Source of the DNA: Geoalkalibacter halelectricus
GTDB lineage: Bacteria > Desulfobacterota > Desulfuromonadia > Desulfuromonadales > Geoalkalibacteraceae
Assembly: GCF_025263685.1 (NCBI RefSeq)
Contig: NZ_CP092109.1
Location: forward strand, 1,985,001-2,049,000
Length of the DNA stretch: 64,000 bases
Direction of reading: 5' to 3'
Of this stretch, positions 1-64,000 are shown one piece after another. The notes below the pieces were generated by a model. That model was given only the letters and a program-made list of their open reading frames with translations, was not told where the DNA came from and ran no database searches. The translations under genes were made by a program, and so were the position numbers. Each line of letters opens with the position of its first letter. Within the stretch, counting starts at the first letter, position 1.

Positions 1-1
1 C

Positions 2-1090
2 GCCATCAAGCTCGCCACCCCCCTGGCCATCGTGTCTTCTCTGGCCCAGGCTGCGCAGCGCCGGGTGCTGATCAAGGGCGGCCGCTACCTCGAAGCCCTC
101 GCCGAAGCCGATGCCATTATTCTTGACAAGACCGGCACCCTCACCGAGGCCCTGCCTGAAGTCATCGAGGTGCTGCCCTTCGGCAACTACACCCGCGATT
201 TCATCCTGCGCCAGGCAGCTTGCGTCGAAGAGCATTTCCTCCATCCCGTCGCCCACGCCGTGGTGCAGAAGGCCGCCGCCGAAGGTCTAAGCCATGCCGA
301 GGAGCACGCCGCCGTCGAATACGTGGTGGCCCACGGCATCGTCTCGCGCCTGCACGGCGAACGCATTCTGGTAGGCAGCCGTCATTTCGTGCACGAGGAC
401 GAAAAGGTCGACGTGGCGCCGGCCGACGAGCGGGTCGCGGCTTTCGCCGCAAAGGGCTACTCCATCCTCTATGTGGCCATCGGCGGCAAACTGGCCGGCG
501 TCATCGCCATCCACGACCCTCTGCGCGGTGAGGCGCCGGAATTCATCCGCGCCCTGCCCGGGGCAGGCTTCAAACGGGTGATTCTGCTGACCGGCGACAA
601 CGAGGCCACCGCCGCGACCGTCGCCAGGAGCCTGGGCATCAGCGAGTATTACGCCCGCGCCTTCCCCGATCGCAAGGTCGAAATCGTGACGCAATTGCAG
701 CAGCAAGGGTTCAAGGTGGCCATGGTCGGCGACGGCATCAATGATTCACCGGCCCTGGCCCAGGCCGACGTCGGCATTTCCATGCGTCACGGTGCGGACA
801 TCGCCAAGGAGGCCGCCGACGTGGTCCTCATGGAGGGCACCCTGCACGACATTCTGGCGGCGCGCGCAATCGCCCGCTCGGGGCTCGAACTGATCCGCCG
901 CAACTACCGGACCATCGTCGGCGTCAACACCGCCGCCATCCTTCTCGCCATCACCGGGCTCACCCCCCCGCTGTTCTCGGCCATGCTGCACAACGCCAGC
1001 ACGGTGGGCGTGGCCTTCAACGCACTACAACCCTTGCGTCGCGCCCGAGCCGCCCAAACCCCGGGCCCTGAGCGATCAACACCACGCTAA
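2..1090 (+). CDS. Heavy-metal translocating P1B-type ATPase, C-terminal part
   Basis: This is the C-terminal part of an ion pump that uses ATP to move a transition metal across the cytoplasmic membrane. The frame is already open at base 2, so the N-terminus and the CPx-type metal channel lie outside the window. The phosphorylation motif DKTGT lies at about visible residue 42, followed by the nucleotide-binding domain with an HP pair (FLHPVAHA) and then GDGINDSPAL. A last hydrophobic stretch (VNTAAILLAITGLT) precedes a short basic tail. The next gene starts 14 bases later and encodes an HMA2-like protein, a usual neighbour of this ATPase subtype. The metal carried cannot be told from the visible part. 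The family is clear. Confidence 0.93.
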   Translation, partial: AIKLATPLAIVSSLAQAAQRRVLIKGGRYLEALAEADAIILDKTGTLTEALPEVIEVLPFGNYTRDFILRQAACVEEHFLHPVAHAVVQKAAAEGLSHAEEHAAVEYVVAHGIVSRLHGERILVGSRHFVHEDEKVDVAPADERVAAFAAKGYSILYVAIGGKLAGVIAIHDPLRGEAPEFIRALPGAGFKRVILLTGDNEATAATVARSLGISEYYARAFPDRKVEIVTQLQQQGFKVAMVGDGINDSPALAQADVGISMRHGADIAKEAADVVLMEGTLHDILAARAIARSGLELIRRNYRTIVGVNTAAILLAITGLTPPLFSAMLHNASTVGVAFNALQPLRRARAAQTPGPERSTPR

Positions 1091-1104
1091 AAGGGAGAGT
1101 CATC

Positions 1105-1542
1105 ATGACCATCCATTCCATCCCGGGTCGTTTACGCCTGCGCCATATGACCCTGCGCAACTCAGAGGTGCGGGAGCAGTTGCGCCGACACGCCGGCCGC
1201 CTTTCCGGCATTCAAGAACTGGACATCAACCCCCGCACGGCGAGCCTTCTGGTACGCTACGATCCGCAAGTGCTCGATTCAGCGACCCTGCATGCCACAC
1301 TTGAGCAACTGGTGCCCGGCGCCGCTCGACCGGCCTCATCCGCCGGCCATACCCACAGCCTCTCTCGGCAACTTTCGCGTGACGAGCGCAAAAAACTCGC
1401 CTATGCCATGCTCACATCCCTGGGAACCAGCCTGCTGGCCCTGCTGGTTCACGGCAAGAAGGCCCATGTCATTGCCGGATGTGTGTTTCTTGCCGGGCTT
1501 GGCCTCCATCTGAGCGACAAGAAAAAATTTCTGTGCTCCTGA
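1105..1542 (+). CDS. HMA2-like heavy-metal-associated domain protein
   Basis: This 145-residue protein starts with a ferredoxin-like heavy-metal-associated fold (IPGRLRLR, then VRYDPQVLDSATL at about 50-62). It lacks the CxxC metal pair of classic HMA domains. A hydrophobic C-terminal segment (about residues 96-137, AMLTSLGTSLLALLVHG and IAGCVFLAGLGL) suggests one or two membrane spans. It has a good ribosome binding site (AAGGGAG) and follows the P-type ATPase by 14 bases, so both are probably one transcript. HMA2-type proteins commonly sit beside or inside such ATPases. A role as accessory or regulatory subunit is inferred, and metal binding is doubtful without the cysteines. Confidence 0.72.
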   Translation: MTIHSIPGRLRLRHMTLRNSEVREQLRRHAGRLSGIQELDINPRTASLLVRYDPQVLDSATLHATLEQLVPGAARPASSAGHTHSLSRQLSRDERKKLAYAMLTSLGTSLLALLVHGKKAHVIAGCVFLAGLGLHLSDKKKFLCS

Positions 1543-1595
1543 AGTCGCGGCAGTTGCGCGTTTTTTTGACTGGCGGCAAATGCTGGACGCCCTCT

Positions 1596-1618
1596 TCTTC
1601 GTTATGATATAACATTTA
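1596..1618. promoter_or_regulatory. Candidate Zur operator upstream of zrgA
   Basis: The palindrome GTTAT-GAT-ATAAC (1601-1613) extended by ATTT closely matches the right half and centre of the known Zur consensus (GTTATANTATAAC core with ATTTC flank). It lies about 60 bases before the ATG of a ZrgA/DUF2796 gene, a family known to be zinc regulated. Zur with zinc would repress the operon. The operator call rests on one sequence match plus gene function; no Zur gene is in the window. Confidence 0.55.
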
Positions 1619-1676
1619 CGCCTGCCGCCCAGACCAGATTGGCCCCTCGACCTTTTTTCACCCAGGAGAACAGCCC

Positions 1677-2248
1677 ATGACTCGACTGTTGGTATTCCTT
1701 CTCGCCCTCATTTTTGTTTTACCGCTTACCGCTGCGGCCCACCCAACCCACGGCGTTCACGAGCATGGCGTGGCCGATCTGCGGGTGGCCGTGGACGGCG
1801 AGGAGGTGCTCATCGAGATGGAGAGCCCCCTGGACAATTTGGTCGGCTTCGAGCACCGGCCGCGCACCGACGCGCAACGCGCCGCCCTGGAGGAGGCCAT
1901 GGCGCGCCTGGCGCGCTTTGAGCAACTGTTCGGCTTGCCCGCGGCGGCTGCCTGCGCGGTCAAGGAACATCGCCTGCAATCGCCCTGGCCGACAGAGACC
2001 GCAAAGCACGACCACGGCCACGCAAAACAATCCGCCCATTCCCATTCCCATGGCCACGCTCACGATGACGGCCATGCCGACGTCAGCCTGAGCTATCTGC
2101 TCAAATGCGCCAACCCCGAAGCGCTGACCGAACTGGAAGTGCGCTGGTTCGAAGTTTTCCCGCGCACCGAACGAATCCGCGCCGAGAGCGCAACACCGCG
2201 CGGCCAGGGTTCGGTCACTCTGCGCAAAGACCATCCGCGTCTGCCCCT

Positions 2249-2252
<4 letters not shown>
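1677..2252 (+). CDS. zrgA: ZrgA-family (DUF2796) periplasmic zinc-uptake protein
   Basis: This 191-residue exported protein probably binds zinc for the ABC transporter encoded next to it. It starts with a signal peptide (hydrophobic residues 4-20, cleavage near AAAHP). A conserved HGVHEHGVADLRVAVDG stretch follows at about 24-41, with the DUF2796 core after it. A histidine-rich loop sits at about 104-130 (HDHGHAKQ, HSHSHGHAHDDGHAD), typical of zinc-handling proteins. The start has an AGGAGA site eight bases upstream. The stop overlaps the next start (ATGA). A Zur-like palindrome lies upstream. The family is clear; the exact role (zinc chaperone or binding component) is inferred. Confidence 0.85.
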
Positions 2253-2961
<709 letters not shown>

Positions 2962-2965
<4 letters not shown>

Positions 2966-4227
2966 TTCCGGCCTGGCACCTGAGTTGGCGCAGCCTGCTC
3001 AACCGTCGGCTGACGGTGGCCCTGACGGTGATCGCCGTTTCCCTGTCGGTGGCGCTGCTGCTCGGCGTCGAGCGCTTGCGCAGCGACGCGCGCGCGGGTT
3101 TCGCCCAGACCATCGCCGGCACCGACCTGGTGGTGGGTGCGCGTAGCGGACCGGTCCAATTGCTGCTCTACACTGTGTTTCACATCGGCAATCCCACCAA
3201 CAACATTTCCTGGCAGAGCATCGAGAAAATCGCCGCCCATCCTCAGGTGGATTGGCTGGTGCCCATTTCCCTGGGCGATTCCCACCGCGGATTTCGCGTC
3301 GTGGGCACCAGCGACGCCTATTTCGAGCATTACCGCTACGGACGCAACCGTGCCCTGGCCTTCGCCCAGGGCGGCCCCTTCAACGAGGTCTTCGACGCCG
3401 TCATCGGTGCGGAAGTCGCCGCCCGCTTCGGTTATGAATTGGGAGAGGAAATCATTCTGAGTCACGGCGCCGGTGCCGGGGTGAGCTTCGCCGCCCACGA
3501 CGACAAACCCTTTACCCTGGTCGGCGTTCTGGCGCGCACCGGCACTCCGGTGGACCGCTCGGTGCTGGTGAGCCTGGAGGGCATCGAGGCGATTCACCTT
3601 GGCTGGCAGGGCGGCGCGCCCATCCCCGGGCTCAGCATCGCCCCGGAGCAGGTCCACCGCTTCGACCTCAGTCCCAAATCGGTGACCGCCGCCCTGGTCG
3701 GGCTCAAATCGCGCACCGCCATCTTTCAGGTGCAGCGCTTCGTCAACACTTACCGCGACGAGCCGCTGCTGGCGGTGCTGCCCGGCGCCACCCTGCAGGA
3801 ACTCTGGGGGCTCATCGGCGTAGCAGAAAAAGCCCTGCTGGCGGTCTCCGCCCTGGTGGTTCTGGTCGGTCTGGCGGGACTGACCGCCGTCATCATGGCC
3901 AGCCTCGGCGAGCGGCGCCGCGAACTGGCCATTTTACGTTCCCTGGGCGCCGGCCCGAGGCACATCTTCATGCTTCTGGCCCTCGAAGGCCTGGTGCTGA
4001 GCCTCCTCGGTTGCCTGGGTGGACTGGCCCTGCTCTACGGCGGCATCGCCCTGGTCGGCCCCTGGCTTGAAGCGCACTACGGTCTGCTGCTAAGTTTAGG
4101 CCTGCCCTCGCCCTCGGAATGGCGCCTGCTCGGCGCGGTGGTCGGCGCCGCCTTGTTGGCGAGCCTGGTGCCGGCCGTGCGCGCCTATCGCTATTCCCTG
4201 GCCGACGGCATGACCCTGAGGATTTAA
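2962..4227 (+). CDS. ABC transporter permease, MacB/FtsX type
   Basis: This 421-residue inner-membrane protein has the MacB/FtsX layout. There is one N-terminal membrane span (about residues 14-37), a large periplasmic domain (about 40-270), then three C-terminal spans (about 285-310, 335-365 and 385-410). The RRRELAILRSLGA motif before the second C-terminal span is the usual coupling region of this family. Its ATG overlaps the stop of the ATPase gene (ATGA), and the DUF3299 gene follows after three bases. Proteins of this layout often do not transport small ions themselves but couple ATP use to envelope proteins. In this operon the zinc-binding partner makes a role in zinc acquisition likely. 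Confidence 0.88.
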
Positions 4228-4230
4228 ACG

Positions 4231-4833
4231 ATGAAACGCACCTTTGCTTCTCTTTCGGCCACCTTTCTTCTGACCCTCGCCCTGAGCCTGGCGCTCGGCA
4301 TGCCGTCGGCGGAGACCTCCTCGGGCGAGTATGAAATCGGCGAGCGTCTGGCCCCGACCGGACAGAAACAGACCGGAAGCTATGACTCCATCACCTGGGA
4401 CGACCTGATTCCACCCGACTGGCTCTCGCAGGAATGGCTCGACAGCCTCAACGTCGACGACTTCGAAGATGACGACCCGCGCGCCGCGGAGCTGCTGGCC
4501 GTCATTATGGAGAAATGGAATCAGGCGCCGGTGGTGGAGGAAATCAACGGCCGCAAGGGGCGTATCGCCGGTTTCGTCGTGCCCCTCGAGGGCGACGACC
4601 GTCACATTTACGAATTCCTGCTGGTGCCCTATTTCGGCGCCTGCATTCATGTTCCCCCACCCCCGGCCAACCAGATCATCCATGTGCTGCCGGACAAGCC
4701 CATTCCCTCCCAGTGGCTGATGACCGCGGTCTGGGTAAAAGGCACCTTCGAGGTCGAACGCCTCGATTCGGATCTGGGCAGCGCCGGTTATCGTCTGCAG
4801 GCGGTCGAGGTGGAGGAGTTTCTGGGTTATTAG
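4231..4833 (+). CDS. DUF3299 exported protein of the zinc operon
   Basis: This 200-residue protein carries an N-terminal signal peptide (hydrophobic residues 5-25, cleavage near PSAET) followed by an acidic region and the DUF3299 core. The motifs RIAGFVVPLEGD and LLVPYFGACIHVPPPPANQ are characteristic; the cysteine-histidine pair CIH could bind metal. It begins three bases after the permease stop, so it is the last gene of the zrg-type operon. DUF3299 proteins are frequent in the same operons in other Proteobacteria. The biochemical function is unknown. Confidence 0.82.
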   Translation: MKRTFASLSATFLLTLALSLALGMPSAETSSGEYEIGERLAPTGQKQTGSYDSITWDDLIPPDWLSQEWLDSLNVDDFEDDDPRAAELLAVIMEKWNQAPVVEEINGRKGRIAGFVVPLEGDDRHIYEFLLVPYFGACIHVPPPPANQIIHVLPDKPIPSQWLMTAVWVKGTFEVERLDSDLGSAGYRLQAVEVEEFLGY

Positions 4834-4881
4834 CCGCCTTTCAAAGCAGGGGCTGAAGCGACACCACCCCCGTTGCGGATC

Positions 4882-4920
4882 AAAAAGCAATCGGCCGCCA
4901 CCTTTCAGTGTGCGGCCGAT
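4882..4920 (-). terminator. Rho-independent terminator of the four-helix-bundle gene
   Basis: A perfect nine-base stem (ATCGGCCGC at 4890-4898 with its complement at 4912-4920) encloses a 13-base loop. On the minus strand it is followed by TTTTT (4886-4882). It starts five bases past the stop of the minus-strand gene at 4926. There is no T-run on the plus side, so it is not a good terminator for the zinc operon. Confidence 0.75.
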
Positions 4921-4925
4921 CAGAA

Positions 4926-5549
4926 TTAGCTCCGCTGCCTGTTTCTCTCCTGAAGACGCGCGCGGGTCATGCGTTCGCGCAGACCACCTTCCTGTAAAAA
5001 GGCCGTTTCAAGCTGGGACAATTGCCGATCCAGCAAATAATTGGCCTGGTGGATCAGGCAGATGATGATGTTGGCCACCACCTCGGGGGGCCGCGTTTCG
5101 ATAAACGGCTTATAGGTCGCATAGGACTCAGGGGACGGATGCGACTCAGGGAGTGTTCGCTTCCCATCCGTCCCATTTGTCCTGTCTGTCCCAGGTTTTT
5201 GCCGTCCCAATCGGCGGACATAGACGGCTTCCTTGCTGTCCTTTTCCCACCGGGGCTTTCCGCGCACCCTGAGAAAATCACAGTAATCCGCCAGAAGTTC
5301 CTCAAGACTGGCGCGCGCCACATTGGTCAGCTTGATCTCAGTCTCCTTGGAAGTACCTGAAGCCTGACTGCCTTCGATGATGTTCTGCTTGCCGGAACGC
5401 GCCGCCTGCACCATCTGGTCATGAGTGCGACTGCGGCGGTCCACGTAGCGATTGCAAAACCAGACGGTGGCATCGTAAACGATTTCCGCCTTGCGATAGG
5501 AGAGTAGATTGCGGTATCCGCCGTGGGGTGGAATAAACCCTTGAGACAT
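4926..5549 (-). CDS. Four-helix-bundle suffix-domain protein
   Basis: This 207-residue protein has the S23-like four-helix-bundle fold: the block VDRRSRTHDQMVQAARSG with QNIIEGSQASGTSKETEIK (about 37-72) and the C-terminal helix NIIICLIHQANYLLDRQL (about 161-178). The function is unknown; relatives are found in many phyla. A low-complexity insert (GTDRTNGTDGKR, about 118-129) splits the fold and comes from G-rich repeated DNA. The start codon lies inside the ACATG target duplication of the Tn7-like element, so the gene has lost its natural ribosome binding site, which now sits at the other end of the transposon, near glmS. No good Shine-Dalgarno remains upstream. The coding frame is intact. 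Confidence 0.8.
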   Translation of the reverse strand: MSQGFIPPHGGYRNLLSYRKAEIVYDATVWFCNRYVDRRSRTHDQMVQAARSGKQNIIEGSQASGTSKETEIKLTNVARASLEELLADYCDFLRVRGKPRWEKDSKEAVYVRRLGRQKPGTDRTNGTDGKRTLPESHPSPESYATYKPFIETRPPEVVANIIICLIHQANYLLDRQLSQLETAFLQEGGLRERMTRARLQERNRQRS

Positions 5550-5550
5550 G
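5546..5550. repeat. Left target-site duplication (ACATG)
   Basis: The five bases just outside the left end of the Tn7-like element are ACATG, identical to the five just outside the right end. A five-base duplication is standard for Tn7-type elements. It contains the start codon of the minus-strand gene at 4926-5549. Confidence 0.95.
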
Positions 5551-5698
5551 TGTAAACTTACAAAAAAGTATCATCCTTTCGGACGTATAACTTATTGATT
5601 ATTCATAGACCACTTCATCGCACTTTTGATAAAGTATCATACTTTCTTTCGCGCATTCCCCTTTCTACAAAGAAATCTGTGACAAAAAAGTATCATAC
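5551..5698. repeat. Tn7-like left end with three spaced TnsB-type sites
   Basis: Three similar 19-20 base sites lie at 5557-5576, 5624-5642 and 5680-5698, all in the same direction and each containing AAAGTATCAT preceded by an A-rich or T/G-rich stretch. The first is next to the terminal TGTAAAC. Three separated sites on the left and tandem sites on the right is the arrangement known for Tn7. Binding by TnsB is inferred. The sites and the spacers between them are AT-rich and contain no gene. Confidence 0.88.
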
Positions 5699-5757
5699 AA
5701 GCTTGAAATTAAACAAAATTTCAATGTGGCGATATTGTCAATGATTCTTAGATGCCC

Positions 5758-6615
5758 TCATCGGCTCCATTCATAGTAGCCACCTCTTCGAAGGAAGCGA
5801 CCTGCATCTACCTGGATGGCTGCCAAGGCAGCCCGCATTCCCACCTTTGAGATTGGGGGGCTATAATTGTAGCGCCCTCCGGTGTTATCAAAAAATCTAC
5901 CGTCAGCAGTGACCATCAAATAACTTTCAGTCATCTCGGCATTAGACTCTACAACCATTGTAGTGTATTCAGCCATCCTGCGGTGCTTAGCAACATACAA
6001 ATCAAATTCGGCCGTTGAAATCGCGAAGGTTTCTCTGGAATTTACCTCGGATATGTTGAGTGCCTGGAAGATTTTCCATCGATCAGGGCGAGTCTCCATG
6101 ATGAATTCAGACAAATCGTCATCTTTTGTCCACCATGAAACAGTCGTATTTATTTTTAAATGCATTCCGAAATTTTTGACAGCTTTGGCCATTTCGATGT
6201 AATGCTCATGGTAAACAGGCGCCCCGTGAACTGAACGGCCAGAACTAAAATTGTTTTCGGATGACAAACTATCGACACTCATCCCAACCCAATCAAGTAC
6301 TTGGGCATACTGTTTGAGCCACTTGTCACTTAATTGACTGATATTTGTAACGACACAAGTTGTCAGTCCCTTTGAATGCGCGTGGCGAACAACATTATAT
6401 AGATGCGGGTACAGGAGGGGTTCACCGCCGACAAAGGTAATCTTTTCAACTCCTAAATCGCGGCATTCGTTGATGATTCGCTCCGCCTCACGCTGCGGCA
6501 TTGTTTGGGCATGACTGGGAGGGGCGAAGCAGAACTTGCAGCACATATTGCACGCAGTTGTCAGAAACAGATTGACGGACGGAACAACAGTATTGACGAC
6601 ATCTTGATGGCCCAT
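5758..6615 (-). CDS. Prokaryotic viperin (antiviral radical SAM enzyme)
   Basis: This 285-residue protein is a radical SAM enzyme of the viperin family. Viperins convert CTP, and in bacteria also UTP or GTP, to 3'-deoxy-3',4'-didehydro nucleotides that stop viral RNA synthesis. The 4Fe-4S motif CNMCCKFC (C22, C26, C29) is followed by KITFVGGEPLLYPH, NTTVSW, DRWKIFQALNI and the viperin-type ending FLRRGGYYEWSR, which resembles the end of human viperin. The length is typical. A strong AAGGAGG site precedes the ATG. It is the last cargo gene before the left end, 83 bases after a large putative nuclease gene, and is probably transcribed with it. The family call is firm; which nucleotide is used cannot be read from the sequence. 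Confidence 0.92.
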   Translation of the reverse strand: MGHQDVVNTVVPSVNLFLTTACNMCCKFCFAPPSHAQTMPQREAERIINECRDLGVEKITFVGGEPLLYPHLYNVVRHAHSKGLTTCVVTNISQLSDKWLKQYAQVLDWVGMSVDSLSSENNFSSGRSVHGAPVYHEHYIEMAKAVKNFGMHLKINTTVSWWTKDDDLSEFIMETRPDRWKIFQALNISEVNSRETFAISTAEFDLYVAKHRRMAEYTTMVVESNAEMTESYLMVTADGRFFDNTGGRYNYSPPISKVGMRAALAAIQVDAGRFLRRGGYYEWSR

Positions 6616-6698
6616 GAGAAACCTCCTTGCTCGGGTGATGGTTTGCGCATGGCAAGCACCGAGCCGAAGGAAGAATTTCAGGATCTTTAAGTTGCCCT

Positions 6699-8936
6699 CT
6701 AAACTGCGTAGTTCGCTATAACCGCTCCGTCAATTGTCAGGGGTTCCAGTTTATCTGGGCCCAGCACTGGCTCTGGAATCAAGTGCCTCCAAACAGCTCC
6801 GGACTGAATAGCATCAGCCACGTCTTCAGCGCTAGCCTCTCTTAAAACATCTTTCATGTTGTCACGATTCATTATTTTGTCAAGATCTTCTTCCATGGAA
6901 AGTTTAGACATTAATTCCCTCAATGCGTTCCAGTCTTCATCAGAAGCATGTCCCGTCACGACTCTGTCGTATAACTCTGGGGACAGGGCTTCAGACGCAA
7001 TCTCTTTCATCTTGAGCCAGGCCTTAAGAATCGGTGTTGTCCCTTGCAATAATAATTGCAGCTCGAATAGACTAACTTTTCGGAAACCATTAAAAAATTT
7101 ATGATCATATTCGAATGAGGATGAAACAATCAGAGATACAATTCTTAATCTGTCAAACGTATCGCTAATCTCAAGCCAATCGCAAACTATTGGATAATTG
7201 TCCTTGAGAGCGACAATCGCACGTTCCAATTGAATTCCGGCTTTTTCCAGTTGAGGTAAGTGATTGTGAATCTCCTTGATGGAGGATCTTAAATACGTCA
7301 ACTTCGCTTCGATTAAAAACAAAACGCCATCCTTGTATGCGATGACATCGATTTCAGAAAGAAGACCTTCTTTGTTTTTCAGCTTTTGAGAATCTATTGC
7401 CCTCCAGCCACCAATCCTGAAAATCTCGGCAATTTTATTTTCTTGAAAATCTGAATATTCTTTGTTGCCTTGCCAACTCTGCCGGACAATAGCATTAAAA
7501 AGAACCGTTTTGATATCTGAATGAAAATAACGCATCAAAAGCAGGTAGCCAGCAGGTGTTTTTAAAAATGCCTGGCCATCAATCCTGGTCGGGAATTGGT
7601 CAAGGTTCGCACTCCCCAACTCAAAAATCAACTTCGTATCTTCAAGTGACAATTCTATTTGGTTCCTTCTATTGATTTCTGAAATTTGTTGAATATTTCT
7701 TATTTCTAAAGGGGCGCGAGGAAGAGCATTCATAATTGCATTAGCGAAATCAACTCCCGCTCGCTTCTGTTCCGCCATCGCATGTTGGTACTGTGCCTCA
7801 TAACAACCACTAAACCTATTAAGTATGACAAGGGCCGCCATGAGGTCAATCTGAGCATCTTTGATGGAAATTTTATCAGCAATCCCCAGTTCATCCCCTA
7901 AAAATCGAGTTCCGAAGTAAATTCGCCGAACAACATCTCTTGATATCTCATTTGGTGAGTCTGCAGCCAAATTTTCAGAGGATTTTAAATCCTCAAGATT
8001 GAACCCAGAATAGTAATCATGAAAGATGCGATACTTGGATTCCGTTTGTTCCCAAGCAACTCTCCACGCGTTTCCTCGCGGACGAACAACAGGAATTTCT
8101 TTAGAAAAATCAACAACCCAATCATGCCACTGGAACATCTGGAGAAGGTATTTGGCTTGGGCGCGCTGATCAAATTCCCTGAACAGGGGAAATAGTTCTG
8201 GCTCTTGCCCGTTGTGCAAAGCCTTGATCTGGAGAAACAATTCTTTGTGGATTTGTTTCTGATCAGGCCACTTACGTGAGTTTTCTTTGTCCCCTTTGTA
8301 TTTTTCATTCAGGAGATCCTCAAGCAGTGACAACAAGGTCAGTCGCTTCGCCATGAAGGCCGCTTCTGTCGAAGTTGCGAAATATACCTGCTCAGAAAGG
8401 AGTACGAATGCGCAAAGGATCTCAGCGATACTCGCTTCTTTGATCTCCCAAGTAAATTTCTTTAGCGAAGCATCCATCTTAGCCTGTAGATCTCGAAAGA
8501 ACTCTGAGCCAGCCAATAACTCTCTCGACTGTTCATTGTCCAATGCTTTAAGAAATGGACGATAAGATTCCCAGTGACAATCTCGAAGAAACCCACCATA
8601 ACACCTAAGACTTTTCAGCATTAGTTCCGGGGCGTTTTCAAATCCTGTCGCGACAAATGTTTCACAAACCTTTTCCTGACGGAAGTATGCCCCCCAGTAA
8701 TCTGGAGCATTAGGGGTCAGGCTGACGATTTGCCATCCATACATTGAAGGCAAATCAGATTGCCAGAATTCTTTTAAAAACTTTCTGTCTTTGAAAAATG
8801 GCGAAATCTTATGTTTTTTGGCGCCCGAGAAGGTCATCCGGACTGCTAAATCAAAATCAACATCGAACAATTCACCGATCAACTTTATCTTCTGCTTAGG
8901 GGTTTTAGCCCCTTTAATTTTTTCCGTCATTTCCAT
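6699..8936 (-). CDS. Large protein with a C-terminal PD-(D/E)XK nuclease-like domain
   Basis: This 745-residue protein is not one I recognise. Residues 1-450 look helical and show no named motif. The region 480-580 has the pattern of a PD-(D/E)XK nuclease core: a helix with E499, then D530 (SEIDVIAYKD) and LIEAK (E543, K545), followed by a helix with QLEKAGIQLERA. This resembles the NERD/Mrr-like class. The last 90 residues are acidic and helical. There are no membrane spans or signal peptide. It lies between the viperin gene (83 bases downstream) and the small nuclease-like gene after jetD (69 bases upstream), all on the same strand. A defence role is inferred from place and fold. The ribosome binding site is weak; an in-frame ATG six bases later is an alternative start. 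Confidence 0.75.
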   Translation of the reverse strand: MEMTEKIKGAKTPKQKIKLIGELFDVDFDLAVRMTFSGAKKHKISPFFKDRKFLKEFWQSDLPSMYGWQIVSLTPNAPDYWGAYFRQEKVCETFVATGFENAPELMLKSLRCYGGFLRDCHWESYRPFLKALDNEQSRELLAGSEFFRDLQAKMDASLKKFTWEIKEASIAEILCAFVLLSEQVYFATSTEAAFMAKRLTLLSLLEDLLNEKYKGDKENSRKWPDQKQIHKELFLQIKALHNGQEPELFPLFREFDQRAQAKYLLQMFQWHDWVVDFSKEIPVVRPRGNAWRVAWEQTESKYRIFHDYYSGFNLEDLKSSENLAADSPNEISRDVVRRIYFGTRFLGDELGIADKISIKDAQIDLMAALVILNRFSGCYEAQYQHAMAEQKRAGVDFANAIMNALPRAPLEIRNIQQISEINRRNQIELSLEDTKLIFELGSANLDQFPTRIDGQAFLKTPAGYLLLMRYFHSDIKTVLFNAIVRQSWQGNKEYSDFQENKIAEIFRIGGWRAIDSQKLKNKEGLLSEIDVIAYKDGVLFLIEAKLTYLRSSIKEIHNHLPQLEKAGIQLERAIVALKDNYPIVCDWLEISDTFDRLRIVSLIVSSSFEYDHKFFNGFRKVSLFELQLLLQGTTPILKAWLKMKEIASEALSPELYDRVVTGHASDEDWNALRELMSKLSMEEDLDKIMNRDNMKDVLREASAEDVADAIQSGAVWRHLIPEPVLGPDKLEPLTIDGAVIANYAV

Positions 8937-9005
8937 GTATATCTATACCTAAAAAAGTTTTATTAAGATTGGGGATTTTTGAAACGCATTCAGCAGAAAA
9001 ACAAT

Positions 9006-9545
9006 TCAAACAGGGAAACAACAAATCAAAATTTCTCCTTTATTTCCATTTGCGAGAGGGACTCCAACTGTTGTGCAGCAATCCGTGGTAGATATAGTAA
9101 TTCCTGTCTTATTGGAAATTCGTTCAATATATTCTTCCCATCTTCGATCCCCGAAAGGAACTGGAAAAAGAGTGAAAGCCACAATCCCTACATCCTCGCA
9201 GTCTCTTAATTTATCAATGTCATCGATAATGCTTTGGATGTTTTTTGTGACTGGCCGTGTTTTACTATTTACTCCAGTGAGGCGCCAATTAGTGTTAGGA
9301 GTTTTCAGTTCTAATACATAGCGTAAGTTATCTATTTGAAATGCAATGTCAGCTCTATTGAAATTTTTTGATCCACAAATAGGAGCTTCAAGCTGAAGAC
9401 CAATTGCACCTTCAGTTTCAGCAATCGCAGCCAGTTCCATTTTGAGCCAGCCTTCAAATTTAGCCCTTTGGGAAAGTGCAATATTTAAAACCTGAGGATG
9501 CGCCTCCAACACGGTCTTTATCCAATTACGTACTTGTATATGCAT
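9006..9545 (-). CDS. Small PD-(D/E)XK-like protein coupled to jetD
   Basis: This 179-residue protein has a recognisable restriction-endonuclease-like core: E37 in a helix (WLKMELAAI), D66 (NRADIAFQ) and E79-L-K81 (YVLELKTPN), with strands between. The second half (NIQSIIDDIDKLRDC, VGIVAFTLFPVPFGD) fits the rest of such a fold. Its ATG lies three bases past the jetD stop and its AGAGG ribosome binding site overlaps that stop, so it is translationally coupled to the Wadjet operon. Standard type I Wadjet has four genes; this would be a fifth. The nuclease call rests on the motif only, and the partner could instead be the large protein downstream. Confidence 0.72.
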   Translation of the reverse strand: MHIQVRNWIKTVLEAHPQVLNIALSQRAKFEGWLKMELAAIAETEGAIGLQLEAPICGSKNFNRADIAFQIDNLRYVLELKTPNTNWRLTGVNSKTRPVTKNIQSIIDDIDKLRDCEDVGIVAFTLFPVPFGDRRWEEYIERISNKTGITISTTDCCTTVGVPLANGNKGEILICCFPV

Positions 9546-9548
9546 TGC

Positions 9549-10754
9549 TTACCTCTTACGGTCATCAAGCCGCAAAGCCGAGATAAGTTGCATGTAGGGA
9601 ACCCTCTCCTGCTCGATTCGTGTTCCTTCACAGTCACCGCCAGGAAACAGCCTCTGATATGCGGCCAACTCAGCATCTGTCAGATTTGTCAATGAATCTG
9701 TTCGACGTGTATCGCTGGATTCCTGAACCGCTAGATTTTTGTTTTGATCGAGATCTCTGCAATTCATCAAAATCGATTCAACATGCGGAAGTTTGCCACG
9801 CAACATCGACAGGATTCCATATCCATGTGTATCGATATCCCCCCAATAGACAACGCGTTTATCTTTGAGCCATTCAGCTTCGGCAAGCTCCCCGATACCG
9901 TAGCCAAGCCCGAAGACAACGATACTACCTTTGACCATTGGGAAGGCCAGACCGTTGACTTTGTTCTCTGTTATGAAGACCGTTTGGACTCCTGGAATGG
10001 GAGTCCTGGCAAAGTCAGTTGCAGGTACGCTTACGTCCCTGTAATCAGAATCCGGCAAAATTGAGTCATCGAGGATTCTGAACCTGACGAATGGTTCGTC
10101 ATAAAGGAAGCCATAGCGCCGCTCGAAACCAGCACGGCTTAAGCCGGTCACACAATCCTCATATGCTTCTCTCGGAAGGCACTGTGTTAATGCCTCTGAC
10201 AGGATCGCACGCTTGCCCTCGAAGAATTTCGTATCAATCCCAGGCAGAGCAAGTTGCCTCAGGTAGATTCCCGGCCTGGGATTGGCCAGAAGATAGTCAC
10301 ATACACGCAGCACCTTCTCCCAATCCTGCATGTGAGGAAGTACTTTCATGGGATTGGACTTCATCCAGGCGGCAACCGAAGGGTTTTGTTCCTCCGAATA
10401 CCTTAGGACCGTGAGGTACTCATCCAGGTCATTCTGCTTACCGATGAACCGGGCAAGGTCATACGGAGAGTCAAACCGGATATCTGACGGGAGGTTTTGT
10501 CTGCCGAGTTTGCGATGATTAACCTGAGAAAACTCAACGGCATATCCAAAGCCTCGTTTATCCTTCGACGATGCATTGAGCTCCGACACCCATCGCTGAA
10601 TTTCGGCAAACGAATCAATCACATGCTGGCCGCCGGCTTTTTTGAAGCGCAATCGCAGTGGAAACTCTGGATCGCTCAAAGCGGCACCACGTAACACATC
10701 ACCCCGGTTCCATGCACGATTGGCAAAATCCTTGATATCGTTGACGCTGATCAT
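9549..10754 (-). CDS. jetD: Wadjet JetD, Toprim nuclease subunit
   Basis: This 401-residue protein is the nuclease subunit of the Wadjet complex, which recognises closed circular DNA by loop extrusion and cuts plasmids. The N-terminal half matches DUF3322 (FPLRLRFKKAG near residue 30). The C-terminal half is the DUF2220/Toprim domain, with the glutamate motif VFITENKVNGLAFP (about 261-274) and the aspartate motif VVYWGDIDTHGYGIL (about 302-316). The ATG overlaps the jetC stop (ATGA). The length is normal for the family and no key residue seems lost. A small nuclease-like gene follows after three bases. Confidence 0.93.
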   Translation of the reverse strand: MISVNDIKDFANRAWNRGDVLRGAALSDPEFPLRLRFKKAGGQHVIDSFAEIQRWVSELNASSKDKRGFGYAVEFSQVNHRKLGRQNLPSDIRFDSPYDLARFIGKQNDLDEYLTVLRYSEEQNPSVAAWMKSNPMKVLPHMQDWEKVLRVCDYLLANPRPGIYLRQLALPGIDTKFFEGKRAILSEALTQCLPREAYEDCVTGLSRAGFERRYGFLYDEPFVRFRILDDSILPDSDYRDVSVPATDFARTPIPGVQTVFITENKVNGLAFPMVKGSIVVFGLGYGIGELAEAEWLKDKRVVYWGDIDTHGYGILSMLRGKLPHVESILMNCRDLDQNKNLAVQESSDTRRTDSLTNLTDAELAAYQRLFPGGDCEGTRIEQERVPYMQLISALRLDDRKR

Positions 10755-13700
10755 GAAACCTTCCGGACCAGTTCGCTGTCGAGACGCTCTTGCTGGAGTT
10801 CCTCAATTGTCATGTTGCGAAGGACAGAACAGGACCCTTCAGCATTGTTGTGAACAAAGTTAACGGAGCTGATGTATTTCTCGATAACGTTGATTTTCTG
10901 TAACGGTGTCAGGACGAGGAGCTGCAAATTGAGCATTCCAAACAACTCCATGCCAAAACGGGCGCTCTCCTCAGATCCGCGCCCAAAAGCCTCGTCGACA
11001 ATCACGAAGCGGAACGAACGCTCTCGATCTGCACCGAACTGATAAGCCAGCGCTGAGGCGAGAATCGTGTAGGCCAGTTTTTCCTTCTGACCACCCGAAC
11101 GGCCACTGGAGCCTTCATATACACACTTGACGGCGCCTGTCTCGCGGAACTTTTCATGGGCCATAAAATCGAACCACTGGCGCACATCAGAGACCTTGTT
11201 GCGCCAATCCCTATCAATAGCGGAAAAATCACCGCCCCGATTCTTCAGTCGCTCGACAATCTGTTTCAACTGAAGGAATTTTGCTTCGGTATACAGGGAT
11301 CTCTCATCGAGCGTGTCAGCAAAACAAGCTTTCAGGTCCGCCTGGAACTGGCGAATTTCAGGATCAGCAACCTGCTTGGGAGCGATTTCGATGTATGTTC
11401 CTTTGACATAGTCGATTTTGCCCAGAGACCGATTGATTTGTTCTAAACGCGTCTCGATGTTTTTCTTTTCCCGATCAAGTGACTGCTCCAGGTTAACAAG
11501 CCCCTGTATGGTATGTTCCCGCAGCAACTCGCGGAAACGTTCCCGATGCTTAGGTAGTCCTTCCGTCTCTATTTCATGCAAGATCTCAAGCAACTCTGGG
11601 ACAGCTTTCACATCTATGTCGATATCCTGGGCCTCGACTGGAAATGTATCCCGATATCTCGTGATTGCTTTGTGAAGGCGATTGCGACATTCATCGGCGG
11701 TGGTTACCGTCGATCGCCTGAGATCGTCCATGCGCTTCCAAATGTCACCAGCGATTGACATCGCAGTGTTGATATTTACCGATCTGCTCCCTTCATCCCA
11801 ACGTTTGACCTCATGAGATATCTCTTTGAACAGCGTCTCGCGTTCACCTTCGGGAACGGCATCAAGATGCTGCTGCATCTGCGGCAGGGTTTCTTCTCTG
11901 CGCATCTTGATGGTTGTTTGATTCTCATTGATTTTGTCCCTTACTTCGTCTCGTGCTTCTTGAATCTCGTCGAGACGCTTGTTAGTCGCGAACAGCTCCT
12001 CCCGCAGCTGTTTGAGCCGATCGGAACTCTCTTCGATGCGACGTTTTTCTTCGTTCAGCTGATCGATTTCCCGAGCATCGGCCTGCCAATCGATGCTTTT
12101 GTAATTCGGTGTATCAGCGATTTTCGTTGCTACACCACGATTTTTCATCAGGTCTTCTTCTTCAGATTTGACCTTTGCGATGTGCGCTTCAAGTTGCGAC
12201 AGCTTTTCTCTAAAGTGGGCTAGCATTTCTTCCAGCGTATCAATTTTCTTCTGGTTGTTCCACCCGAGAACAAAGCTCGTGCGGTCACCGATGTGACGTC
12301 GGTCATCCTTTTCGTGACGATCGCCTCTGGATTTGAAAAGGCCGCTCTTCATAACCGCATCCGGTTGATTGCGAAACTCCTCAACGGTTTCACAGCAGGC
12401 CATGTCAAAGCGCTTTTCCAATCGATCCTCAAGCCACCATTTGAATTCTGTGCCTGGTTTAAGATTCAGCTTGCCAACTAATGAATTATCAACAAGTTTG
12501 TTGCTCGCGACCGAATGAATTTTTGGCACCTTGAAGAACACGACCCGGCCTGCCAGATGGGTCTTATCGACATAAATACTAACCTCGCGGTACAGATCCT
12601 CCGGAACCAGAATGCTCAGGGCAAAATTATGCAGGATTCTTTCGATCGCCCCCTCCCAGGCCGAATCCCCTTCCTTGACTTCCAACAGTTCACCGACGAA
12701 GGGCAGGCGTTCGATATCGGCTCCGACCACCTCTGCAATGCCAAGACGAATCGAGAGATTCTTGTGGGGGATACTGCTGCGACGTTTCCTCAGGGACGAT
12801 AATTCCTCTTCCGTCTCACGGATTTTTTCATCCCGCAACTTCTCAGCCCTTACCCGAAGATCAATTCTTGTCTCTTCGGCTTCATGCTTCATTTTATCGA
12901 GGTCATCGACAATTCGAGATGCCCGGGCATTTGCTTCGACAAAAGAATTTTCATCCTGCGGAGGACTAATGCCGAGAGCGATACATGCCTTGGAAAACTC
13001 AGCGAATGCCAATTTCTTATGCTGCTTGGTTTGTGAAAGTCGCTCGACGTCAGCCTCAATGACGGTGATTCTGCCGCCACCGGCATCATTGATTGAATTC
13101 CGAATATCCTCGGCCTTCTTTCTCAGGCTGGAGGATTCGTTCAAAATCCCGGTCAGCTTTTCCTCCGCACGAGCATTTTCGGCTTCTAGTAATTCGATCC
13201 GTTTCTGGATCAGATCGATATTGAGAGAAGCGTAGTAAGGACGAATCCCTTCACGTAACCGCATCCGCTGTGCGGCCGTTTCAAGGTAGCCCTGGAGTTT
13301 GGTCGCCTCCTCATTCACCGGTTTCAGGAGTTCGATTTTCTTCTGCGCCTTTTCTACAGCCTCGTGGGCCTCAGTCAGGCTATCAAACCCGTCAATCACG
13401 TCTTGAATAACTTCCGGAGTTTTCCCTTCATCGAGCATGAAGTCCCGAATAAACGTGGTCAAATTGGGCACCTGCTTCATCGACATAGTGTGACAAAAAA
13501 GACTGAGTGCCTGATCACCCGGAATACCCATCAGGCGAGAAAAATGTTTTGAATATTTCTCAAAACTGTCATGTTGATGAATTGAACGATCAGGATCGAA
13601 TCGGCGTTTCAGCTCGGCAATTGTATCAAACCCCGTAAAGTGGGACTCGATCGTCAATGCTTTCTCAGCAACAATGTAAAGGCGGTGTGGCGACTCACCT

Positions 13701-14122
13701 TCATTACGAATCCAGAGTACCTGGGCAAGCGTAACCTCTTCGCGCAGATTTTTATTCCGGAATACCGCAAGTATTGTTGAATAAGTGTCGATCCCGCGAA
13801 GAAAAACAGGCTTGGCCTTCTTGGTCACTTCATCGATGTTGTTGGAGAATTGACCACGAACATACGAATAGACTGATCGTTCACGAGCGGCCTCATCCGC
13901 AGCCTTGTTGTAAGCAACTCGACGTGGTGGCACCAGCAGGGTTTGAAGCGCATCCCCGGCAGATGACTTGCCTGACCCGATATCCCCGGTCATCAGGGCT
14001 GTTTCGCCGTTGGCGACGATCGTCCAGACCCGTTTGTCAAACGTTCCCCAGTTGAAAATCTCGGCATGGTCGAGCCTGAAGCCGTCGTTTGGCCCCTGAA
14101 TATCAAGCGATTGCTGCTGCAT
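10751..14122 (-). CDS. jetC: Wadjet JetC, MukB-like SMC ATPase
   Basis: This 1,123-residue protein is the SMC-type motor of Wadjet. The head domain has Walker A GDIGSGKSS near residue 47, long coiled coils follow (about 240-500 and 640-900) around a hinge, and the second head half carries the signature GRSGGQKEKLAY and Walker B FRFVIVDEAFGRG. I chose the ATG at 14122 (MQQQSLDIQ) because GGAGGGG stands ten bases upstream; the open frame extends 17 codons further but overlaps jetB. It overlaps jetB by about 20 bases and jetD by four. With JetA and JetB it forms the condensin-like complex. The family call is firm. Confidence 0.93.
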   Translation of the reverse strand: MQQQSLDIQGPNDGFRLDHAEIFNWGTFDKRVWTIVANGETALMTGDIGSGKSSAGDALQTLLVPPRRVAYNKAADEAARERSVYSYVRGQFSNNIDEVTKKAKPVFLRGIDTYSTILAVFRNKNLREEVTLAQVLWIRNEGESPHRLYIVAEKALTIESHFTGFDTIAELKRRFDPDRSIHQHDSFEKYSKHFSRLMGIPGDQALSLFCHTMSMKQVPNLTTFIRDFMLDEGKTPEVIQDVIDGFDSLTEAHEAVEKAQKKIELLKPVNEEATKLQGYLETAAQRMRLREGIRPYYASLNIDLIQKRIELLEAENARAEEKLTGILNESSSLRKKAEDIRNSINDAGGGRITVIEADVERLSQTKQHKKLAFAEFSKACIALGISPPQDENSFVEANARASRIVDDLDKMKHEAEETRIDLRVRAEKLRDEKIRETEEELSSLRKRRSSIPHKNLSIRLGIAEVVGADIERLPFVGELLEVKEGDSAWEGAIERILHNFALSILVPEDLYREVSIYVDKTHLAGRVVFFKVPKIHSVASNKLVDNSLVGKLNLKPGTEFKWWLEDRLEKRFDMACCETVEEFRNQPDAVMKSGLFKSRGDRHEKDDRRHIGDRTSFVLGWNNQKKIDTLEEMLAHFREKLSQLEAHIAKVKSEEEDLMKNRGVATKIADTPNYKSIDWQADAREIDQLNEEKRRIEESSDRLKQLREELFATNKRLDEIQEARDEVRDKINENQTTIKMRREETLPQMQQHLDAVPEGERETLFKEISHEVKRWDEGSRSVNINTAMSIAGDIWKRMDDLRRSTVTTADECRNRLHKAITRYRDTFPVEAQDIDIDVKAVPELLEILHEIETEGLPKHRERFRELLREHTIQGLVNLEQSLDREKKNIETRLEQINRSLGKIDYVKGTYIEIAPKQVADPEIRQFQADLKACFADTLDERSLYTEAKFLQLKQIVERLKNRGGDFSAIDRDWRNKVSDVRQWFDFMAHEKFRETGAVKCVYEGSSGRSGGQKEKLAYTILASALAYQFGADRERSFRFVIVDEAFGRGSEESARFGMELFGMLNLQLLVLTPLQKINVIEKYISSVNFVHNNAEGSCSVLRNMTIEELQQERLDSELVRKVS

Positions 14123-14684
14123 AGTTCCGGTACCCCTCCAGAAGGTTGGCAAGGTCAGACAAAGCATCGGCATTGAACGCTGCCTTGATAATGCGCCGGA
14201 CCTCGTAGGTCGTCTCTTCGGCTTTTTTCAGCTCGTCCAGAAAGCCCATCTCGGCAACTCTCGCAATATTCCGTCGAATATCGTCATGGAGTTTGGCCTC
14301 GTTGGTTTTTTCCGGGATAAACGCTTTCACCATATCGAAGATGTCCTCTTCGGAAATAATCAATCGCGGCTCAGAGGTCGAGGCATCGTGTTCTGCCAGA
14401 CGCTTGCGCAAAAGCACACAAATCAAACTGGTTAAGAAACCGAGAGGCCGCTTGGGGATGAGCCTTGGCAAGGGATCAACCTCATCCTCATTGGGGACCT
14501 GCTTCAGGAAGGTAAATCCTTCTGATTCATCAAGGAACACCTCTAAACCAACCTGCGCGAAATGAGAATTGATCGCCGCGTAAGCGCCAAGAATGGTTGT
14601 CCATTGCTTGGGGTGCTTGTCCTTGTACACCACCCCTTTCATTAAGGCCACAAGGGCATGAGAAATGTCGTTACGCCTTTCCAT
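14103..14684 (-). CDS. jetB: Wadjet JetB, MukE/MksE-like subunit
   Basis: This 193-residue protein is the DUF4194 (JetB/MksE-like) kite subunit that binds the kleisin JetA and the SMC JetC. Winged-helix segments are visible at about 85-105 (FLTSLICVLLRKRLAEH) and 115-160 (ISEEDIFDMVKAFIP, then NIARVAEMGFLDEL). The length is normal. It starts 11 bases after the jetA stop and overlaps the jetC start. Confidence 0.9.
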   Translation of the reverse strand: MERRNDISHALVALMKGVVYKDKHPKQWTTILGAYAAINSHFAQVGLEVFLDESEGFTFLKQVPNEDEVDPLPRLIPKRPLGFLTSLICVLLRKRLAEHDASTSEPRLIISEEDIFDMVKAFIPEKTNEAKLHDDIRRNIARVAEMGFLDELKKAEETTYEVRRIIKAAFNADALSDLANLLEGYRNYAAAIA

Positions 14685-14695
14685 ATCTTCCCCTC

Positions 14696-16126
14696 CTAGC
14701 GGGTAAAAATGAGCCTCGGCACCCGCAGCTTTCGCTCACGACCGTCTACGAAAATACTGATAATGTCCCTGGTTTCATCATTGACCGCAACCCTCTCACT
14801 ATCATGGCCAACCTCGAAATAGGCGATGATCTCGCCGACCCCTTTTGTAACGGGATAGCGATTGATCACCTCTGGCAAGGTGATTTGATCATAATCGCGA
14901 AGAAGCTGGTTGACCCTGTCGCTCAACAACCCGTAATCGATGTCTTCCCTTGAGAAGAGTGCGGAGACATCGATTTCGACCACTCCCTCCTCGATCATGA
15001 CCCCGGAGAAATCTTCGGGTGGATTGGCTTTGTGGAGGGTTCTGGCCATGGTCAGATCCAGTTCAGGCTTGATGTCATCAATCGAGAAGTTGAAGTCAGC
15101 AGGCGGATTGTTTTTAAGTTCGAGTGATTTCTGTTCAATGTCGCGGATTATTTCCATGATCCGCTTGTTTTCAAGATGTACGCGATCATCGATATAGCGG
15201 CGTAACTGATCAGCCAGCCGATTGGTGGTTTGATACACAGAACGGCCAGCATCCAGAAGGGCATATTTTGCATCGGGAAGAAAAGCATTTTTGGCCAGAT
15301 CTTCAAGAGCTTCAAGTACAAGGATACCTTCCAGTAATTCTGTTAGCTCCTGCTGCCTGGCCGGGGTCATCAAAAACTCCCAAAAGGCACGAAAGCTCCG
15401 GCCTTGATCTGAAGCGGTAATGTTTTCTCTCCGTTCAAACACTCCCTCAAGCACATCACCTTTAGGGGCATCCGTCGTTACAAAGAGATGCCGAGCCTCT
15501 CTATCAAGGTCCCGAACGTTCTGCTCAACCTGGCGAAAATCGGCAACCAGCCTTCGAGCCGTTTCTTCTGCTTCAATGAAACGCTCCCTGATCTGCGTCT
15601 CAGAAAACGGTTGATATCCCCCCTTATTGATGAGATCGATTTCGCGATCAATTTCATCCCTCGTTCTCTCCAGCTCTTGAATCCGTCTTTCTGGACTGTC
15701 GGATGCCTTTGATCTAATCTCACGAAGCAGGTTGAATACAGTAAGCAAACGAGATTCTGTCCCAACGAAAGCCTTCGGTTTCAGATCTGCGATCCATTCC
15801 ATCGCTTTAGCCACCGATGGAGTCAGATCGTAGACAGGCTCATCACCACGTTCGGGATAGCGCTTGGAAAGATAGGAGTTATTGTCACACCACAGAACCA
15901 GATACTGTTTGGCTGACATTTTATGAGAATCTTCGCCATAGATTTCTCGCAAGCGAAAAAGTTCATCTTCCAGGAGTGACAGGATTTCTTCGTGAGGGAT
16001 TGAACGCCGATTCGGCTCAATGAATACCTGATGGAAAAACGAGAGGAGCAGCGGAGCACTGTCGGAACTGATGATCCGCAGTGCGGGATTATTAACTTTC
16101 AGAGATTTTATATATTCGTAGTCCAA
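14696..16126 (-). CDS. jetA: Wadjet JetA, kleisin-like subunit (DUF3375)
   Basis: This 476-residue protein is the DUF3375 kleisin-like subunit of type I Wadjet and the first gene of jetABCD. The N-terminus (DYEYIKSLKVNNPALRI, SDSAPLLLSFFHQVF) is characteristic. A coiled coil runs at about 135-230, and the C-terminal part (residues about 385-476) holds a winged-helix-like segment. The start is TTG, with a GGCGGGGGC stretch upstream; family members begin M-D-Y at the same place, which supports this choice. A 180-base gap with a promoter-like sequence separates it from the DUF6338/proline-rich pair, so Wadjet is probably its own transcript. Confidence 0.92.
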   Translation of the reverse strand: MDYEYIKSLKVNNPALRIISSDSAPLLLSFFHQVFIEPNRRSIPHEEILSLLEDELFRLREIYGEDSHKMSAKQYLVLWCDNNSYLSKRYPERGDEPVYDLTPSVAKAMEWIADLKPKAFVGTESRLLTVFNLLREIRSKASDSPERRIQELERTRDEIDREIDLINKGGYQPFSETQIRERFIEAEETARRLVADFRQVEQNVRDLDREARHLFVTTDAPKGDVLEGVFERRENITASDQGRSFRAFWEFLMTPARQQELTELLEGILVLEALEDLAKNAFLPDAKYALLDAGRSVYQTTNRLADQLRRYIDDRVHLENKRIMEIIRDIEQKSLELKNNPPADFNFSIDDIKPELDLTMARTLHKANPPEDFSGVMIEEGVVEIDVSALFSREDIDYGLLSDRVNQLLRDYDQITLPEVINRYPVTKGVGEIIAYFEVGHDSERVAVNDETRDIISIFVDGRERKLRVPRLIFTR

Positions 16127-16186
16127 TACAATGCCCCCGCCAAAACATAGCCTATGCCTAAAATATATTGAATCTACTCATAGATA

Positions 16187-16215
16187 ACAGTATGCAGCGA
16201 CAGAATAAGTCGCAA
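16187..16215 (-). promoter_or_regulatory. Candidate sigma-70 promoter of jetABCD
   Basis: On the minus strand TTGCGA (16215-16210), a 17-base spacer and TACTGT (16192-16187) form a fair promoter about 60 bases before the jetA start. An inverted repeat GCGAC...GTCGC (16197-16213) lies across the -35 box and spacer and could be an operator. It is the only gap over 150 bases between cargo genes in the 5.7-28 kb stretch, which supports a separate Wadjet promoter. Not tested. Confidence 0.4.
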
Positions 16216-16306
16216 TAGCTCTATTGGGGATTTGACAAATATGGCACTCAATCCTTGGAACCCTCCCATTGAACCTTTTAGACAAAATCGCCAGTCACCT
16301 AGGGCT

Positions 16307-16477
16307 TCAGCTGTTTTTTAATTTTTTTGGCGTCGGAGGTGGTGGCGGAGAAGGCACTGCTGGTGGTTTTCCTGGCGTACTTGGTTGATATCCACCTTTT
16401 CTGTCACCATCTCCAGGTGACGGGGCTGGCCGTGGTGATGTCAGGGGCTTAAGTGGAGAGGGGAGGGTAGGGCTCAT
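16307..16477 (-). CDS. Small proline-rich protein overlapping the DUF6338 gene
   Basis: This 56-residue protein is rich in proline, with the motif KGGYQPSTPGKPP and a basic end (PPPPPTPKKLKNS). It has no membrane span or fold motif. The ATG at 16477 has a strong AAGAGGTG site at good spacing and lies inside the last 29 bases of the DUF6338 gene in another frame, so it is translationally coupled to it. The open frame extends further upstream, but with no ribosome binding site there. Small proteins with a GYQP-like motif beside DUF6338 genes are something I recall from other genomes but could not check. The function is unknown. Confidence 0.6.
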   Translation of the reverse strand: MSPTLPSPLKPLTSPRPAPSPGDGDRKGGYQPSTPGKPPAVPSPPPPPTPKKLKNS

Positions 16478-17153
16478 TTTTTTCACCTCTTGGGAAAAGC
16501 GATTCACCAATTGGAATAATGCGCTGGTCGGTCGTTGGTTCATTTACTGCCGCGATTGAATACAAAGTCTTCGATTTGATAAAAATGTACTGATAGGGAG
16601 TAGAAATGTATTGACCAGATTCTGTGTTATATAATGCAGGTTCTTCTAGGACGAGGTCCCTTTCCTCCGAAGAAGCAGCGACATCTGCGACTTTCAACTT
16701 GCCAGCATATACCTCACCACTTTCCAGCCCTATAACAACCCAATGATTTGGAACATAAGACCTTACAAACTGGTCCCATGCACAAGGGAAGGCAGAGCTT
16801 GATGAACATTTTGACAACAGCTTTGCCCCCCAGGCAGCAAGCAATCCTGCAATACCTCCACCGAGAAGATGTCCACTGTAAGGAATAAAAATAATTGCAA
16901 AATTAGACGTTTGAGAAGAAAGTGTTTCATAGGTAGATGGAATAATATGTACAGGAGAAGGCCAATTAAAAAAAGATGAAGCCAAAGCATACAAGGTGAC
17001 GCCAACAACACTAAAACCGACCAACCTTAGAACGCCCTGCCATTCTTTCTCCCTCCAGTCGACCCCAACTAAATCTCGATATATTTTATCGCCGATTAGG
17101 CCAGGAAAAATGGCAATAACGATGATGAGTAATCCAACTATCGTATCTGGCAT
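16449..17153 (-). CDS. DUF6338-family membrane protein
   Basis: This 234-residue protein has an N-terminal membrane span (about 3-20, TIVGLLIIVIAIFPGLIGD), a second at about 42-62 (LRLVGFSVVGVTLYALASS) and a third at about 85-115 (FAIIFIPYSGHLLGGGIAGLLAAW). A soluble C-terminal domain follows with NHWVVIGLESGEVYAGKL and RDLVLEEPALYN. This is the DUF6338 pattern. It starts 22 bases after the Rad50-like gene with a GGAGAG site, so it belongs to the same transcript. The function is unknown. A membrane protein at the end of a nuclease operon could be an effector or an anchor, but that is a guess. Confidence 0.75.
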   Translation of the reverse strand: MPDTIVGLLIIVIAIFPGLIGDKIYRDLVGVDWREKEWQGVLRLVGFSVVGVTLYALASSFFNWPSPVHIIPSTYETLSSQTSNFAIIFIPYSGHLLGGGIAGLLAAWGAKLLSKCSSSSAFPCAWDQFVRSYVPNHWVVIGLESGEVYAGKLKVADVAASSEERDLVLEEPALYNTESGQYISTPYQYIFIKSKTLYSIAAVNEPTTDQRIIPIGESLFPRGEKNEPYPPLST

Positions 17154-17175
17154 GCGCTCTCCGGTCTCTACAGAC

Positions 17176-19614
17176 TTAATCCAGCGTCAATATCTGATCG
17201 GTAATTTCAGTAAACGCCACATCATGACTGATCAGGAACAGTTGATCATACCAGTGCTCAGTGACCTCTTCCTTGCCGACATCGATGGCCCGGAAAGCAT
17301 GGGCCAGATTTTCACGGCGGGTGACATCGAGGTTTGAGGTCGGCTCGTCAAAAAAGGCGATGCGGGCACCAATTGTCTGCAACATCGCTAAACGCAGCGC
17401 AACAACAGCGCTCATTGTCTGCCCACCGGAAAGCTGGTCATCGGCTCGTTCCCGCAGCTCACCATCTACCATGTCACGCAGCACAATCTGGTAATTCTCT
17501 CCCCAGGCTAATTCCTCGTCAACTTCCGAGATAATTCGGTAAATCCGGTTGGCTCTATGGCTGATTTCCTCACGGAACCGTTCGGACAAGTACCCCGAGA
17601 CATTCCGAAACACCCGATTGCGCAGGAACTTGACTAACTCGTCCTTTTCCTTGTAGCCCTTGATCTGCTCCTTTTTGTCGGCAATATCCTTTTCGATCTG
17701 ACTGAGCTTATCGACTTCGGCGGACAGTCTTGAAACATCGGCCGTCAAGCCTTTGACCTTCTGCCCGAGAGCATTGACACCGCCCCAAAGATCATTCTTC
17801 TGTTGGCGCAGTTTCTCGTGCTCGGCGGCGTCATACTCCTTGCACAACTTACGGGAGGTCTCTTCCTTCTCGACCAGACCTTCCTGCAGCTGCTTGAGAT
17901 GCTTTTCAAACTTATCCAGGTCGGTCCGTCGCTGATCCAGCTCAGCAGCCTGCTGCTGATTGGCCACAAAACGGTCACGAGCTTCCTGGTGTCGAGCCTT
18001 TTCCTGTTCTTCCTTCTCAATATCAGCCTGTAACCGATTGTAGGTTTCAAGCAAACTTTGTTTCTCATCCAGTTGTTGTTGTACGGCCGCTTGTTCCTTT
18101 TGCAGTTCGCCCAGTCCTTCGGCCTTAAGCTCGTTTGCATTACGGCGGTTATCCAAGCTTTTCATCTGGGCATCCAGCCCTTCGAGCTTGACGGCCACCG
18201 CCTTGATCTGATCACTGGCCTGGCTTGCCGATTTCTCTTCCTGTTCGAGCCTTTGAACTTGCTCATGGAGACGCTGACGCTCCTGATCCAGTTCGGAAAA
18301 CTTGGCAGTGAACACATCCCCAGGAGGCCTTTCGGCAATATTGAGACAAGGCTCCTGGAAGAAAGGGCAGACCCCCTCGGCAAGCTTCTCACTTCCCTCC
18401 TGCAACCCTGCCCGCCGCCCTTCGAGTTGGCCGAGCTGTTTGCGCACCCATTCAAGGTTCACACGGATTTCCGGCAACCGATCAGATAGTGCTTTTTGCT
18501 CGGCATCAAGCGATAGAGCCTTTCGGCTATCCGCCAACGTCTTCTCTTCAGCAGCAAGTTCTTTTCGGGTTTGTTCGATCGACTGCGACTCAACTTTGAA
18601 GCGCTCTCCAAGCTTTCCGACCTGGGTCTTATGTTCAGCAGCCTCCTGTTCGAGCTTACGCTGAACCTTGACCTGTTCCCGCAGCTCGCTCAGCCGAGTC
18701 TCGGCCTGCTCGTAGGCCTTTTTGCCCGGAGTTGTTTCCTCGATGACTTTGTGGGCCTTTTTCGCTTCGCCAACGAGCAGCTTCTGTTTACCGATCATCT
18801 CGTTGCCGTTCGTGATCCGCTCCTTGAGCGCTTCGATCTCCTTTTCAAGCTCCTTGAGATCCTTCTCCCGCCTATCTATAGAGAGCAGAAGCAATTCCAA
18901 ATCTTTTAGCTGTTTCTGCTGTGCAGCTAGTTCGGTCTCGGCTTGTTCAAGATCCTTCTTTGCTGTTTTGTGTTCATCTTTCTTCGCCGGGAGTTCAGCC
19001 ACCTGGTCCTGAAGGGGACCGATCGCACTTTCGAGAGAATCCACCTTAGCCTTGATAGCACTGGCAAGCACCTTGGTCTCGTTGAAGGTCTTGCGCCAGG
19101 TGTCGATACCGAGAATCTCGTCAAACTTGTCGCGACGCTTGGTTGGCTGCTTGATGACAAACGGGCCAAGGAATTCATTCTGGAAAGGACCGATCACGAG
19201 TTCGAACTGTTCGGCGAGCGACCGTCCCGAATTCAGTCCGAGCAATTCCTTCAACCGTGCCTCGGTCTCTTTGCCGTCCTTATGTTCCTCGACCTCGAAT
19301 GCGCCCCCGGACTCTTCGGCCAACAGCCATTTGGAGGGCGTACCGACTGTTCGACTGACTTTAAAGTGCTCACCATCAGCCACCTCAAAGACCACGGCGA
19401 TCTCACCCCTTTTGGCGCCGATTGAGATGAACCGCTCAACGTTCCCGACGAAGCTCTGCGCATCGACGCCAAACATGGCGTAACCGATGGCTTCAAATAT
19501 TGTGCTCTTACCGACGCCATTCGGACCGGAGAGGACGTTGATGCCGGGGGAGAAAGTCAGCTCCGTGTCGCGGTGCGACTTGATGTTCTTGAGATGGATG
19601 GAAAGGATCTGCAT
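17176..19614 (-). CDS. Rad50/SbcC-like ATPase with zinc hook
   Basis: This 812-residue SMC-type ATPase pairs with the Mre11-like nuclease gene before it, giving a complex that processes DNA ends or hairpins. It has Walker A GPNGVGKST (about 32-40), coiled-coil arms (about 190-400 and 450-650), a zinc-hook-like CPFFQEPC near residue 417, the signature LSGGQTMSAVVALRL, and Walker B/D-loop IAFFDEPTSNLD. I chose the ATG at 19614, which overlaps the Mre11 stop (TGATG) with a GGAGG seven bases upstream; a TTG three bases earlier also fits. It is shorter than E. coli SbcC and unlike a housekeeping copy in context: it sits in a mobile defence island next to SIR2-HerA. Confidence 0.88.
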   Translation of the reverse strand: MQILSIHLKNIKSHRDTELTFSPGINVLSGPNGVGKSTIFEAIGYAMFGVDAQSFVGNVERFISIGAKRGEIAVVFEVADGEHFKVSRTVGTPSKWLLAEESGGAFEVEEHKDGKETEARLKELLGLNSGRSLAEQFELVIGPFQNEFLGPFVIKQPTKRRDKFDEILGIDTWRKTFNETKVLASAIKAKVDSLESAIGPLQDQVAELPAKKDEHKTAKKDLEQAETELAAQQKQLKDLELLLLSIDRREKDLKELEKEIEALKERITNGNEMIGKQKLLVGEAKKAHKVIEETTPGKKAYEQAETRLSELREQVKVQRKLEQEAAEHKTQVGKLGERFKVESQSIEQTRKELAAEEKTLADSRKALSLDAEQKALSDRLPEIRVNLEWVRKQLGQLEGRRAGLQEGSEKLAEGVCPFFQEPCLNIAERPPGDVFTAKFSELDQERQRLHEQVQRLEQEEKSASQASDQIKAVAVKLEGLDAQMKSLDNRRNANELKAEGLGELQKEQAAVQQQLDEKQSLLETYNRLQADIEKEEQEKARHQEARDRFVANQQQAAELDQRRTDLDKFEKHLKQLQEGLVEKEETSRKLCKEYDAAEHEKLRQQKNDLWGGVNALGQKVKGLTADVSRLSAEVDKLSQIEKDIADKKEQIKGYKEKDELVKFLRNRVFRNVSGYLSERFREEISHRANRIYRIISEVDEELAWGENYQIVLRDMVDGELRERADDQLSGGQTMSAVVALRLAMLQTIGARIAFFDEPTSNLDVTRRENLAHAFRAIDVGKEEVTEHWYDQLFLISHDVAFTEITDQILTLD

Positions 19615-20861
19615 CAATGCCCCTCCGTATCCAGAAGGGCGAGCAGTTCATCGCCGTCGACATCGCCTTTTTGTACGGCATTCTTCAGAGCGATGGAGAG
19701 CCGGATCAATTCATCTTCACGTCCCTGGTAGTCGCTGCCGGTTTTGATCAAATCACGCAGGACCTCTTTTTCGATCTCCTCCAGGCTTTTCTTGACACCA
19801 TCTCCCTCCTCGGCACTGCTGACCAGTGAGAGGTGGTTTTTGATCTCGACATGCAGAGGATCGACCAACTCTTCAAGAACCGCCTTCAGTCGTTCACGAC
19901 CGAGTTCGAAAGGATGAAAGCCAACGCGACCGACCAGCTTCAGTTCTAGCAGAGGTTGACGCTCATCACCCGAGCTGTCGACCTTGGCGACAACCTGCTC
20001 ACGAAACATGTCGAGTGCCTGTTCGACATTTTCGGCGCCGCTCAAATCAATCGCCTCGACAAACATCGGACGCGGGGAGGTCTTCCTGAATGCCGGGTGG
20101 AATTCACCATTTTCAAAGGTTACGAAGTAGTAGCCTTTGTCGTATTTCTCCTCACCGAAATTGACCCGTTCCGGTGAGCCGGGATTGAATGCGAATGGCT
20201 TCCCCTCCGGAGTTTCGATGACGTAGGGCTTGTGGCCGTGACCAAGAGCGACATACCCGAATTTCTCGGCCAGCGGGTATGCCTCTTCAAGTTTCATGTT
20301 GCCGATCTCGACCGGGGAGTATTTCCAGATGCCGACATGGAAAAGCAGCAGATTGTTTTCGGTGGTGACCGCTTCACAGATACGTTCAACATGACTGCCC
20401 GCCTGGGCGCCAATATAGCCAAGACCATAGATATTGACACCGCCGATCTCGATATGACCTCCCATGCCGGTTTCTTCGTCGAAAGGATCGAAACGGTAGC
20501 CACCGTCCTCCGTACGGGTCGGGCGCAGCAATTTGATGTATCCCATCTGCGACAGCGCTTCCATCCACGAGATACTGTCACGGCGGTGAATCCAGTCGTG
20601 GTTGCCTTCGATTGCGATGCAGGGAATGCCTGCATCCTTTAAGGGCTGGAGAGTTTCGATGGTTTTGGCAAAAGTTTTCGGCAGGATCTGGCCGACGTGG
20701 AAGAGGTCGCCGCCGATAATGACCGCATCAATCTTTTCGTCAACTGCTTCATTGACGATGCCAGAGAGGCAAGTAAAGAAATCGGCGTAACGTTCCACTT
20801 CGCCGAGAGAGTTACGGTAGGTTTTGCCAAGGTGGATGTCCGATACGTGTACGAAATACAT
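19614..20861 (-). CDS. Mre11/SbcD-like metallophosphoesterase
   Basis: This 415-residue nuclease is the partner of the Rad50-like ATPase. The metal-binding motifs are in order: SDIHLG (residues 7-12), GGDLFH (about 50-55), GNHDW (about 86-90), and GHGHKP (about 207-212). The C-terminal part (about 300-415), where Mre11 proteins bind Rad50, is helical and acidic. The gene overlaps the Rad50-like gene by one base and starts 39 bases after the KTSC gene. Complexes of this type cut DNA ends, hairpins or protein-blocked ends. A defence role here is inferred from the cargo position. Confidence 0.88.
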   Translation of the reverse strand: MYFVHVSDIHLGKTYRNSLGEVERYADFFTCLSGIVNEAVDEKIDAVIIGGDLFHVGQILPKTFAKTIETLQPLKDAGIPCIAIEGNHDWIHRRDSISWMEALSQMGYIKLLRPTRTEDGGYRFDPFDEETGMGGHIEIGGVNIYGLGYIGAQAGSHVERICEAVTTENNLLLFHVGIWKYSPVEIGNMKLEEAYPLAEKFGYVALGHGHKPYVIETPEGKPFAFNPGSPERVNFGEEKYDKGYYFVTFENGEFHPAFRKTSPRPMFVEAIDLSGAENVEQALDMFREQVVAKVDSSGDERQPLLELKLVGRVGFHPFELGRERLKAVLEELVDPLHVEIKNHLSLVSSAEEGDGVKKSLEEIEKEVLRDLIKTGSDYQGREDELIRLSIALKNAVQKGDVDGDELLALLDTEGH

Positions 20862-20900
20862 TAATCACCTATCAAAAAAACATTGACAATAAAAAGGATT

Positions 20901-21110
20901 TTAAACTTTTGTGTATCGGTACACGCCTTTAATTTTCGCGTTTAAGTATTTGCCAACTGAATCAGCATCTCTTAATTCAATAAAAACATTTTCTGGCACA
21001 TCAAAGTATTGGTATAATGCACCACCTTTAAATTCAACCTGAAGAGTGGAGCTATCCTCATCATAACCAACTGCTTCTACATTGCTTGAATCTACACCTA
21101 TCATTTCCAT
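20901..21110 (-). CDS. KTSC-domain protein
   Basis: This 69-residue protein is a single KTSC domain, named after a segment found at the C-terminus of some lysyl-tRNA synthetases. Visible features are IGVDSSNVEAVGYDED, LQVEFKGGALYQYFDVPE and VGKYLNAKIKGVYRY. It has a very good AGGAGG site. It lies 13 bases after herA and 39 before the Mre11-like gene. The KTSC function is unknown; in mobile elements it is often found beside nucleases and helicases. Confidence 0.85.
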   Translation of the reverse strand: MEMIGVDSSNVEAVGYDEDSSTLQVEFKGGALYQYFDVPENVFIELRDADSVGKYLNAKIKGVYRYTKV

Positions 21111-21123
21111 AAATTCCTCCTAA

Positions 21124-22995
21124 TTACCTAATTTTGTCTATCTTCGGGTTTTGAGCTCTCCAAGTTTCTACCAATTCCTCAAAATTAGGCTCTGCCTCCA
21201 TCTTGATCCCCCAGCCGCCAGGGTTTATTGAGTCCTCCAGAGGAACCTCATCATACACAATAGGGTCTTGACTATCCGGCCTATTACTCTTTGGTGGTGC
21301 CACAATTGTAGTACGCATTGGTAATTTTACTGCTTCTCCCAAAATTATCGCTTCACCCGTTTTTAATATGGGCAACATACTAGTGAGTCCGTCCAAATTA
21401 TCAGATAATGCAGAGGTGATATGCCCCCTGTCTGACGAATTGGTTAATCTAAGAGCAAAAAAAGTGCCACACTGGGAAAGTATTGTAGGATTGATTTCAG
21501 AAGGCCTCTGACTCACAATCATAGCGCCTATGCCATACTTACGCCCCTCTTTTACAATACGTTGAACAATTTTAGATGCCATTCCTTTAAAATCATCATT
21601 TAAATAGGTATGCGCTTCTTCCATAACAACCAACAATGGCCTGTGCCTACCCCCTTGAGACAAATTTCTTGCCCAAAACAAGGCCTCATACAACAATCGA
21701 AGCAGAACGCCTATCGTAGTTTGTAAAATATCAGGTGGAACTCCAGATAAATCTAATATTGTAGTTGACTTCTCAGTGCCAATCCAATTATTTAATAAGC
21801 TGTCGAGATCTTGAACAACATCGCCATTTTTATCTGGTAGCCAATTCTTTGGCTTAAAGATGAAATCGTATCTAGGTATGCGTAATTTAGTTCCCAATAA
21901 AAGAACTTGTTTTCCTAGGTTCAGATTGCCCGGAAGGTAATTAATTTTTTCTTCTCCAGCTTCTGTTACGACATTTTTGAATATAGGCGGAACACCTTCT
22001 ATAGGATTGCCTTTTAGCTCATTTCCATTTGCGTCAATCTCATACGCCAGATTATCAATTGGCCTACCTTCTCTACCTTTGTAATAAGTCCCGAAAACTT
22101 CGACAAAAAGCTCGTACCATAAGTGGTGAATACTAAAAGGGATTGGAGAGTCCACGCTTAGAGCGTCGGCGGACGCCCCCTTTCTTGGCCTCTTTGTCAA
22201 TGAATCTAATTTGTATTTATGCACCCTCTCCATTACTATATTTTTATCTTTTTCATTATTAAATTCACCAAAGCTAATCTCACATAATTCATCAAAATTT
22301 AATGCCCAAAAAGGGATGTGCAATTCCTTTTCTTTTAGTTTTGATGCCGTATCTCCATTTATTTTATAAATATTTGCTTTTTCCTTTAAAGCTTGTCCAT
22401 ATTCACCATGTATATCAAGCATAATTATTCTTGAAGATGGGTATTTTTCATTATCAGACAAGCAGTTCATGATACTGGCAACAGTTGTCGACTTCCCTGA
22501 GCCTGTTGTCCCTACGACGGCAGAGTGTCTCGTAACCAATTTATTTACATCAACTAGAGCCGGGATTGATTCCGCATTTGAAATGTGACCTAACTTTACA
22601 AAATAAGGTTTATCTGGCTGACCATAAATATTATTAAGCTCTTTCTCTGAGACTAAGTGAACTTCATCTCCTATTGTCGGATACTGAGACATTCCTCTTT
22701 GAAAAACACCATTCCTCGGACCTTCTCCAATTAATTGAACAGTCATCCATCTATTACCATGCACCTGGCTATCTTCATGCCCTTCAGGGATTGCACGTGC
22801 ACCAACTTGGCTTATGATTCCAAATAAATCAATAAACCCAACAGGTATTCTGATAAAGCTACCTATTTGGCCGACGCGATATCCCTGGCCGTCAATGTAA
22901 ACAAATCCTGTTAATGATTTTTTCGACAAGACAATGCTTACAGTGGTCCCATTTACATCTTGTACATCCCCAAGGTAAGTTTCTTTTCTAGACAT
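21124..22995 (-). CDS. herA: HerA-like DNA translocase/ATPase (SIR2-HerA, Nezha)
   Basis: This 623-residue protein is a HerA/DUF87 hexameric ATPase. It has an N-terminal HAS-barrel-like domain (residues 1-130), Walker A VVGTTGSGKSTT (about 155-166), Walker B PLLVVMEEAHTYL (about 455-467) and the sensor region MIVSQRPSEINPTILSQC (about 497-514). In the SIR2-HerA system, also called Nezha, HerA forms a ring with SIR2 subunits that depletes NAD+ or cuts DNA during phage infection. The start overlaps the SIR2 stop by eight bases. The gene is visibly more AT-rich than the nuclease and restriction genes around it, suggesting a separate origin. Confidence 0.92.
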   Translation of the reverse strand: MSRKETYLGDVQDVNGTTVSIVLSKKSLTGFVYIDGQGYRVGQIGSFIRIPVGFIDLFGIISQVGARAIPEGHEDSQVHGNRWMTVQLIGEGPRNGVFQRGMSQYPTIGDEVHLVSEKELNNIYGQPDKPYFVKLGHISNAESIPALVDVNKLVTRHSAVVGTTGSGKSTTVASIMNCLSDNEKYPSSRIIMLDIHGEYGQALKEKANIYKINGDTASKLKEKELHIPFWALNFDELCEISFGEFNNEKDKNIVMERVHKYKLDSLTKRPRKGASADALSVDSPIPFSIHHLWYELFVEVFGTYYKGREGRPIDNLAYEIDANGNELKGNPIEGVPPIFKNVVTEAGEEKINYLPGNLNLGKQVLLLGTKLRIPRYDFIFKPKNWLPDKNGDVVQDLDSLLNNWIGTEKSTTILDLSGVPPDILQTTIGVLLRLLYEALFWARNLSQGGRHRPLLVVMEEAHTYLNDDFKGMASKIVQRIVKEGRKYGIGAMIVSQRPSEINPTILSQCGTFFALRLTNSSDRGHITSALSDNLDGLTSMLPILKTGEAIILGEAVKLPMRTTIVAPPKSNRPDSQDPIVYDEVPLEDSINPGGWGIKMEAEPNFEELVETWRAQNPKIDKIR

Positions 22996-24211
22996 TAGTT
23001 TCTTCCTTGCCTGGGCCTATTATCTTCTTAAGAAAATTTGTAAATACAGAGAAATCACCAAGTTTAATAAGGTCTTCAGAAGCATCAGTTTTTTCATCTT
23101 TTTGCATGTCAACAAATCTCAAGAGATCCGGATCATCGCTGTCTGAATTTTGTGTTCGCTGCCAACGCCCTAAGTTTGTACCAATAATAGCCTTATCAAA
23201 TGTCCATATATTAAGGTTGTGCTGGTTTTCAGCCAACCGGTATGCTTTCGGGTATCTTTCGATAGTTCCACCAGTTTCTGACTTTTTTTCATATCGGTCG
23301 TACATTAAGCCAAGCACCATCGCAGTAGGGTTTGCCTTGAGTGCATTAACAATAGTGTCATTTAAATGACCGTCGTTAAAGGAGTAGCCTGACAGTATTA
23401 AGAAAGAAGATTTTCTTCTAATAAATTGATTCAACTGATCGATCAGAGCCAAGTATGGCATTTTCCTGCTTTCTTCATATTTTAAGTGGGAAGGATATAT
23501 TAAATGCGAGGCATCTTTTTTTATCTCAGAGGATCGAAATACTTTTTTCTGATGCTTGTCTTCTTCTTGATACCAATTAATAGAGCCATGTATTTTCCAC
23601 AATCTCGACCAGTGAACTGGTATCAAATTATCTCCAACTGCTCTAAGATCAAAGAAAGACCTTCTTGAACCAACAAATCCATCAAAATAAGGAATTTCTA
23701 AATCCTCCAAAGCTTGCTCCATGAGTAAATCGTAATTGGTCGTAAATATTTCAATTGCTACTTTACGATCTATTGACCTCACCCATTTACAGAGGCGGTG
23801 GTACGGCGTTTCCTGTCCCGGCAGATTAACATCAAGCTTCTCTACTATCTCTTTGCAAATGCATGATTCCAAACCCTCTAAATCCTTTTCAGATAAACCT
23901 CTTACATCACCCCCTTTAGAAACCGACAATAAACTCCTAAGAAAGCTTAAAACATCCTCGATATTTTTATTATTTTTCCCTGCCTTAGATAATTCAGTTG
24001 ACAATACGGCATATTTTTCGTTGTCTTTCAGCTGTTCGTTAATATAAATGGTAAGATTTTCTACGTCGGGAATGAGTGGCCACTCACCTTCTGGCATTGA
24101 CACCGACAAAGGGCAACCTGCTGACATAAAAAAACCAATGGCCTCAGTATTTTGTGACAATGACTGCCTAAGGTATTTTAAGTGTTGAACGGGATTATGA
24201 TAATTGGCCAT
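22988..24211 (-). CDS. SIR2-family NADase of the SIR2-HerA system
   Basis: This 407-residue protein has a SIR2-type Rossmann fold: FFMSAGCPLSVS (about 28-39), the NAD-binding TTNYDLLMEQAL (about 157-168), the catalytic-histidine segment WKIHGSINWY (about 205-214) and LSGYSFNDGHLND (about 272-284). It acts with HerA, encoded by the overlapping next gene, and is expected to hydrolyse NAD+ on infection, stopping growth. The gap to the DUF2779 gene (63 bases) is AT-rich and holds a TTGACA-like box, so the pair may have its own promoter. The sequence is AT-rich like herA. Confidence 0.9.
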   Translation of the reverse strand: MANYHNPVQHLKYLRQSLSQNTEAIGFFMSAGCPLSVSMPEGEWPLIPDVENLTIYINEQLKDNEKYAVLSTELSKAGKNNKNIEDVLSFLRSLLSVSKGGDVRGLSEKDLEGLESCICKEIVEKLDVNLPGQETPYHRLCKWVRSIDRKVAIEIFTTNYDLLMEQALEDLEIPYFDGFVGSRRSFFDLRAVGDNLIPVHWSRLWKIHGSINWYQEEDKHQKKVFRSSEIKKDASHLIYPSHLKYEESRKMPYLALIDQLNQFIRRKSSFLILSGYSFNDGHLNDTIVNALKANPTAMVLGLMYDRYEKKSETGGTIERYPKAYRLAENQHNLNIWTFDKAIIGTNLGRWQRTQNSDSDDPDLLRFVDMQKDEKTDASEDLIKLGDFSVFTNFLKKIIGPGKEETNV

Positions 24212-24275
24212 TTGATCGCTCCTCTATTGATATAGGCTTTTAATGTCAATATATTTTTTCAAACAAAAGCTGGGT

Positions 24276-25748
24276 CTAACTAGCAACTTTTGATAATTTC
24301 TCCAAAACCAATACCATCGCCAAAGTATCCAGCTGACAATACTCCAGCATCGCTCTCCGCAATTGTTCCAAATCCTCCCCCGGCTTCATCGCACACATGT
24401 CATGGTAAGCCTGCATCGCCGCCATACCATCAGCGACCGCCATACCGTTATACGACAGACCGGGAACCATCGCTGGAAGAACTTCCTTGATCGAATACGA
24501 ACCACGCATCTGCCAGCGATAAACATCCCGCCTACGGAATGGCACCATCAGGTCTCGCACATTCTCCAAACGCTTACCGATCTCAAAGGCAAGATCGGGG
24601 AACAGGTCGGCAAAGTCACGCAACACACTTTTCTCGAAGGTCTGGTTGTAGGTCAGCACACACCCATTCTCAGGGATAAGGTCAAGCAGTTGTTCGATCA
24701 ATTGACGACGCGGATCGTCGCCCGGCTCGGCCAGGAATTCGTGATGCTCCGGCTCGGCACCAGCCGTCTTTTGGACATGAAGCGAATATTGGAACGGCAC
24801 CTGCTGATAGGGGCGAGTACCATCAAATTTAGGGATCGCAGTATTGAAGGTTTCGAAATCGAGGTGGTAAAGCGGATACCAGAGGGTATCCAGGAAAGCG
24901 GCCACCGCATCGTTGTCGATCGAGTCCTCCTGGTTTAAGGTTGCCTCGACTTGATGCCGCTGGTTCTTGTTTAACATCTCCAGGGGAATCTGGTCGAAAC
25001 GGATGATGCCCTGCTCGTAGAGACCCCATTTCTTCACCCCATTGCCGCGCAGATCAAAGATCGAATTCTCCGGGATATGCTGCCAGCAATAGGGGATGAA
25101 ATCGCAGTCGTACGGATCGCTGCAATGCGGGCCGATATCGATCTGCGGTTCGCCGCCCAACAAGTCTGTTCGCAACCCATCGATCAACTCAGGTAATCCG
25201 GCCTGACGAGCTACGGCTTCCTCCAACACGTCCTGGCTGGAAAAAAGCTGCTGCACATCAACCTCACCCTGCCGCACGTACTGGTTGTTGATATGGACCA
25301 GGTATGCAGCCGAGATCAGCAGTCCGGCCTGCCCAAGCACGTAGAACTGGATTGCCACGTCATTGAGGTTGACCTCCTTGACCGAGGTCGACATTTTCAC
25401 TTCATGGATTTGCCAAGCGTCGCCATCTCTGACCAGGATATCGACCTTGACGAAGATGCCGTCATATTCGAACGAGGCCTCGTAGATAACCTCGGCGCCG
25501 GAATCAATCAGTTGACGGGTTTGTTTGATCTGTTCGGGAACCGACAACCCCTCGAAGGGGACTTCGGTGCCACCGGGAAATAGCTGCTGGGCGAGAATGC
25601 CGACCTCGTGCCCGGCCTTGAACTTCGCTTCCCTAGCAGGATCTTCAGGGATTTCAAAATCAGGAGGATTCTTCTGGAGATAGAGCGCTTTGGGACATTG
25701 CATCCCTTTGAGGATCAACGATTTACTGAGACCAGCTTTTCCTGCCAT
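24276..25748 (-). CDS. DUF2779 protein: Cas4-like nuclease fused to a DEDD-type exonuclease domain
   Basis: This 490-residue protein appears to hold two nuclease domains. The N-terminal half has a Cas4/AddB-like PD-(D/E)XK core (VDILVRDGDAW with IHEVKMST) and cysteines placed as in Fe-S nucleases: one near residue 18 (MQCPKALYL) and a cluster HCSDPYDCDFIPYC near residue 215. The C-terminal half begins with YHLDFETFN (about 293), an RNase-H-like DEDD exonuclease start, and continues with TYNQTFEKSVLRDFA. The whole matches DUF2779. I chose the ATG at 25748, eight bases after GGGAGG; a GTG nine bases earlier is less likely. It follows hsdS by 36 bases. Its partner system is not clear. Confidence 0.82.
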   Translation of the reverse strand: MAGKAGLSKSLILKGMQCPKALYLQKNPPDFEIPEDPAREAKFKAGHEVGILAQQLFPGGTEVPFEGLSVPEQIKQTRQLIDSGAEVIYEASFEYDGIFVKVDILVRDGDAWQIHEVKMSTSVKEVNLNDVAIQFYVLGQAGLLISAAYLVHINNQYVRQGEVDVQQLFSSQDVLEEAVARQAGLPELIDGLRTDLLGGEPQIDIGPHCSDPYDCDFIPYCWQHIPENSIFDLRGNGVKKWGLYEQGIIRFDQIPLEMLNKNQRHQVEATLNQEDSIDNDAVAAFLDTLWYPLYHLDFETFNTAIPKFDGTRPYQQVPFQYSLHVQKTAGAEPEHHEFLAEPGDDPRRQLIEQLLDLIPENGCVLTYNQTFEKSVLRDFADLFPDLAFEIGKRLENVRDLMVPFRRRDVYRWQMRGSYSIKEVLPAMVPGLSYNGMAVADGMAAMQAYHDMCAMKPGEDLEQLRRAMLEYCQLDTLAMVLVLEKLSKVAS

Positions 25749-25784
25749 AGCACCCACCTCCCATCAATGTATCATGCAACAGAA

Positions 25785-27014
25785 TCACTGATTACATACT
25801 TCTCCAACCTCTTCGGAGAAATGTTCTAAAGTGACTCTGCTCAAGTCCATCTCCCCCCTGAACGCCTTATGGCTCAGTGCGCCATAGAGGCTTTCCAGAT
25901 CGGTCAGACTTTTCTGATAGCGGGACTTAAGGCCTTCGATTTTTTCGACGATGGCGGCGAATTGGTTTTGTAAATCTTTCGAAGGCAGTGGAATGGGCAA
26001 GGCCGAAAGAGTCTTTTGATTGATATTCTGAATATTGGCCCCTTGTCCACCTTGAAAGAGGATTCTACGGAAAGCTACTGAGCGGAAAAGGTGAGCAATG
26101 TACGTGGGTTGAAGGGTTGGGTCGTTAATCCGATAACGAATACAAAAGCCGCTGTACGTCACTTTTTCAACACCCGGATATACTGCCATACATCGGCCGA
26201 CTAGATCACGATTGCCGTTAGAGCGAACAAAGAGCAAGTCGCCCTCTCGCAAAAAATATTCTTCCGACGGCAACGCATTCAACTCAATAAATGCAAGACA
26301 ATCAATATCCGTTAGTGTGGCTTTTGATTTAAAATCTCCTACGCCCAAGTAGCGAACGGTTGTACCGCTTTCGCCTTTCCCAAAATTGAGTCCATTCTTA
26401 AACGAGCCATACGAACTTAATGATCCTGTGGCCCACCCCTTCTCATTCCGCACCGGGTCACCAAACATCTCCAGAAAAATGCTTTTAAGCAGTTCATCCA
26501 GTTGTTGCAGGCTTTCTTTACGCTGAGCAATCAACCCTTCAACCTTGCCGAGCAAGTGGGCTATCCGAATTTGATCGTCGAGTGACGGAACGGGAATTTT
26601 CAGCTTATAGAGTTCTTCTTGCGTTATACCTTTTACCGTTGCGCCCGATCCCCTTTTTACAATTTCTTCCTTGAGAGAAAGCATGGCATAGAGAAGGTAT
26701 TTTGTGTCTATTCCGTTTTTTGGAATTAATGCCCGGAGATCTTGGTTAATAGCTAGATCAACCCTATTGATAGCAACCTTGCCAAGCGACATCCTCGTAG
26801 GGATAATCACATGTCCTTTTGGGATCATATTGGCAGAGCTATTTTGCAAACCCTTTTGGGTGATGAAGTCCTGGGTTGAAACCAGTGCTGTAGAAGTGAA
26901 GTCTTTGACCGTTGCCCAGGGGATATCACCACCCCAATAGTCCGGAACTTTTTTTGATGGAGTCCCACCACCCTTAAATGTAATGATCTCCCTAAGCGGA
27001 GTGAGGGAATTCAT
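25785..27014 (-). CDS. hsdS: Type I restriction specificity subunit HsdS
   Basis: This 409-residue subunit chooses the DNA sequence for the HsdRMS enzyme. It shows two target-recognition domains (about 1-150 and 195-355), each followed by a conserved helix: LDDQIRIAHLLGKVEGLIAQ (about 159-178) and KDLQNQFAAIVEKIEGLK (about 359-376). The first domain starts with TFKGGGTPSKKVPDYWGGDI, the usual HsdS opening. The ATG overlaps the hsdM stop. The target sequence cannot be read from the protein by eye. Confidence 0.93.
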   Translation of the reverse strand: MNSLTPLREIITFKGGGTPSKKVPDYWGGDIPWATVKDFTSTALVSTQDFITQKGLQNSSANMIPKGHVIIPTRMSLGKVAINRVDLAINQDLRALIPKNGIDTKYLLYAMLSLKEEIVKRGSGATVKGITQEELYKLKIPVPSLDDQIRIAHLLGKVEGLIAQRKESLQQLDELLKSIFLEMFGDPVRNEKGWATGSLSSYGSFKNGLNFGKGESGTTVRYLGVGDFKSKATLTDIDCLAFIELNALPSEEYFLREGDLLFVRSNGNRDLVGRCMAVYPGVEKVTYSGFCIRYRINDPTLQPTYIAHLFRSVAFRRILFQGGQGANIQNINQKTLSALPIPLPSKDLQNQFAAIVEKIEGLKSRYQKSLTDLESLYGALSHKAFRGEMDLSRVTLEHFSEEVGEVCNQ

Positions 27015-28675
27015 CCAATCATCTCCTTCAGTTCAAGCAGCTCCCGCACGATACCGCTCTGCACATCAGTTAATCGCTCTTTATCTACCTCTCCCACTTC
27101 AGCCCTAATCAGCTTGTCCAGAATCATTCCCGGAGCTTCATACTCCACCTCTTCAAACATATCCTCCTTGTACCGACTCAAACTGAGGTCATAACCTTCG
27201 GCCTCGATCTCGACGCGAGGCACGAAAAAGAATTTCTGAGTACGGTCGGTGTCTTTGCCCGGGTCACGATCTTTAAATCGAGCAACAATATCCTGAAGAT
27301 CCCCAAACCCTTCCTGCTTGGTGCGCTTGTCGTCCAAGGAATAGCCATCCGCTGCCATATCGTAAAACCAGACGTTCTCTGTAGCAGGCGCGTTAACTTT
27401 GTCCTTCGTCCCCCATACCTTGGTAAAAACCAGAATGGCCGTACTCACCCCGGCGTAGGGTTTGAACACACCGCTCGGCATGGCGATGACCGCTTTAAGA
27501 TCACACCGTTCCACCAGGATCTTACGCAGCCCCTTGAACGCCTTACCAGAACCGAACAACACCCCCTGCGGAACGATGACCCCGGCGGTCCCACCCTTTT
27601 TCAGAAGGCGGTAGATATTCTCGACAAAGAGTAGTTCCGTTTTGGTCGTACCGATGGTCAGCTCTTCGTTGATGTCCCCCTTATCGATGCTGCCGGTGAA
27701 CGGTGGATTGGCCATGACGATGTCGTACTGGGCCTCCTCGGTGAAACTCTTGCTCAACGTATCCTTGTAATCGATCAGCGGATCGTCGATACCGTGCATC
27801 ATCAGGTTCATTAGTCCAAGACGGACCATGGTGCTGTCGATATCGTAGCCATGCAGCGTGTTTTCGAGGATCGACTGGGCCTTGTCGGTCAGTGCGGCGG
27901 CGACCGATGTGCGAACAAAACCATCCTCGTCCGGCTTGATGTTCTTGGACCCGGCCTTGATCGCCAACTGGGTGACAATGTACTGGTAGGCTCCGAGTAG
28001 GAAGCCTCCGGTGCCGCACGCAGGGTCCCCGATGTTATGCCCCAGTTGCGGTTGCACCAGCTCGGCCATCAGCTTGATAATATGGCGCGGGGTACGGAAC
28101 TGTCCGTTCTTCCCGGCACTGGCAATCTCCGACAGTAGGAATTCGTAAACATCCCCCTGGATATCCTGGAAGGCTTGCCCCTTCTCCTGCGAGTCCTTCT
28201 CCATGATGTCGAAGATCTCGTCGATGGTCTTCACCGCTTCGACCAGCAGCGCCGGTTTGGGAATGATGAAGACGGCGTTCTTCATATGATGGGTAAATTT
28301 CGACTGAGAGCCGTTCAGGTCTTTGAGAAACGGGAAGACCTTGGTCTGGACATGCTGGAGCATCTCTTCGGCCTGCATCCGCTTGAACTCACTCCAGCGC
28401 ATGGTGTTTCGATCGACGGCAAATGCCTGCTGGTCTTTTTTCGACTTGTCGCGATGCTCGGGCGGAATCCAGGTGCCCTCGAATTTCGAGGTGTACTCGT
28501 CTCCGGAAAATTCGGCATCGGACTGTCTCTTGAGGTCGAGTTCGTCGACCCGTTTCATAAAGAGCAGATAGGTAATCTGCTCGATGGCGGTCAGGGGGTT
28601 GGAGATTCCGCCGCTCCAGAACTTGTTCCAGAGCTGGTCGATCTTTGACTTCAATTCGGGGTTGTTTTGCAGCAT
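27011..28675 (-). CDS. hsdM: Type I DNA methyltransferase HsdM
   Basis: This 554-residue subunit methylates adenine in the site chosen by HsdS. An N-terminal helical domain (residues 1-150, with ITYLLFMKRVDELD) precedes the SAM-binding motif GDPACGTGGFLLGAYQ (about 216-231) and the catalytic motif DIVMANPPFTGS (about 309-320). The length is normal. It starts 29 bases after the hsdR stop. Confidence 0.95.
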   Translation of the reverse strand: MLQNNPELKSKIDQLWNKFWSGGISNPLTAIEQITYLLFMKRVDELDLKRQSDAEFSGDEYTSKFEGTWIPPEHRDKSKKDQQAFAVDRNTMRWSEFKRMQAEEMLQHVQTKVFPFLKDLNGSQSKFTHHMKNAVFIIPKPALLVEAVKTIDEIFDIMEKDSQEKGQAFQDIQGDVYEFLLSEIASAGKNGQFRTPRHIIKLMAELVQPQLGHNIGDPACGTGGFLLGAYQYIVTQLAIKAGSKNIKPDEDGFVRTSVAAALTDKAQSILENTLHGYDIDSTMVRLGLMNLMMHGIDDPLIDYKDTLSKSFTEEAQYDIVMANPPFTGSIDKGDINEELTIGTTKTELLFVENIYRLLKKGGTAGVIVPQGVLFGSGKAFKGLRKILVERCDLKAVIAMPSGVFKPYAGVSTAILVFTKVWGTKDKVNAPATENVWFYDMAADGYSLDDKRTKQEGFGDLQDIVARFKDRDPGKDTDRTQKFFFVPRVEIEAEGYDLSLSRYKEDMFEEVEYEAPGMILDKLIRAEVGEVDKERLTDVQSGIVRELLELKEMIG

Positions 28676-28703
28676 CTACGGGTTTCCTTACTTCGGTATC
28701 AGA

Positions 28704-31505
28704 CTAGGCCGCCAACTGTTCAGTCAGCGCCAGGATTTCATTGATCTCGGCAGGGCTGAATACGCCACGTATCCCCTTGGGGTGGATCACGGTGAACGGG
28801 GCGTTGATCAGATCCCTCTTTTCGACTTTCTCTCGTTCGACAATGAAGTTCTTCAGCAGGTTCAGAAACTCCAGTTGACGGCTGTTGAGGTTGGTGTGCT
28901 CCCGAATGAACTGGTCGAAGGCCTCAGCCACGGTGTCAGGGAAGCTCTTCAGAACCTCAATGCCCAGAATGTGACGAATGAACTGGATGAAACGCGCCTT
29001 GCGGTTCTGGTAAACCTGTCGCAGCAGCTCCTCGGTGATGTGTGGATGCTCTGCATGGAGCATCTCGGCCAGTTCATTGGCTTCGTCGGAGCTGACATCA
29101 GCACCATTCTTGATTTTCATCAGGATCGGGTTGTGTTCAGTCAGCTCAGCGATCAATGCCTCGACCATCTCCCGGTAACGGCTGATGCTGACCGCTTCAT
29201 GCTGCGGCCCGAACTCAACCATCTCCTTGTTGTGCAGGACATCCTTCAAATCGAGATGGACCGGTCCGGTGCCGGTCATTACCGACTCACGAAACTTCAT
29301 CAGCGGGCCAATTCGAGCATTCAGATCGTCAAGAGTATCTTCGTCGGCTGTGGCCCAGTAATGGTTGGTCTGGGCGGAGCGTATCAGTGCCTCTTCGGCT
29401 TTAACAAAATTGACGCTGAGCGGCAGCTCGCCTATCTGCTCAATGATCCCTTCTTTGAGCGTTTCCGCTTTTTCCTTCTCTTCGATCAGGCGGGCCAGGG
29501 AATACTCCAGTAGGTCTCTCTCAAATCGCATCGCCTTGAAATCCGCCTCGGAAACCGTGCGGAACAGTGGCTTGACCTCGGCACGGAGAAATTCCAATTT
29601 CTGGTGGCCGAGACTGACCCAGAAGTTGTCGCCCTTGAGGCGATGCAGAATCGGAGCGGCTTCCTTAATGACCACGGAGCCTTGCGGCAATTCAGCGACC
29701 TGCTGCCGCAGCTTGATGATCTCCCGTTCCGCCTCTTCGGCTTCGCCTCGATCAACGGCCGCCTCGATCTTGTCGAGACGCAGGCCAACCAGACGCACCG
29801 GTAAGGGCAACTGCGGCTTCAGCTCTTTCCCCTTTGGCTGGAGCTTAAAGTATTCGAAGTTGTCCCAGCAGTCGAGGATCAGGAAGACATCCTTCTCGGT
29901 GCACCAGGGTTTCGGCTTCTTCGGTTCGAGTAGACGGGTGCCACGGCCGATCATCTGCCAGAATTTGGTGTAGGAATAAACCGGCTTGGCAAAGACCAGA
30001 TTGACAATCTCCAGCACATCGATACCAGTATCGAGCATGTCTACGCTGATGGCGACACGCGGCATGTCGTTCTGCTTGAACTGATCGAGCAGGCCGCCCT
30101 TGCCATAGACACGAGGATCATCCGAAACGAGGACCCGGGCCAAGTCCCCCTTGTATTGCGGGTAGAGCTTGTCGAAGATTTCCTCGATGCGCCGGGCATG
30201 AGCCTTCGACGAACAGAAGAAGATGGTTTTGCCCGGGAGCACGCCGTTAGGGTCCTTGATGCACTCCTCCATGAACTCCTTGACGATCAGCGCGTTGGTC
30301 CCCTTGTTGATGACCTTCTTCTCCAGCTCCGACCCCTCGAAATTGATCTCCTCGATCTCCTTACCTTCGAGCAGCAGCTTCTTCTGGTCCTCCAGAGAGA
30401 TGGTCCGCTTGCTGATCCCTTCCATCTGAAACTTGGTCTGGATCTTCATCACCTGGAAGGTGCAAAGGTACGGCGGCTCGTTGTTGACCGCCTCCTCAAA
30501 AGTGTAGGCGAAGGTCGGGACCCCATCCTCACAGTGGAACAGCTCGAAGGTATTGTGATCGATGATGTCGGTCGGGGTGGCCGTCAGGCCGAGAGTGATG
30601 GTCTTGAAATAGTCGAGGATCTCGCCGTAGGTGTTGTAGATCGAACGATGGCTTTCATCGATAACGATGAAATCGAAGAAATGCGGCGAGAGCCGTTGCG
30701 CATCATCGCGGATGATATTGAGCATGGTCGGATAGGTCGACACGTAAATTCGGCGATCCGTTTCGATCTGTTTCTCACCCTTGTTCGGCCAGCGCGGTTC
30801 ATGCGGAAGGTGCTCTTTGAACGCTTCCAGCGCTTGATCTCTGAGAGCAATGCGGTCGACCAGGAACAACACCCGCTCGGCGTAACCGGCCCGCATAAGA
30901 ACATCGACCAGGGAAATGCAGGTTCGGGTCTTACCGGTTCCGGTCGCCATGACCAGCAGGAAGTCGCGCTTCTTCTCCTCAATCGATTCCAGGACAGCCC
31001 GGATGGCCAGAATCTGATAATCCCGGCCGGAGATATTGGTATTGATCAGTTCCTGGGTAAGAGGCTTGCGGTTACGGCGGATATAGCGAAAACGTTCCAG
31101 ATCGTCGCGAGTCGGAAAACCGACCACTTTGCGTGGAGGATAGTTTTCCAGATCCCAGAAGTAGGTGACCAGTCCATTGGTATAAAAGCAGAAGGGCAAC
31201 TCGCCGCCATTCTGCTTTTGGATGTTGTAGCAATACTGTTTGGCCTGTTCGCGTCCGAGTTCGGCATCCTTTGATGTCTTCTTCGCCTCGACCACGGCCA
31301 GCGGCTTGCCATCTTTGCCGAGGAGAACATAGTCGCTGAACTGGTGGCCTTCGTACTTGGTCCGTGGCTCACGAACGCCCGCCGGTAATCCGATCACGAT
31401 ATCAAACTCTTCAACCACCTGGGTGCAGTCCTTCACATTCCACCCGGAGTCGAGGAGCCTTCTATCGATCAGCTCTTGACGTGTTTTGGCCTCGGTGTGA
31501 GTCAT
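28704..31505 (-). CDS. hsdR: Type I restriction subunit HsdR
   Basis: This 933-residue motor-nuclease cuts unmethylated DNA far from the recognition site. The N-terminal endonuclease core is visible (SDYVLLGKDGKPLAVVEAKK, about 60-79). A superfamily 2 helicase follows: motif I LVMATGTGKTRTC (about 183-195), motif II FIVIDESHRS (about 284-293) and motif VI QMIGRGTRL (about 533-541), then an EcoEI-type C-terminal domain. I chose ATG 31505; the track-type TTG two codons earlier is less likely. A hairpin plus T-run ends only 12 bases before this start, and a short leader peptide lies upstream (see those entries), which suggests controlled expression. Confidence 0.93.
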   Translation of the reverse strand: MTHTEAKTRQELIDRRLLDSGWNVKDCTQVVEEFDIVIGLPAGVREPRTKYEGHQFSDYVLLGKDGKPLAVVEAKKTSKDAELGREQAKQYCYNIQKQNGGELPFCFYTNGLVTYFWDLENYPPRKVVGFPTRDDLERFRYIRRNRKPLTQELINTNISGRDYQILAIRAVLESIEEKKRDFLLVMATGTGKTRTCISLVDVLMRAGYAERVLFLVDRIALRDQALEAFKEHLPHEPRWPNKGEKQIETDRRIYVSTYPTMLNIIRDDAQRLSPHFFDFIVIDESHRSIYNTYGEILDYFKTITLGLTATPTDIIDHNTFELFHCEDGVPTFAYTFEEAVNNEPPYLCTFQVMKIQTKFQMEGISKRTISLEDQKKLLLEGKEIEEINFEGSELEKKVINKGTNALIVKEFMEECIKDPNGVLPGKTIFFCSSKAHARRIEEIFDKLYPQYKGDLARVLVSDDPRVYGKGGLLDQFKQNDMPRVAISVDMLDTGIDVLEIVNLVFAKPVYSYTKFWQMIGRGTRLLEPKKPKPWCTEKDVFLILDCWDNFEYFKLQPKGKELKPQLPLPVRLVGLRLDKIEAAVDRGEAEEAEREIIKLRQQVAELPQGSVVIKEAAPILHRLKGDNFWVSLGHQKLEFLRAEVKPLFRTVSEADFKAMRFERDLLEYSLARLIEEKEKAETLKEGIIEQIGELPLSVNFVKAEEALIRSAQTNHYWATADEDTLDDLNARIGPLMKFRESVMTGTGPVHLDLKDVLHNKEMVEFGPQHEAVSISRYREMVEALIAELTEHNPILMKIKNGADVSSDEANELAEMLHAEHPHITEELLRQVYQNRKARFIQFIRHILGIEVLKSFPDTVAEAFDQFIREHTNLNSRQLEFLNLLKNFIVEREKVEKRDLINAPFTVIHPKGIRGVFSPAEINEILALTEQLAA

Positions 31506-31516
31506 TATCAATCCAG

Positions 31517-31558
31517 AAAAAAAACCACTGGCCCGGCTTCAGCCAGGCACAGTGGTTT
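31517..31558 (-). terminator. Terminator-like hairpin just before hsdR
   Basis: On the minus strand a perfect nine-base stem (AAACCACTG/CAGTGGTTT, 31558-31550 with 31530-31522) encloses a 19-base loop holding a smaller GC stem (GGCT...AGCC) and runs straight into eight Ts (31524-31517). The hsdR ATG lies 12 bases further. It has every mark of an intrinsic terminator. It could end the tns transcript or act as an attenuator in the hsdR leader. Confidence 0.75.
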
Positions 31559-31596
31559 CAGCATGTGTAACGATTCCCCCCTACCATAATCATCAT
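31558..31596 (-). CDS. Possible 12-codon leader peptide of hsdRMS
   Basis: A short frame starts at ATG 31596 (a second ATG follows at once and a third two codons later) and reads MMIMVGGNRYTC, then TGA. GGAGGG lies directly upstream, best spaced for the second or third ATG. The TGA abuts the first base of the terminator-like stem before hsdR, as expected for a leader peptide that controls attenuation. There is no amino-acid run of the biosynthetic-operon kind. Chance is possible at this length. Confidence 0.35.
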   Translation of the reverse strand: MMIMVGGNRYTC

Positions 31597-31621
31597 CCCT
31601 CCAGAAAATACAGACATAGAA

Positions 31622-31650
31622 AAGATACAGATTTTATGGAGAAAAATCAA
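31622..31650 (-). promoter_or_regulatory. Candidate promoter of hsdRMS
   Basis: On the minus strand TTGATT (31650-31645), a 17-base spacer and TATCTT (31627-31622) form a plausible sigma-70 promoter in the 200-base gap between tnsE and hsdR. A transcript from here would pass through the leader frame and the terminator-like hairpin before hsdR. Confidence 0.4.
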
Positions 31651-31660
31651 AACATCATTC

Positions 31661-31681
31661 GCTGGTTGCGCTCAAACCAGC
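31661..31681 (-). terminator. Weak hairpin after tnsE
   Basis: A seven-base stem (GCTGGTT with its complement, 31681-31675 and 31667-31661) with a seven-base loop lies 33 bases past the tnsE stop. The minus strand after it is T-rich but interrupted (TGTTTTGATTTTT starts nine bases later), so termination here would be partial at best. Confidence 0.3.
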
Positions 31682-31713
31682 AAGTCTGTGATCTGGGCAG
31701 GCAATCTTTGCTG

Positions 31714-33333
31714 CTACATTCTCATTATCCTGTCTGCGGCACGGGCAACCCAGGCTTCTAAGGCTTCTGTCTCACTCTTGATTTTTTTGTCTGGATGCTC
31801 AAGATAATGACGAGCTAATGTCAATTCAGCATTCATTTTTCGCTTCCACTGCATCGCCTTGTAGTTGAGCTCAGGATCGGTCATCATCAATGCATCCAAA
31901 ATCTCATCTACAGAACTCTTTGCCTTAGAACGAAAAAAGAGGGAAGAGAGGCTCTCTTCTGGCTTGAGTTCAATTTCTAGAATCTGGATGAGTGTGTCAA
32001 CATCTCGATTGAGTACTGCATGACAATACTGCCTTGGACGACCATCAATTAAATGTGCTGAACGGCAATTTTTTTGAGGCACTTTGCCAAAATGAGTTTC
32101 GATTGTCCAACCGTGCTCAGCCTCCAGCTGCTTAAGCATCGTCTGAAAAAAGACCATCTTCTCTGGTGCCTCAATCAACTCTGGCTTTTGCAAGTGATCA
32201 AAATCAGCTCGGGGGATATTCCCATGGTCGCTACTTTCAGTAATGCCTACGGTTTCCTCGACCTCAGGCTCGCTTATGTCAGGCTCTTCACTCTTGGGCA
32301 GAGCCTTGATGTGCCGAGGGCTTCGTCTTAAGTCAATTTCTGCATCGAAATGCAATCCTGACGCGGCAATGTGTAATAGATAACGCTTACGGCCGGGCCT
32401 TGGCGGATTGTTAGGATCAATTTCTATAGGTCCGGTTTTGGATTGAGAATATCTTTCCCCTTTTTTTCTTAAACTCCTATTATCCCCTTCATTAGTTAGG
32501 AAAAAATCATCGTCCGGATGTGCAAAAAAAATAGTTTCTAGTTGGGGAGAGGGCAGTCCGGCTATTGAGCGAATCTCTCTAATGTAAAAATGACTCTTTT
32601 CACCTTTTAGATCACTCCCGGTATAGCCAGCCCATGATATTTCACAAAAACTTAAATCAGGAGGTTGTAGATCGAAAGTCCAGCGTTCATAATCGTTTTC
32701 AAAGAAACATTTCTGATTTAATCGACGAAATATAGAACAAAAACTGTTTTCTACATCAGAATCAAACAACAACCAGGCGAAGAATTTTCTGAACTGAAGA
32801 TTATTTAAATAGTTAACTGGAACATTTGAAGAAAATGTAATCTCACCGATCCATCCCTCCTTGTTCGATTTTGCCAGTTGCCAGGTATTGCCCTGATATG
32901 CCGCAGCTCTTACCACCTCAGCAGAATGAAAAAATAGCATTCTAGCGAGTTCCGTGGCAGGGAGCCACATAACGCGGTCTCCAGAGTTTATTCGGTAGAT
33001 TATTTGCGTATCAATTTCGCCCGAATATTCTCGCATTCTTTTCAGAGAATCAGGCAAATCTCTGTATCTACAACGCTCCCATGCTTCCATTTCAGGAACT
33101 TTGAAGGTTCCTTTATAGCCACTAGGATTGTTCACTACAGACAATCTGGGATAAACTGTCCCGGGTATTAACGCTGGCAGCAAATCGACAGGAAATGCTT
33201 TCCTGAAGGCTTCCTTTTGTTCATTTAAAAAATAGCAAGCAACCTTCCAACCTTTGCCAGGCGCTCTAAACCAGTCTCCCAAAAGAATGAGCTTTGATTC
33301 CCTAGGCAGACTTTTCAGGCTTATTTCTGTCAA
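31714..33333 (-). CDS. tnsE: Transposition target selector TnsE
   Basis: This 539-residue protein is the TnsE-type selector that, in Tn7, binds the sliding clamp and 3' recessed ends and sends the element into replicating DNA such as conjugating plasmids. It is the last of the five tns genes, follows tnsD with a 32-base overlap, and its length almost equals Tn7 TnsE (538). Segments such as GDWFRAPGKGWKVACYF (about 20-36), the C-terminal GWTIETHFGKVPQ and RQYCHAVLNRDVDTLIQILEI fit the family as I remember it. The start is TTG with AGGAG upstream. The call rests more on position and length than on a sharp motif. Confidence 0.82.
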   Translation of the reverse strand: MTEISLKSLPRESKLILLGDWFRAPGKGWKVACYFLNEQKEAFRKAFPVDLLPALIPGTVYPRLSVVNNPSGYKGTFKVPEMEAWERCRYRDLPDSLKRMREYSGEIDTQIIYRINSGDRVMWLPATELARMLFFHSAEVVRAAAYQGNTWQLAKSNKEGWIGEITFSSNVPVNYLNNLQFRKFFAWLLFDSDVENSFCSIFRRLNQKCFFENDYERWTFDLQPPDLSFCEISWAGYTGSDLKGEKSHFYIREIRSIAGLPSPQLETIFFAHPDDDFFLTNEGDNRSLRKKGERYSQSKTGPIEIDPNNPPRPGRKRYLLHIAASGLHFDAEIDLRRSPRHIKALPKSEEPDISEPEVEETVGITESSDHGNIPRADFDHLQKPELIEAPEKMVFFQTMLKQLEAEHGWTIETHFGKVPQKNCRSAHLIDGRPRQYCHAVLNRDVDTLIQILEIELKPEESLSSLFFRSKAKSSVDEILDALMMTDPELNYKAMQWKRKMNAELTLARHYLEHPDKKIKSETEALEAWVARAADRIMRM

Positions 33334-34870
33334 AAGAATCTCCTTCAGATTCCAGATACTGAATTAAGCGTTCAACATTCGGTGATATTTTCTCTGGCCT
33401 TATGCCGGCAAGCCTTAACAATCGCCATTTTTTTACCGGAATTATCTGCTTATGTAAGAAAATGGCGGCATTATTAATGCGAAATTTCTGAAATTCTTCT
33501 ACGCTTTCAGCATGCTGGTCTAACCACTTCATTGTCTCAGGAAGATCAGATAAATGTTTTTCGATCGAACTGGTTCGTGGCAGTTGCTTGATAAGAAACG
33601 TCCGTGAAAATCTTTGTCTGCCATGGTCATTGACCGCTTCAGATCTGAATTTTTTTAGCAACGCAATATTTTCCTGATCCCAGGCTGAATAGTCTGTCTT
33701 GCCTTTGGTTTTGTTGGCATTGGCTGAAGGAGGTCTGTTTGCCATCAGCCAAGGCCGATCATGACGATATAGCCAAGCATAAAGAGCGCCGCCTGGTTTT
33801 GAAGATCTGATTTTTTTTATTCCATGTCCTCGTGATTTTTGTATGAGCTGAAGCCATATTTCTCGCTTTGAACTAGTCAAGGCATCCTGGCTGCACAAAA
33901 ATGACCAATTCTCTTTCGGAGCCTTTGGTTCCGTCATCGGCTGCCTGCCAACATCTTTGACAATTTCTTCTGCAGTCATTTCTGGCAATAGCGAACACCA
34001 GACCAGCAAGTGGCTCAGTGGGTGAAACGCCTTGCGATGCTTCCGAAAAATATTTGTGAGCCAATCACTTGATAGCCCATGAACAAAATAGATTTTGAAT
34101 TCGGTATTCTTCCAATCGCCGGCCAGTTTTTCTCTGATTTTTGCATGATCCACTCGATTTCCATTCACCAATCCGGATCGTTTGGCCAGTTGTTGATAAA
34201 AGCTCGTCCATTGAGATGGGCTATGCCCTTTCAGGCTTTGAAGTGCAATAACCTCATGAAATCGACGAATCAGGAGACTCTCCATGCTTGTTATTTCAGC
34301 AGAAGCATGCAGCCTGTTCAACCTGGTTTTTGCAGCGGCTTGAAACAAATGCTTTTGTTTCGGACGAAACTGCAAATCTGAGGCAATCAATTTACATCGG
34401 TGCTTAATGCAAAAGTTTACCCCTGCAATTTGATTTAGGCGGTTCCAGTAAGGTTCTCCCAAGCTCTCTAGCTGATCAGTAACACAGGCCGGGCAATATC
34501 GAAAAAAATGGTGCTGAGGCACTGAAAAAGCTGAAATCCCCGCACGGGTATGGATATTCCCGCCTTGTCTTGAAAACATTGATTCAACGATTTTGTCAGC
34601 TTGTTCAGGGCGCAGGAATGGCAGATAAAGAGGCGCAAGTGTATGGCATCGAATAAGTTCTTCGGCGGAAACGCACCAGATTTGGCTGAGGTTTTTAGTC
34701 AGGGTTTTTAAATTGCTGGGCAAGTCAGATATTGCTGTCGCGGTGAGAGAACCAAATACATCTCTTAAAACTGCCTTCTGATTGTCAGCTTGTCCCGTAT
34801 GAACAGCATACCGAGCTATCGCGCTATAGAGGAGTTCGTCTTGATAGGGGACCGGGAAATAGGCCAGCAT
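33302..34870 (-). CDS. tnsD: Target selector TnsD (TniQ family)
   Basis: This 522-residue DNA-binding protein directs insertion to attTn7 by recognising the end of the glmS coding sequence. The N-terminal TniQ domain begins FPVPYQDELLYSAIARYA. A zinc-finger set follows with C126 and C129 (RYCPAC) and C154/H157/C159 (NFCIKHRC). The C-terminal region (about 330-520) holds repeated helical DNA-binding segments. The length is close to Tn7 TnsD (508). It starts two bases after the tnsC stop. The position of this very element beside glmS is direct evidence of TnsD-type targeting. Confidence 0.92.
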   Translation of the reverse strand: MLAYFPVPYQDELLYSAIARYAVHTGQADNQKAVLRDVFGSLTATAISDLPSNLKTLTKNLSQIWCVSAEELIRCHTLAPLYLPFLRPEQADKIVESMFSRQGGNIHTRAGISAFSVPQHHFFRYCPACVTDQLESLGEPYWNRLNQIAGVNFCIKHRCKLIASDLQFRPKQKHLFQAAAKTRLNRLHASAEITSMESLLIRRFHEVIALQSLKGHSPSQWTSFYQQLAKRSGLVNGNRVDHAKIREKLAGDWKNTEFKIYFVHGLSSDWLTNIFRKHRKAFHPLSHLLVWCSLLPEMTAEEIVKDVGRQPMTEPKAPKENWSFLCSQDALTSSKREIWLQLIQKSRGHGIKKIRSSKPGGALYAWLYRHDRPWLMANRPPSANANKTKGKTDYSAWDQENIALLKKFRSEAVNDHGRQRFSRTFLIKQLPRTSSIEKHLSDLPETMKWLDQHAESVEEFQKFRINNAAIFLHKQIIPVKKWRLLRLAGIRPEKISPNVERLIQYLESEGDSFDRNKPEKSA

Positions 34871-34871
34871 T

Positions 34872-36524
34872 TTAACTTGCAGACAAAAAAGCTTTTAGTG
34901 GATAGATTAGGCCTTCCCCATCCAAGGCTTCATACATTGAACCCGTTTTATCAAAATATATTTTTCGCAAATCGCGAGCAGGAAGCTGGCCCCAAGAATC
35001 TTTTTTCATCATAATATTTGCCTTTTCCCTCTGCTGGCTAGAAGTAGTTCCAGGGGCATTGCTGAATGAGGAAGTCGCTTGGTGAATAATTTGGATTAGC
35101 GTAGCCTTTGGGTTCGATTGAACCACTTCTCTGATTAATGGTTCAGCAATGTCAGGAGAAACACCCATCGCTGTTAGGTTCTCAAAGGCTGATTTAGCTA
35201 AATCTGTTTCTGTTTCGTTGCCCATCTCAAGATTAGCTTTCTTTTTTAACGCATTCGGTTTTAAGTGGTCAAAAGTATTCAATAACGCGCTCTCAATGTT
35301 CGGAACCACAAGGTCATCGCACATTTCAAGAGTACGCTCTTTGTTTTTCCTTAGTGACTCAAGCATGGGCTTTACTACTGAAAGCTCCTCATCGAAGACG
35401 TCTTCGAGTAGTGCGGTCGACAAATACTCATCTTCGGGATCTGGACCGGCTAGCAAAATCGCCCTTGCTTGTGCGATGCAAAACAGTTTAATCACGATAT
35501 CCGGAATCCCTTGGGAAAGCTCATATAATTTTAATTTCATTGCTTCATCAAGCGGCATAGGTGCTTGCAACCATTGATATTTCCACAGTTCTTCGGTGAA
35601 ATCATCCCAGCTTTCATCAAAGGGTAGGCGGTCCCAAATCAGGCTTCCTTCGCCGGCAGCTCTCCTGGCCTGGCGAAATTCTGAAGAGAACAATCTTAAG
35701 GCCTTTGGTGTTCCAATAAGGACGACAGATACTTCAACTACATTGACAAGGGTGACCAGAAAGTTGATCATTTTTTTTTCGCCACCGCTCTTTGCCAAAT
35801 TCATGTGTTGAAATTCGTCAACGACAATCAAACCAATTGCATGTATTAAACAAAGGTCTGCGACATCGGCAATTAGCTTGCCTATTCTAGGTTTACCTGC
35901 CGTATATTTTTGTCTGTAATTAGTATTTAATCTTCTGTCAAGGGCAATAAAAAAACTTTCACAAAACTCGGCAAGAGAACCATCGTAGGGGCAGTCTATC
36001 TTTATCCAAGGCACTTGCAAAAGATTATAATCAGGATGATATATAACTCTTGGATAGTGGTTTAATAAAATATTTGTTGTTGTAGATTTTCCAGCACCCG
36101 ATATGCCTACTATTGCCATGGATGAAGCAAATGAATCGAAATCATCGTGTATATAAGAAGTGAGATCATGGTTTTGAATAATGTTACGAATCGAATTGAG
36201 TTTTCTTTTGAACCTTGCCGTTTTTGGATTTCTTCCTAAATAACTTTTTCGGACAAGAACAGAAAATTTCTGTTCGAGCAATATGTGAAGTGTCTGAGGC
36301 ACAAAAAAGTTTCGAGTTAGCCTGTTGATAGCGTGAACTCGTATATGTCCTGGAAGCGCAGTTTCCTCTTGCTTGAATATGGGTGTTTTCTTTAATATCT
36401 CTGAAACCTCAATAGGGCTCAATATCTCTGGCAGTGCCGCAATTAGAGGATTATCAGCATATTCAGGAAGCCCAGGATCTTTATAGTATGCGATTGGATA
36501 ACGGCTATTTTCATTTTCAATCAT
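34872..36524 (-). CDS. tnsC: Transposition regulator TnsC (AAA+ ATPase)
   Basis: This 550-residue ATPase links target choice by TnsD or TnsE to the TnsAB transposase. It has Walker A GISGAGKST (140-148) and Walker B LIVVDEFQHMN (about 232-242), then the AAA+ lid to about residue 360. The N-terminal arm (about 1-120) would bind TnsD, and the C-terminal tail TnsA/TnsB. It overlaps tnsB by eight bases. Confidence 0.94.
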   Translation of the reverse strand: MIENENSRYPIAYYKDPGLPEYADNPLIAALPEILSPIEVSEILKKTPIFKQEETALPGHIRVHAINRLTRNFFVPQTLHILLEQKFSVLVRKSYLGRNPKTARFKRKLNSIRNIIQNHDLTSYIHDDFDSFASSMAIVGISGAGKSTTTNILLNHYPRVIYHPDYNLLQVPWIKIDCPYDGSLAEFCESFFIALDRRLNTNYRQKYTAGKPRIGKLIADVADLCLIHAIGLIVVDEFQHMNLAKSGGEKKMINFLVTLVNVVEVSVVLIGTPKALRLFSSEFRQARRAAGEGSLIWDRLPFDESWDDFTEELWKYQWLQAPMPLDEAMKLKLYELSQGIPDIVIKLFCIAQARAILLAGPDPEDEYLSTALLEDVFDEELSVVKPMLESLRKNKERTLEMCDDLVVPNIESALLNTFDHLKPNALKKKANLEMGNETETDLAKSAFENLTAMGVSPDIAEPLIREVVQSNPKATLIQIIHQATSSFSNAPGTTSSQQREKANIMMKKDSWGQLPARDLRKIYFDKTGSMYEALDGEGLIYPLKAFLSAS

Positions 36525-38625
36525 CGGATGGGTCCTCTTTTAACAAGTCCTTGAGGCGCGATGGCAGTCTAAAACTCCTGCGTGAATCAATCTGCCCATG
36601 TATGGGGATAACATTGTCAGATTTGCCCTCAGAGGGTTTTGATGGACCAGTCCCCTTTTTTTGGCGTTCGTATTTGCGCTCATCCTTTTTATTCTTATCG
36701 ATGTTTTTAACTTTCTCGGCTTTATTTATTGTAGGTTTAGGCTGTGCTGCTTTGGACCTCTTTGCAATCGTTTCCAAGTCGGCGACCAAATTGACGGATC
36801 CAGACCGTTTTTTTAATTTAGACGTAGCCGCAGTCGACGCCTTTACGTCATTCTTCTCCCATACTTCCCAAATGGTTAAATCTCTATATGACCGACTTCT
36901 TTCCGTTAAGCTAGCTATAATGAAGTCCGAATATCTGTTGGAAGGTCGGATATAAACGATGTTTGCGCTATACAAGTCATAGGCAACTGTAATTTTTTTA
37001 GGTCCCTTGTAGTTTCCCTCGAACCACCCCCAATCAATCGCTTCTCTACAGGTATAATAACAGCCGAACATTTTCAGCCCGTGCTCAGTTACGGTTGCTT
37101 CCGTATGGGGCAATATATTGACCTTCACCAGATCGGGTGCAGGTCGACGAAGCCTGCCTGTTCTGTACTCAATTCCCCAATTCCAGAGAGTAAGAGGATT
37201 GTGGGGAAGATTGTCTGGAATGTCTTTATCAGGGTCATAGGTGGAGAGAAGATGGTTATTATTATAAAAAAGCACAATTTTTATCATCATTTGGGTAAAT
37301 TCATAGAGAGTGTGAATACCGTCTTGCCGGTAATCTTTTCCATGACGTTTTTTCCCAATAACCTTGCCGGTCACATACCCCTCGACAAATGGTTTCATTT
37401 TAACCTGGACGGTCCTAAAGTAACGCTCTACCACACCTTTCCAGTCCGCTCTGTAGGGTGGAGTATTCTCAATATTGACGTTAAAGCCCTTACTCAAAAC
37501 CTCGACATGTCGACTAAGCATTTCACCTCTGTCGCCAATAATTGCTTCAGGCAAACCCACCGTTGGCCACATTTCATTGGTGATATTGATGCCGAAACTT
37601 GCGCAATACTCGACTTTGTCTAGCATCGCATTTGCAAGTGCCTCCATGGCACTTACCCATGAAGCATTTTCTAAGCCTATGTACATCCCGACGATAGTTC
37701 GGCTAAACACGTCAACAACAAAGTATAGGGTTGGTCTGCCAATGATTTTTTCTCGATCCTGCTCTGATACTAAATACACATCCGCAACGGTTGCATCGAT
37801 TTGGTAGCGACTACCGGGTCCAGAAACTTCCGAAGTGGAAGTACCCAGAACAGGTCTAAAGTCTTTAAGATAATCAATCTCGCCTTTCCGTTTTCGAGTG
37901 ATCTCAATTGGTGAGTATTCTTTCTCGTAAAAATATCGGAGCTGACGCTCAGTTGGCACATTCAGAAGGTCTTCTGGCTTGCTTGGGAGAGGCACTCCAA
38001 ATGCTATAAGCACCTGATTATAAGTATAGTCAAATTCGTTCTCACTTTCGTTAAGCAAGCATTTTTCTATTGCAACTCTGAACAACGATTTAACAGATTC
38101 ATCAACATTAATTCCGCGACCCGGAGTGCGGGTTCTGGGCGCACCAATTTTTTTTGTTCCTAATTTTTTTGCCTTGCCTGGACCTCCGCACAAATCATAG
38201 CGACCACTCAGGGCATTTTTACACATGCCAAACTGCCAATATCGACGCAACCATCTATAAACTGTTTGTTTTGTTGCGCCACTTTTTTTCAAAGCCGATT
38301 CCAGTAGATTCCCTCTTGTTTTTCTCTCGTAGATTTCTGGCTCTGTAGAAACAACATCTTTAATTGCATCCCAGGCACGATCCTGAACTTCTTCTGCTCG
38401 TGAACCCTTCTTTGGCGGAGTCATGGCGATATCGACATAGGGATCGTCAATCGATTTTATCTCGCCACTGGCCATCAAATGTTCAAATTCGGCTCTTGAA
38501 GCCAATCTGGGAAGTGCTTTTTGGTTATCAATCTCAATCCAAAAAATTCCCTGCCAGTTTGACCACAAAACACGAACCCTTTTGGAGGCCAGTGAATAAA
38601 CATCATTGGGCATAAACATATTCAT
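36517..38625 (-). CDS. tnsB: Transposase TnsB (DDE family)
   Basis: This 702-residue transposase binds the element ends and joins the 3' strands to target DNA. The N-terminal half has helix-turn-helix domains (KSGATKQTVYRWLRRYWQ near 114-131). The catalytic triad is visible: D277 (YQIDATVAD), D365 (AIIGDRGEM) and E400 (DWKGVVERYF). A beta-barrel and a basic C-terminal tail (about 600-702, many lysines) that contacts TnsC follow. It overlaps tnsA by 23 bases. The matching sites at both ends are its expected targets. Confidence 0.95.
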   Translation of the reverse strand: MNMFMPNDVYSLASKRVRVLWSNWQGIFWIEIDNQKALPRLASRAEFEHLMASGEIKSIDDPYVDIAMTPPKKGSRAEEVQDRAWDAIKDVVSTEPEIYERKTRGNLLESALKKSGATKQTVYRWLRRYWQFGMCKNALSGRYDLCGGPGKAKKLGTKKIGAPRTRTPGRGINVDESVKSLFRVAIEKCLLNESENEFDYTYNQVLIAFGVPLPSKPEDLLNVPTERQLRYFYEKEYSPIEITRKRKGEIDYLKDFRPVLGTSTSEVSGPGSRYQIDATVADVYLVSEQDREKIIGRPTLYFVVDVFSRTIVGMYIGLENASWVSAMEALANAMLDKVEYCASFGINITNEMWPTVGLPEAIIGDRGEMLSRHVEVLSKGFNVNIENTPPYRADWKGVVERYFRTVQVKMKPFVEGYVTGKVIGKKRHGKDYRQDGIHTLYEFTQMMIKIVLFYNNNHLLSTYDPDKDIPDNLPHNPLTLWNWGIEYRTGRLRRPAPDLVKVNILPHTEATVTEHGLKMFGCYYTCREAIDWGWFEGNYKGPKKITVAYDLYSANIVYIRPSNRYSDFIIASLTERSRSYRDLTIWEVWEKNDVKASTAATSKLKKRSGSVNLVADLETIAKRSKAAQPKPTINKAEKVKNIDKNKKDERKYERQKKGTGPSKPSEGKSDNVIPIHGQIDSRRSFRLPSRLKDLLKEDPSDD

Positions 38626-39463
38626 AGCCCTCAGTTTGCCAGTGTTCTGAAGGAATCAAATCTCGCGTTCTTAGCGATCGATGATTGATCCTTGCCATAT
38701 CCCAAGTGAATGCATTTTGGGCCAAAAGGTGACGCAAGTATGCAAGGTGAGTTCCGGGTTCATCTCCTTGACGCTCATCCAGTCCTTTCATTACGACCGA
38801 TATTTTGTCTTCTGGAAAAGTTTCAATAGCTTTTAGCACCAAATTGAAAGATTTTATCTGAGATGACTTGTCCAGATCAAAACTATATAGATGGGGAATC
38901 AACCACTTTATATTCTGCACGAGGGTTGTTGGTACTTCATTTTCAGTAAATAGGTACCATTCTATTTGTTCCCCTTCCCAATAACGACGCTCTATCTCTT
39001 GTTTTTCGACAATTCGTTCATCTTCAAGATCAGATCGATATTTGACCGATACGGCCTGTGATATGATTTTCCCCTCAAGGTTGATATCCAGCAAAAGATC
39101 GGTCGTCATAACCTGATAAACACCCTTCACGGCAGGGTGTTTTATACCAAGCCTCTTGGCAATATTGAGCGTTTTTTCCGGGTCAAGCGGGAACTGCTCT
39201 CTGATGTCTATAATGGATGGATGCCAGTCGAACAAAAGGAATGCGGCAAGTTCTAAGTCAGATAGCAGATGAACTATCCGGCTATGTGTTATTGACGGTC
39301 GCCTATGAACACGACCTTTGCTTGGCACATCTCGGACGGTGAGGAATGGCTTGTAGTTTTTCCCGAGCCCTTGTCCACGCTTTTCTTTAACCAGTTTCTT
39401 AAGAATGGCGGGCTCAAGGAGTTCAACAATAGGCTTTGGGTGGGGAAGCAAGAAGTCTTTCAT
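38603..39463 (-). CDS. tnsA: Transposase endonuclease subunit TnsA
   Basis: This 286-residue nuclease cuts the 5' strands at the element ends, making cut-and-paste transposition possible. The restriction-endonuclease-like active site is visible: E71 (LSDLELAAFLLFDW), D122 (MTTDLLLDINLEG) and K141 (QAVSVKYRSD). A winged-helix C-terminal domain that meets TnsC follows (about 165-286). I chose the ATG at 39463 with GGAG six bases upstream; a TTG four codons earlier keeps the frame but has no ribosome binding site. The promoter must lie in the right end among the TnsB sites, which suggests self-repression. Confidence 0.93.
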   Translation of the reverse strand: MKDFLLPHPKPIVELLEPAILKKLVKEKRGQGLGKNYKPFLTVRDVPSKGRVHRRPSITHSRIVHLLSDLELAAFLLFDWHPSIIDIREQFPLDPEKTLNIAKRLGIKHPAVKGVYQVMTTDLLLDINLEGKIISQAVSVKYRSDLEDERIVEKQEIERRYWEGEQIEWYLFTENEVPTTLVQNIKWLIPHLYSFDLDKSSQIKSFNLVLKAIETFPEDKISVVMKGLDERQGDEPGTHLAYLRHLLAQNAFTWDMARINHRSLRTRDLIPSEHWQTEGYEYVYAQ

Positions 39464-39515
39464 GGGGCGCTCCAAGATAAGCTGATGAAAATCAGCATAC
39501 CTCAGAGCGCCAAAA

Positions 39516-39580
39516 GTATGATAGTTTTTTGTTCAGTATGATACTTTTTTGTAAGGATGATACTTTATTGTCAATTTACA
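39516..39580. repeat. Tn7-like right end with three tandem TnsB-type sites
   Basis: Three near-identical 19-20 base sites follow one another without gaps: 39516-39535, 39536-39554 and 39555-39574. On the minus strand each contains ACAA(A/T)AAAGTATCAT or a close variant (ACTATCAT in the innermost). The outermost base run is TGTAAATTG, matching the left end TGTAAACTT. Tn7 also has tandem sites on the right and spaced ones on the left. A small hairpin (GCTGAT/ATCAGC, 39481-39496) stands between them and tnsA. Confidence 0.88.
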
Positions 39581-39585
39581 ACATG
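39581..39585. repeat. Right target-site duplication (ACATG)
   Basis: The five bases after the right end are ACATG, identical to those at 5546-5550. The minus strand here still carries the original GGGGGCAGGG ribosome binding site and the ATG of the gene now 34 kb away; it now reads ATG-TTG-TAA into the transposon. Confidence 0.95.
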
Positions 39586-39605
39586 CCCTGCCCCCTTTGC
39601 GCCCC

Positions 39606-41435
<1,830 letters not shown>

Positions 41436-41457
41436 GTGAGTTGATCCTTAAAAGTCA

Positions 41458-41528
41458 GGGCGCACATCGGTGCGCCCCTACGATGTCGATTCGGGTCGCC
41501 GTTCGGGCGCACCGATATGCGCCCGAAC
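41458..41528. repeat. Two GC-rich palindromes between glmU and glmS
   Basis: The first (41458-41477) is an eight-base stem GGGCGCAC with a four-base loop. The second (41501-41528) is a perfect 11-base stem GTTCGGGCGCA with a six-base loop. Both share GGGCGCAC and GATGT/GATAT-like loops, so they look like copies of one short REP-like repeat, placed between two genes of one operon. They might stabilise or partly end the glmU transcript. No T-run follows. Confidence 0.6.
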
Positions 41529-41540
41529 GATCCATGTTCC

Positions 41541-42932
41541 TTAAGATTTTTTCTGCTTCGCCCGCTTGCGCTCCGCCCAGCCCTCGATGGTCTTCTGCTC
41601 GGCACGCGACAGGGCCAGAGCGCCCGCCGGCACATCCTTGGTGATGGTGGAGCCGGCGCCGATGAGACTGCCGCGCCCGATGCGCACCGGGGCGACGAAC
41701 TGGGTATCCGAGCCGACGAACACGTCATCCTCGATGATGGTCTGGTATTTATTGACGCCGTCGTAGTTGCAGGTAATGGTGCCGCAGCCGATGTTGACGT
41801 TCTTGCCGACTTCGGCATCACCGATGTAGGTGAGATGGCTGGCCTGGGCCTTCTCGTCGAAGGTCGCTTTTTTCGTTTCGACGAAGTTGCCCAGCTTGTT
41901 GCGCCCCTTGAGCACCGTGCCCGGGCGCAGGTGGGCCATGGGGCCCAAGGCGCAGGCGTCGCCGATGCGCGCTTCGCTCATCACCGTGCCGGCCTTGACG
42001 TGCACGCCCGCGCCCAGCACAGAGTCGCTGATCACCGCGCCCGGTTCGATCTCGCAGCCGGGGCCGACGCGAGTGGCGCCGCGCAGATGCACATTGGGAT
42101 GGATGAGGGTTTCGGCGCCGATCTCCACCCCGGCGTCGATGTAGGTGCAGGCTGGGTCCACCAGGCTCACTCCGGCGAGCATGTGCGCCTGGTTGATGCG
42201 TGTGCGAAGAATGCGGCCCGCCTCGGCAAGTTGAACACGGTCATTAATGCCCATGGCCTCGGCCGGATCGGCGACGCTCAAGGCCCGCACCTTCTTGCCC
42301 GCAACGCGCGCGGCGGCCACCACGTCGGTCAGGTAGTATTCGTTCTGGGCGTTGTCGCGGCCCACCCCGCGCAGAGCTTCGAACACAAAAGGTGCCTCGA
42401 AAACATAGAGGCCGGTGTTGATCTCGCGGATGAGCTTTTCTTTTTGCGAGGCGTCCTTTTCCTCGACGATGCGCAGCACCTCGGCGCCATCGCGCACGAT
42501 GCGTCCGTAGCCCTTGGGATCGACCATTTCGGCGGTGAGCACGGTGACCGCCGCGCCTTCGGCGGCGTGATAGGCAAGCAGCCGCTCCAGGGTTTCGCGG
42601 CGAATCAGCGGCACGTCACCACAGAGCAGCAGCAGATCGCCGCTGAAGCCTCTCAGGGCATCGGCCGCGCAGAGCAGGGCGTGGCCGGTGCCGAGTTGCT
42701 CCTGCTGTAAAGCGAAATGCAACCCTTCGCCGCCAAGGGCCTGTTCCACCTCGGCGGCCTGGTGGCCGACCACCAGCACGCTGGGATCGCAACCCAGGGC
42801 GCGGGCGAGGCGCGCCGGATAGGCCGCCAGGGGCTGTCCCGCCAGGGGATGAAGCACCTTGGCCCGTTCGGATTTCATGCGCGTGCCCTTGCCCGCCGCG
42901 AGGATCACCGCCGCTCGTTTCTGCTCGCTCAT
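41541..42932 (-). CDS. glmU: Bifunctional UDP-GlcNAc pyrophosphorylase/acetyltransferase GlmU
   Basis: This 463-residue enzyme acetylates glucosamine-1-phosphate and couples it to UTP, giving UDP-GlcNAc. The N-terminal pyrophosphorylase has LAAGKGTRMKS (about 10-20) and LLLCGDVPLI (about 98-107). The C-terminal half is a left-handed beta-helix with the acetyltransferase site (HLTYIGDAEVGKNVNIGCG near 363-381). I chose the ATG at 42932 with AGGAGG upstream; the open frame runs 37 codons further but that part is not GlmU-like. UDP-GlcNAc is also the starting material of the pse genes at 50-56 kb. Confidence 0.96.
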   Translation of the reverse strand: MSEQKRAAVILAAGKGTRMKSERAKVLHPLAGQPLAAYPARLARALGCDPSVLVVGHQAAEVEQALGGEGLHFALQQEQLGTGHALLCAADALRGFSGDLLLLCGDVPLIRRETLERLLAYHAAEGAAVTVLTAEMVDPKGYGRIVRDGAEVLRIVEEKDASQKEKLIREINTGLYVFEAPFVFEALRGVGRDNAQNEYYLTDVVAAARVAGKKVRALSVADPAEAMGINDRVQLAEAGRILRTRINQAHMLAGVSLVDPACTYIDAGVEIGAETLIHPNVHLRGATRVGPGCEIEPGAVISDSVLGAGVHVKAGTVMSEARIGDACALGPMAHLRPGTVLKGRNKLGNFVETKKATFDEKAQASHLTYIGDAEVGKNVNIGCGTITCNYDGVNKYQTIIEDDVFVGSDTQFVAPVRIGRGSLIGAGSTITKDVPAGALALSRAEQKTIEGWAERKRAKQKKS

Positions 42933-43044
42933 ACACCCTCCTGCAAATAGCGTCCAAAAGATTTCTATTATCACGGAAAGCCACCGAACCGTCAAGAACC
43001 GGCCACGCCGTCCGTGCCTGGAATCTAGCTGATAAAACTTCATT

Positions 43045-43073
43045 TTGCATTCCCTTGGGGCCTCCTTTATAGT
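43045..43073 (+). promoter_or_regulatory. Candidate sigma-70 promoter of the MXAN_5187-type gene
   Basis: TTGCAT (43045-43050), a 17-base spacer and TATAGT (43068-43073) form a good promoter in the gap between the divergent glmU and the next plus-strand gene. Transcription would start at about 43080, just before the GGGAGGG ribosome binding site, so the leader would be very short. Confidence 0.5.
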
Positions 43074-43090
43074 TGAGACTGGGAGGGATG

Positions 43091-43624
43091 ATGAGCGAAC
43101 GCAGAAATATCGGACTGGAATTGCTCGACATCGAGCGGGAGATGAAGGATCTGCAAATCCTCTACGAGCGGTATTTCGCCGGCACCGAGAAACGCGAACC
43201 CATCAAGGCGCGGGAAAAACTGGCCCGCAGCCTGCGCCAATTCGCCAACCGGCGCATCGTGCAGACCGACCTGCGCTTTCGCTATCAGAACCTCGCCGTG
43301 CGCTTTCACAGCTATTCAGGCTACTGGGATCGCATCCTGCGGCTAATGGACGAGGGGCGCTTCATCCGCGGCAGCTCGGCTTTGCCCAAGGCCCCCGCGC
43401 CGGCACCACCCGCCGCGGCCGCCGGCGGGGAGGACGAGGTGGATAGGCTGTTGACGCAGCTACAGGCCAGCGGCAGTGGCGCAGGGTTTAATCGTGAGAA
43501 GGTGGCGCGATTTCTCGGCGAGCAGCGCGACAAAATCAAGCAGACCTTCGGCGACCAGCAAGTTGAATTTCGCGTTGTGGTCGAGGACGGCAAGCCCCGC
43601 ATCAAGGTCCGCGCCAAGAAATAA
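43091..43624 (+). CDS. MXAN_5187-type C-terminal-domain protein
   Basis: This 177-residue protein matches, as I recall it, the MXAN_5187 C-terminal domain known from Deltaproteobacteria. It begins with a helical segment (RRNIGLELLDIEREMKDLQI, about 4-23), then FANRRIVQTDLRFRYQNLAV (about 53-72). An alanine/proline-rich linker (about 100-114) leads to a C-terminal segment with VARFLGEQRDKIKQTFG. The start is ATG 43091 or the adjacent ATG 43088, both next to GGGAGGG. The function is unknown. The patatin gene follows after nine bases. Confidence 0.72.
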   Translation: MSERRNIGLELLDIEREMKDLQILYERYFAGTEKREPIKAREKLARSLRQFANRRIVQTDLRFRYQNLAVRFHSYSGYWDRILRLMDEGRFIRGSSALPKAPAPAPPAAAAGGEDEVDRLLTQLQASGSGAGFNREKVARFLGEQRDKIKQTFGDQQVEFRVVVEDGKPRIKVRAKK

Positions 43625-43633
43625 GGAAGGCCC

Positions 43634-44773
43634 ATGGCCCGTGCGCGCTCAAAAACCGCTCTGATCCTGGCCGGCGGCGGCATCATGGGCGCCGCCTACG
43701 AGATCGGCTGCCTGACCGCCCTGGAGCGTCTGTTCGCGCCGGGCTTTTCGGTGCGGCGCTTCGACACCTACATCGGCATCAGCGCCGGCTCGGTCATCGC
43801 CACCCTGATCGCCAACCGCATCGCACCGGCGGCCCTGTTCGAAGCCATCGCGCGCAACCAACGCCAAGTGTTCAATTTTCAGCGTTCGGACATCTACCGC
43901 GTGGAATACGCCCGCCTGCTTGGGGCCTGGTGGAATCTGACCCGCGACCTATTTTCCATTTTCCGCAGCTACCGCCGCCGCGGCCAGCGCTTTTTTTCCT
44001 CCGAACTCATCCCGATCCTGCAAGAACAGTTTCCGTCGGGTTTTTTCTCCCTGGAGCCCATGCAGCAGTACCTCTGCGATGCTTTTCGGCGCGAACAGGT
44101 GCGCGACCGGTTTCACCTGCTGCGCCCCGACCTGCTGATTCCGGCCGTCGACGTCGATAGCGGTGAACGGGTCGTGTTCGGCACCCCGGAGCACCGCGAC
44201 CTGCATGTCTGCCAGGCCATCACGGCTTCCTGCGCGATTCCCGCCTTCTTTCGCCCCTACCGGATCGGCGCGCGCTACTTTATCGACGGCTCCGTGGGCG
44301 AGGTCGCCCATGTGGATCTCGCCATCGCCCAGGGCGCCCAACTGGTGGTCATTATCAACCCCCTGGTGCCCATGCACAACGATCCCGCCCACGCCTGCCT
44401 GCCGCTGCTCTCCTCCGGGAAGTGCTCAAGCATCGCCGACCTGGGCCTCAGCTATGTCTGGGATCAGGCCCAGCGCATCGACGACCGGCGCAAGCTCGTC
44501 ATGAGCCTTGATCTGCTGCGCCGCAACCATCCCGATGTGGACATCCAGTTGATCGAGCCGGATCCCAAGGAATCGCTGTTCTTCCTGCAAACCCCCATGA
44601 GTTACGACGCGCGCCGCCAGGTCATGACCCACGGCTATCAGCTGACCCTGGATCATCTCCTGCGGCATTACGAGGAAATTCGCGCCGTCTTCGTGCGACA
44701 CGGCATCAGTTGCACGGACAACCACCTCAGAATGCCGCCGCCGGGCAGCAGCGCCGCGGCACAGGGAGCCTAA
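43634..44773 (+). CDS. Patatin-like phospholipase
   Basis: This 379-residue protein is a serine lipase of the patatin family. The oxyanion loop is GGGIMG (14-19), the nucleophile S50 lies in GISAGS, and the catalytic aspartate D218 in FIDGSVGEV. It has no signal peptide, so it acts in the cytoplasm or at the inner face of the membrane. It lies between the MXAN_5187-type gene (nine bases) and the radical SAM gene (12 bases), probably as one transcript. The natural lipid substrate is unknown. Confidence 0.88.
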   Translation: MARARSKTALILAGGGIMGAAYEIGCLTALERLFAPGFSVRRFDTYIGISAGSVIATLIANRIAPAALFEAIARNQRQVFNFQRSDIYRVEYARLLGAWWNLTRDLFSIFRSYRRRGQRFFSSELIPILQEQFPSGFFSLEPMQQYLCDAFRREQVRDRFHLLRPDLLIPAVDVDSGERVVFGTPEHRDLHVCQAITASCAIPAFFRPYRIGARYFIDGSVGEVAHVDLAIAQGAQLVVIINPLVPMHNDPAHACLPLLSSGKCSSIADLGLSYVWDQAQRIDDRRKLVMSLDLLRRNHPDVDIQLIEPDPKESLFFLQTPMSYDARRQVMTHGYQLTLDHLLRHYEEIRAVFVRHGISCTDNHLRMPPPGSSAAAQGA

Positions 44774-44785
44774 AGGACACCACCC

Positions 44786-46660
44786 ATGCGAATCGTCATC
44801 GCCACTCTCCATGTTCGTCCCTCGGCCCAGGCCGTCGCCCTCGCCGCCGGATGCCTTGCCGCGGCCCTGCCGGAAGATCTGCGCAGACAAGCGCGTCTCG
44901 TGGATCTGTTTCCCGAGATGCCCTTGGACACCATGGCCGATGCCATCCTGGCACAGGAGCCCGAACTGGTCGCCATGCCGGTCTATGTCTGGAATCGCAC
45001 GATCCTGCTGCCCCTGGCCGCACGCCTGCGCGAGCGCCGGCCGCAACTGCGGCTGGTCGCCGGGGGTCCGGAGGCGGGAGCCGCACCGGAGGCCCTGCTT
45101 GACGAAGGCGGCTTCGACGCACTTGTTCAGGGCGAGGGCGAGGAGAGTTTTCGCGCCCTGGTGCAGGCGTTGGACAACCAGGACGAAACCCCGCTCCCGG
45201 GGGTTTTTCGACGCTCCCCCCGCGGACCCAGCACCGGGGCGGCGGCCCTTCTGCCCGATGTCGACTCTCTGACTTCGCCCTGGCTAAGCGGCGTTCTCGT
45301 ACCGCCGGCCGAGGGCGGCGTGCTCTGGGAAGTTGCCCGCGGCTGCCCCTTTGCCTGCGACTTCTGCTTCGACAGCCGCGGCAGCAACCGCATCCGTCCC
45401 CTGCCCTGGCCGCGCCTGGAAGCCGAGCTCGAGCTGTTCGTGCGCAGCCGTGTCGCGCAAATCTGGATCCTCGATTCGACCTTCAATTATCCCCCCGAGC
45501 GGGGCAAGAAGCTTCTGCGCCTACTCGCGGCCAAAGCGCCGCATATCCACTTCCACCTCGAAGCCAAGGCCGAATATCTCGATCGCGAGAGCGCCAAGCT
45601 GCTCGGCGCTATATCCTGCTCGGTGCAAGTCGGCCTGCAGTCGGCCCATCCGCGGGTGCTCAAGAACATCCACCGCGCCGCGGATCCCGAGGATTTCAAA
45701 AGCAAGATCCATCTGCTCGCCGCCGAAGGCGTCACCTACGGCCTCGACCTGATCTACGGCTTGCCCGGCGACAGCCTCGCCGGCTTCGGCGCCAGCCTCG
45801 ATTACGCCCTGGATCTGCGCCCCAACCATCTCGACATCTTTCCCCTCGCGGTTTTGCCCGGCACCGTGCTGCACCGCGAACGCGAGCGCCTCGGACTGCA
45901 ATGCGGCGCCGAGCCTCCCTATGAAATCATCGCCTCACCGAGCTTCAGCGGCCAAGACTTGCAACGTGCGCGGTTGCTGGCCGCGGCAGCCGACATTTTC
46001 TACAATCGCGGCCGCGCCGTGGGATTTTTCACTCCCCTGTGCCGCGGCGCCGGCATGAGCGCCCTGGGGCTGCTGGAAGAATTCCTCCATTGGCTGCAAA
46101 CCGAAAAGCGCTTCGACGAGGCGCAGCTTCTCGCCACCGAGCAGTGGCAACCACGCGCCATCCGCGATCTGCACATGGAGTTCACTCCCCATCTGCTCAA
46201 CAAAGTCGGCCGCAGCCATCTGCTGCCCGCGGCCAGGGATCTCATCCGCTACCACTACCACTACGCCGAAGCCCTGCTCGGGCCCGAAACCCTGCCCGTC
46301 GAAAGTGAACAGTTACGCGGCCGCGACCTCTGGACCACCCCCTGGCGCCTCAATCCGGCGGTGCGTCTGGTGCGTTTTCGCTACGAAATCATCGACCTGC
46401 TGCAGGTGGAAGAGATGGATCTCGAACAGTTCACCAACCTGTTTCGACCGGTGGGCTCGGCCGCCTTGTTCATCCGGCGCGGCTCCGAGGTATATTGCGA
46501 ATCCCTGGAGGAGGACTTCGCCAAGCTTCTGCACGGCAGTGACGGCAGCCACTCGCCTCGGGAGATTTTCGCCGGCAGCATCAACCGGCGCGAAGGGGAG
46601 GAATTTGTGGAATTCGCGGTGACCGAGGGGATTCTGCTGCCGCCCGCGGAATCGGGATAG
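44786..46660 (+). CDS. B12-binding-type radical SAM protein
   Basis: This 624-residue protein has an N-terminal cobalamin-binding-like domain (about 1-130, with VAMPVYVWNRTILLPLAA, LVAGGPEA and ALVQGEGEESF), then a radical SAM domain with C187, C191 and C194 (GCPFACDFCF) and the later VGLQSAHPRVLKNIHR and YGLDLIYGLPGDS. A C-terminal extension of about 200 residues follows. Cobalamin-type radical SAM enzymes often carry out methylations, but many of this group (DUF4080-like architecture) have no known product. The genomic neighbours (patatin, MXAN_5187) do not reveal the substrate. Confidence 0.82.
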   Translation: MRIVIATLHVRPSAQAVALAAGCLAAALPEDLRRQARLVDLFPEMPLDTMADAILAQEPELVAMPVYVWNRTILLPLAARLRERRPQLRLVAGGPEAGAAPEALLDEGGFDALVQGEGEESFRALVQALDNQDETPLPGVFRRSPRGPSTGAAALLPDVDSLTSPWLSGVLVPPAEGGVLWEVARGCPFACDFCFDSRGSNRIRPLPWPRLEAELELFVRSRVAQIWILDSTFNYPPERGKKLLRLLAAKAPHIHFHLEAKAEYLDRESAKLLGAISCSVQVGLQSAHPRVLKNIHRAADPEDFKSKIHLLAAEGVTYGLDLIYGLPGDSLAGFGASLDYALDLRPNHLDIFPLAVLPGTVLHRERERLGLQCGAEPPYEIIASPSFSGQDLQRARLLAAAADIFYNRGRAVGFFTPLCRGAGMSALGLLEEFLHWLQTEKRFDEAQLLATEQWQPRAIRDLHMEFTPHLLNKVGRSHLLPAARDLIRYHYHYAEALLGPETLPVESEQLRGRDLWTTPWRLNPAVRLVRFRYEIIDLLQVEEMDLEQFTNLFRPVGSAALFIRRGSEVYCESLEEDFAKLLHGSDGSHSPREIFAGSINRREGEEFVEFAVTEGILLPPAESG

Positions 46661-46697
46661 GGGGGCGGTCAGGCTCTCTGACCGCTCCCCTCCCACA

Positions 46698-46727
46698 CCA
46701 CCCGGCATGCGGGTCCGCACCGGGCGG
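46698..46727 (-). ncRNA. Structured element, possibly a group II intron or related remnant
   Basis: The sequence forms an eight-base stem with a shorter upper stem and a GGG/CCC loop. On the minus strand the one imperfect pair is a G-U wobble, while on the plus strand it would be A-C, so any RNA is probably read from the minus strand. The surrounding motif (CCGGGTGGTGTGGGAGGGG on the minus strand) resembles sequence I recall beside group II intron reverse transcriptase genes. No reverse transcriptase gene is here. The intron origin is a memory-based guess. Confidence 0.3.
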
Positions 46728-46884
46728 TTCGAGAAGTTGAGGTTATGAGAGCCGGGGAACACCGATCCGGTCAAAAACCCCGGCCCGGCTACGCCGGTCC
46801 GGCACTCCGGCTGGCGGCATAACCATGAAGGCTTTCCACCTTATTTCCGCCGCCCCCCTGTCCGAACATCGGTGCCAGCTCTCA

Positions 46885-47115
46885 TTCCCCCTGTGACGCC
46901 GCCGGAGTGCAGCGGAGGGCTTGCGGAAACAAACCGGCAAATGTTTGAGGCGGCAGCCGAGTTTTTGCCGGTTCCACAAACCTGTAGCGGAGCGCAGGGA
47001 ACCCACCGCCGCGATAGCGGCGGCGGGCAAGGAGGCGGGGGCGTCCTTTTTGTCCAGCTTTTTGGACGCGCAAAAAGCTGGGCGGCGCGCGGGGCCGCAA
47101 CCCTGCGGTTTTTTC
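46885..47115. repeat. Dispersed GC-rich repeat, long copy A
   Basis: This copy starts TTCCCCCTGTGACGCCGCCG and ends CCTGCGGTTTTTT. It contains a perfect ten-base hairpin (CCAGCTTTTT at 47054-47063 with its complement at 47072-47081). Copy B downstream shares both ends and the hairpin region but lacks about 80-95 central bases. The ORFs in it are on several frames and are not convincing. Confidence 0.85.
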
Positions 47116-47200
47116 TGTCTGCAACCCTGCTAAGCCCTAAAAACTCAAAAAATCAAGGACGTCCCCATTTTGTTTGTGCCAGCTTCGAAGCACCTTGATC

Positions 47201-47349
47201 TTCCCCCTGTGACGCCGCCGGAGTGCAGCGGAGACAACCCACCGGCGCGATAGCGGCGGCGGGCAAGGAGGCGGGGGCGTCCTTTTTGTCCAGGTTTTTG
47301 GACGCTCAAAAAGCTGGGCGGCGTGCGGGGCCGCTACCCTGCGGTTTTT
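47201..47349. repeat. Dispersed GC-rich repeat, short copy B
   Basis: This copy matches copy A closely at both ends (start TTCCCCCTGTGACGCCGCCG, end CCTGCGGTTTTT) in the same direction, with a few base changes, and lacks the middle segment of copy A. It ends about 50 bases before the start of the broken regulator gene, where a toxin gene would usually lie. Confidence 0.85.
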
Positions 47350-47400
47350 GATATGAAGTGGAAAAATCCTATCCTAGCTGGAAGCCGAGGAGAGCTCCTC

Positions 47401-47778
47401 ATGTCCCTTAAAATCCTGAAAGTCGGCATCATGTCGCGCGATAAGTTTAAGTAAAGAACCTTGGCCATTGCGCGTGGCACTTTCCATCCCCCGGCCGACG
47501 AACCGAAAGTCTGGTTCGAATCGTTGCGCTCCTTTGCCGAAGTACTGAACGAGGACAACCAGGAACTACTCCGCCTGATCCTGGAAAAGCAACCGCAATC
47601 CCTCCAGGAGCTTGAAGCTGCAAGCGGGCGCCGCAGCAGCAACCTGTCGCGCACTTTGCGCACCATGGAGCAATACGGGTTGGTTGAGCTAATCAAGGAC
47701 AAACGCTCCGTTCGGCCGGTAGTCAAAGCGACGGACATCCGGCTGGATATCCGCCTGCACCGTTCGAGCGCGGCCTGA
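47401..47778 (+). pseudogene. HVO_A0114-family DNA-binding protein broken by an in-frame TAA
   Basis: The frame from ATG 47401 reads MSLKILKVGIMSRDKFK, then TAA (47452-47454), then RTLAIARGTFHPPADEPKVW and on without a break to 47778. In this family (winged-helix, MarR-like, often antitoxins of DUF6516/TumE toxins) the block before and after the TAA is continuous, so the codon is a nonsense change in a normal gene. The winged helix is visible after it (QSLQELEAASGRRSSNLSRT). GAGGAG precedes the ATG. A shorter product could start at TTG 47461, but no ribosome binding site supports it. No toxin gene is seen next to it. Confidence 0.8.
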
Positions 47779-47932
47779 TCGCACTGGTGGTTTTTGGGAT
47801 CATCTCATCTTCCCCTGCCGCTGTACTGGCGAAGCGCTTTGGCGTCCACTCAAATGAAGATCCCCGGCGGGACGCAACCCGCCGACCCTGACCTTCTCCC
47901 CTGATTCGCCCAAATCACCCCCTCCCACATTT

Positions 47933-47949
47933 CTGGCCCTCCTCTTGCA
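47933..47949 (+). promoter_or_regulatory. Sigma-54 promoter of the flagellin-glycosylation operon
   Basis: CTGGCCCTCCTCTTGCA has the GG-N10-GC core of sigma-54 promoters, with the -24 box TGGC and the -12 box TTGCA. It lies about 85 bases before the start of the Maf-type gene, the first of the operon. Flagellar genes are often controlled by sigma-54, which agrees with a flagellar role. Confidence 0.72.
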
Positions 47950-48033
47950 CAAACTCCATGAAGAAAAATCTATTAAGTCAAATTTTTGGCTTTTCCCCAT
48001 AGTCCAGAAATTTCCAGTTTGAAAGGAAACGGA

Positions 48034-50514
48034 ATGTCGACACTTGGGACGGATAGCTTGGGTCCTTTTCTCACCAATCGATTTGGCGACCGCTATCTGC
48101 ATGAAGTCAATCGCAGTGCATTCAATGAGGTGGGAAGCGACACCCTCTATCAGCAACGTTTTGAGAAAGGGATGTTCGCATCTGACACGCTGCATGTGGT
48201 CATCGGGACCGATTCCGGCCTTTTGCTCCGCTATCTCCAAAAGCGCAATCTGCCTGAAGGAAGCCGCTATCTGTTTGTCGAGTTGGACAAGGTCATAAAT
48301 CGCCTGACCGCTGAAGGCCTTTTGGATGTCCTGCCCGGCAATGTTGCGATCACCACCGAAGAGTCTTTCTGGAAAAACGCTGAGGATTTTCAGATAACCA
48401 ATTATTTTTACCTTGAATCCGTCAAGCTGTGGGAATCGGTTGCCACCATTGATGGCTACCTGCCGGACTACCGAAATATTTCCACCCGGATTCAGGGTCT
48501 CATCAAAAACAAAGCCTTCAATCTTTCCTCAAACATCAGCCTGCGCTCCTTTATCGCCCAGCAAATTGAGAACATCCCCGACAACCGGATTCCCGGGGCA
48601 TTTCTCAAAGGCATGTTCAAGGGAAAAACTGCCGTCATTCTGGGCGGCGGACCTTCCCTCGATGAGTTGCTGCCGTGGGTATATGAACATCGCGACCAGA
48701 TTGCCATTTTTGCCGTTTCGCGTATTTCTCGCCGACTCCTTGAATTCGGGTTGACACCACATTTTGTGTTAAGCGTCGACCCACAGGAGCACAGTTCCAA
48801 CATCAGTCGCGAAATGCTCTTGTTCCCGGACGACACCATTTTCATCCACAACAACCATGTGGCCTCCCGATTACTGGCCCTCTGGAAAGGCCGCAGCATT
48901 TATCTCGGACTCAGGTTCCCATGGGAGACACCCCTGAACCATTTAAACATCCTGCCCTGGGGCCCGACCGTCACCAATACGGCACTGTGCGCCGTAACGG
49001 CAATGGGCTTTGGTCAGGCGATCCTTGTCGGGGTGGATTTATGCTACAGCCGCAACGGCATGACGCACGCTTTGGGAAGCTATGAGAGCGAGGCCGGACC
49101 AAAGCTCGACGACACGATTGTGGTAAAGACCAATTGTGGCGGTACGGCTGAAACCGACCCCGGCTATTTCAACGCCATCGCACAGTTGGCCGAGCAGGCC
49201 GCCGTGGCGATCAATAACGGCTGCAGAGTCATCTCGCCGGCAAAAGATGCCGCCCAGGTGCCTCATGTAGAGTTTGTACCCGCCGATACGATTACCATCC
49301 CCGAACCTTGCCTTTTCCCCAATAAAATCGTGGCGGACAGCATGCCTGAGAAAGACGCGACAGAACGTCGCGATGACATGCTTCATGTGTTGGGTGAACT
49401 TAACAGCGCAATCAAAAAAATGGGGGAAATACGCGCCCTGATAGTCGAGGCGTTAGAGTGTAACAATCGCCTGTTGACCCCTCAGGATACTAAGGTAGAC
49501 GCCCCTTTAAAAAAGCGGCTGGCTCAGATTGATCAGATTTTAAACCGGGATTTTTCCCAATGGGTACCCTTGCTCAAACAATTTGGTATCCGCGATTTCC
49601 TGAAAATAACCAAAGGCGACACGGTACGAAAACTGAGCCCCCTGGAAACTCAAAATTCTTGGAGAGCCTATTACGATGCCTACCTGAAAAGCACCGATGA
49701 GATCACGGCTCTTCTGAATGCATCCATAAAACGCGCCCAATGCCGACTGGAAGAAGACGCTCCAAATCCGGATTTTCAGAAAATCTTTGATCAATGGTCT
49801 GAAAACAAACAAGCATGGCGGATCTTTGCTTTTAAACATCGTCGCTTGGACATGGCGTCTCAGATCCCCGCCCACTTGGCCGATCGCGTAAAAAAGTGGG
49901 AGGCAGACGGTTGGGCATGGTTAAAGGCAAGACTTGAAGGGAAAAAACCCGTACCGGCGCGATCGTTGGATGCCGTACTTGGCAAATCCCTGAATCTGTT
50001 CTTGCAACGGAACGTCGCGGGACTGGAACGTCTGATTTCTGGCCTGGCACAACATCCGGACCAGGCGCACGCCCAAGAGTTGCAAGCTCTGGCCAATGGC
50101 TACCGATTTGAATTAAATGACAAACTTGACCGCGCCCTGGAGTGCTATCAGGTTCTCATCAGTGAAACCTTTACGCCATTGACGGAGGAAGCCCTGAGGC
50201 GTATAGCGGTCATTTGCCTGGAGCAAAAAAATATGGAAATGGCCCAATTGGCGCTGGAATGCCTGAGCAATGCTTCGCTCAGCTATAAGCCCAAATATGC
50301 CGATCTGCTGGCGGCTCTGGGTCGCAGACAGGAGGCTGCCGACCTCTATACTGAATACCTTGAAGCTGTCCCTTCGGATGTGGGTGTGTTGATGAAATTA
50401 GGAAAAAACTATCGCACGATGGGTGCCGAAGACGCAGCTCGAACGGTTTTCAGCATGATCCTCGAGCAAGACCCAAATAACATGGCGGCGCAAACGCTTC
50501 TTCAGGAGAACTGA
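48034..50514 (+). CDS. Motility-associated factor (Maf)-type flagellin glycosyltransferase
   Basis: This 826-residue protein has the DUF115/MptE-like core (KGKTAVILGGGPSLDELLPW near 197-216, then SVDPQEHSSN, WGPTVTNTALCAVTAMGFGQ and LVGVDLCYS near 330-336) typical of Maf proteins. These transfer pseudaminic or legionaminic acid to flagellin in the cytoplasm. The C-terminal part (about 670-826) looks like TPR repeats (LIERD-like helices, KLGKNYRTMGAEDAARTVF), probably for protein contact. I chose ATG 48034 with AAAGGAAA upstream. It is followed by the pseudaminic acid genes, which make its donor. Confidence 0.85.
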   Translation: MSTLGTDSLGPFLTNRFGDRYLHEVNRSAFNEVGSDTLYQQRFEKGMFASDTLHVVIGTDSGLLLRYLQKRNLPEGSRYLFVELDKVINRLTAEGLLDVLPGNVAITTEESFWKNAEDFQITNYFYLESVKLWESVATIDGYLPDYRNISTRIQGLIKNKAFNLSSNISLRSFIAQQIENIPDNRIPGAFLKGMFKGKTAVILGGGPSLDELLPWVYEHRDQIAIFAVSRISRRLLEFGLTPHFVLSVDPQEHSSNISREMLLFPDDTIFIHNNHVASRLLALWKGRSIYLGLRFPWETPLNHLNILPWGPTVTNTALCAVTAMGFGQAILVGVDLCYSRNGMTHALGSYESEAGPKLDDTIVVKTNCGGTAETDPGYFNAIAQLAEQAAVAINNGCRVISPAKDAAQVPHVEFVPADTITIPEPCLFPNKIVADSMPEKDATERRDDMLHVLGELNSAIKKMGEIRALIVEALECNNRLLTPQDTKVDAPLKKRLAQIDQILNRDFSQWVPLLKQFGIRDFLKITKGDTVRKLSPLETQNSWRAYYDAYLKSTDEITALLNASIKRAQCRLEEDAPNPDFQKIFDQWSENKQAWRIFAFKHRRLDMASQIPAHLADRVKKWEADGWAWLKARLEGKKPVPARSLDAVLGKSLNLFLQRNVAGLERLISGLAQHPDQAHAQELQALANGYRFELNDKLDRALECYQVLISETFTPLTEEALRRIAVICLEQKNMEMAQLALECLSNASLSYKPKYADLLAALGRRQEAADLYTEYLEAVPSDVGVLMKLGKNYRTMGAEDAARTVFSMILEQDPNNMAAQTLLQEN

Positions 50515-50518
50515 TCCC

Positions 50519-51547
50519 GTGCTCAATAGCTCGTCCATCCTTGTCACTGGGGGAACCGGCTCGTTCGGTCGTCGGTTTGTGCAAACGCTCCTGACCCGCT
50601 TCCCCCAGGTCCGGCGGATTGTCGTCTTCTCACGCGACGAACTCAAGCAATATGAGATGGCGCAGGAGTTCCCCAAGGAGCGTTTCCCTCAGATTCGCTA
50701 TTTCATCGGCGATGTTCGCGATGTCGACCGGTTGCGGCGCGCGATGGAAGGTATCGATATCGTGATTCATGCTGCGGCCCTCAAGCAGGTTCCGGTGGCG
50801 GAATATAATCCCTTCGAGTGTATCAAGACCAACGTTCTTGGCGCACAAAACGTTATTGAAGCCTGTTTTGATTCCAACGTCAAAAAGGTCGTGGCTCTCT
50901 CCACCGACAAAGCAGCCGCGCCCATCAATCTCTACGGTGCAACCAAACTTTGCTCAGACAAACTGTTTGTCGCCGCCAACCATATGCGCGGCAAGCGTGA
51001 CATCAAGTTGTCCGTGGTACGCTACGGTAACGTCATGGGCAGCCGCGGCAGCGTCATCCCCTTTTTCATCCAAAAGCGGCGCGAAGGCGTGCTCCCCATC
51101 ACCGACGAACGCATGACCCGCTTCAATATCACTCTCGACGAAGGGGTGGAATTAGTCCTGAGCGCCCTAAATCTCATGTGGGGCGGCGAAATCTTCGTTC
51201 CCAAAATCCCCAGCTATCGCATTACCGATCTAGCTCAGGCCGTCGACGGCAATTGCCGCACTGAAATCGTCGGTATCCGGCCCGGGGAAAAGCTCCACGA
51301 AGAAATGATCACCGAGACGGATTCTTTCAGCACCCTCGAATTTAAAGACTATTTTGTGATTTTGCCCTCCATGAGGCTTTGGGACGTGGATAAATTTATG
51401 GCCACGTTCAATGGTCGCCGTTGCCCGGATGGATTTTCCTACAACAGCGGCTCCAATAGCGAATGGCTCAGCGTCGAGCAGTTGCGCGATTTGATCCGCA
51501 TCCATGTCGATCCGGAAGGCCACCGCCGCAAGGATGACTTTTTGTGA
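50519..51547 (+). CDS. pseB: UDP-GlcNAc 4,6-dehydratase (inverting) PseB
   Basis: This 342-residue short-chain dehydrogenase-type enzyme takes UDP-GlcNAc to the 4-keto-6-deoxy-L-arabino sugar, the first step of pseudaminic acid synthesis. NAD(P) binding is at VTGGTGSFGRRF (about 9-20), a lysine-aspartate catalytic region at STDKAAAPINLYGATK (about 128-143), and the family-type HAAALKQVP. The start is GTG four bases after the maf stop. It ends with an overlap (GTGA) into pseC. Confidence 0.95.
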   Translation: MLNSSSILVTGGTGSFGRRFVQTLLTRFPQVRRIVVFSRDELKQYEMAQEFPKERFPQIRYFIGDVRDVDRLRRAMEGIDIVIHAAALKQVPVAEYNPFECIKTNVLGAQNVIEACFDSNVKKVVALSTDKAAAPINLYGATKLCSDKLFVAANHMRGKRDIKLSVVRYGNVMGSRGSVIPFFIQKRREGVLPITDERMTRFNITLDEGVELVLSALNLMWGGEIFVPKIPSYRITDLAQAVDGNCRTEIVGIRPGEKLHEEMITETDSFSTLEFKDYFVILPSMRLWDVDKFMATFNGRRCPDGFSYNSGSNSEWLSVEQLRDLIRIHVDPEGHRRKDDFL

Positions 51548-52716
51548 AATTTGCGCCAATCCCATACGGTCGCCAGGAGATAACGGCCGACGATATCGAG
51601 GCCGTTCAGGCGGTGCTGCAATCCGACTTTCTGACCCAGGGGCCGGTGGTGGAGGCGTTTGAGCAGGCGATCTCTGGCTATTGCCGCGCGGGTTACGGCG
51701 TGGCGACCAACAGCGCAACATCCGCATTACATCTGGCCTGCCTGGCCTTGGAGCTTGGTCCTGGCGATTGGCTATGGACCAGCCCCATCACTTTTGTGGC
51801 TTCAGCCAACTGCGGGTTGTATTGCGGGGCAAAGGTCGACTTTGTCGATATCAATCCACAGAACTACAATCTCTGCCCGCAAGCTCTCGAAAGCAAACTA
51901 AAGGACGCGAAGCAGCAAGGTCGGCTGCCCAAAGTTGTCGTTGCGGTGCACCTCGCCGGCCACCCCTGTGATATGCGCGCCATCCATGCCTTATCCGAGC
52001 AATACGGGTTTCGGATCATTGAAGATGCCTCCCATGCCGTTGGCGCATACGTCCTCAATGAACCGGTCGGCAGCGGACGCTTCAGCGACATCACCGTTTT
52101 CAGTTTTCATCCCGTCAAAATCATCACGACTGGCGAAGGAGGTATCGCGCTGACCAACAACCCCGACTGGGCCAGGCGGATGAGATTGCTGCGCAGCCAT
52201 GGGGTGACGCGCGATCCTGATTGTATGGATCAGGCTCCGGACGGGCCCTGGTATTATCAGCAGGTCGATCTCGGGTTCAATTACCGCATGACGGATTTTC
52301 AGGCGGCGCTTGGCCTGAGTCAGTTGCAGCGGCTTGACGAATTTGTCTCCCGTCGCCAGGAGTTGGCGAAGCGCTATAGCCGGCTGCTTGCCCACCTACC
52401 TGTAACCCTTCCCCAGTTCAACCCAGAGACGCGATCGGCCTGCCATCTTTATATAATTCGGTTGCAGTTGGACCAAATCTTAGTTTCGCACCGAGCGGTG
52501 TTTGAGGAGCTTCGGACGCAAGGAATCGGCGTCAACCTTCACTACATTCCGGTCCATACCCAGCCCTATTATCGGACAATGGGATTTGCCCCAGGGGATT
52601 TTCCCCAGGCAGAAAAATATTATACCGAGGCGATGAGCCTGCCCCTGTTTCCAGGTATGTCGGATCAGCAACAGGATCGGGTCGTTACGGCATTGCAAAA
52701 GGCTCTCACGTTATGA
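51544..52716 (+). CDS. pseC: UDP-4-amino-sugar transaminase PseC
   Basis: This 390-residue PLP-dependent DegT/DnrJ-family enzyme adds the 4-amino group to the product of PseB. The internal aldimine lysine is in FSFHPVKIITTGEGG (about 180-194), with IIEDASHAVGA before it (about 158-168) and the N-terminal VATNSATSALHLA. The start is GTG overlapping the pseB stop, and the gene overlaps pseF by four bases. Confidence 0.94.
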   Translation: MKFAPIPYGRQEITADDIEAVQAVLQSDFLTQGPVVEAFEQAISGYCRAGYGVATNSATSALHLACLALELGPGDWLWTSPITFVASANCGLYCGAKVDFVDINPQNYNLCPQALESKLKDAKQQGRLPKVVVAVHLAGHPCDMRAIHALSEQYGFRIIEDASHAVGAYVLNEPVGSGRFSDITVFSFHPVKIITTGEGGIALTNNPDWARRMRLLRSHGVTRDPDCMDQAPDGPWYYQQVDLGFNYRMTDFQAALGLSQLQRLDEFVSRRQELAKRYSRLLAHLPVTLPQFNPETRSACHLYIIRLQLDQILVSHRAVFEELRTQGIGVNLHYIPVHTQPYYRTMGFAPGDFPQAEKYYTEAMSLPLFPGMSDQQQDRVVTALQKALTL

Positions 52717-53435
52717 ACATCGCAGTGATACCCGCTCGCGGCGGCAGCAAGCGTATCCCGCGAAAAAATATTAAACCGTTCGGCGGAAAGCCGATGATTG
52801 CCTGGTCCATCGAGGCGGCGCGGGACAGCGGCTGTTTTGAGCGGATCATTGTCTCGACAGATGATCAAGAGATTGCTTCCGTCAGTGTAGCTTGCGGTGC
52901 CGAGGTGCCTTTTCTGCGACCTGCAAATTTGGCGGACGATCAGACCGGAACCGCCGCGGTGGTGCGACATGCCCTGCAATGGCTGCAGGGCCAGGGGCAG
53001 CAAGTGGCGTATGTCTGCTGTCTCTATGCCACTGCGCCCTTCGTTGCCCCGGATGATCTGAGAAAGGGGCTGGTTGCTTTGCAAAACGCTCCCGATAAGC
53101 ACTATGCGTTCTCAGTCACCAGCTTTGCGTTTCCGATCCAGAGGGCCATTCGCATGCATCCGCAAGGCGGTGTCGAACCCTTCCAGCCGGAATGCATTCC
53201 CCTGCGCTCTCAGGATCTGGAAGAGGCCTACCATGACGCCGGCCAGTTTTACTGGGGGCGACCGGAAGCCTTTTTGTCAGGCATTTCGGTGTTTGCCCGT
53301 CATTCAATCCCCATCGTTCTGCCCCGCCACCGGGTGCAGGACATTGATACCCCTGAAGATTGGGTGCGGGCCGAATATCTGCACAAGGCCATGATGATGG
53401 CGGCGGAAGATGATGCGCATCGCAATCCGAGCTGA
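52713..53435 (+). CDS. pseF: Pseudaminic acid cytidylyltransferase PseF
   Basis: This 240-residue enzyme activates pseudaminic acid with CTP to CMP-Pse. The nucleotide-binding opening is IPARGGSKRIPRKNIKPFGG (about 5-24), followed by CMP-sugar synthetase features such as STDDQEIASVS and CLYATAPFVAPDDL. The ATG overlaps the pseC stop. Confidence 0.93.
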   Translation: MNIAVIPARGGSKRIPRKNIKPFGGKPMIAWSIEAARDSGCFERIIVSTDDQEIASVSVACGAEVPFLRPANLADDQTGTAAVVRHALQWLQGQGQQVAYVCCLYATAPFVAPDDLRKGLVALQNAPDKHYAFSVTSFAFPIQRAIRMHPQGGVEPFQPECIPLRSQDLEEAYHDAGQFYWGRPEAFLSGISVFARHSIPIVLPRHRVQDIDTPEDWVRAEYLHKAMMMAAEDDAHRNPS

Positions 53436-54459
53436 TTCCTCAACACGCATTGGCAGCGGTCACATCATGCGCTGCCTGGCCCTGGCCGAAGCGTTGCGGC
53501 GCGAAGGGGCAAGGGTGGTTTTTCTCTGCCGGGAAGAAGCGGGGCATCTGGGGGAAGAAATCGCGCGGCGTGGATTTGAGCTGGTTTGGGTGGATGATTC
53601 GGGGCAGAACGACCCCGCGGGTCACCCTGTCAGAATGGCTGGTGGAATCGATCTGTTAATCGTCGATCATTACGCTCTTGGACATACCTGGGAAGAGGCC
53701 ATGCGCCCCTTCGCCAGGGCCATCATGGTGATCGACGATCTGGCCGACCGGCCCCATGATTGTGATCTGCTGCTGGATCAGAATCTGCTGCCGGAGATGG
53801 AACGGCGCTATAAAAAGCTGGTGCCCGATGGCTGCCGGCTGCTGCTCGGTCTTGCTTATGCCTTGCTGCGGGAGGAATTTTACACGGCTGCGGCAACGGC
53901 GAAAGAGCGCAACCAGATTAACCATTTGCTGATTTTCTTCGGCGGCGGGGATCCCGACAATCTGACCGGACGCGCCCTGGGTGAATTGGAGAGCCTGTCC
54001 GTCACGGCCGATATCGTAATCGGTGGGGGAAATCCGCATCGCCGTGACCTTGAAGCGCGGTGCCGAGACAAATCCGATCGCTGGACCCTGCATGTCCAGA
54101 CTGATCGGATGGCCGAACTGATGGCGCGCGCCGATCTGGCTCTGGGCGCAGGGGGAAGCACCCATTGGGAGCGCTGCCTGCTGGGCTTGCCAGCGCTGGT
54201 GGTGACGGTGGCGGACAACCAGGTGGCAACCACCCGGTTGCTCCATCAAAAAGGTGCTTGCCGCTGGCTGGGCACTATTGAAGATCTGCCCGTTGGAGCG
54301 TTTCGAGAGGCGATCAGCGATTTACTCGCCCATCCCCAACAACTGAGCATCATGAGTTGTGCGGCGCGCAAGATGGTTCCACCAGACGGCGGAACAGGCA
54401 AAGTTGTTGAAGCAATCAAAACTCTATTGAACGCAGAGAAAGTAGATTTGATCCGATAA
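53410..54459 (+). CDS. pseG: UDP-2,4-diacetamido-trideoxy-altropyranose hydrolase PseG
   Basis: This 349-residue GT-B-fold enzyme removes UDP, giving the free diacetamido sugar. Family features are RADSSTRIGSGHIMRCLALA (about 6-25), IDLLIVDHYALGHTWE (about 79-94), VIDDLADRPHDCDLLLDQN (about 110-128) and LALGAGGSTHWERCLLGLP near 241. It overlaps pseF by 26 bases. Confidence 0.93.
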   Translation: MMRIAIRADSSTRIGSGHIMRCLALAEALRREGARVVFLCREEAGHLGEEIARRGFELVWVDDSGQNDPAGHPVRMAGGIDLLIVDHYALGHTWEEAMRPFARAIMVIDDLADRPHDCDLLLDQNLLPEMERRYKKLVPDGCRLLLGLAYALLREEFYTAAATAKERNQINHLLIFFGGGDPDNLTGRALGELESLSVTADIVIGGGNPHRRDLEARCRDKSDRWTLHVQTDRMAELMARADLALGAGGSTHWERCLLGLPALVVTVADNQVATTRLLHQKGACRWLGTIEDLPVGAFREAISDLLAHPQQLSIMSCAARKMVPPDGGTGKVVEAIKTLLNAEKVDLIR

Positions 54460-54520
54460 TGATCTTTTTTTGTATCAGCGGAAATCGGCGGCCAACCTGG
54501 TTGGGCTGGGGAGTCCCTCA

Positions 54521-55570
54521 ATGAACGACATTCGCATCGGGCAACATCTCATCGGACCCGACCATCCCCCCTTTATTATTGCCGAGATGTCCGGCAACCA
54601 CGGCCATGACCTCGACAAGGCGCTGCGCCTTGTCGAGGCCGCTGCTGCGGCCGGCGCACAGGCGCTCAAGCTGCAGACCTATACGGCCGATACCATGACC
54701 CTGGATATTCGTGAGGGGGAGTTTTTTATCGATGATCCAAGCAGCCTGTGGCGTGGACATTCTCTCTACGAACTCTATCAAAAAGCGCACACTCCCTGGG
54801 AATGGCATGCGCCTATCTTCGAACGGGCCTGCCAACTGGGGCTCGAAGTGTTCAGCACGCCATTTGATGCGAGCGCCGTGGAGTTTCTCGAATCCCTGGG
54901 TGTGCCCTGCTACAAGATCGCGTCCTTTGAAAACGGTGATCTTCCGCTGATCCGTCAGGTGGCTTCCACCGGCAAGCCGCTGATCATGTCCACCGGCACC
55001 GCAACCTTGGCGGAACTGGTTGAAGCTGTGGCGGCGGCGCGCGAGGCAGGTTGCCGCGAGTTGGTTCTGCTCAAATGCACCAGCAGCTATCCCGCCGAGC
55101 CGACCGATGCCCATCTCTTGACCTTGCCGCACATGGCGGAGTTATTTAACTGCCAGGCCGGCCTGTCCGATCACACTCTGGGGACGGCGGTGGCCGTGGC
55201 GAGTGTCGCTTTGGGGGCGCGGGTGATTGAGAAGCATTTCACCCTCGATCGCGCCGAAGCCGATGTGGATGCCGCTTTTTCACTGGAACCCCAAGAGTTC
55301 GCCCAATTGGTCAAGGATACGCACTTAGCCTGGCAAGCGCTGGGCAAGGTTCACTACGGACCGACGAACAAGGAAAAAAAATCTCGGCGCTTCCGCCGAA
55401 GTCTGTATATCGCTCGGGATATGGAAGCTGGGGAGCGGCTAACCCTTGAGAATCTGGCCTGCGTGCGCCCTGGCGAAGGCCTGGCGCCGCGCTATCTGGA
55501 GACCGTGCTCGGACGGACCGTAAATCGCGCCGTCAAAAAAGGTACGCCCTTGAGTTGGAAATTAATCTGA
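54521..55570 (+). CDS. pseI: Pseudaminic acid synthase PseI
   Basis: This 349-residue enzyme condenses the hydrolysed sugar with phosphoenolpyruvate to pseudaminic acid. The NeuB-type barrel shows IAEMSGNHGHDLDKAL (about 20-35), LKLQTYTADTM, ASFENGDLPL, MSTGTATLAELVEA and IEKHFTLDRAEADVDAAFS. A SAF domain closes the protein (about 285-349, LYIARDMEAGERLTLENL). I chose ATG 54521 with GGGGAG eight bases upstream; the frame is open 17 codons further. Confidence 0.95.
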   Translation: MNDIRIGQHLIGPDHPPFIIAEMSGNHGHDLDKALRLVEAAAAAGAQALKLQTYTADTMTLDIREGEFFIDDPSSLWRGHSLYELYQKAHTPWEWHAPIFERACQLGLEVFSTPFDASAVEFLESLGVPCYKIASFENGDLPLIRQVASTGKPLIMSTGTATLAELVEAVAAAREAGCRELVLLKCTSSYPAEPTDAHLLTLPHMAELFNCQAGLSDHTLGTAVAVASVALGARVIEKHFTLDRAEADVDAAFSLEPQEFAQLVKDTHLAWQALGKVHYGPTNKEKKSRRFRRSLYIARDMEAGERLTLENLACVRPGEGLAPRYLETVLGRTVNRAVKKGTPLSWKLI

Positions 55571-55572
55571 GT

Positions 55573-56259
55573 ATGAATCAAGACTATCTGGTCGCCACTA
55601 TCAAGCCCTGGAACCTCGCAGCCTTTGAGCGCCACAGGCCGAGTCTGCCTGGACGCTGGCATTTGGCGGAAACACCGGATCAACTCAGCCAACTTCTTAC
55701 ACAAGGCTTAAGGCCCCGCTACATTTTTTTCCCGCACTGGTCGTGGAAGGTTCCAGCGGCCATTACCGAAAATTATGAGTGTGTCTGTTTCCACATGACC
55801 GACGTTCCCTTCGGCCGCGGCGGCAGTCCGCTGCAAAATCTCATCGCCCGGGGTATTGAACAGACCAGGCTGTCAGCCCTGCGCATGGTGCAGGAACTGG
55901 ATGCCGGTCCCGTCTATATAAAAAATGACCTGTCCCTGCAAGGCAGCGCTCAAGAGATCTTTGCCCGTGCCGCCGAACAGGTGTATACCCTCATTCGTTG
56001 GATTGTCGCCAACGAACCGCAGCCACTTCCTCAGGAAGGCGAAGCGGTCGTTTTTTCTCGCCGCACTGCAGCCCAGAGCCGCCTGCCCGAAGCGGGCACT
56101 TTGCGACAGCTCTACGACCATATTCGCATGCTTGATGCCGAAGGCTATCCCGTTGCGTTTCTCGACTATGGTCCTTGGCGCCTCGAATTGCGTGATGCAC
56201 ACCTGGACGGCAAGGAAGTGCAGGCACGCATCACCATCACGATCCGTGAGGAGTCCTAG
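55573..56259 (+). CDS. Formyltransferase-family protein in the pse cluster
   Basis: This 228-residue protein has a formyltransferase-type fold: FFPHWSWKVPAAI (about 56-68), CVCFHMTDVPFGRGGSPLQN (about 76-95, with H and D in the active-site order) and MVQELDAGPVYIKNDLSL (about 112-129). It lacks the C-terminal domain of methionyl-tRNA formyltransferase, so it is not a housekeeping copy. It starts three bases after pseI and ends three before pseH. A job in N-formylating an amino sugar of the pathway is inferred. Confidence 0.78.
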   Translation: MNQDYLVATIKPWNLAAFERHRPSLPGRWHLAETPDQLSQLLTQGLRPRYIFFPHWSWKVPAAITENYECVCFHMTDVPFGRGGSPLQNLIARGIEQTRLSALRMVQELDAGPVYIKNDLSLQGSAQEIFARAAEQVYTLIRWIVANEPQPLPQEGEAVVFSRRTAAQSRLPEAGTLRQLYDHIRMLDAEGYPVAFLDYGPWRLELRDAHLDGKEVQARITITIREES

Positions 56260-56262
56260 ACG

Positions 56263-56835
56263 ATGGCCCTTCCGGTCTGTGGCGTGCGTCCATTAACACA
56301 AGAAGATCTTGAACAGGTGCGTAGCTGGCGCAACCAGGAGCGCATCCGAAATAACATGTACAACAGCGAACCGATCAGCGCCGCGCAGCAGCAGGCCTGG
56401 TTTGAAGGGCTTCAAGGTGATGCCTCGCGGAACTACAGCCTGTTTCTGCAAGACGATACCCCCACCGGTTGCCTTTACTATACCTCCATCGACAGCGGTA
56501 AAGCGCAATTGGGTTACTATCTGGGCGAGGAGCGGGTCTGGCCGGGCACCGGCCTGCTTTTGGAGCTGACGGCATTGGATTATGCTTTTCAGAAACTTGG
56601 TCTCAAAACCCTATTGGCCGAAGTTCTCGCTTTCAACAGCGCCCCTCAGAAAATCCACGACCTGTTCGGGTTTGAGCGGATCGGCACACGACCCACAGAA
56701 ATCGTTCGCGACGGCGAGCCGGTCATAGCGGTGCTGTTTCGTTATGAGCGCGAGACTTGGTGCGCGCAGCGTAGCGAAATCCTCGCGCGGCTACCCCGTC
56801 AGATCCGCGCGGCGGCTGCCCTGTTAAGATATTGA
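56263..56835 (+). CDS. pseH: N-acetyltransferase PseH
   Basis: This 190-residue GNAT enzyme acetylates the 4-amino group of UDP-4-amino-4,6-dideoxy-L-altrosamine. Visible are RPLTQEDLEQVRSWRNQERI (about 7-26), QLGYYLGEERVWPGTGLLLE (about 83-102) and VLAFNSAPQKIHDLFGFERI. A C-terminal extension of about 25 residues is basic. The acyl donor could be something other than acetyl-CoA given the acyl-activating genes that follow. Confidence 0.88.
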   Translation: MALPVCGVRPLTQEDLEQVRSWRNQERIRNNMYNSEPISAAQQQAWFEGLQGDASRNYSLFLQDDTPTGCLYYTSIDSGKAQLGYYLGEERVWPGTGLLLELTALDYAFQKLGLKTLLAEVLAFNSAPQKIHDLFGFERIGTRPTEIVRDGEPVIAVLFRYERETWCAQRSEILARLPRQIRAAAALLRY

Positions 56836-56859
56836 TTTTTCCTTGAAAAGGATTTGGAT

Positions 56860-57108
56860 GTGACCGTGAAAGAAACCATCATAGAGCTGATGCGCGAGGT
56901 GGCCGAGGCCACCGACGCCGAACTGGTGGCCGACCTCAACGATGAGACGATACTGCTACAGAGCGGCCTCGATTCCCTCGGCTTTGCCATTCTGGTTGCG
57001 CGCCTCGAAGAACAATTGGGCTATGATCCCTTCACCCTCATGGAGGAGCCCTTCTATCCGCACAACCTTGAGGAGTTTGTCTCCATTTATGTACGCTTCG
57101 CCCCCTGA
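56860..57108 (+). CDS. Acyl carrier protein of the glycosylation cluster
   Basis: This 82-residue protein is an acyl carrier with the phosphopantetheine site S39 in GLDSLGFAIL. It is acidic and helical. I chose GTG 56860 with AAGGA seven bases upstream; TTG 56854 and GTG 56866 are in frame too. Its end overlaps the ligase start by 20 bases, which suggests that the ligase loads it. It is a dedicated copy, not the fatty-acid AcpP. Confidence 0.85.
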   Translation: MTVKETIIELMREVAEATDAELVADLNDETILLQSGLDSLGFAILVARLEEQLGYDPFTLMEEPFYPHNLEEFVSIYVRFAP

Positions 57109-58354
57109 CAATAGCCTGAATCTGCTTGATGTCCTCGGTGCGCTGCCTCAGAAGCGGCCACTGCTGCACACAGGCAACGAGAGCCTGAGCATCGCTGATG
57201 TCGTGGCGCGGGCTCTTGCGCTTCGCGCGGCGCACGCCGATGGGGGGGATAACGTTAGAGTGCTATACGGTCTAGCTCCGCTGGATCTGCTTGTGCAACT
57301 CGTAGCTTGGGACGGCTTCTGCCGTCGTTTGGTGCTTCTACCGTCAAGCCTGGCGCCTCACATCGCCATGCAACTGTCGGCAGAGTTGCCACCAAATCCG
57401 GACACGGCATCGACCCAATGGCTGCTGGCCACCTCAGGAACCACGGGCCTGCCCAAACTCATTGTCCACACGCTGGCAAGCCTCAGTCGGAGCCTCAAGC
57501 GCGACCCGCAGGCCGGAGGCAACTATCGCTGGGGGCTCGTTTACGATCCCTGCCGTTTCGCCGGATTGCAAGTTGTTTTGCAGGGGTTTTTTTCCGGATC
57601 CGAACTGGTACTTACCTCTCCCGAAAATTTCGACGAGCAAGTGGACACCCTCGTGGCAAATGACATCAATGCCTTGTCAGCAACGCCCACCTTGTGGCGC
57701 AAATTTGTCATGGATGGCCGCCTGAGCAAATGCCCCCTTCGGCAGCTCACCCTCGGCGGCGAAATCGTCGACCAGAAGCTTCTCGATCATCTGCGCCGGA
57801 ACTTCCCTGCGGCGCGCATCACCCATATCTACGCATCGACGGAAGCCGGTGTCGGCTTTGCAGTGACGGATGGCCGCGCTGGCTTTCCTCTTGCATTTGT
57901 CACAGAAGGAATTGGTTGCACAAAACTTCGCATTGATGACCGTGGACATCTCTGGCTGAGGCCGCCGATGTCGCCCACCATCGACCAAGAAGGTTACATC
58001 GACACCGGAGACCGGGTCGAAGTTCGTGGCGATCGGGTCTACTTTCTTGGTCGCTACAATGGTGTAATCAACGTCGGCGGCAACAAGGTTCATCCAGAAA
58101 GGGTAGAAGAGGTATTGCGGGAACTGCCACAAATCCTTGAAGTTCGGGTATCAGGCAAAAAAAATCCCTTGATTGGCGAATTGGTCGTGGCGGATGTTGT
58201 CCCCAGGGGAGCGCCGGGGGACGAAACCCTGCGACGTGATATTCTTTCCCATTGCCGTCGCCATCTGGAGCCCTGGCAAGTACCGGCAATGGTGCGCTTT
58301 GTACCCCAGATCGGCATTTTACCCGCCGGAAAACTCAATCGGACTGGAGCCTAG
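57089..58354 (+). CDS. Adenylate-forming acyl ligase
   Basis: This 421-residue enzyme activates a carboxylic acid with ATP. Signature TSGTTGLPK (115-123), YASTEAG near 250, DTGDRVEVRGDRVYFLGR (about 307-324) and the catalytic lysine K415 in LPAGKLNR are all present. It is short for the family, with a reduced N-terminal region, as in stand-alone enzymes that load carrier proteins. The ATG at 57089 is chosen from the overlap with the carrier gene; the ribosome binding site is distant (GAGGAG). The acid is unknown. Confidence 0.85.
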   Translation: MYASPPDNSLNLLDVLGALPQKRPLLHTGNESLSIADVVARALALRAAHADGGDNVRVLYGLAPLDLLVQLVAWDGFCRRLVLLPSSLAPHIAMQLSAELPPNPDTASTQWLLATSGTTGLPKLIVHTLASLSRSLKRDPQAGGNYRWGLVYDPCRFAGLQVVLQGFFSGSELVLTSPENFDEQVDTLVANDINALSATPTLWRKFVMDGRLSKCPLRQLTLGGEIVDQKLLDHLRRNFPAARITHIYASTEAGVGFAVTDGRAGFPLAFVTEGIGCTKLRIDDRGHLWLRPPMSPTIDQEGYIDTGDRVEVRGDRVYFLGRYNGVINVGGNKVHPERVEEVLRELPQILEVRVSGKKNPLIGELVVADVVPRGAPGDETLRRDILSHCRRHLEPWQVPAMVRFVPQIGILPAGKLNRTGA

Positions 58355-58356
58355 TC

Positions 58357-59079
58357 ATGGACACTGTCGTCGTCACCGGAGGCACGCGCGGATTGGGGCT
58401 GGGCATCGTACGTCGGTTGCTTTCTGAAGGCTACCGGGTCATCGCCCTCGGCCGCACCTTGTCCGAAGAGCTCGCCGTGCTCATCAACGAGAACTCATCG
58501 CGCCTCATTTTCGAAACCTATAATCTCAATGACCTTTCTGGAATTCATGCCTTTGCGGCGCGCCTGCAAAAGGATTACGGCCCGCTCTATGGCCTGGTCA
58601 ATAACGCTGCCCTCGGTCACGGTGCCCTCCTGCCGACCCAGCACGAAAACGAGATTGGCGCACTGCTTCGTGTCAATCTTGAAGCACCGATTCTGCTCAC
58701 CAAATATTTGCTGCGCTCGATGCTCATTGCCGGACGCGGCCGCATCGTCAACATCAGCTCGGTCGTAGCCACCACCGGTTACAAAGGCCTGGCGGTCTAC
58801 GGCGCAACCAAAGCCGGCCTGATCGGCTTCACCCGCTCCCTGGCGCGGGACGTCGGCAAAGCGGGGATCACGGTCAATGCCGTTGCTCCTGGTTACATGG
58901 AAACAGATATGACGCACGGTTTGGAAGGTGAAAAACTGGAATCTATCCGGCGGCGCAGCCCTCTGGGACGGTTACCTGAAATTGAAGATGTGGCCGGGGC
59001 AGTGTCTTACCTTCTCAGCGCACAAGCCCGCAATATCACTGGCATCACCCTCACGGTGGATGCCGGCAGCACAGCTTGA
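58357..59079 (+). CDS. Short-chain dehydrogenase/reductase, FabG-like
   Basis: This 240-residue enzyme has the NAD(P) motif TGGTRGLG (7-14), NNAALGHG near 82 and the catalytic S135, Y148 and K152 (YGATK). The ending (GITLTVDAGSTA) is like FabG. It lies three bases after the ligase. A reduction of a ketoacyl group on the carrier protein, for example to a 3-hydroxyacyl group, is a reasonable guess; a sugar-nucleotide substrate is the alternative. Confidence 0.86.
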   Translation: MDTVVVTGGTRGLGLGIVRRLLSEGYRVIALGRTLSEELAVLINENSSRLIFETYNLNDLSGIHAFAARLQKDYGPLYGLVNNAALGHGALLPTQHENEIGALLRVNLEAPILLTKYLLRSMLIAGRGRIVNISSVVATTGYKGLAVYGATKAGLIGFTRSLARDVGKAGITVNAVAPGYMETDMTHGLEGEKLESIRRRSPLGRLPEIEDVAGAVSYLLSAQARNITGITLTVDAGSTA

Positions 59080-59093
59080 CAAGGAGGCGATCC

Positions 59094-59768
59094 ATGGCAG
59101 TCATCCTGGTGGTTGCAGCGCACCCCGACGATGAAGTGCTCGGTTGCGGCGGGACCATCGCCCGTCATGCCGCAGCAGGAGATGAAGTGCATATTCTGTT
59201 TCTTGCTGACGGCGAAAGTTCCAGATGTTCAACCGCGAATCCCGCAGCGATTGAAGCCCGCCTTGCGAAGGCCCGTGCAGCCGCCGACATTCTCGGCGTA
59301 AAAGAAATCCATGCGCTCGGCCTGCCCGACAATCGTCTTGACTGCCTGCCATTGCTGGACATCATCCAGCCAGTGGAACGGCTGATGGCCAAGCTTCAAC
59401 CTGAAATGGTCTACACCCACCATCATGGGGATCTCAACATCGATCATCGTCTCGCTCATCAAGCGGTCATGACGGCCTGCCGGCCGGTACCCGGGCAGAA
59501 GGTCAAAGAAATTCGCTGTTTTGAGGTTCCGTCGAGCACCGAATGGCAAACCCCAGGTGCCGCGCCCTTTATTCCCAACCTTTTTATCGATATCAGCGCG
59601 GTTCTCGCGCGCAAAAATCAGGCTCTTGCCGTCTACCGCGACGAATTGCGTTCCTTTCCCCACAGCCGTTCGTTGGAGGCAATAGAAGCTCTGGAGCGTT
59701 GGCGAGGCGCTGGGGTTGGCATGGAACATGCTGAATCCTTCATTATCGTTCGCAAACTGTCATTCTAA
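59094..59768 (+). CDS. PIG-L family deacetylase
   Basis: This 224-residue enzyme has the zinc-binding AHPDDE (9-14) and the distant HHHGDLNIDHRL (about 110-121) of the PIG-L/LmbE family, which remove N-acetyl groups from sugars. AAGGAGG stands seven bases before the ATG. It is the last gene of the operon that starts with maf. With the carrier, ligase and formyltransferase it could exchange an acetyl group for another acyl group on the nonulosonic acid or its precursor. Confidence 0.88.
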   Translation: MAVILVVAAHPDDEVLGCGGTIARHAAAGDEVHILFLADGESSRCSTANPAAIEARLAKARAAADILGVKEIHALGLPDNRLDCLPLLDIIQPVERLMAKLQPEMVYTHHHGDLNIDHRLAHQAVMTACRPVPGQKVKEIRCFEVPSSTEWQTPGAAPFIPNLFIDISAVLARKNQALAVYRDELRSFPHSRSLEAIEALERWRGAGVGMEHAESFIIVRKLSF

Positions 59769-59893
59769 TCACCCAAAAAAAATCAGCCGGCATTTTGGCT
59801 ATGGGCGTAACCGTCTGATTGGATAGCAGTTTTTCGTTGCGGCGGCCAACTCATAGTGCTTGTCATTTTTTTGACAGACCATAGGTGCTCTTC

Positions 59894-60844
59894 ATGAAGC
59901 TAAGCGTCATCGTCCCGGCTTACCGACTGGCTCCCTACATTCACGAGTGCCTGCTCAGCTTGCTGGCTCAGCGCACAGATTTCCCATTTGAAGTCCTGGT
60001 CTGCAACGATGCGTCTCCAGATGACACGCTTGCAGCCCTGCAACCCCTGGCCGAGGCGTTTAGCAACCTGCGGGTCCTGAACAATCCTGAAAATCTCGGT
60101 CTCATTGGCACCATGGGACGTCTTCTCGCAGAGTGTCGGGGCCAATACATCGCTTATATCGATGGCGACGATCTGGCGCTGCCCGGCAAATTGCAGAAAC
60201 AGGTCGATTACCTGGATGGCCATCCCGAGTGCGGTCTGGTCTATCATGAATCCCAGGTGTTTGACAGCGCTACCGGCGCCATTCTCAAACACTTCAGCCG
60301 CGAGTACTACAACGCCGCGTACATCCCTCAGCGGGCCAATATCACCCACCTGATTCGTTACGGGGTTTTTCTGCAGGCCGGAAGCATCATGTTTCGCCGC
60401 CACGATCGTCTGCAGCAATCCCTCCAGCACGGTTGCCGCATCATCTGCGATTATCCCTGGCATATTGCCAATGCTCATTACACGGGCGGAACCATTGACC
60501 GGTTGGATGAGGTGTTGGGGCGCTACCGGATTCATTCCTCCAGTTTCGGCGCCCAGACCGGCCGCAGTCTTGAGCGGCGCGTGACCGTAACCCGCGAACT
60601 TGAACAGGCGTGCCGCCATGCCGAAGCGCTCGGGATTGACGCTCCAATCGTCGCCCAAGGCATTAGTCATCATCGCTTTTCCGCTGCCCTATATTTTCTG
60701 CGTGCTGGTGCCGATGAGCTGTTCATCCAGATGATTGAGGAGGCACAGTGCGACGGGTGGTATTTCGATGACCGTCATCGTTTTGCCTTCGAAAAACGTC
60801 GCTTTCCAGAGGAAGTCCGAGCAATGCTGGGGTGGGCAGCATGA
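59894..60844 (+). CDS. Family 2 glycosyltransferase
   Basis: This 316-residue GT-A enzyme starts KLSVIVPAYRLAPYIHECL and has VLVCNDASPDDT (about 35-46) and YIDGDDLALPGKLQKQVDYL (about 91-110) with the DxD-like motif. A C-terminal third of unclear fold follows. The ATG has AGGTG upstream. The 125-base gap before it has no clear promoter, so read-through from the pse operon is possible. It overlaps glf by four bases. The acceptor and donor are unknown. Confidence 0.86.
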   Translation: MKLSVIVPAYRLAPYIHECLLSLLAQRTDFPFEVLVCNDASPDDTLAALQPLAEAFSNLRVLNNPENLGLIGTMGRLLAECRGQYIAYIDGDDLALPGKLQKQVDYLDGHPECGLVYHESQVFDSATGAILKHFSREYYNAAYIPQRANITHLIRYGVFLQAGSIMFRRHDRLQQSLQHGCRIICDYPWHIANAHYTGGTIDRLDEVLGRYRIHSSSFGAQTGRSLERRVTVTRELEQACRHAEALGIDAPIVAQGISHHRFSAALYFLRAGADELFIQMIEEAQCDGWYFDDRHRFAFEKRRFPEEVRAMLGWAA

Positions 60845-62046
60845 GCGAGCATTATGAAGCCTTGATTGTCGGTGCCGGTTTTTCCGGCGCCGTTCTCGCC
60901 GAACGGCTGGCAAGCCAGCTTGGGTGGCGGGTTCTGGTGGTGGACAAGCGTGAGCATGTGGGGGGCAATTGCTTCGATGAGTGCGACGAGAAGGGCATCC
61001 TCGTCCATCGCTACGGACCACATATCTTTCACACGGATCATCAGCAGGTGGTGGACTACCTATCGCAATTCACCGCCTGGCGTCCCTACGAACACCGTGT
61101 CCTTGCTTCCATCGACGGGCAACTTGTTCCGCTGCCCTTCAATCTCAACAGCATCGACAAGCTTTTCACCACATCCAAGGCCAGGGTGCTTGCCGATGCT
61201 TTGGTCGAAAACTTCGGCGAAGGCACGCGTGTACCCATCCTGAAGCTGCGCGAGTCAAGCAATCCGCTGCTGCAGGAGTTGGCCGGGTTCGTTTACGACA
61301 AAGTGTTTTTGAACTACACCACCAAGCAGTGGGGATGCCGCCCTGAGGACATTTCTCCGGAGGTCACGGCGCGGGTGCCGGTGATAGTTGGTCGTGACGA
61401 TCGCTATTTTGCTGACGTTTTTCAGGCGGTGCCAGCCGAGGGCTACACCAAATTGTTCGAGAGCATCCTGGCTCATCCGAAAATCGACCTGCGGCTGAAA
61501 ACAGATTATGCCGATATTTCTAAATTTAACAGGGAAACTGGCGAAATCAGTTTAATGGGCAACACGTTCAAAGGCGTCCTTATCTTTACCGGAATGGTTG
61601 ACGAACTGTTCGGATTTTGCCATGGAGAATTACCCTATCGTTCCTTGCGCTTTGATTTTCAGCACCACGATCAGGAATTTTTTCAGCCGACCGCCGTGGT
61701 CAACTATCCCAACGAGCACACCTACACCCGCATTACCGAATTCAAGCACTTGAGTGGGCAAAAAAACTCGGGAACCAGCATCGTGTACGAATATCCCCAA
61801 CCCTATGATCGGCAAAACCCGGCTGCGAATATCCCCTACTATCCGGTTTTCGATGAAACGGGGAAAAAGGCCTATGAGCACTATGAGGCGGCCTTGCAGG
61901 GACACGCTAAGGTTTTTGCGGTGGGGCGGCTCGCTCAATATCGGTATTTGGACATGGATGATGCGGTTGCCAACGCATTAGATGTCTTCGCCAGTCTTAG
62001 CAAGTTTGCATCGAAAAGACGTTGCCTGGGATGGGAGAACACATGA
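60841..62046 (+). CDS. glf: UDP-galactopyranose mutase Glf
   Basis: This 401-residue flavoenzyme turns UDP-galactopyranose into UDP-galactofuranose. The FAD-binding opening is LIVGAGFSGAVLAERLA (about 7-23), with HVGGNCFDE near 43-51, the family's RYGPHIFHTDHQQVVDYL (about 58-75) and NYTTKQWG. It overlaps both neighbouring glycosyltransferase genes by four bases each (ATGA), so the product is probably used by one of them. Confidence 0.95.
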   Translation: MSEHYEALIVGAGFSGAVLAERLASQLGWRVLVVDKREHVGGNCFDECDEKGILVHRYGPHIFHTDHQQVVDYLSQFTAWRPYEHRVLASIDGQLVPLPFNLNSIDKLFTTSKARVLADALVENFGEGTRVPILKLRESSNPLLQELAGFVYDKVFLNYTTKQWGCRPEDISPEVTARVPVIVGRDDRYFADVFQAVPAEGYTKLFESILAHPKIDLRLKTDYADISKFNRETGEISLMGNTFKGVLIFTGMVDELFGFCHGELPYRSLRFDFQHHDQEFFQPTAVVNYPNEHTYTRITEFKHLSGQKNSGTSIVYEYPQPYDRQNPAANIPYYPVFDETGKKAYEHYEAALQGHAKVFAVGRLAQYRYLDMDDAVANALDVFASLSKFASKRRCLGWENT

Positions 62047-63179
62047 AGCAACCGGCCGTTACAGTCGTCATTTGCAATTTCAACAAGCGTGAAGATGTCG
62101 TACGAGCCGTGCAGTCGGTTCATGACAGCCACAATGTCCAATGCACAACCCTGGTCATCGACAATGCGTCCACCGACGGCTCCCAGGATCTGCTCAGGGA
62201 GCGCTTCGGCGATAGGATACAGTTGGTCGAATTGCCTTGCAATATCGGCGGCGCGGGTGGCTTCGGTACAGGGATGACACGGGCACTGGCTGAACCTTCT
62301 GAATTCGTGCTGCTGTTAGACAATGACGCCTTTCTGGAGCCAGATGCACTGGCGCAGATGTGCGATTTCCTAGTACAGAGGCCGGATGTAGCAGTCGTTG
62401 GGCCGGCTATTTTGTTCGATCAGCAGCGGGATTTGGTGCAGGAACTTGGCGGCCGGATTAACGAGAGGTTTGTGTTCCACCCTAACTTCAGGGGCAGCGC
62501 CCGCACTGAACTGCCAGCTGCACCCTATTGCTGTGACTATGTGCCAGCCTGCTGTTTGCTCACCCGCCGAGAGGTCATCGATCAGGTCGGCGTTTTTGAC
62601 CCGAGCTACTTTCTTTACTGGGATGATGTCGACTGGTGCAGCCGTGTCAGGCAGCAGACGGGCATGACGATCCAGGGATTGCCGAGCGCGATTGCTTGGC
62701 ACCGCGGTGGCAGTGCCACCAATCCGATCGCACGCTACTACCAGTGGCGCAACCGCTTGAAATACTTTTCGGCCCACTTGCAGCCGGCGCAGTGGCCGGC
62801 CTTTGCCGTGTCCTTTGCCGAACAGGTCATGATGGCACTGGTCAATTCACGGCTGAGCGGGAAAGAAAATGTCGTTGCAGCCATCGAGGCCGCGTTGGAA
62901 GATGCGACGGCTAGACGTTTCGATCGCTGCCAAAACACCGAACGTTTTATTGCCGTCAAGCCTCGACAACCCTATACCGCCAAGGCTTCGGCGGTGGTGC
63001 ACGAATGCGGACACGTTTTCGATGCCATCGGTCTGCAGGGGGTGGATTACATCCAGGACGCCTACGGTAATCGTATCGGCTCGCTGGCGGCCACAGAAGC
63101 CGCCGCGCTTGCCAAGAATTGCTGTGACTATGCGAGGCTGATCGCAGCCTCGCTTGCTACTCTGGCACCTTGTGACTGA
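62043..63179 (+). CDS. Family 2 glycosyltransferase, likely galactofuranosyl- or rhamnosyltransferase
   Basis: This 378-residue enzyme has VTVVICNFNKREDVVRAVQS (about 6-25), VIDNASTDGS (about 38-47), LLLDNDAF and YFLYWDDVDWCSRVRQ (about 192-207), as in WbbL/GlfT-like enzymes. It overlaps glf by four bases, which favours UDP-galactofuranose as donor. A C-terminal domain of about 130 residues follows. The acceptor is unknown; it could extend the lipopolysaccharide or the flagellin glycan. Confidence 0.85.
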   Translation: MKQPAVTVVICNFNKREDVVRAVQSVHDSHNVQCTTLVIDNASTDGSQDLLRERFGDRIQLVELPCNIGGAGGFGTGMTRALAEPSEFVLLLDNDAFLEPDALAQMCDFLVQRPDVAVVGPAILFDQQRDLVQELGGRINERFVFHPNFRGSARTELPAAPYCCDYVPACCLLTRREVIDQVGVFDPSYFLYWDDVDWCSRVRQQTGMTIQGLPSAIAWHRGGSATNPIARYYQWRNRLKYFSAHLQPAQWPAFAVSFAEQVMMALVNSRLSGKENVVAAIEAALEDATARRFDRCQNTERFIAVKPRQPYTAKASAVVHECGHVFDAIGLQGVDYIQDAYGNRIGSLAATEAAALAKNCCDYARLIAASLATLAPCD

Positions 63180-63205
63180 CAGATTTGTTGCGAAGCGAGG
63201 ATTCA

Positions 63206-64000
63206 GTGCCCATCACAAACAAGATTTCCATGACGATGGTCTACGAGGTGAACCTTGCGACCAGGGGCTCCATCGGCATCAAGAAAAAGATGCTGGGCCA
63301 GGCAGAGGCTTTCAGTTTGCATTGCCGCCGAGTCGAAGTCATTTGCCTCGACCGGGCCACGATCATTGGCCTAACGTTTGTGGATGGCAAGAACATTGCG
63401 CGGCGAGAGCTATTGCACGATGTGGGTATTGACGAATTCTTCACAGCGGCTTGCCGTGTACTCAAAGATTTCCTTTCTGGCATGGATGTCTTCTATTTCC
63501 GTTTTGCACCCATGCGCAATGCTGGACTTGCAGACTGTCTTAGGCTGGTGCGGGAAAGTGGATACCCCGTTTTTTTGGAGGTGCCTACCTACCCATATAT
63601 CAAAGAGCTCAGTGAGGAGCACAAGCAGCTAGATGCCACATTCCAGCCCAACCTAAATGCTCTTGCCACGACAGTTTTCAGTCCGTCGGTGCCATCGCAC
63701 CTAGAGCGGCTGTTCGGCTCGCCTTTGGTGAGAATGCAAAACGGCATTGCCTGCAACCATCTGCCAATCCAGAAACCCAGTTGGGATCCACAATCCTTTG
63801 ACATGATTGCCATCGGGTGGCTGGCCAGATGGCACGGATTCGACCGGGTAGTGCACGGATTGCGCAATTTTGCCCGGCAAATGCCAGGGGTGCGTTCTCA
63901 TCTGCACATTGTGGGCGAGGGTCCCTTCCAAGAATCGCTCAAAGACTGTGTGCGGCAGGAGGGTTGTGGTAACCAAGTCACCTTTTGGGAAAGCACGGAG
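63206..64000 (+). CDS. GT-B glycosyltransferase, N-terminal part (runs off the window)
   Basis: A frame open to the window end encodes at least 265 residues: VYEVNLATRGSIGIKKKMLG (about 12-31), GMDVFYFRFAPMRNAGLADC (about 92-111), the linker to the C-terminal domain and IAIGWLARWHGFDRVVHGL with HLHIVGEGPF, the donor-side pattern of family 4 enzymes. The start is probably GTG 63206 with GAGGA upstream; ATG 63230 in frame has no ribosome binding site. The gene is incomplete here. Confidence 0.75.
   Translation, partial: MPITNKISMTMVYEVNLATRGSIGIKKKMLGQAEAFSLHCRRVEVICLDRATIIGLTFVDGKNIARRELLHDVGIDEFFTAACRVLKDFLSGMDVFYFRFAPMRNAGLADCLRLVRESGYPVFLEVPTYPYIKELSEEHKQLDATFQPNLNALATTVFSPSVPSHLERLFGSPLVRMQNGIACNHLPIQKPSWDPQSFDMIAIGWLARWHGFDRVVHGLRNFARQMPGVRSHLHIVGEGPFQESLKDCVRQEGCGNQVTFWESTE

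Follow-up and report, generated by a model that had tools for sequence, protein, structure and literature searches.

The closest described systems to the locus considered here are type I Wadjet, composed of JetABCD, and defence operons that host an extra restriction gene. In the latter category, brxU lies outside the canonical BREX gene set and is inserted between brxC and pglX in pEFER, and its product is a type IV enzyme sufficient alone for phage defence, as described in the excerpted text of Picton et al. 2021 (PMC8565348). Wadjet and viperin are both already known as cargo of Tn7-like transposons, as follows from Benler et al. 2021 (PMC8649781, in excerpt), whose Table 1 gives JetD of Wadjet a count of 34 and viperin a count of 1. 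As for Wadjet itself, a fifth nuclease gene is not mentioned in the titles and abstract openings listed by the literature searches.

In the window, that is, the whole stretch of 64,000 nucleotides from Geoalkalibacter halelectricus that was analysed (contig NZ_CP092109.1, positions 1,985,001 to 2,049,000), a type I Wadjet of four intact genes is followed on the same strand by a gene for a small nuclease-like protein, P0001, and by two further genes:

14696..16126, minus strand: jetA, 476 aa, DUF3375, TTG start (profile matches)
14103..14684, minus strand: jetB, 193 aa, DUF4194 (profile matches)
10751..14173, minus strand: jetC, 1140 aa, SMC-like ATPase, true start possibly further downstream (profile matches)
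9549..10754, minus strand: jetD, 401 aa, DUF3322 and JetD_C (profile matches)
9552..9557, minus strand: ribosome-binding-site-like AAGAGG in the final two jetD codons, abutting the stop (direct sequence reading)
9006..9545, minus strand: nuclease-like gene (P0001), 179 aa (open reading frame, 32-member alignment, AlphaFold2 model)
6699..8936, minus strand: 745-aa protein with a viperin-associated NERD match (open reading frame and PADLOC)
5758..6615, minus strand: prokaryotic viperin, radical SAM, 285 aa (NF038283)

All four window Jet proteins match both Pfam and PADLOC, the best PADLOC models being matched nearly end to end, and JetD, whose gene is intact, gives E-values of 3.5e-47 for DUF3322 and 1e-44 for JetD_C in the profile search. 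Viperin scores 267.9 bits with NF038283 against a cut-off of 180, and residues 478-635 of the 745-aa protein match the PADLOC family 'Viperin-associated NERD' (4e-29). The first-pass annotation had placed a 179-residue reading frame three bases after jetD, with a ribosome-binding site at the jetD end; both observations hold, since direct reading gives 3 nt between the jetD stop and the P0001 start and locates AAGAGG as listed. The NERD gene begins 69 bp after the nuclease gene, and the NERD and viperin genes (5758-8936) immediately continue the Wadjet-nuclease run without a change of strand. The Wadjet-nuclease-NERD-viperin run may be a single transcript. A promoter scan returned fewer sites than shuffled sequences (6 versus 14.3) and a terminator scan returned more (17 versus 11.3); neither was used as evidence.

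Base composition sets the nuclease gene apart from its upstream neighbours. Its GC content of 39.3% is below that of all 604 overlapping 540-base windows of jetABCD (45.9-54.4%), and its GC3 is 0.29 versus 0.51-0.59 in jetABCD. A composition outside the jetABCD range suggests a separate origin, and the nuclease gene most likely arrived separately from jetABCD. The entire run is carried by a larger element:

5551..39580, no strand: complete Tn7-like transposon carrying Wadjet, nuclease and viperin-NERD (inverted ends, duplication, transposition genes)
5546..5550, no strand: target duplication ACATG, left copy
39581..39585, no strand: target duplication ACATG, right copy, 20 bp past the glmS stop (glmS by reading)

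The transposon is 34,030 bases long, and its inverted ends, at 5551 and 39580, are matched at 25 of 28 positions. TnsA, the TniB-type ATPase and TnsD/TniQ were confirmed by Pfam, and a 702-aa TnsB-like gene was matched weakly. An open reading frame of 539 aa (31714-33333) overlaps the TnsD/TniQ gene; it has no Pfam match and is possibly a second target selector. Other cargo includes an SbcC/SbcD-like pair, HerA-SIR2 and a type I restriction-modification system (hsdM, hsdS and SbcD assigned by reading). In the first of these, at 16449-20861, an SbcC-like ATPase (813 aa) and the SbcD-like protein (415 aa) are followed by a 234-aa DUF6338 protein.

Sequence profiles say little about P0001. The protein has no match in NCBIfam, PADLOC or PDB sequences, and its only two matches in Pfam, at E 0.15 and 0.28, are not convincing. 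With 0 PADLOC families it matches none of the JetA, B, C and D models, and the GmrSD_N and GmrSD_C domains are absent (Pfam, E up to 1); the PADLOC search for the nuclease family covered the window protein. The family alignment likewise yields weak and scattered matches to PDB, Pfam (best 25 of 33 matching families) and NCBIfam, with best E-values of 0.32, 0.0014 and 0.0013, respectively. The description of P0001 as PD-(D/E)XK-like in the first-pass annotation thus lacks sequence-profile support, but it is backed by the structural model and by conservation. The AlphaFold2 model (mean pLDDT 95.8, pTM 0.91) comprises helix 31-44, strands 48-55, 64-71 and 74-81, helix 99-114 and strand 119-130, and hence displays the alpha-beta-beta-beta-alpha-beta order of the PD-(D/E)XK core.

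In the 32-member alignment, K29, F30, E31, E53, D66, K81, T82, T85, N102, D109, L113 and F127 are invariant, whereas E79 (at least 90%), R97, P98 and T100 are nearly so; an extra conserved stretch, T96-N102, follows the catalytic strand. According to the model, E31 belongs to the first core helix, D66 to the second strand and E79-x-K81 to the end of the third, so that the conserved D66 and E79-x-K81 occupy adjacent strands (64-71 and 74-81). At the level of secondary structure, this placement corresponds to the PD-(D/E)XK arrangement. Model and alignment conservation together support a PD-(D/E)XK nuclease core with a predicted active site of E31, D66, E79 and K81. We infer that P0001 is very probably an active nuclease, with DNA as its substrate.

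Fold searches agree with a nuclease core, although they are not strong evidence on their own. In the PDB, the top restriction-fold match is SwaI (Z 7.7, rmsd 4.3, 121 aligned residues), accompanied by EcoRV (Z 7.2, 4.7, 121), AF1548 (Z 6.8, 3.6, 104), OkrAI (Z 6.7, 3.5, 130), the fdxN-element excision factor (Z 6.3), a XisH family protein (6.0) and Hjc (5.7); all these values lie below 8, the caution line of the tool, in a band that unrelated folds also reach. Restriction-fold proteins are prominent in the top rows, with methyltransferases and Tdp2 lower in the same list. Foldseek gave best E-values of 2.3e-3 in the PDB and 1.2e-3 in BFVD, none below 1e-3, and at E above 1e-3 five of the seven informatively named rows among the first 15 in BFVD are PD-(D/E)XK proteins or restriction enzymes.

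To collect homologs, 395 genomes of the phylum, the source genome included, were searched, which returned two true relatives of P0001 (48% and 44% identity) and one spurious match; L005, a weak match (E 7e-4) that on reading is a CheA-like protein, was dropped. An alignment of three sequences was then run against genome contigs of 84,980 species, yielding 37 loci. Two of the resulting 39 loci, L004 and L029, are the same contig, leaving 38 distinct ones, and both the genome-contig and the viral-contig scans need an exact short peptide match, so relatives are undercounted there. The 31 aligned relatives come from bacteria and archaea and are 31-52% identical to P0001, which argues that its reading frame is not due to chance. 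The corresponding alignment (32 rows including P0001) leaves out L028, L035, L038, L042, L043 and L044, which are partial or broken, as well as the genome-search loci L003 and L004. Another sample of 395 genomes had matches in three, one of them the L022 genome used as its centre, and contributed two further relatives. No relatives were found in plasmids and phages by tblastn or in three viral-contig scans. In the tree (34 rows, with 9 of 30 inner branches open) phyla are mixed, and P0001 stands beside a Planctomycetota protein with support of 98/93. The nuclease family is thus spread over bacteria and archaea and lacks a convincing counterpart in the searched copies of Pfam and NCBIfam.

The gene neighbourhoods of the relatives were scanned for families protein by protein at 17 of the 39 loci, picked partly for their defence-like look. 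In L026 the nuclease gene lies within a brxA-brxB-brxC-nuclease-pglX operon (L026:4964-12651, pglX running off the fetched stretch), 7 bases after brxC and 29 before pglX. Elsewhere it follows hsdR and a YgjP peptidase (L022), is found near hsdM (L023), or precedes genes for GmrSD (L020), AIPR (L017), nSTAND3 proteins (L016 and L013, the latter scoring 24 bits, below its cut-off of 27.2) or, 401 bases away, an HSDR_N protein (L019); in L015 a DNA adenine methylase is encoded two genes on. Overall, defence neighbours are present at 9 of the 17 loci, or at 10 when L021, preceded by an IrrE-type peptidase gene, is included. The eight loci with no clear defence gene among the scanned neighbours are L003, L008, L009, L010, L011, L012, L014 and L021: heparinase- and enolase-type proteins flank L010, a dehydrogenase L012 and a HAD protein L009, and nothing recognisable was found among the scanned neighbours of L003, L008, L011 and L014.

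For a comparison less biased by the choice of loci, open reading frames of at least 120 aa within 5 kb of the nuclease were set against control regions, at most 10 kb long, that came from different contigs or other parts of these genomes; seven control contigs were too short, so 13 of 20 genomes were used. At E 1e-10, 116 PADLOC families were matched among 77 near proteins versus 10 among 75 control proteins, which is a strong contrast and not a rate, because these are counts of overlapping profile families and not of proteins (the HsdM of L023 matches 52 at E 0.001). Among the best 25 of the 116 near-set families are BrxC, REase_I, MTase_I, PycC, E1-E2, AbiU, capP, SduA and PDC-S45; the control set includes MTase_II, mad3, mad8 and three others. 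The family is thus repeatedly located in or beside defence operons, with some members behind metabolic genes or in cassette-like units. A compact three-gene unit was also observed at L079:6493-8327, where the nuclease gene overlaps a gene for 187 aa by 4 bases and a gene for 205 aa follows; neither of the two has a Pfam match, and the surroundings are apparently housekeeping.

Cassette-like features concern the short members of the family. Non-coding flanks are common to L004/L029 (deltaproteobacterium), L033 (Dehalococcoidia) and L035 (Atribacteria), and L034 (DPANN) and L043 (Archaeoglobaceae) have a short downstream stretch in common; such conserved flanks were seen in the short subfamily only. 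The L033 sequence contains a 48-nt repeat with AACGTTA, or a variant of it, at its end; copies start at 2228, 2915, 4217 and 4896 (span 2228-4943), and the nuclease gene lies between the first two. These repeats fit the consensus of integron attC sites; folding gives z values of -2.8 and -1.0 to two of the copies in L033, and one of -2.6 to L035. The attC-like repeats around the L033 copy are suggestive of cassette-borne short family members. The nuclease copy at L035:8085-8591 is interrupted by a stop codon in frame, immediately upstream of the conserved RAKFEGW motif.

Is the nuclease tied to Wadjet? The first-pass annotation had presented P0001 as a fifth Wadjet gene. The tight placement behind jetD and the nuclease core stand, but the partnership does not: tblastn detects JetABCD at 0 of the 39 loci with a relative (with varying flanks and some short contigs), and the later-found relatives L081 and L082 have no Wadjet, viperin or NERD neighbours. 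Across the whole of the 39 carrier genomes, JetD_C turns up in 2, in neither case within the fetched nuclease loci. Conversely, JetD_C is found in 61 of 271 genomes of the class, whereas a single-sequence search of 277 class genomes, which include those 61, detected the nuclease only in the genome of the window, leaving 60 others with JetD and without nuclease. The nuclease-family profile had no match at 29 jetD loci of other genomes or at the second one of this genome, these 30 being the best-scoring of 67 jetD rows (3' flanks usually about 1.5 kb, the shortest 103 bases in L047), nor did it match at L098-L111, jetD loci taken from the phylum sample and in part from genomes of the class set; a JetD relative at 1e-20 is present in 14 of the 395 genomes of that sample. 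A long JetD frame at L101, checked for a fused nuclease, has an N-terminal extension that lies in another frame over jetC. The second type I Wadjet of the same genome (L096:1924-8495) has four genes, jetA-D in order, 37-42% identical to those of the window; 92 bases after its jetD comes a gene on the opposite strand, and there is no nuclease. A conserved Wadjet component was therefore rejected. With homologs in the examined genomes found mainly away from Wadjet, the fifth-gene reading fails, and the tempting five-gene Wadjet has to be corrected as unsupported; the coupling to jetD is real but local.

We regard as probable that P0001 is a stand-alone PD-(D/E)XK restriction-type nuclease, probably type IV-like, which is coupled to jetD and provides a complementary defence layer without being a fifth Wadjet subunit. 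In the examined genomes, relatives are found next to other genes, often those of other defence systems, so the nuclease looks like an independent add-on. A lineage-specific fifth subunit or back-up, which JetABC or JetD would bring in once loops have been extruded to cut plasmids that escape JetD, would show the same 3-nt gap and ribosome-binding-site-like sequence, and a single instance is compatible with recent recruitment; nevertheless, we consider it unlikely given relatives without JetABCD, jetD loci without the nuclease and the deviating base composition. Somewhat less improbable, though still rather unlikely, is an abortive-infection effector, a silent nuclease that would cut host DNA or RNA on infection with no discrimination between self and non-self. 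Genes for nSTAND3, AIPR and IrrE-type peptidases, which belong to abortive or toxin-like systems, do accompany some relatives, but a constant sensor or antitoxin partner is missing: all-against-all comparison of up to four neighbours per side at 37 loci produced no cluster larger than three proteins, and the nSTAND3 proteins at L013 and L016 show hardly any similarity to each other (best E 0.011).

An orphan type II restriction enzyme, its protecting methylase lost or supplied in trans, would agree with the type II enzymes SwaI and EcoRV being the solved folds of highest Z, with OkrAI close, and with the adenine methylase near L015. Still, this reading is decidedly unlikely, as no cognate methylase gene lies beside P0001 (in the window it is flanked by jetD and the NERD gene), the hsdM-like gene of the element, assigned by reading, is 17 kb away, and no methylase is present among the scanned neighbours at 14 of 17 loci. 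A highly improbable arrangement would make P0001 a partner of the downstream NERD-viperin pair and not of Wadjet; strand and spacing favour this, but by tblastn none of the 39 loci has a relative of the 745-aa NERD protein, and L011 supplies the sole viperin-like match, a radical SAM protein of TIGR04053 encoded on the opposite strand. The least probable scenario is a homing-like, selfish nuclease without a part in defence, which propagates by inserting behind genes or in cassettes: relatives directly behind unrelated genes, flanks shared across phyla and the attC-like setting of L033 are consistent with it, whereas the defence-neighbourhood signal above control and the restriction of conserved flanks to the short subfamily argue against it. 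Finally, a very unlikely variant is that the family supplies plug-in cutters for DNA-translocating defence machines (Wadjet here, BREX in L026, type I restriction-modification in L022), cutting DNA that the machine has flagged.

Under the preferred reading of a stand-alone restriction-type nuclease, P0001 would be a single-domain, metal-dependent PD-(D/E)XK enzyme working alone on incoming DNA, its action probably resembling that of type IV (methylase-free) restriction enzymes, in line with the absence of a methylase gene next to it. Its expression would proceed via translational coupling to jetD because the gene landed, or was selected, right behind the last Wadjet gene, and the product would contribute a further, complementary defence layer, comparable to BrxU within the BREX operon. 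Such an enzyme would be expected to favour foreign or modified DNA and to act independently of JetABCD. Should it prove active, P0001 would count as a small restriction enzyme that works alone; the results point to an uncharacterised nuclease family of bacteria and archaea that recurs in or beside defence operons.

With SwaI, EcoRV, OkrAI, AF1548, XisH and Hjc, P0001 shares the order of core elements and the catalytic residue pattern. Unlike these solved PD-(D/E)XK proteins, its family shows no convincing profile similarity and has the extra T96-N102 stretch of its own. Type I Wadjet JetABCD is the operon neighbour of P0001 in the window; unlike Wadjet components, P0001 has no counterpart at any of the other Wadjet loci examined, and its relatives lie away from Wadjet. 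The element has Wadjet JetD and viperin in common with the Tn7-like defence cargo in the excerpted part of Benler et al. 2021 (PMC8649781), where a nuclease family like that of P0001 is not mentioned. BrxU is a GmrSD (DUF262/DUF1524) protein, whereas P0001 is a small PD-(D/E)XK-type protein with no GmrSD match. Nevertheless, in both cases an extra gene, for P0001 a putative restriction gene, resides inside the operon of another system, and the L026 relative occupies the very brxC-pglX slot of brxU; BrxU acts independently, according to the excerpted text of Picton et al. 2021 (PMC8565348), and P0001 presumably does as well. If active, P0001 would thus be, like BrxU, an independent restriction gene using the operon of another system.
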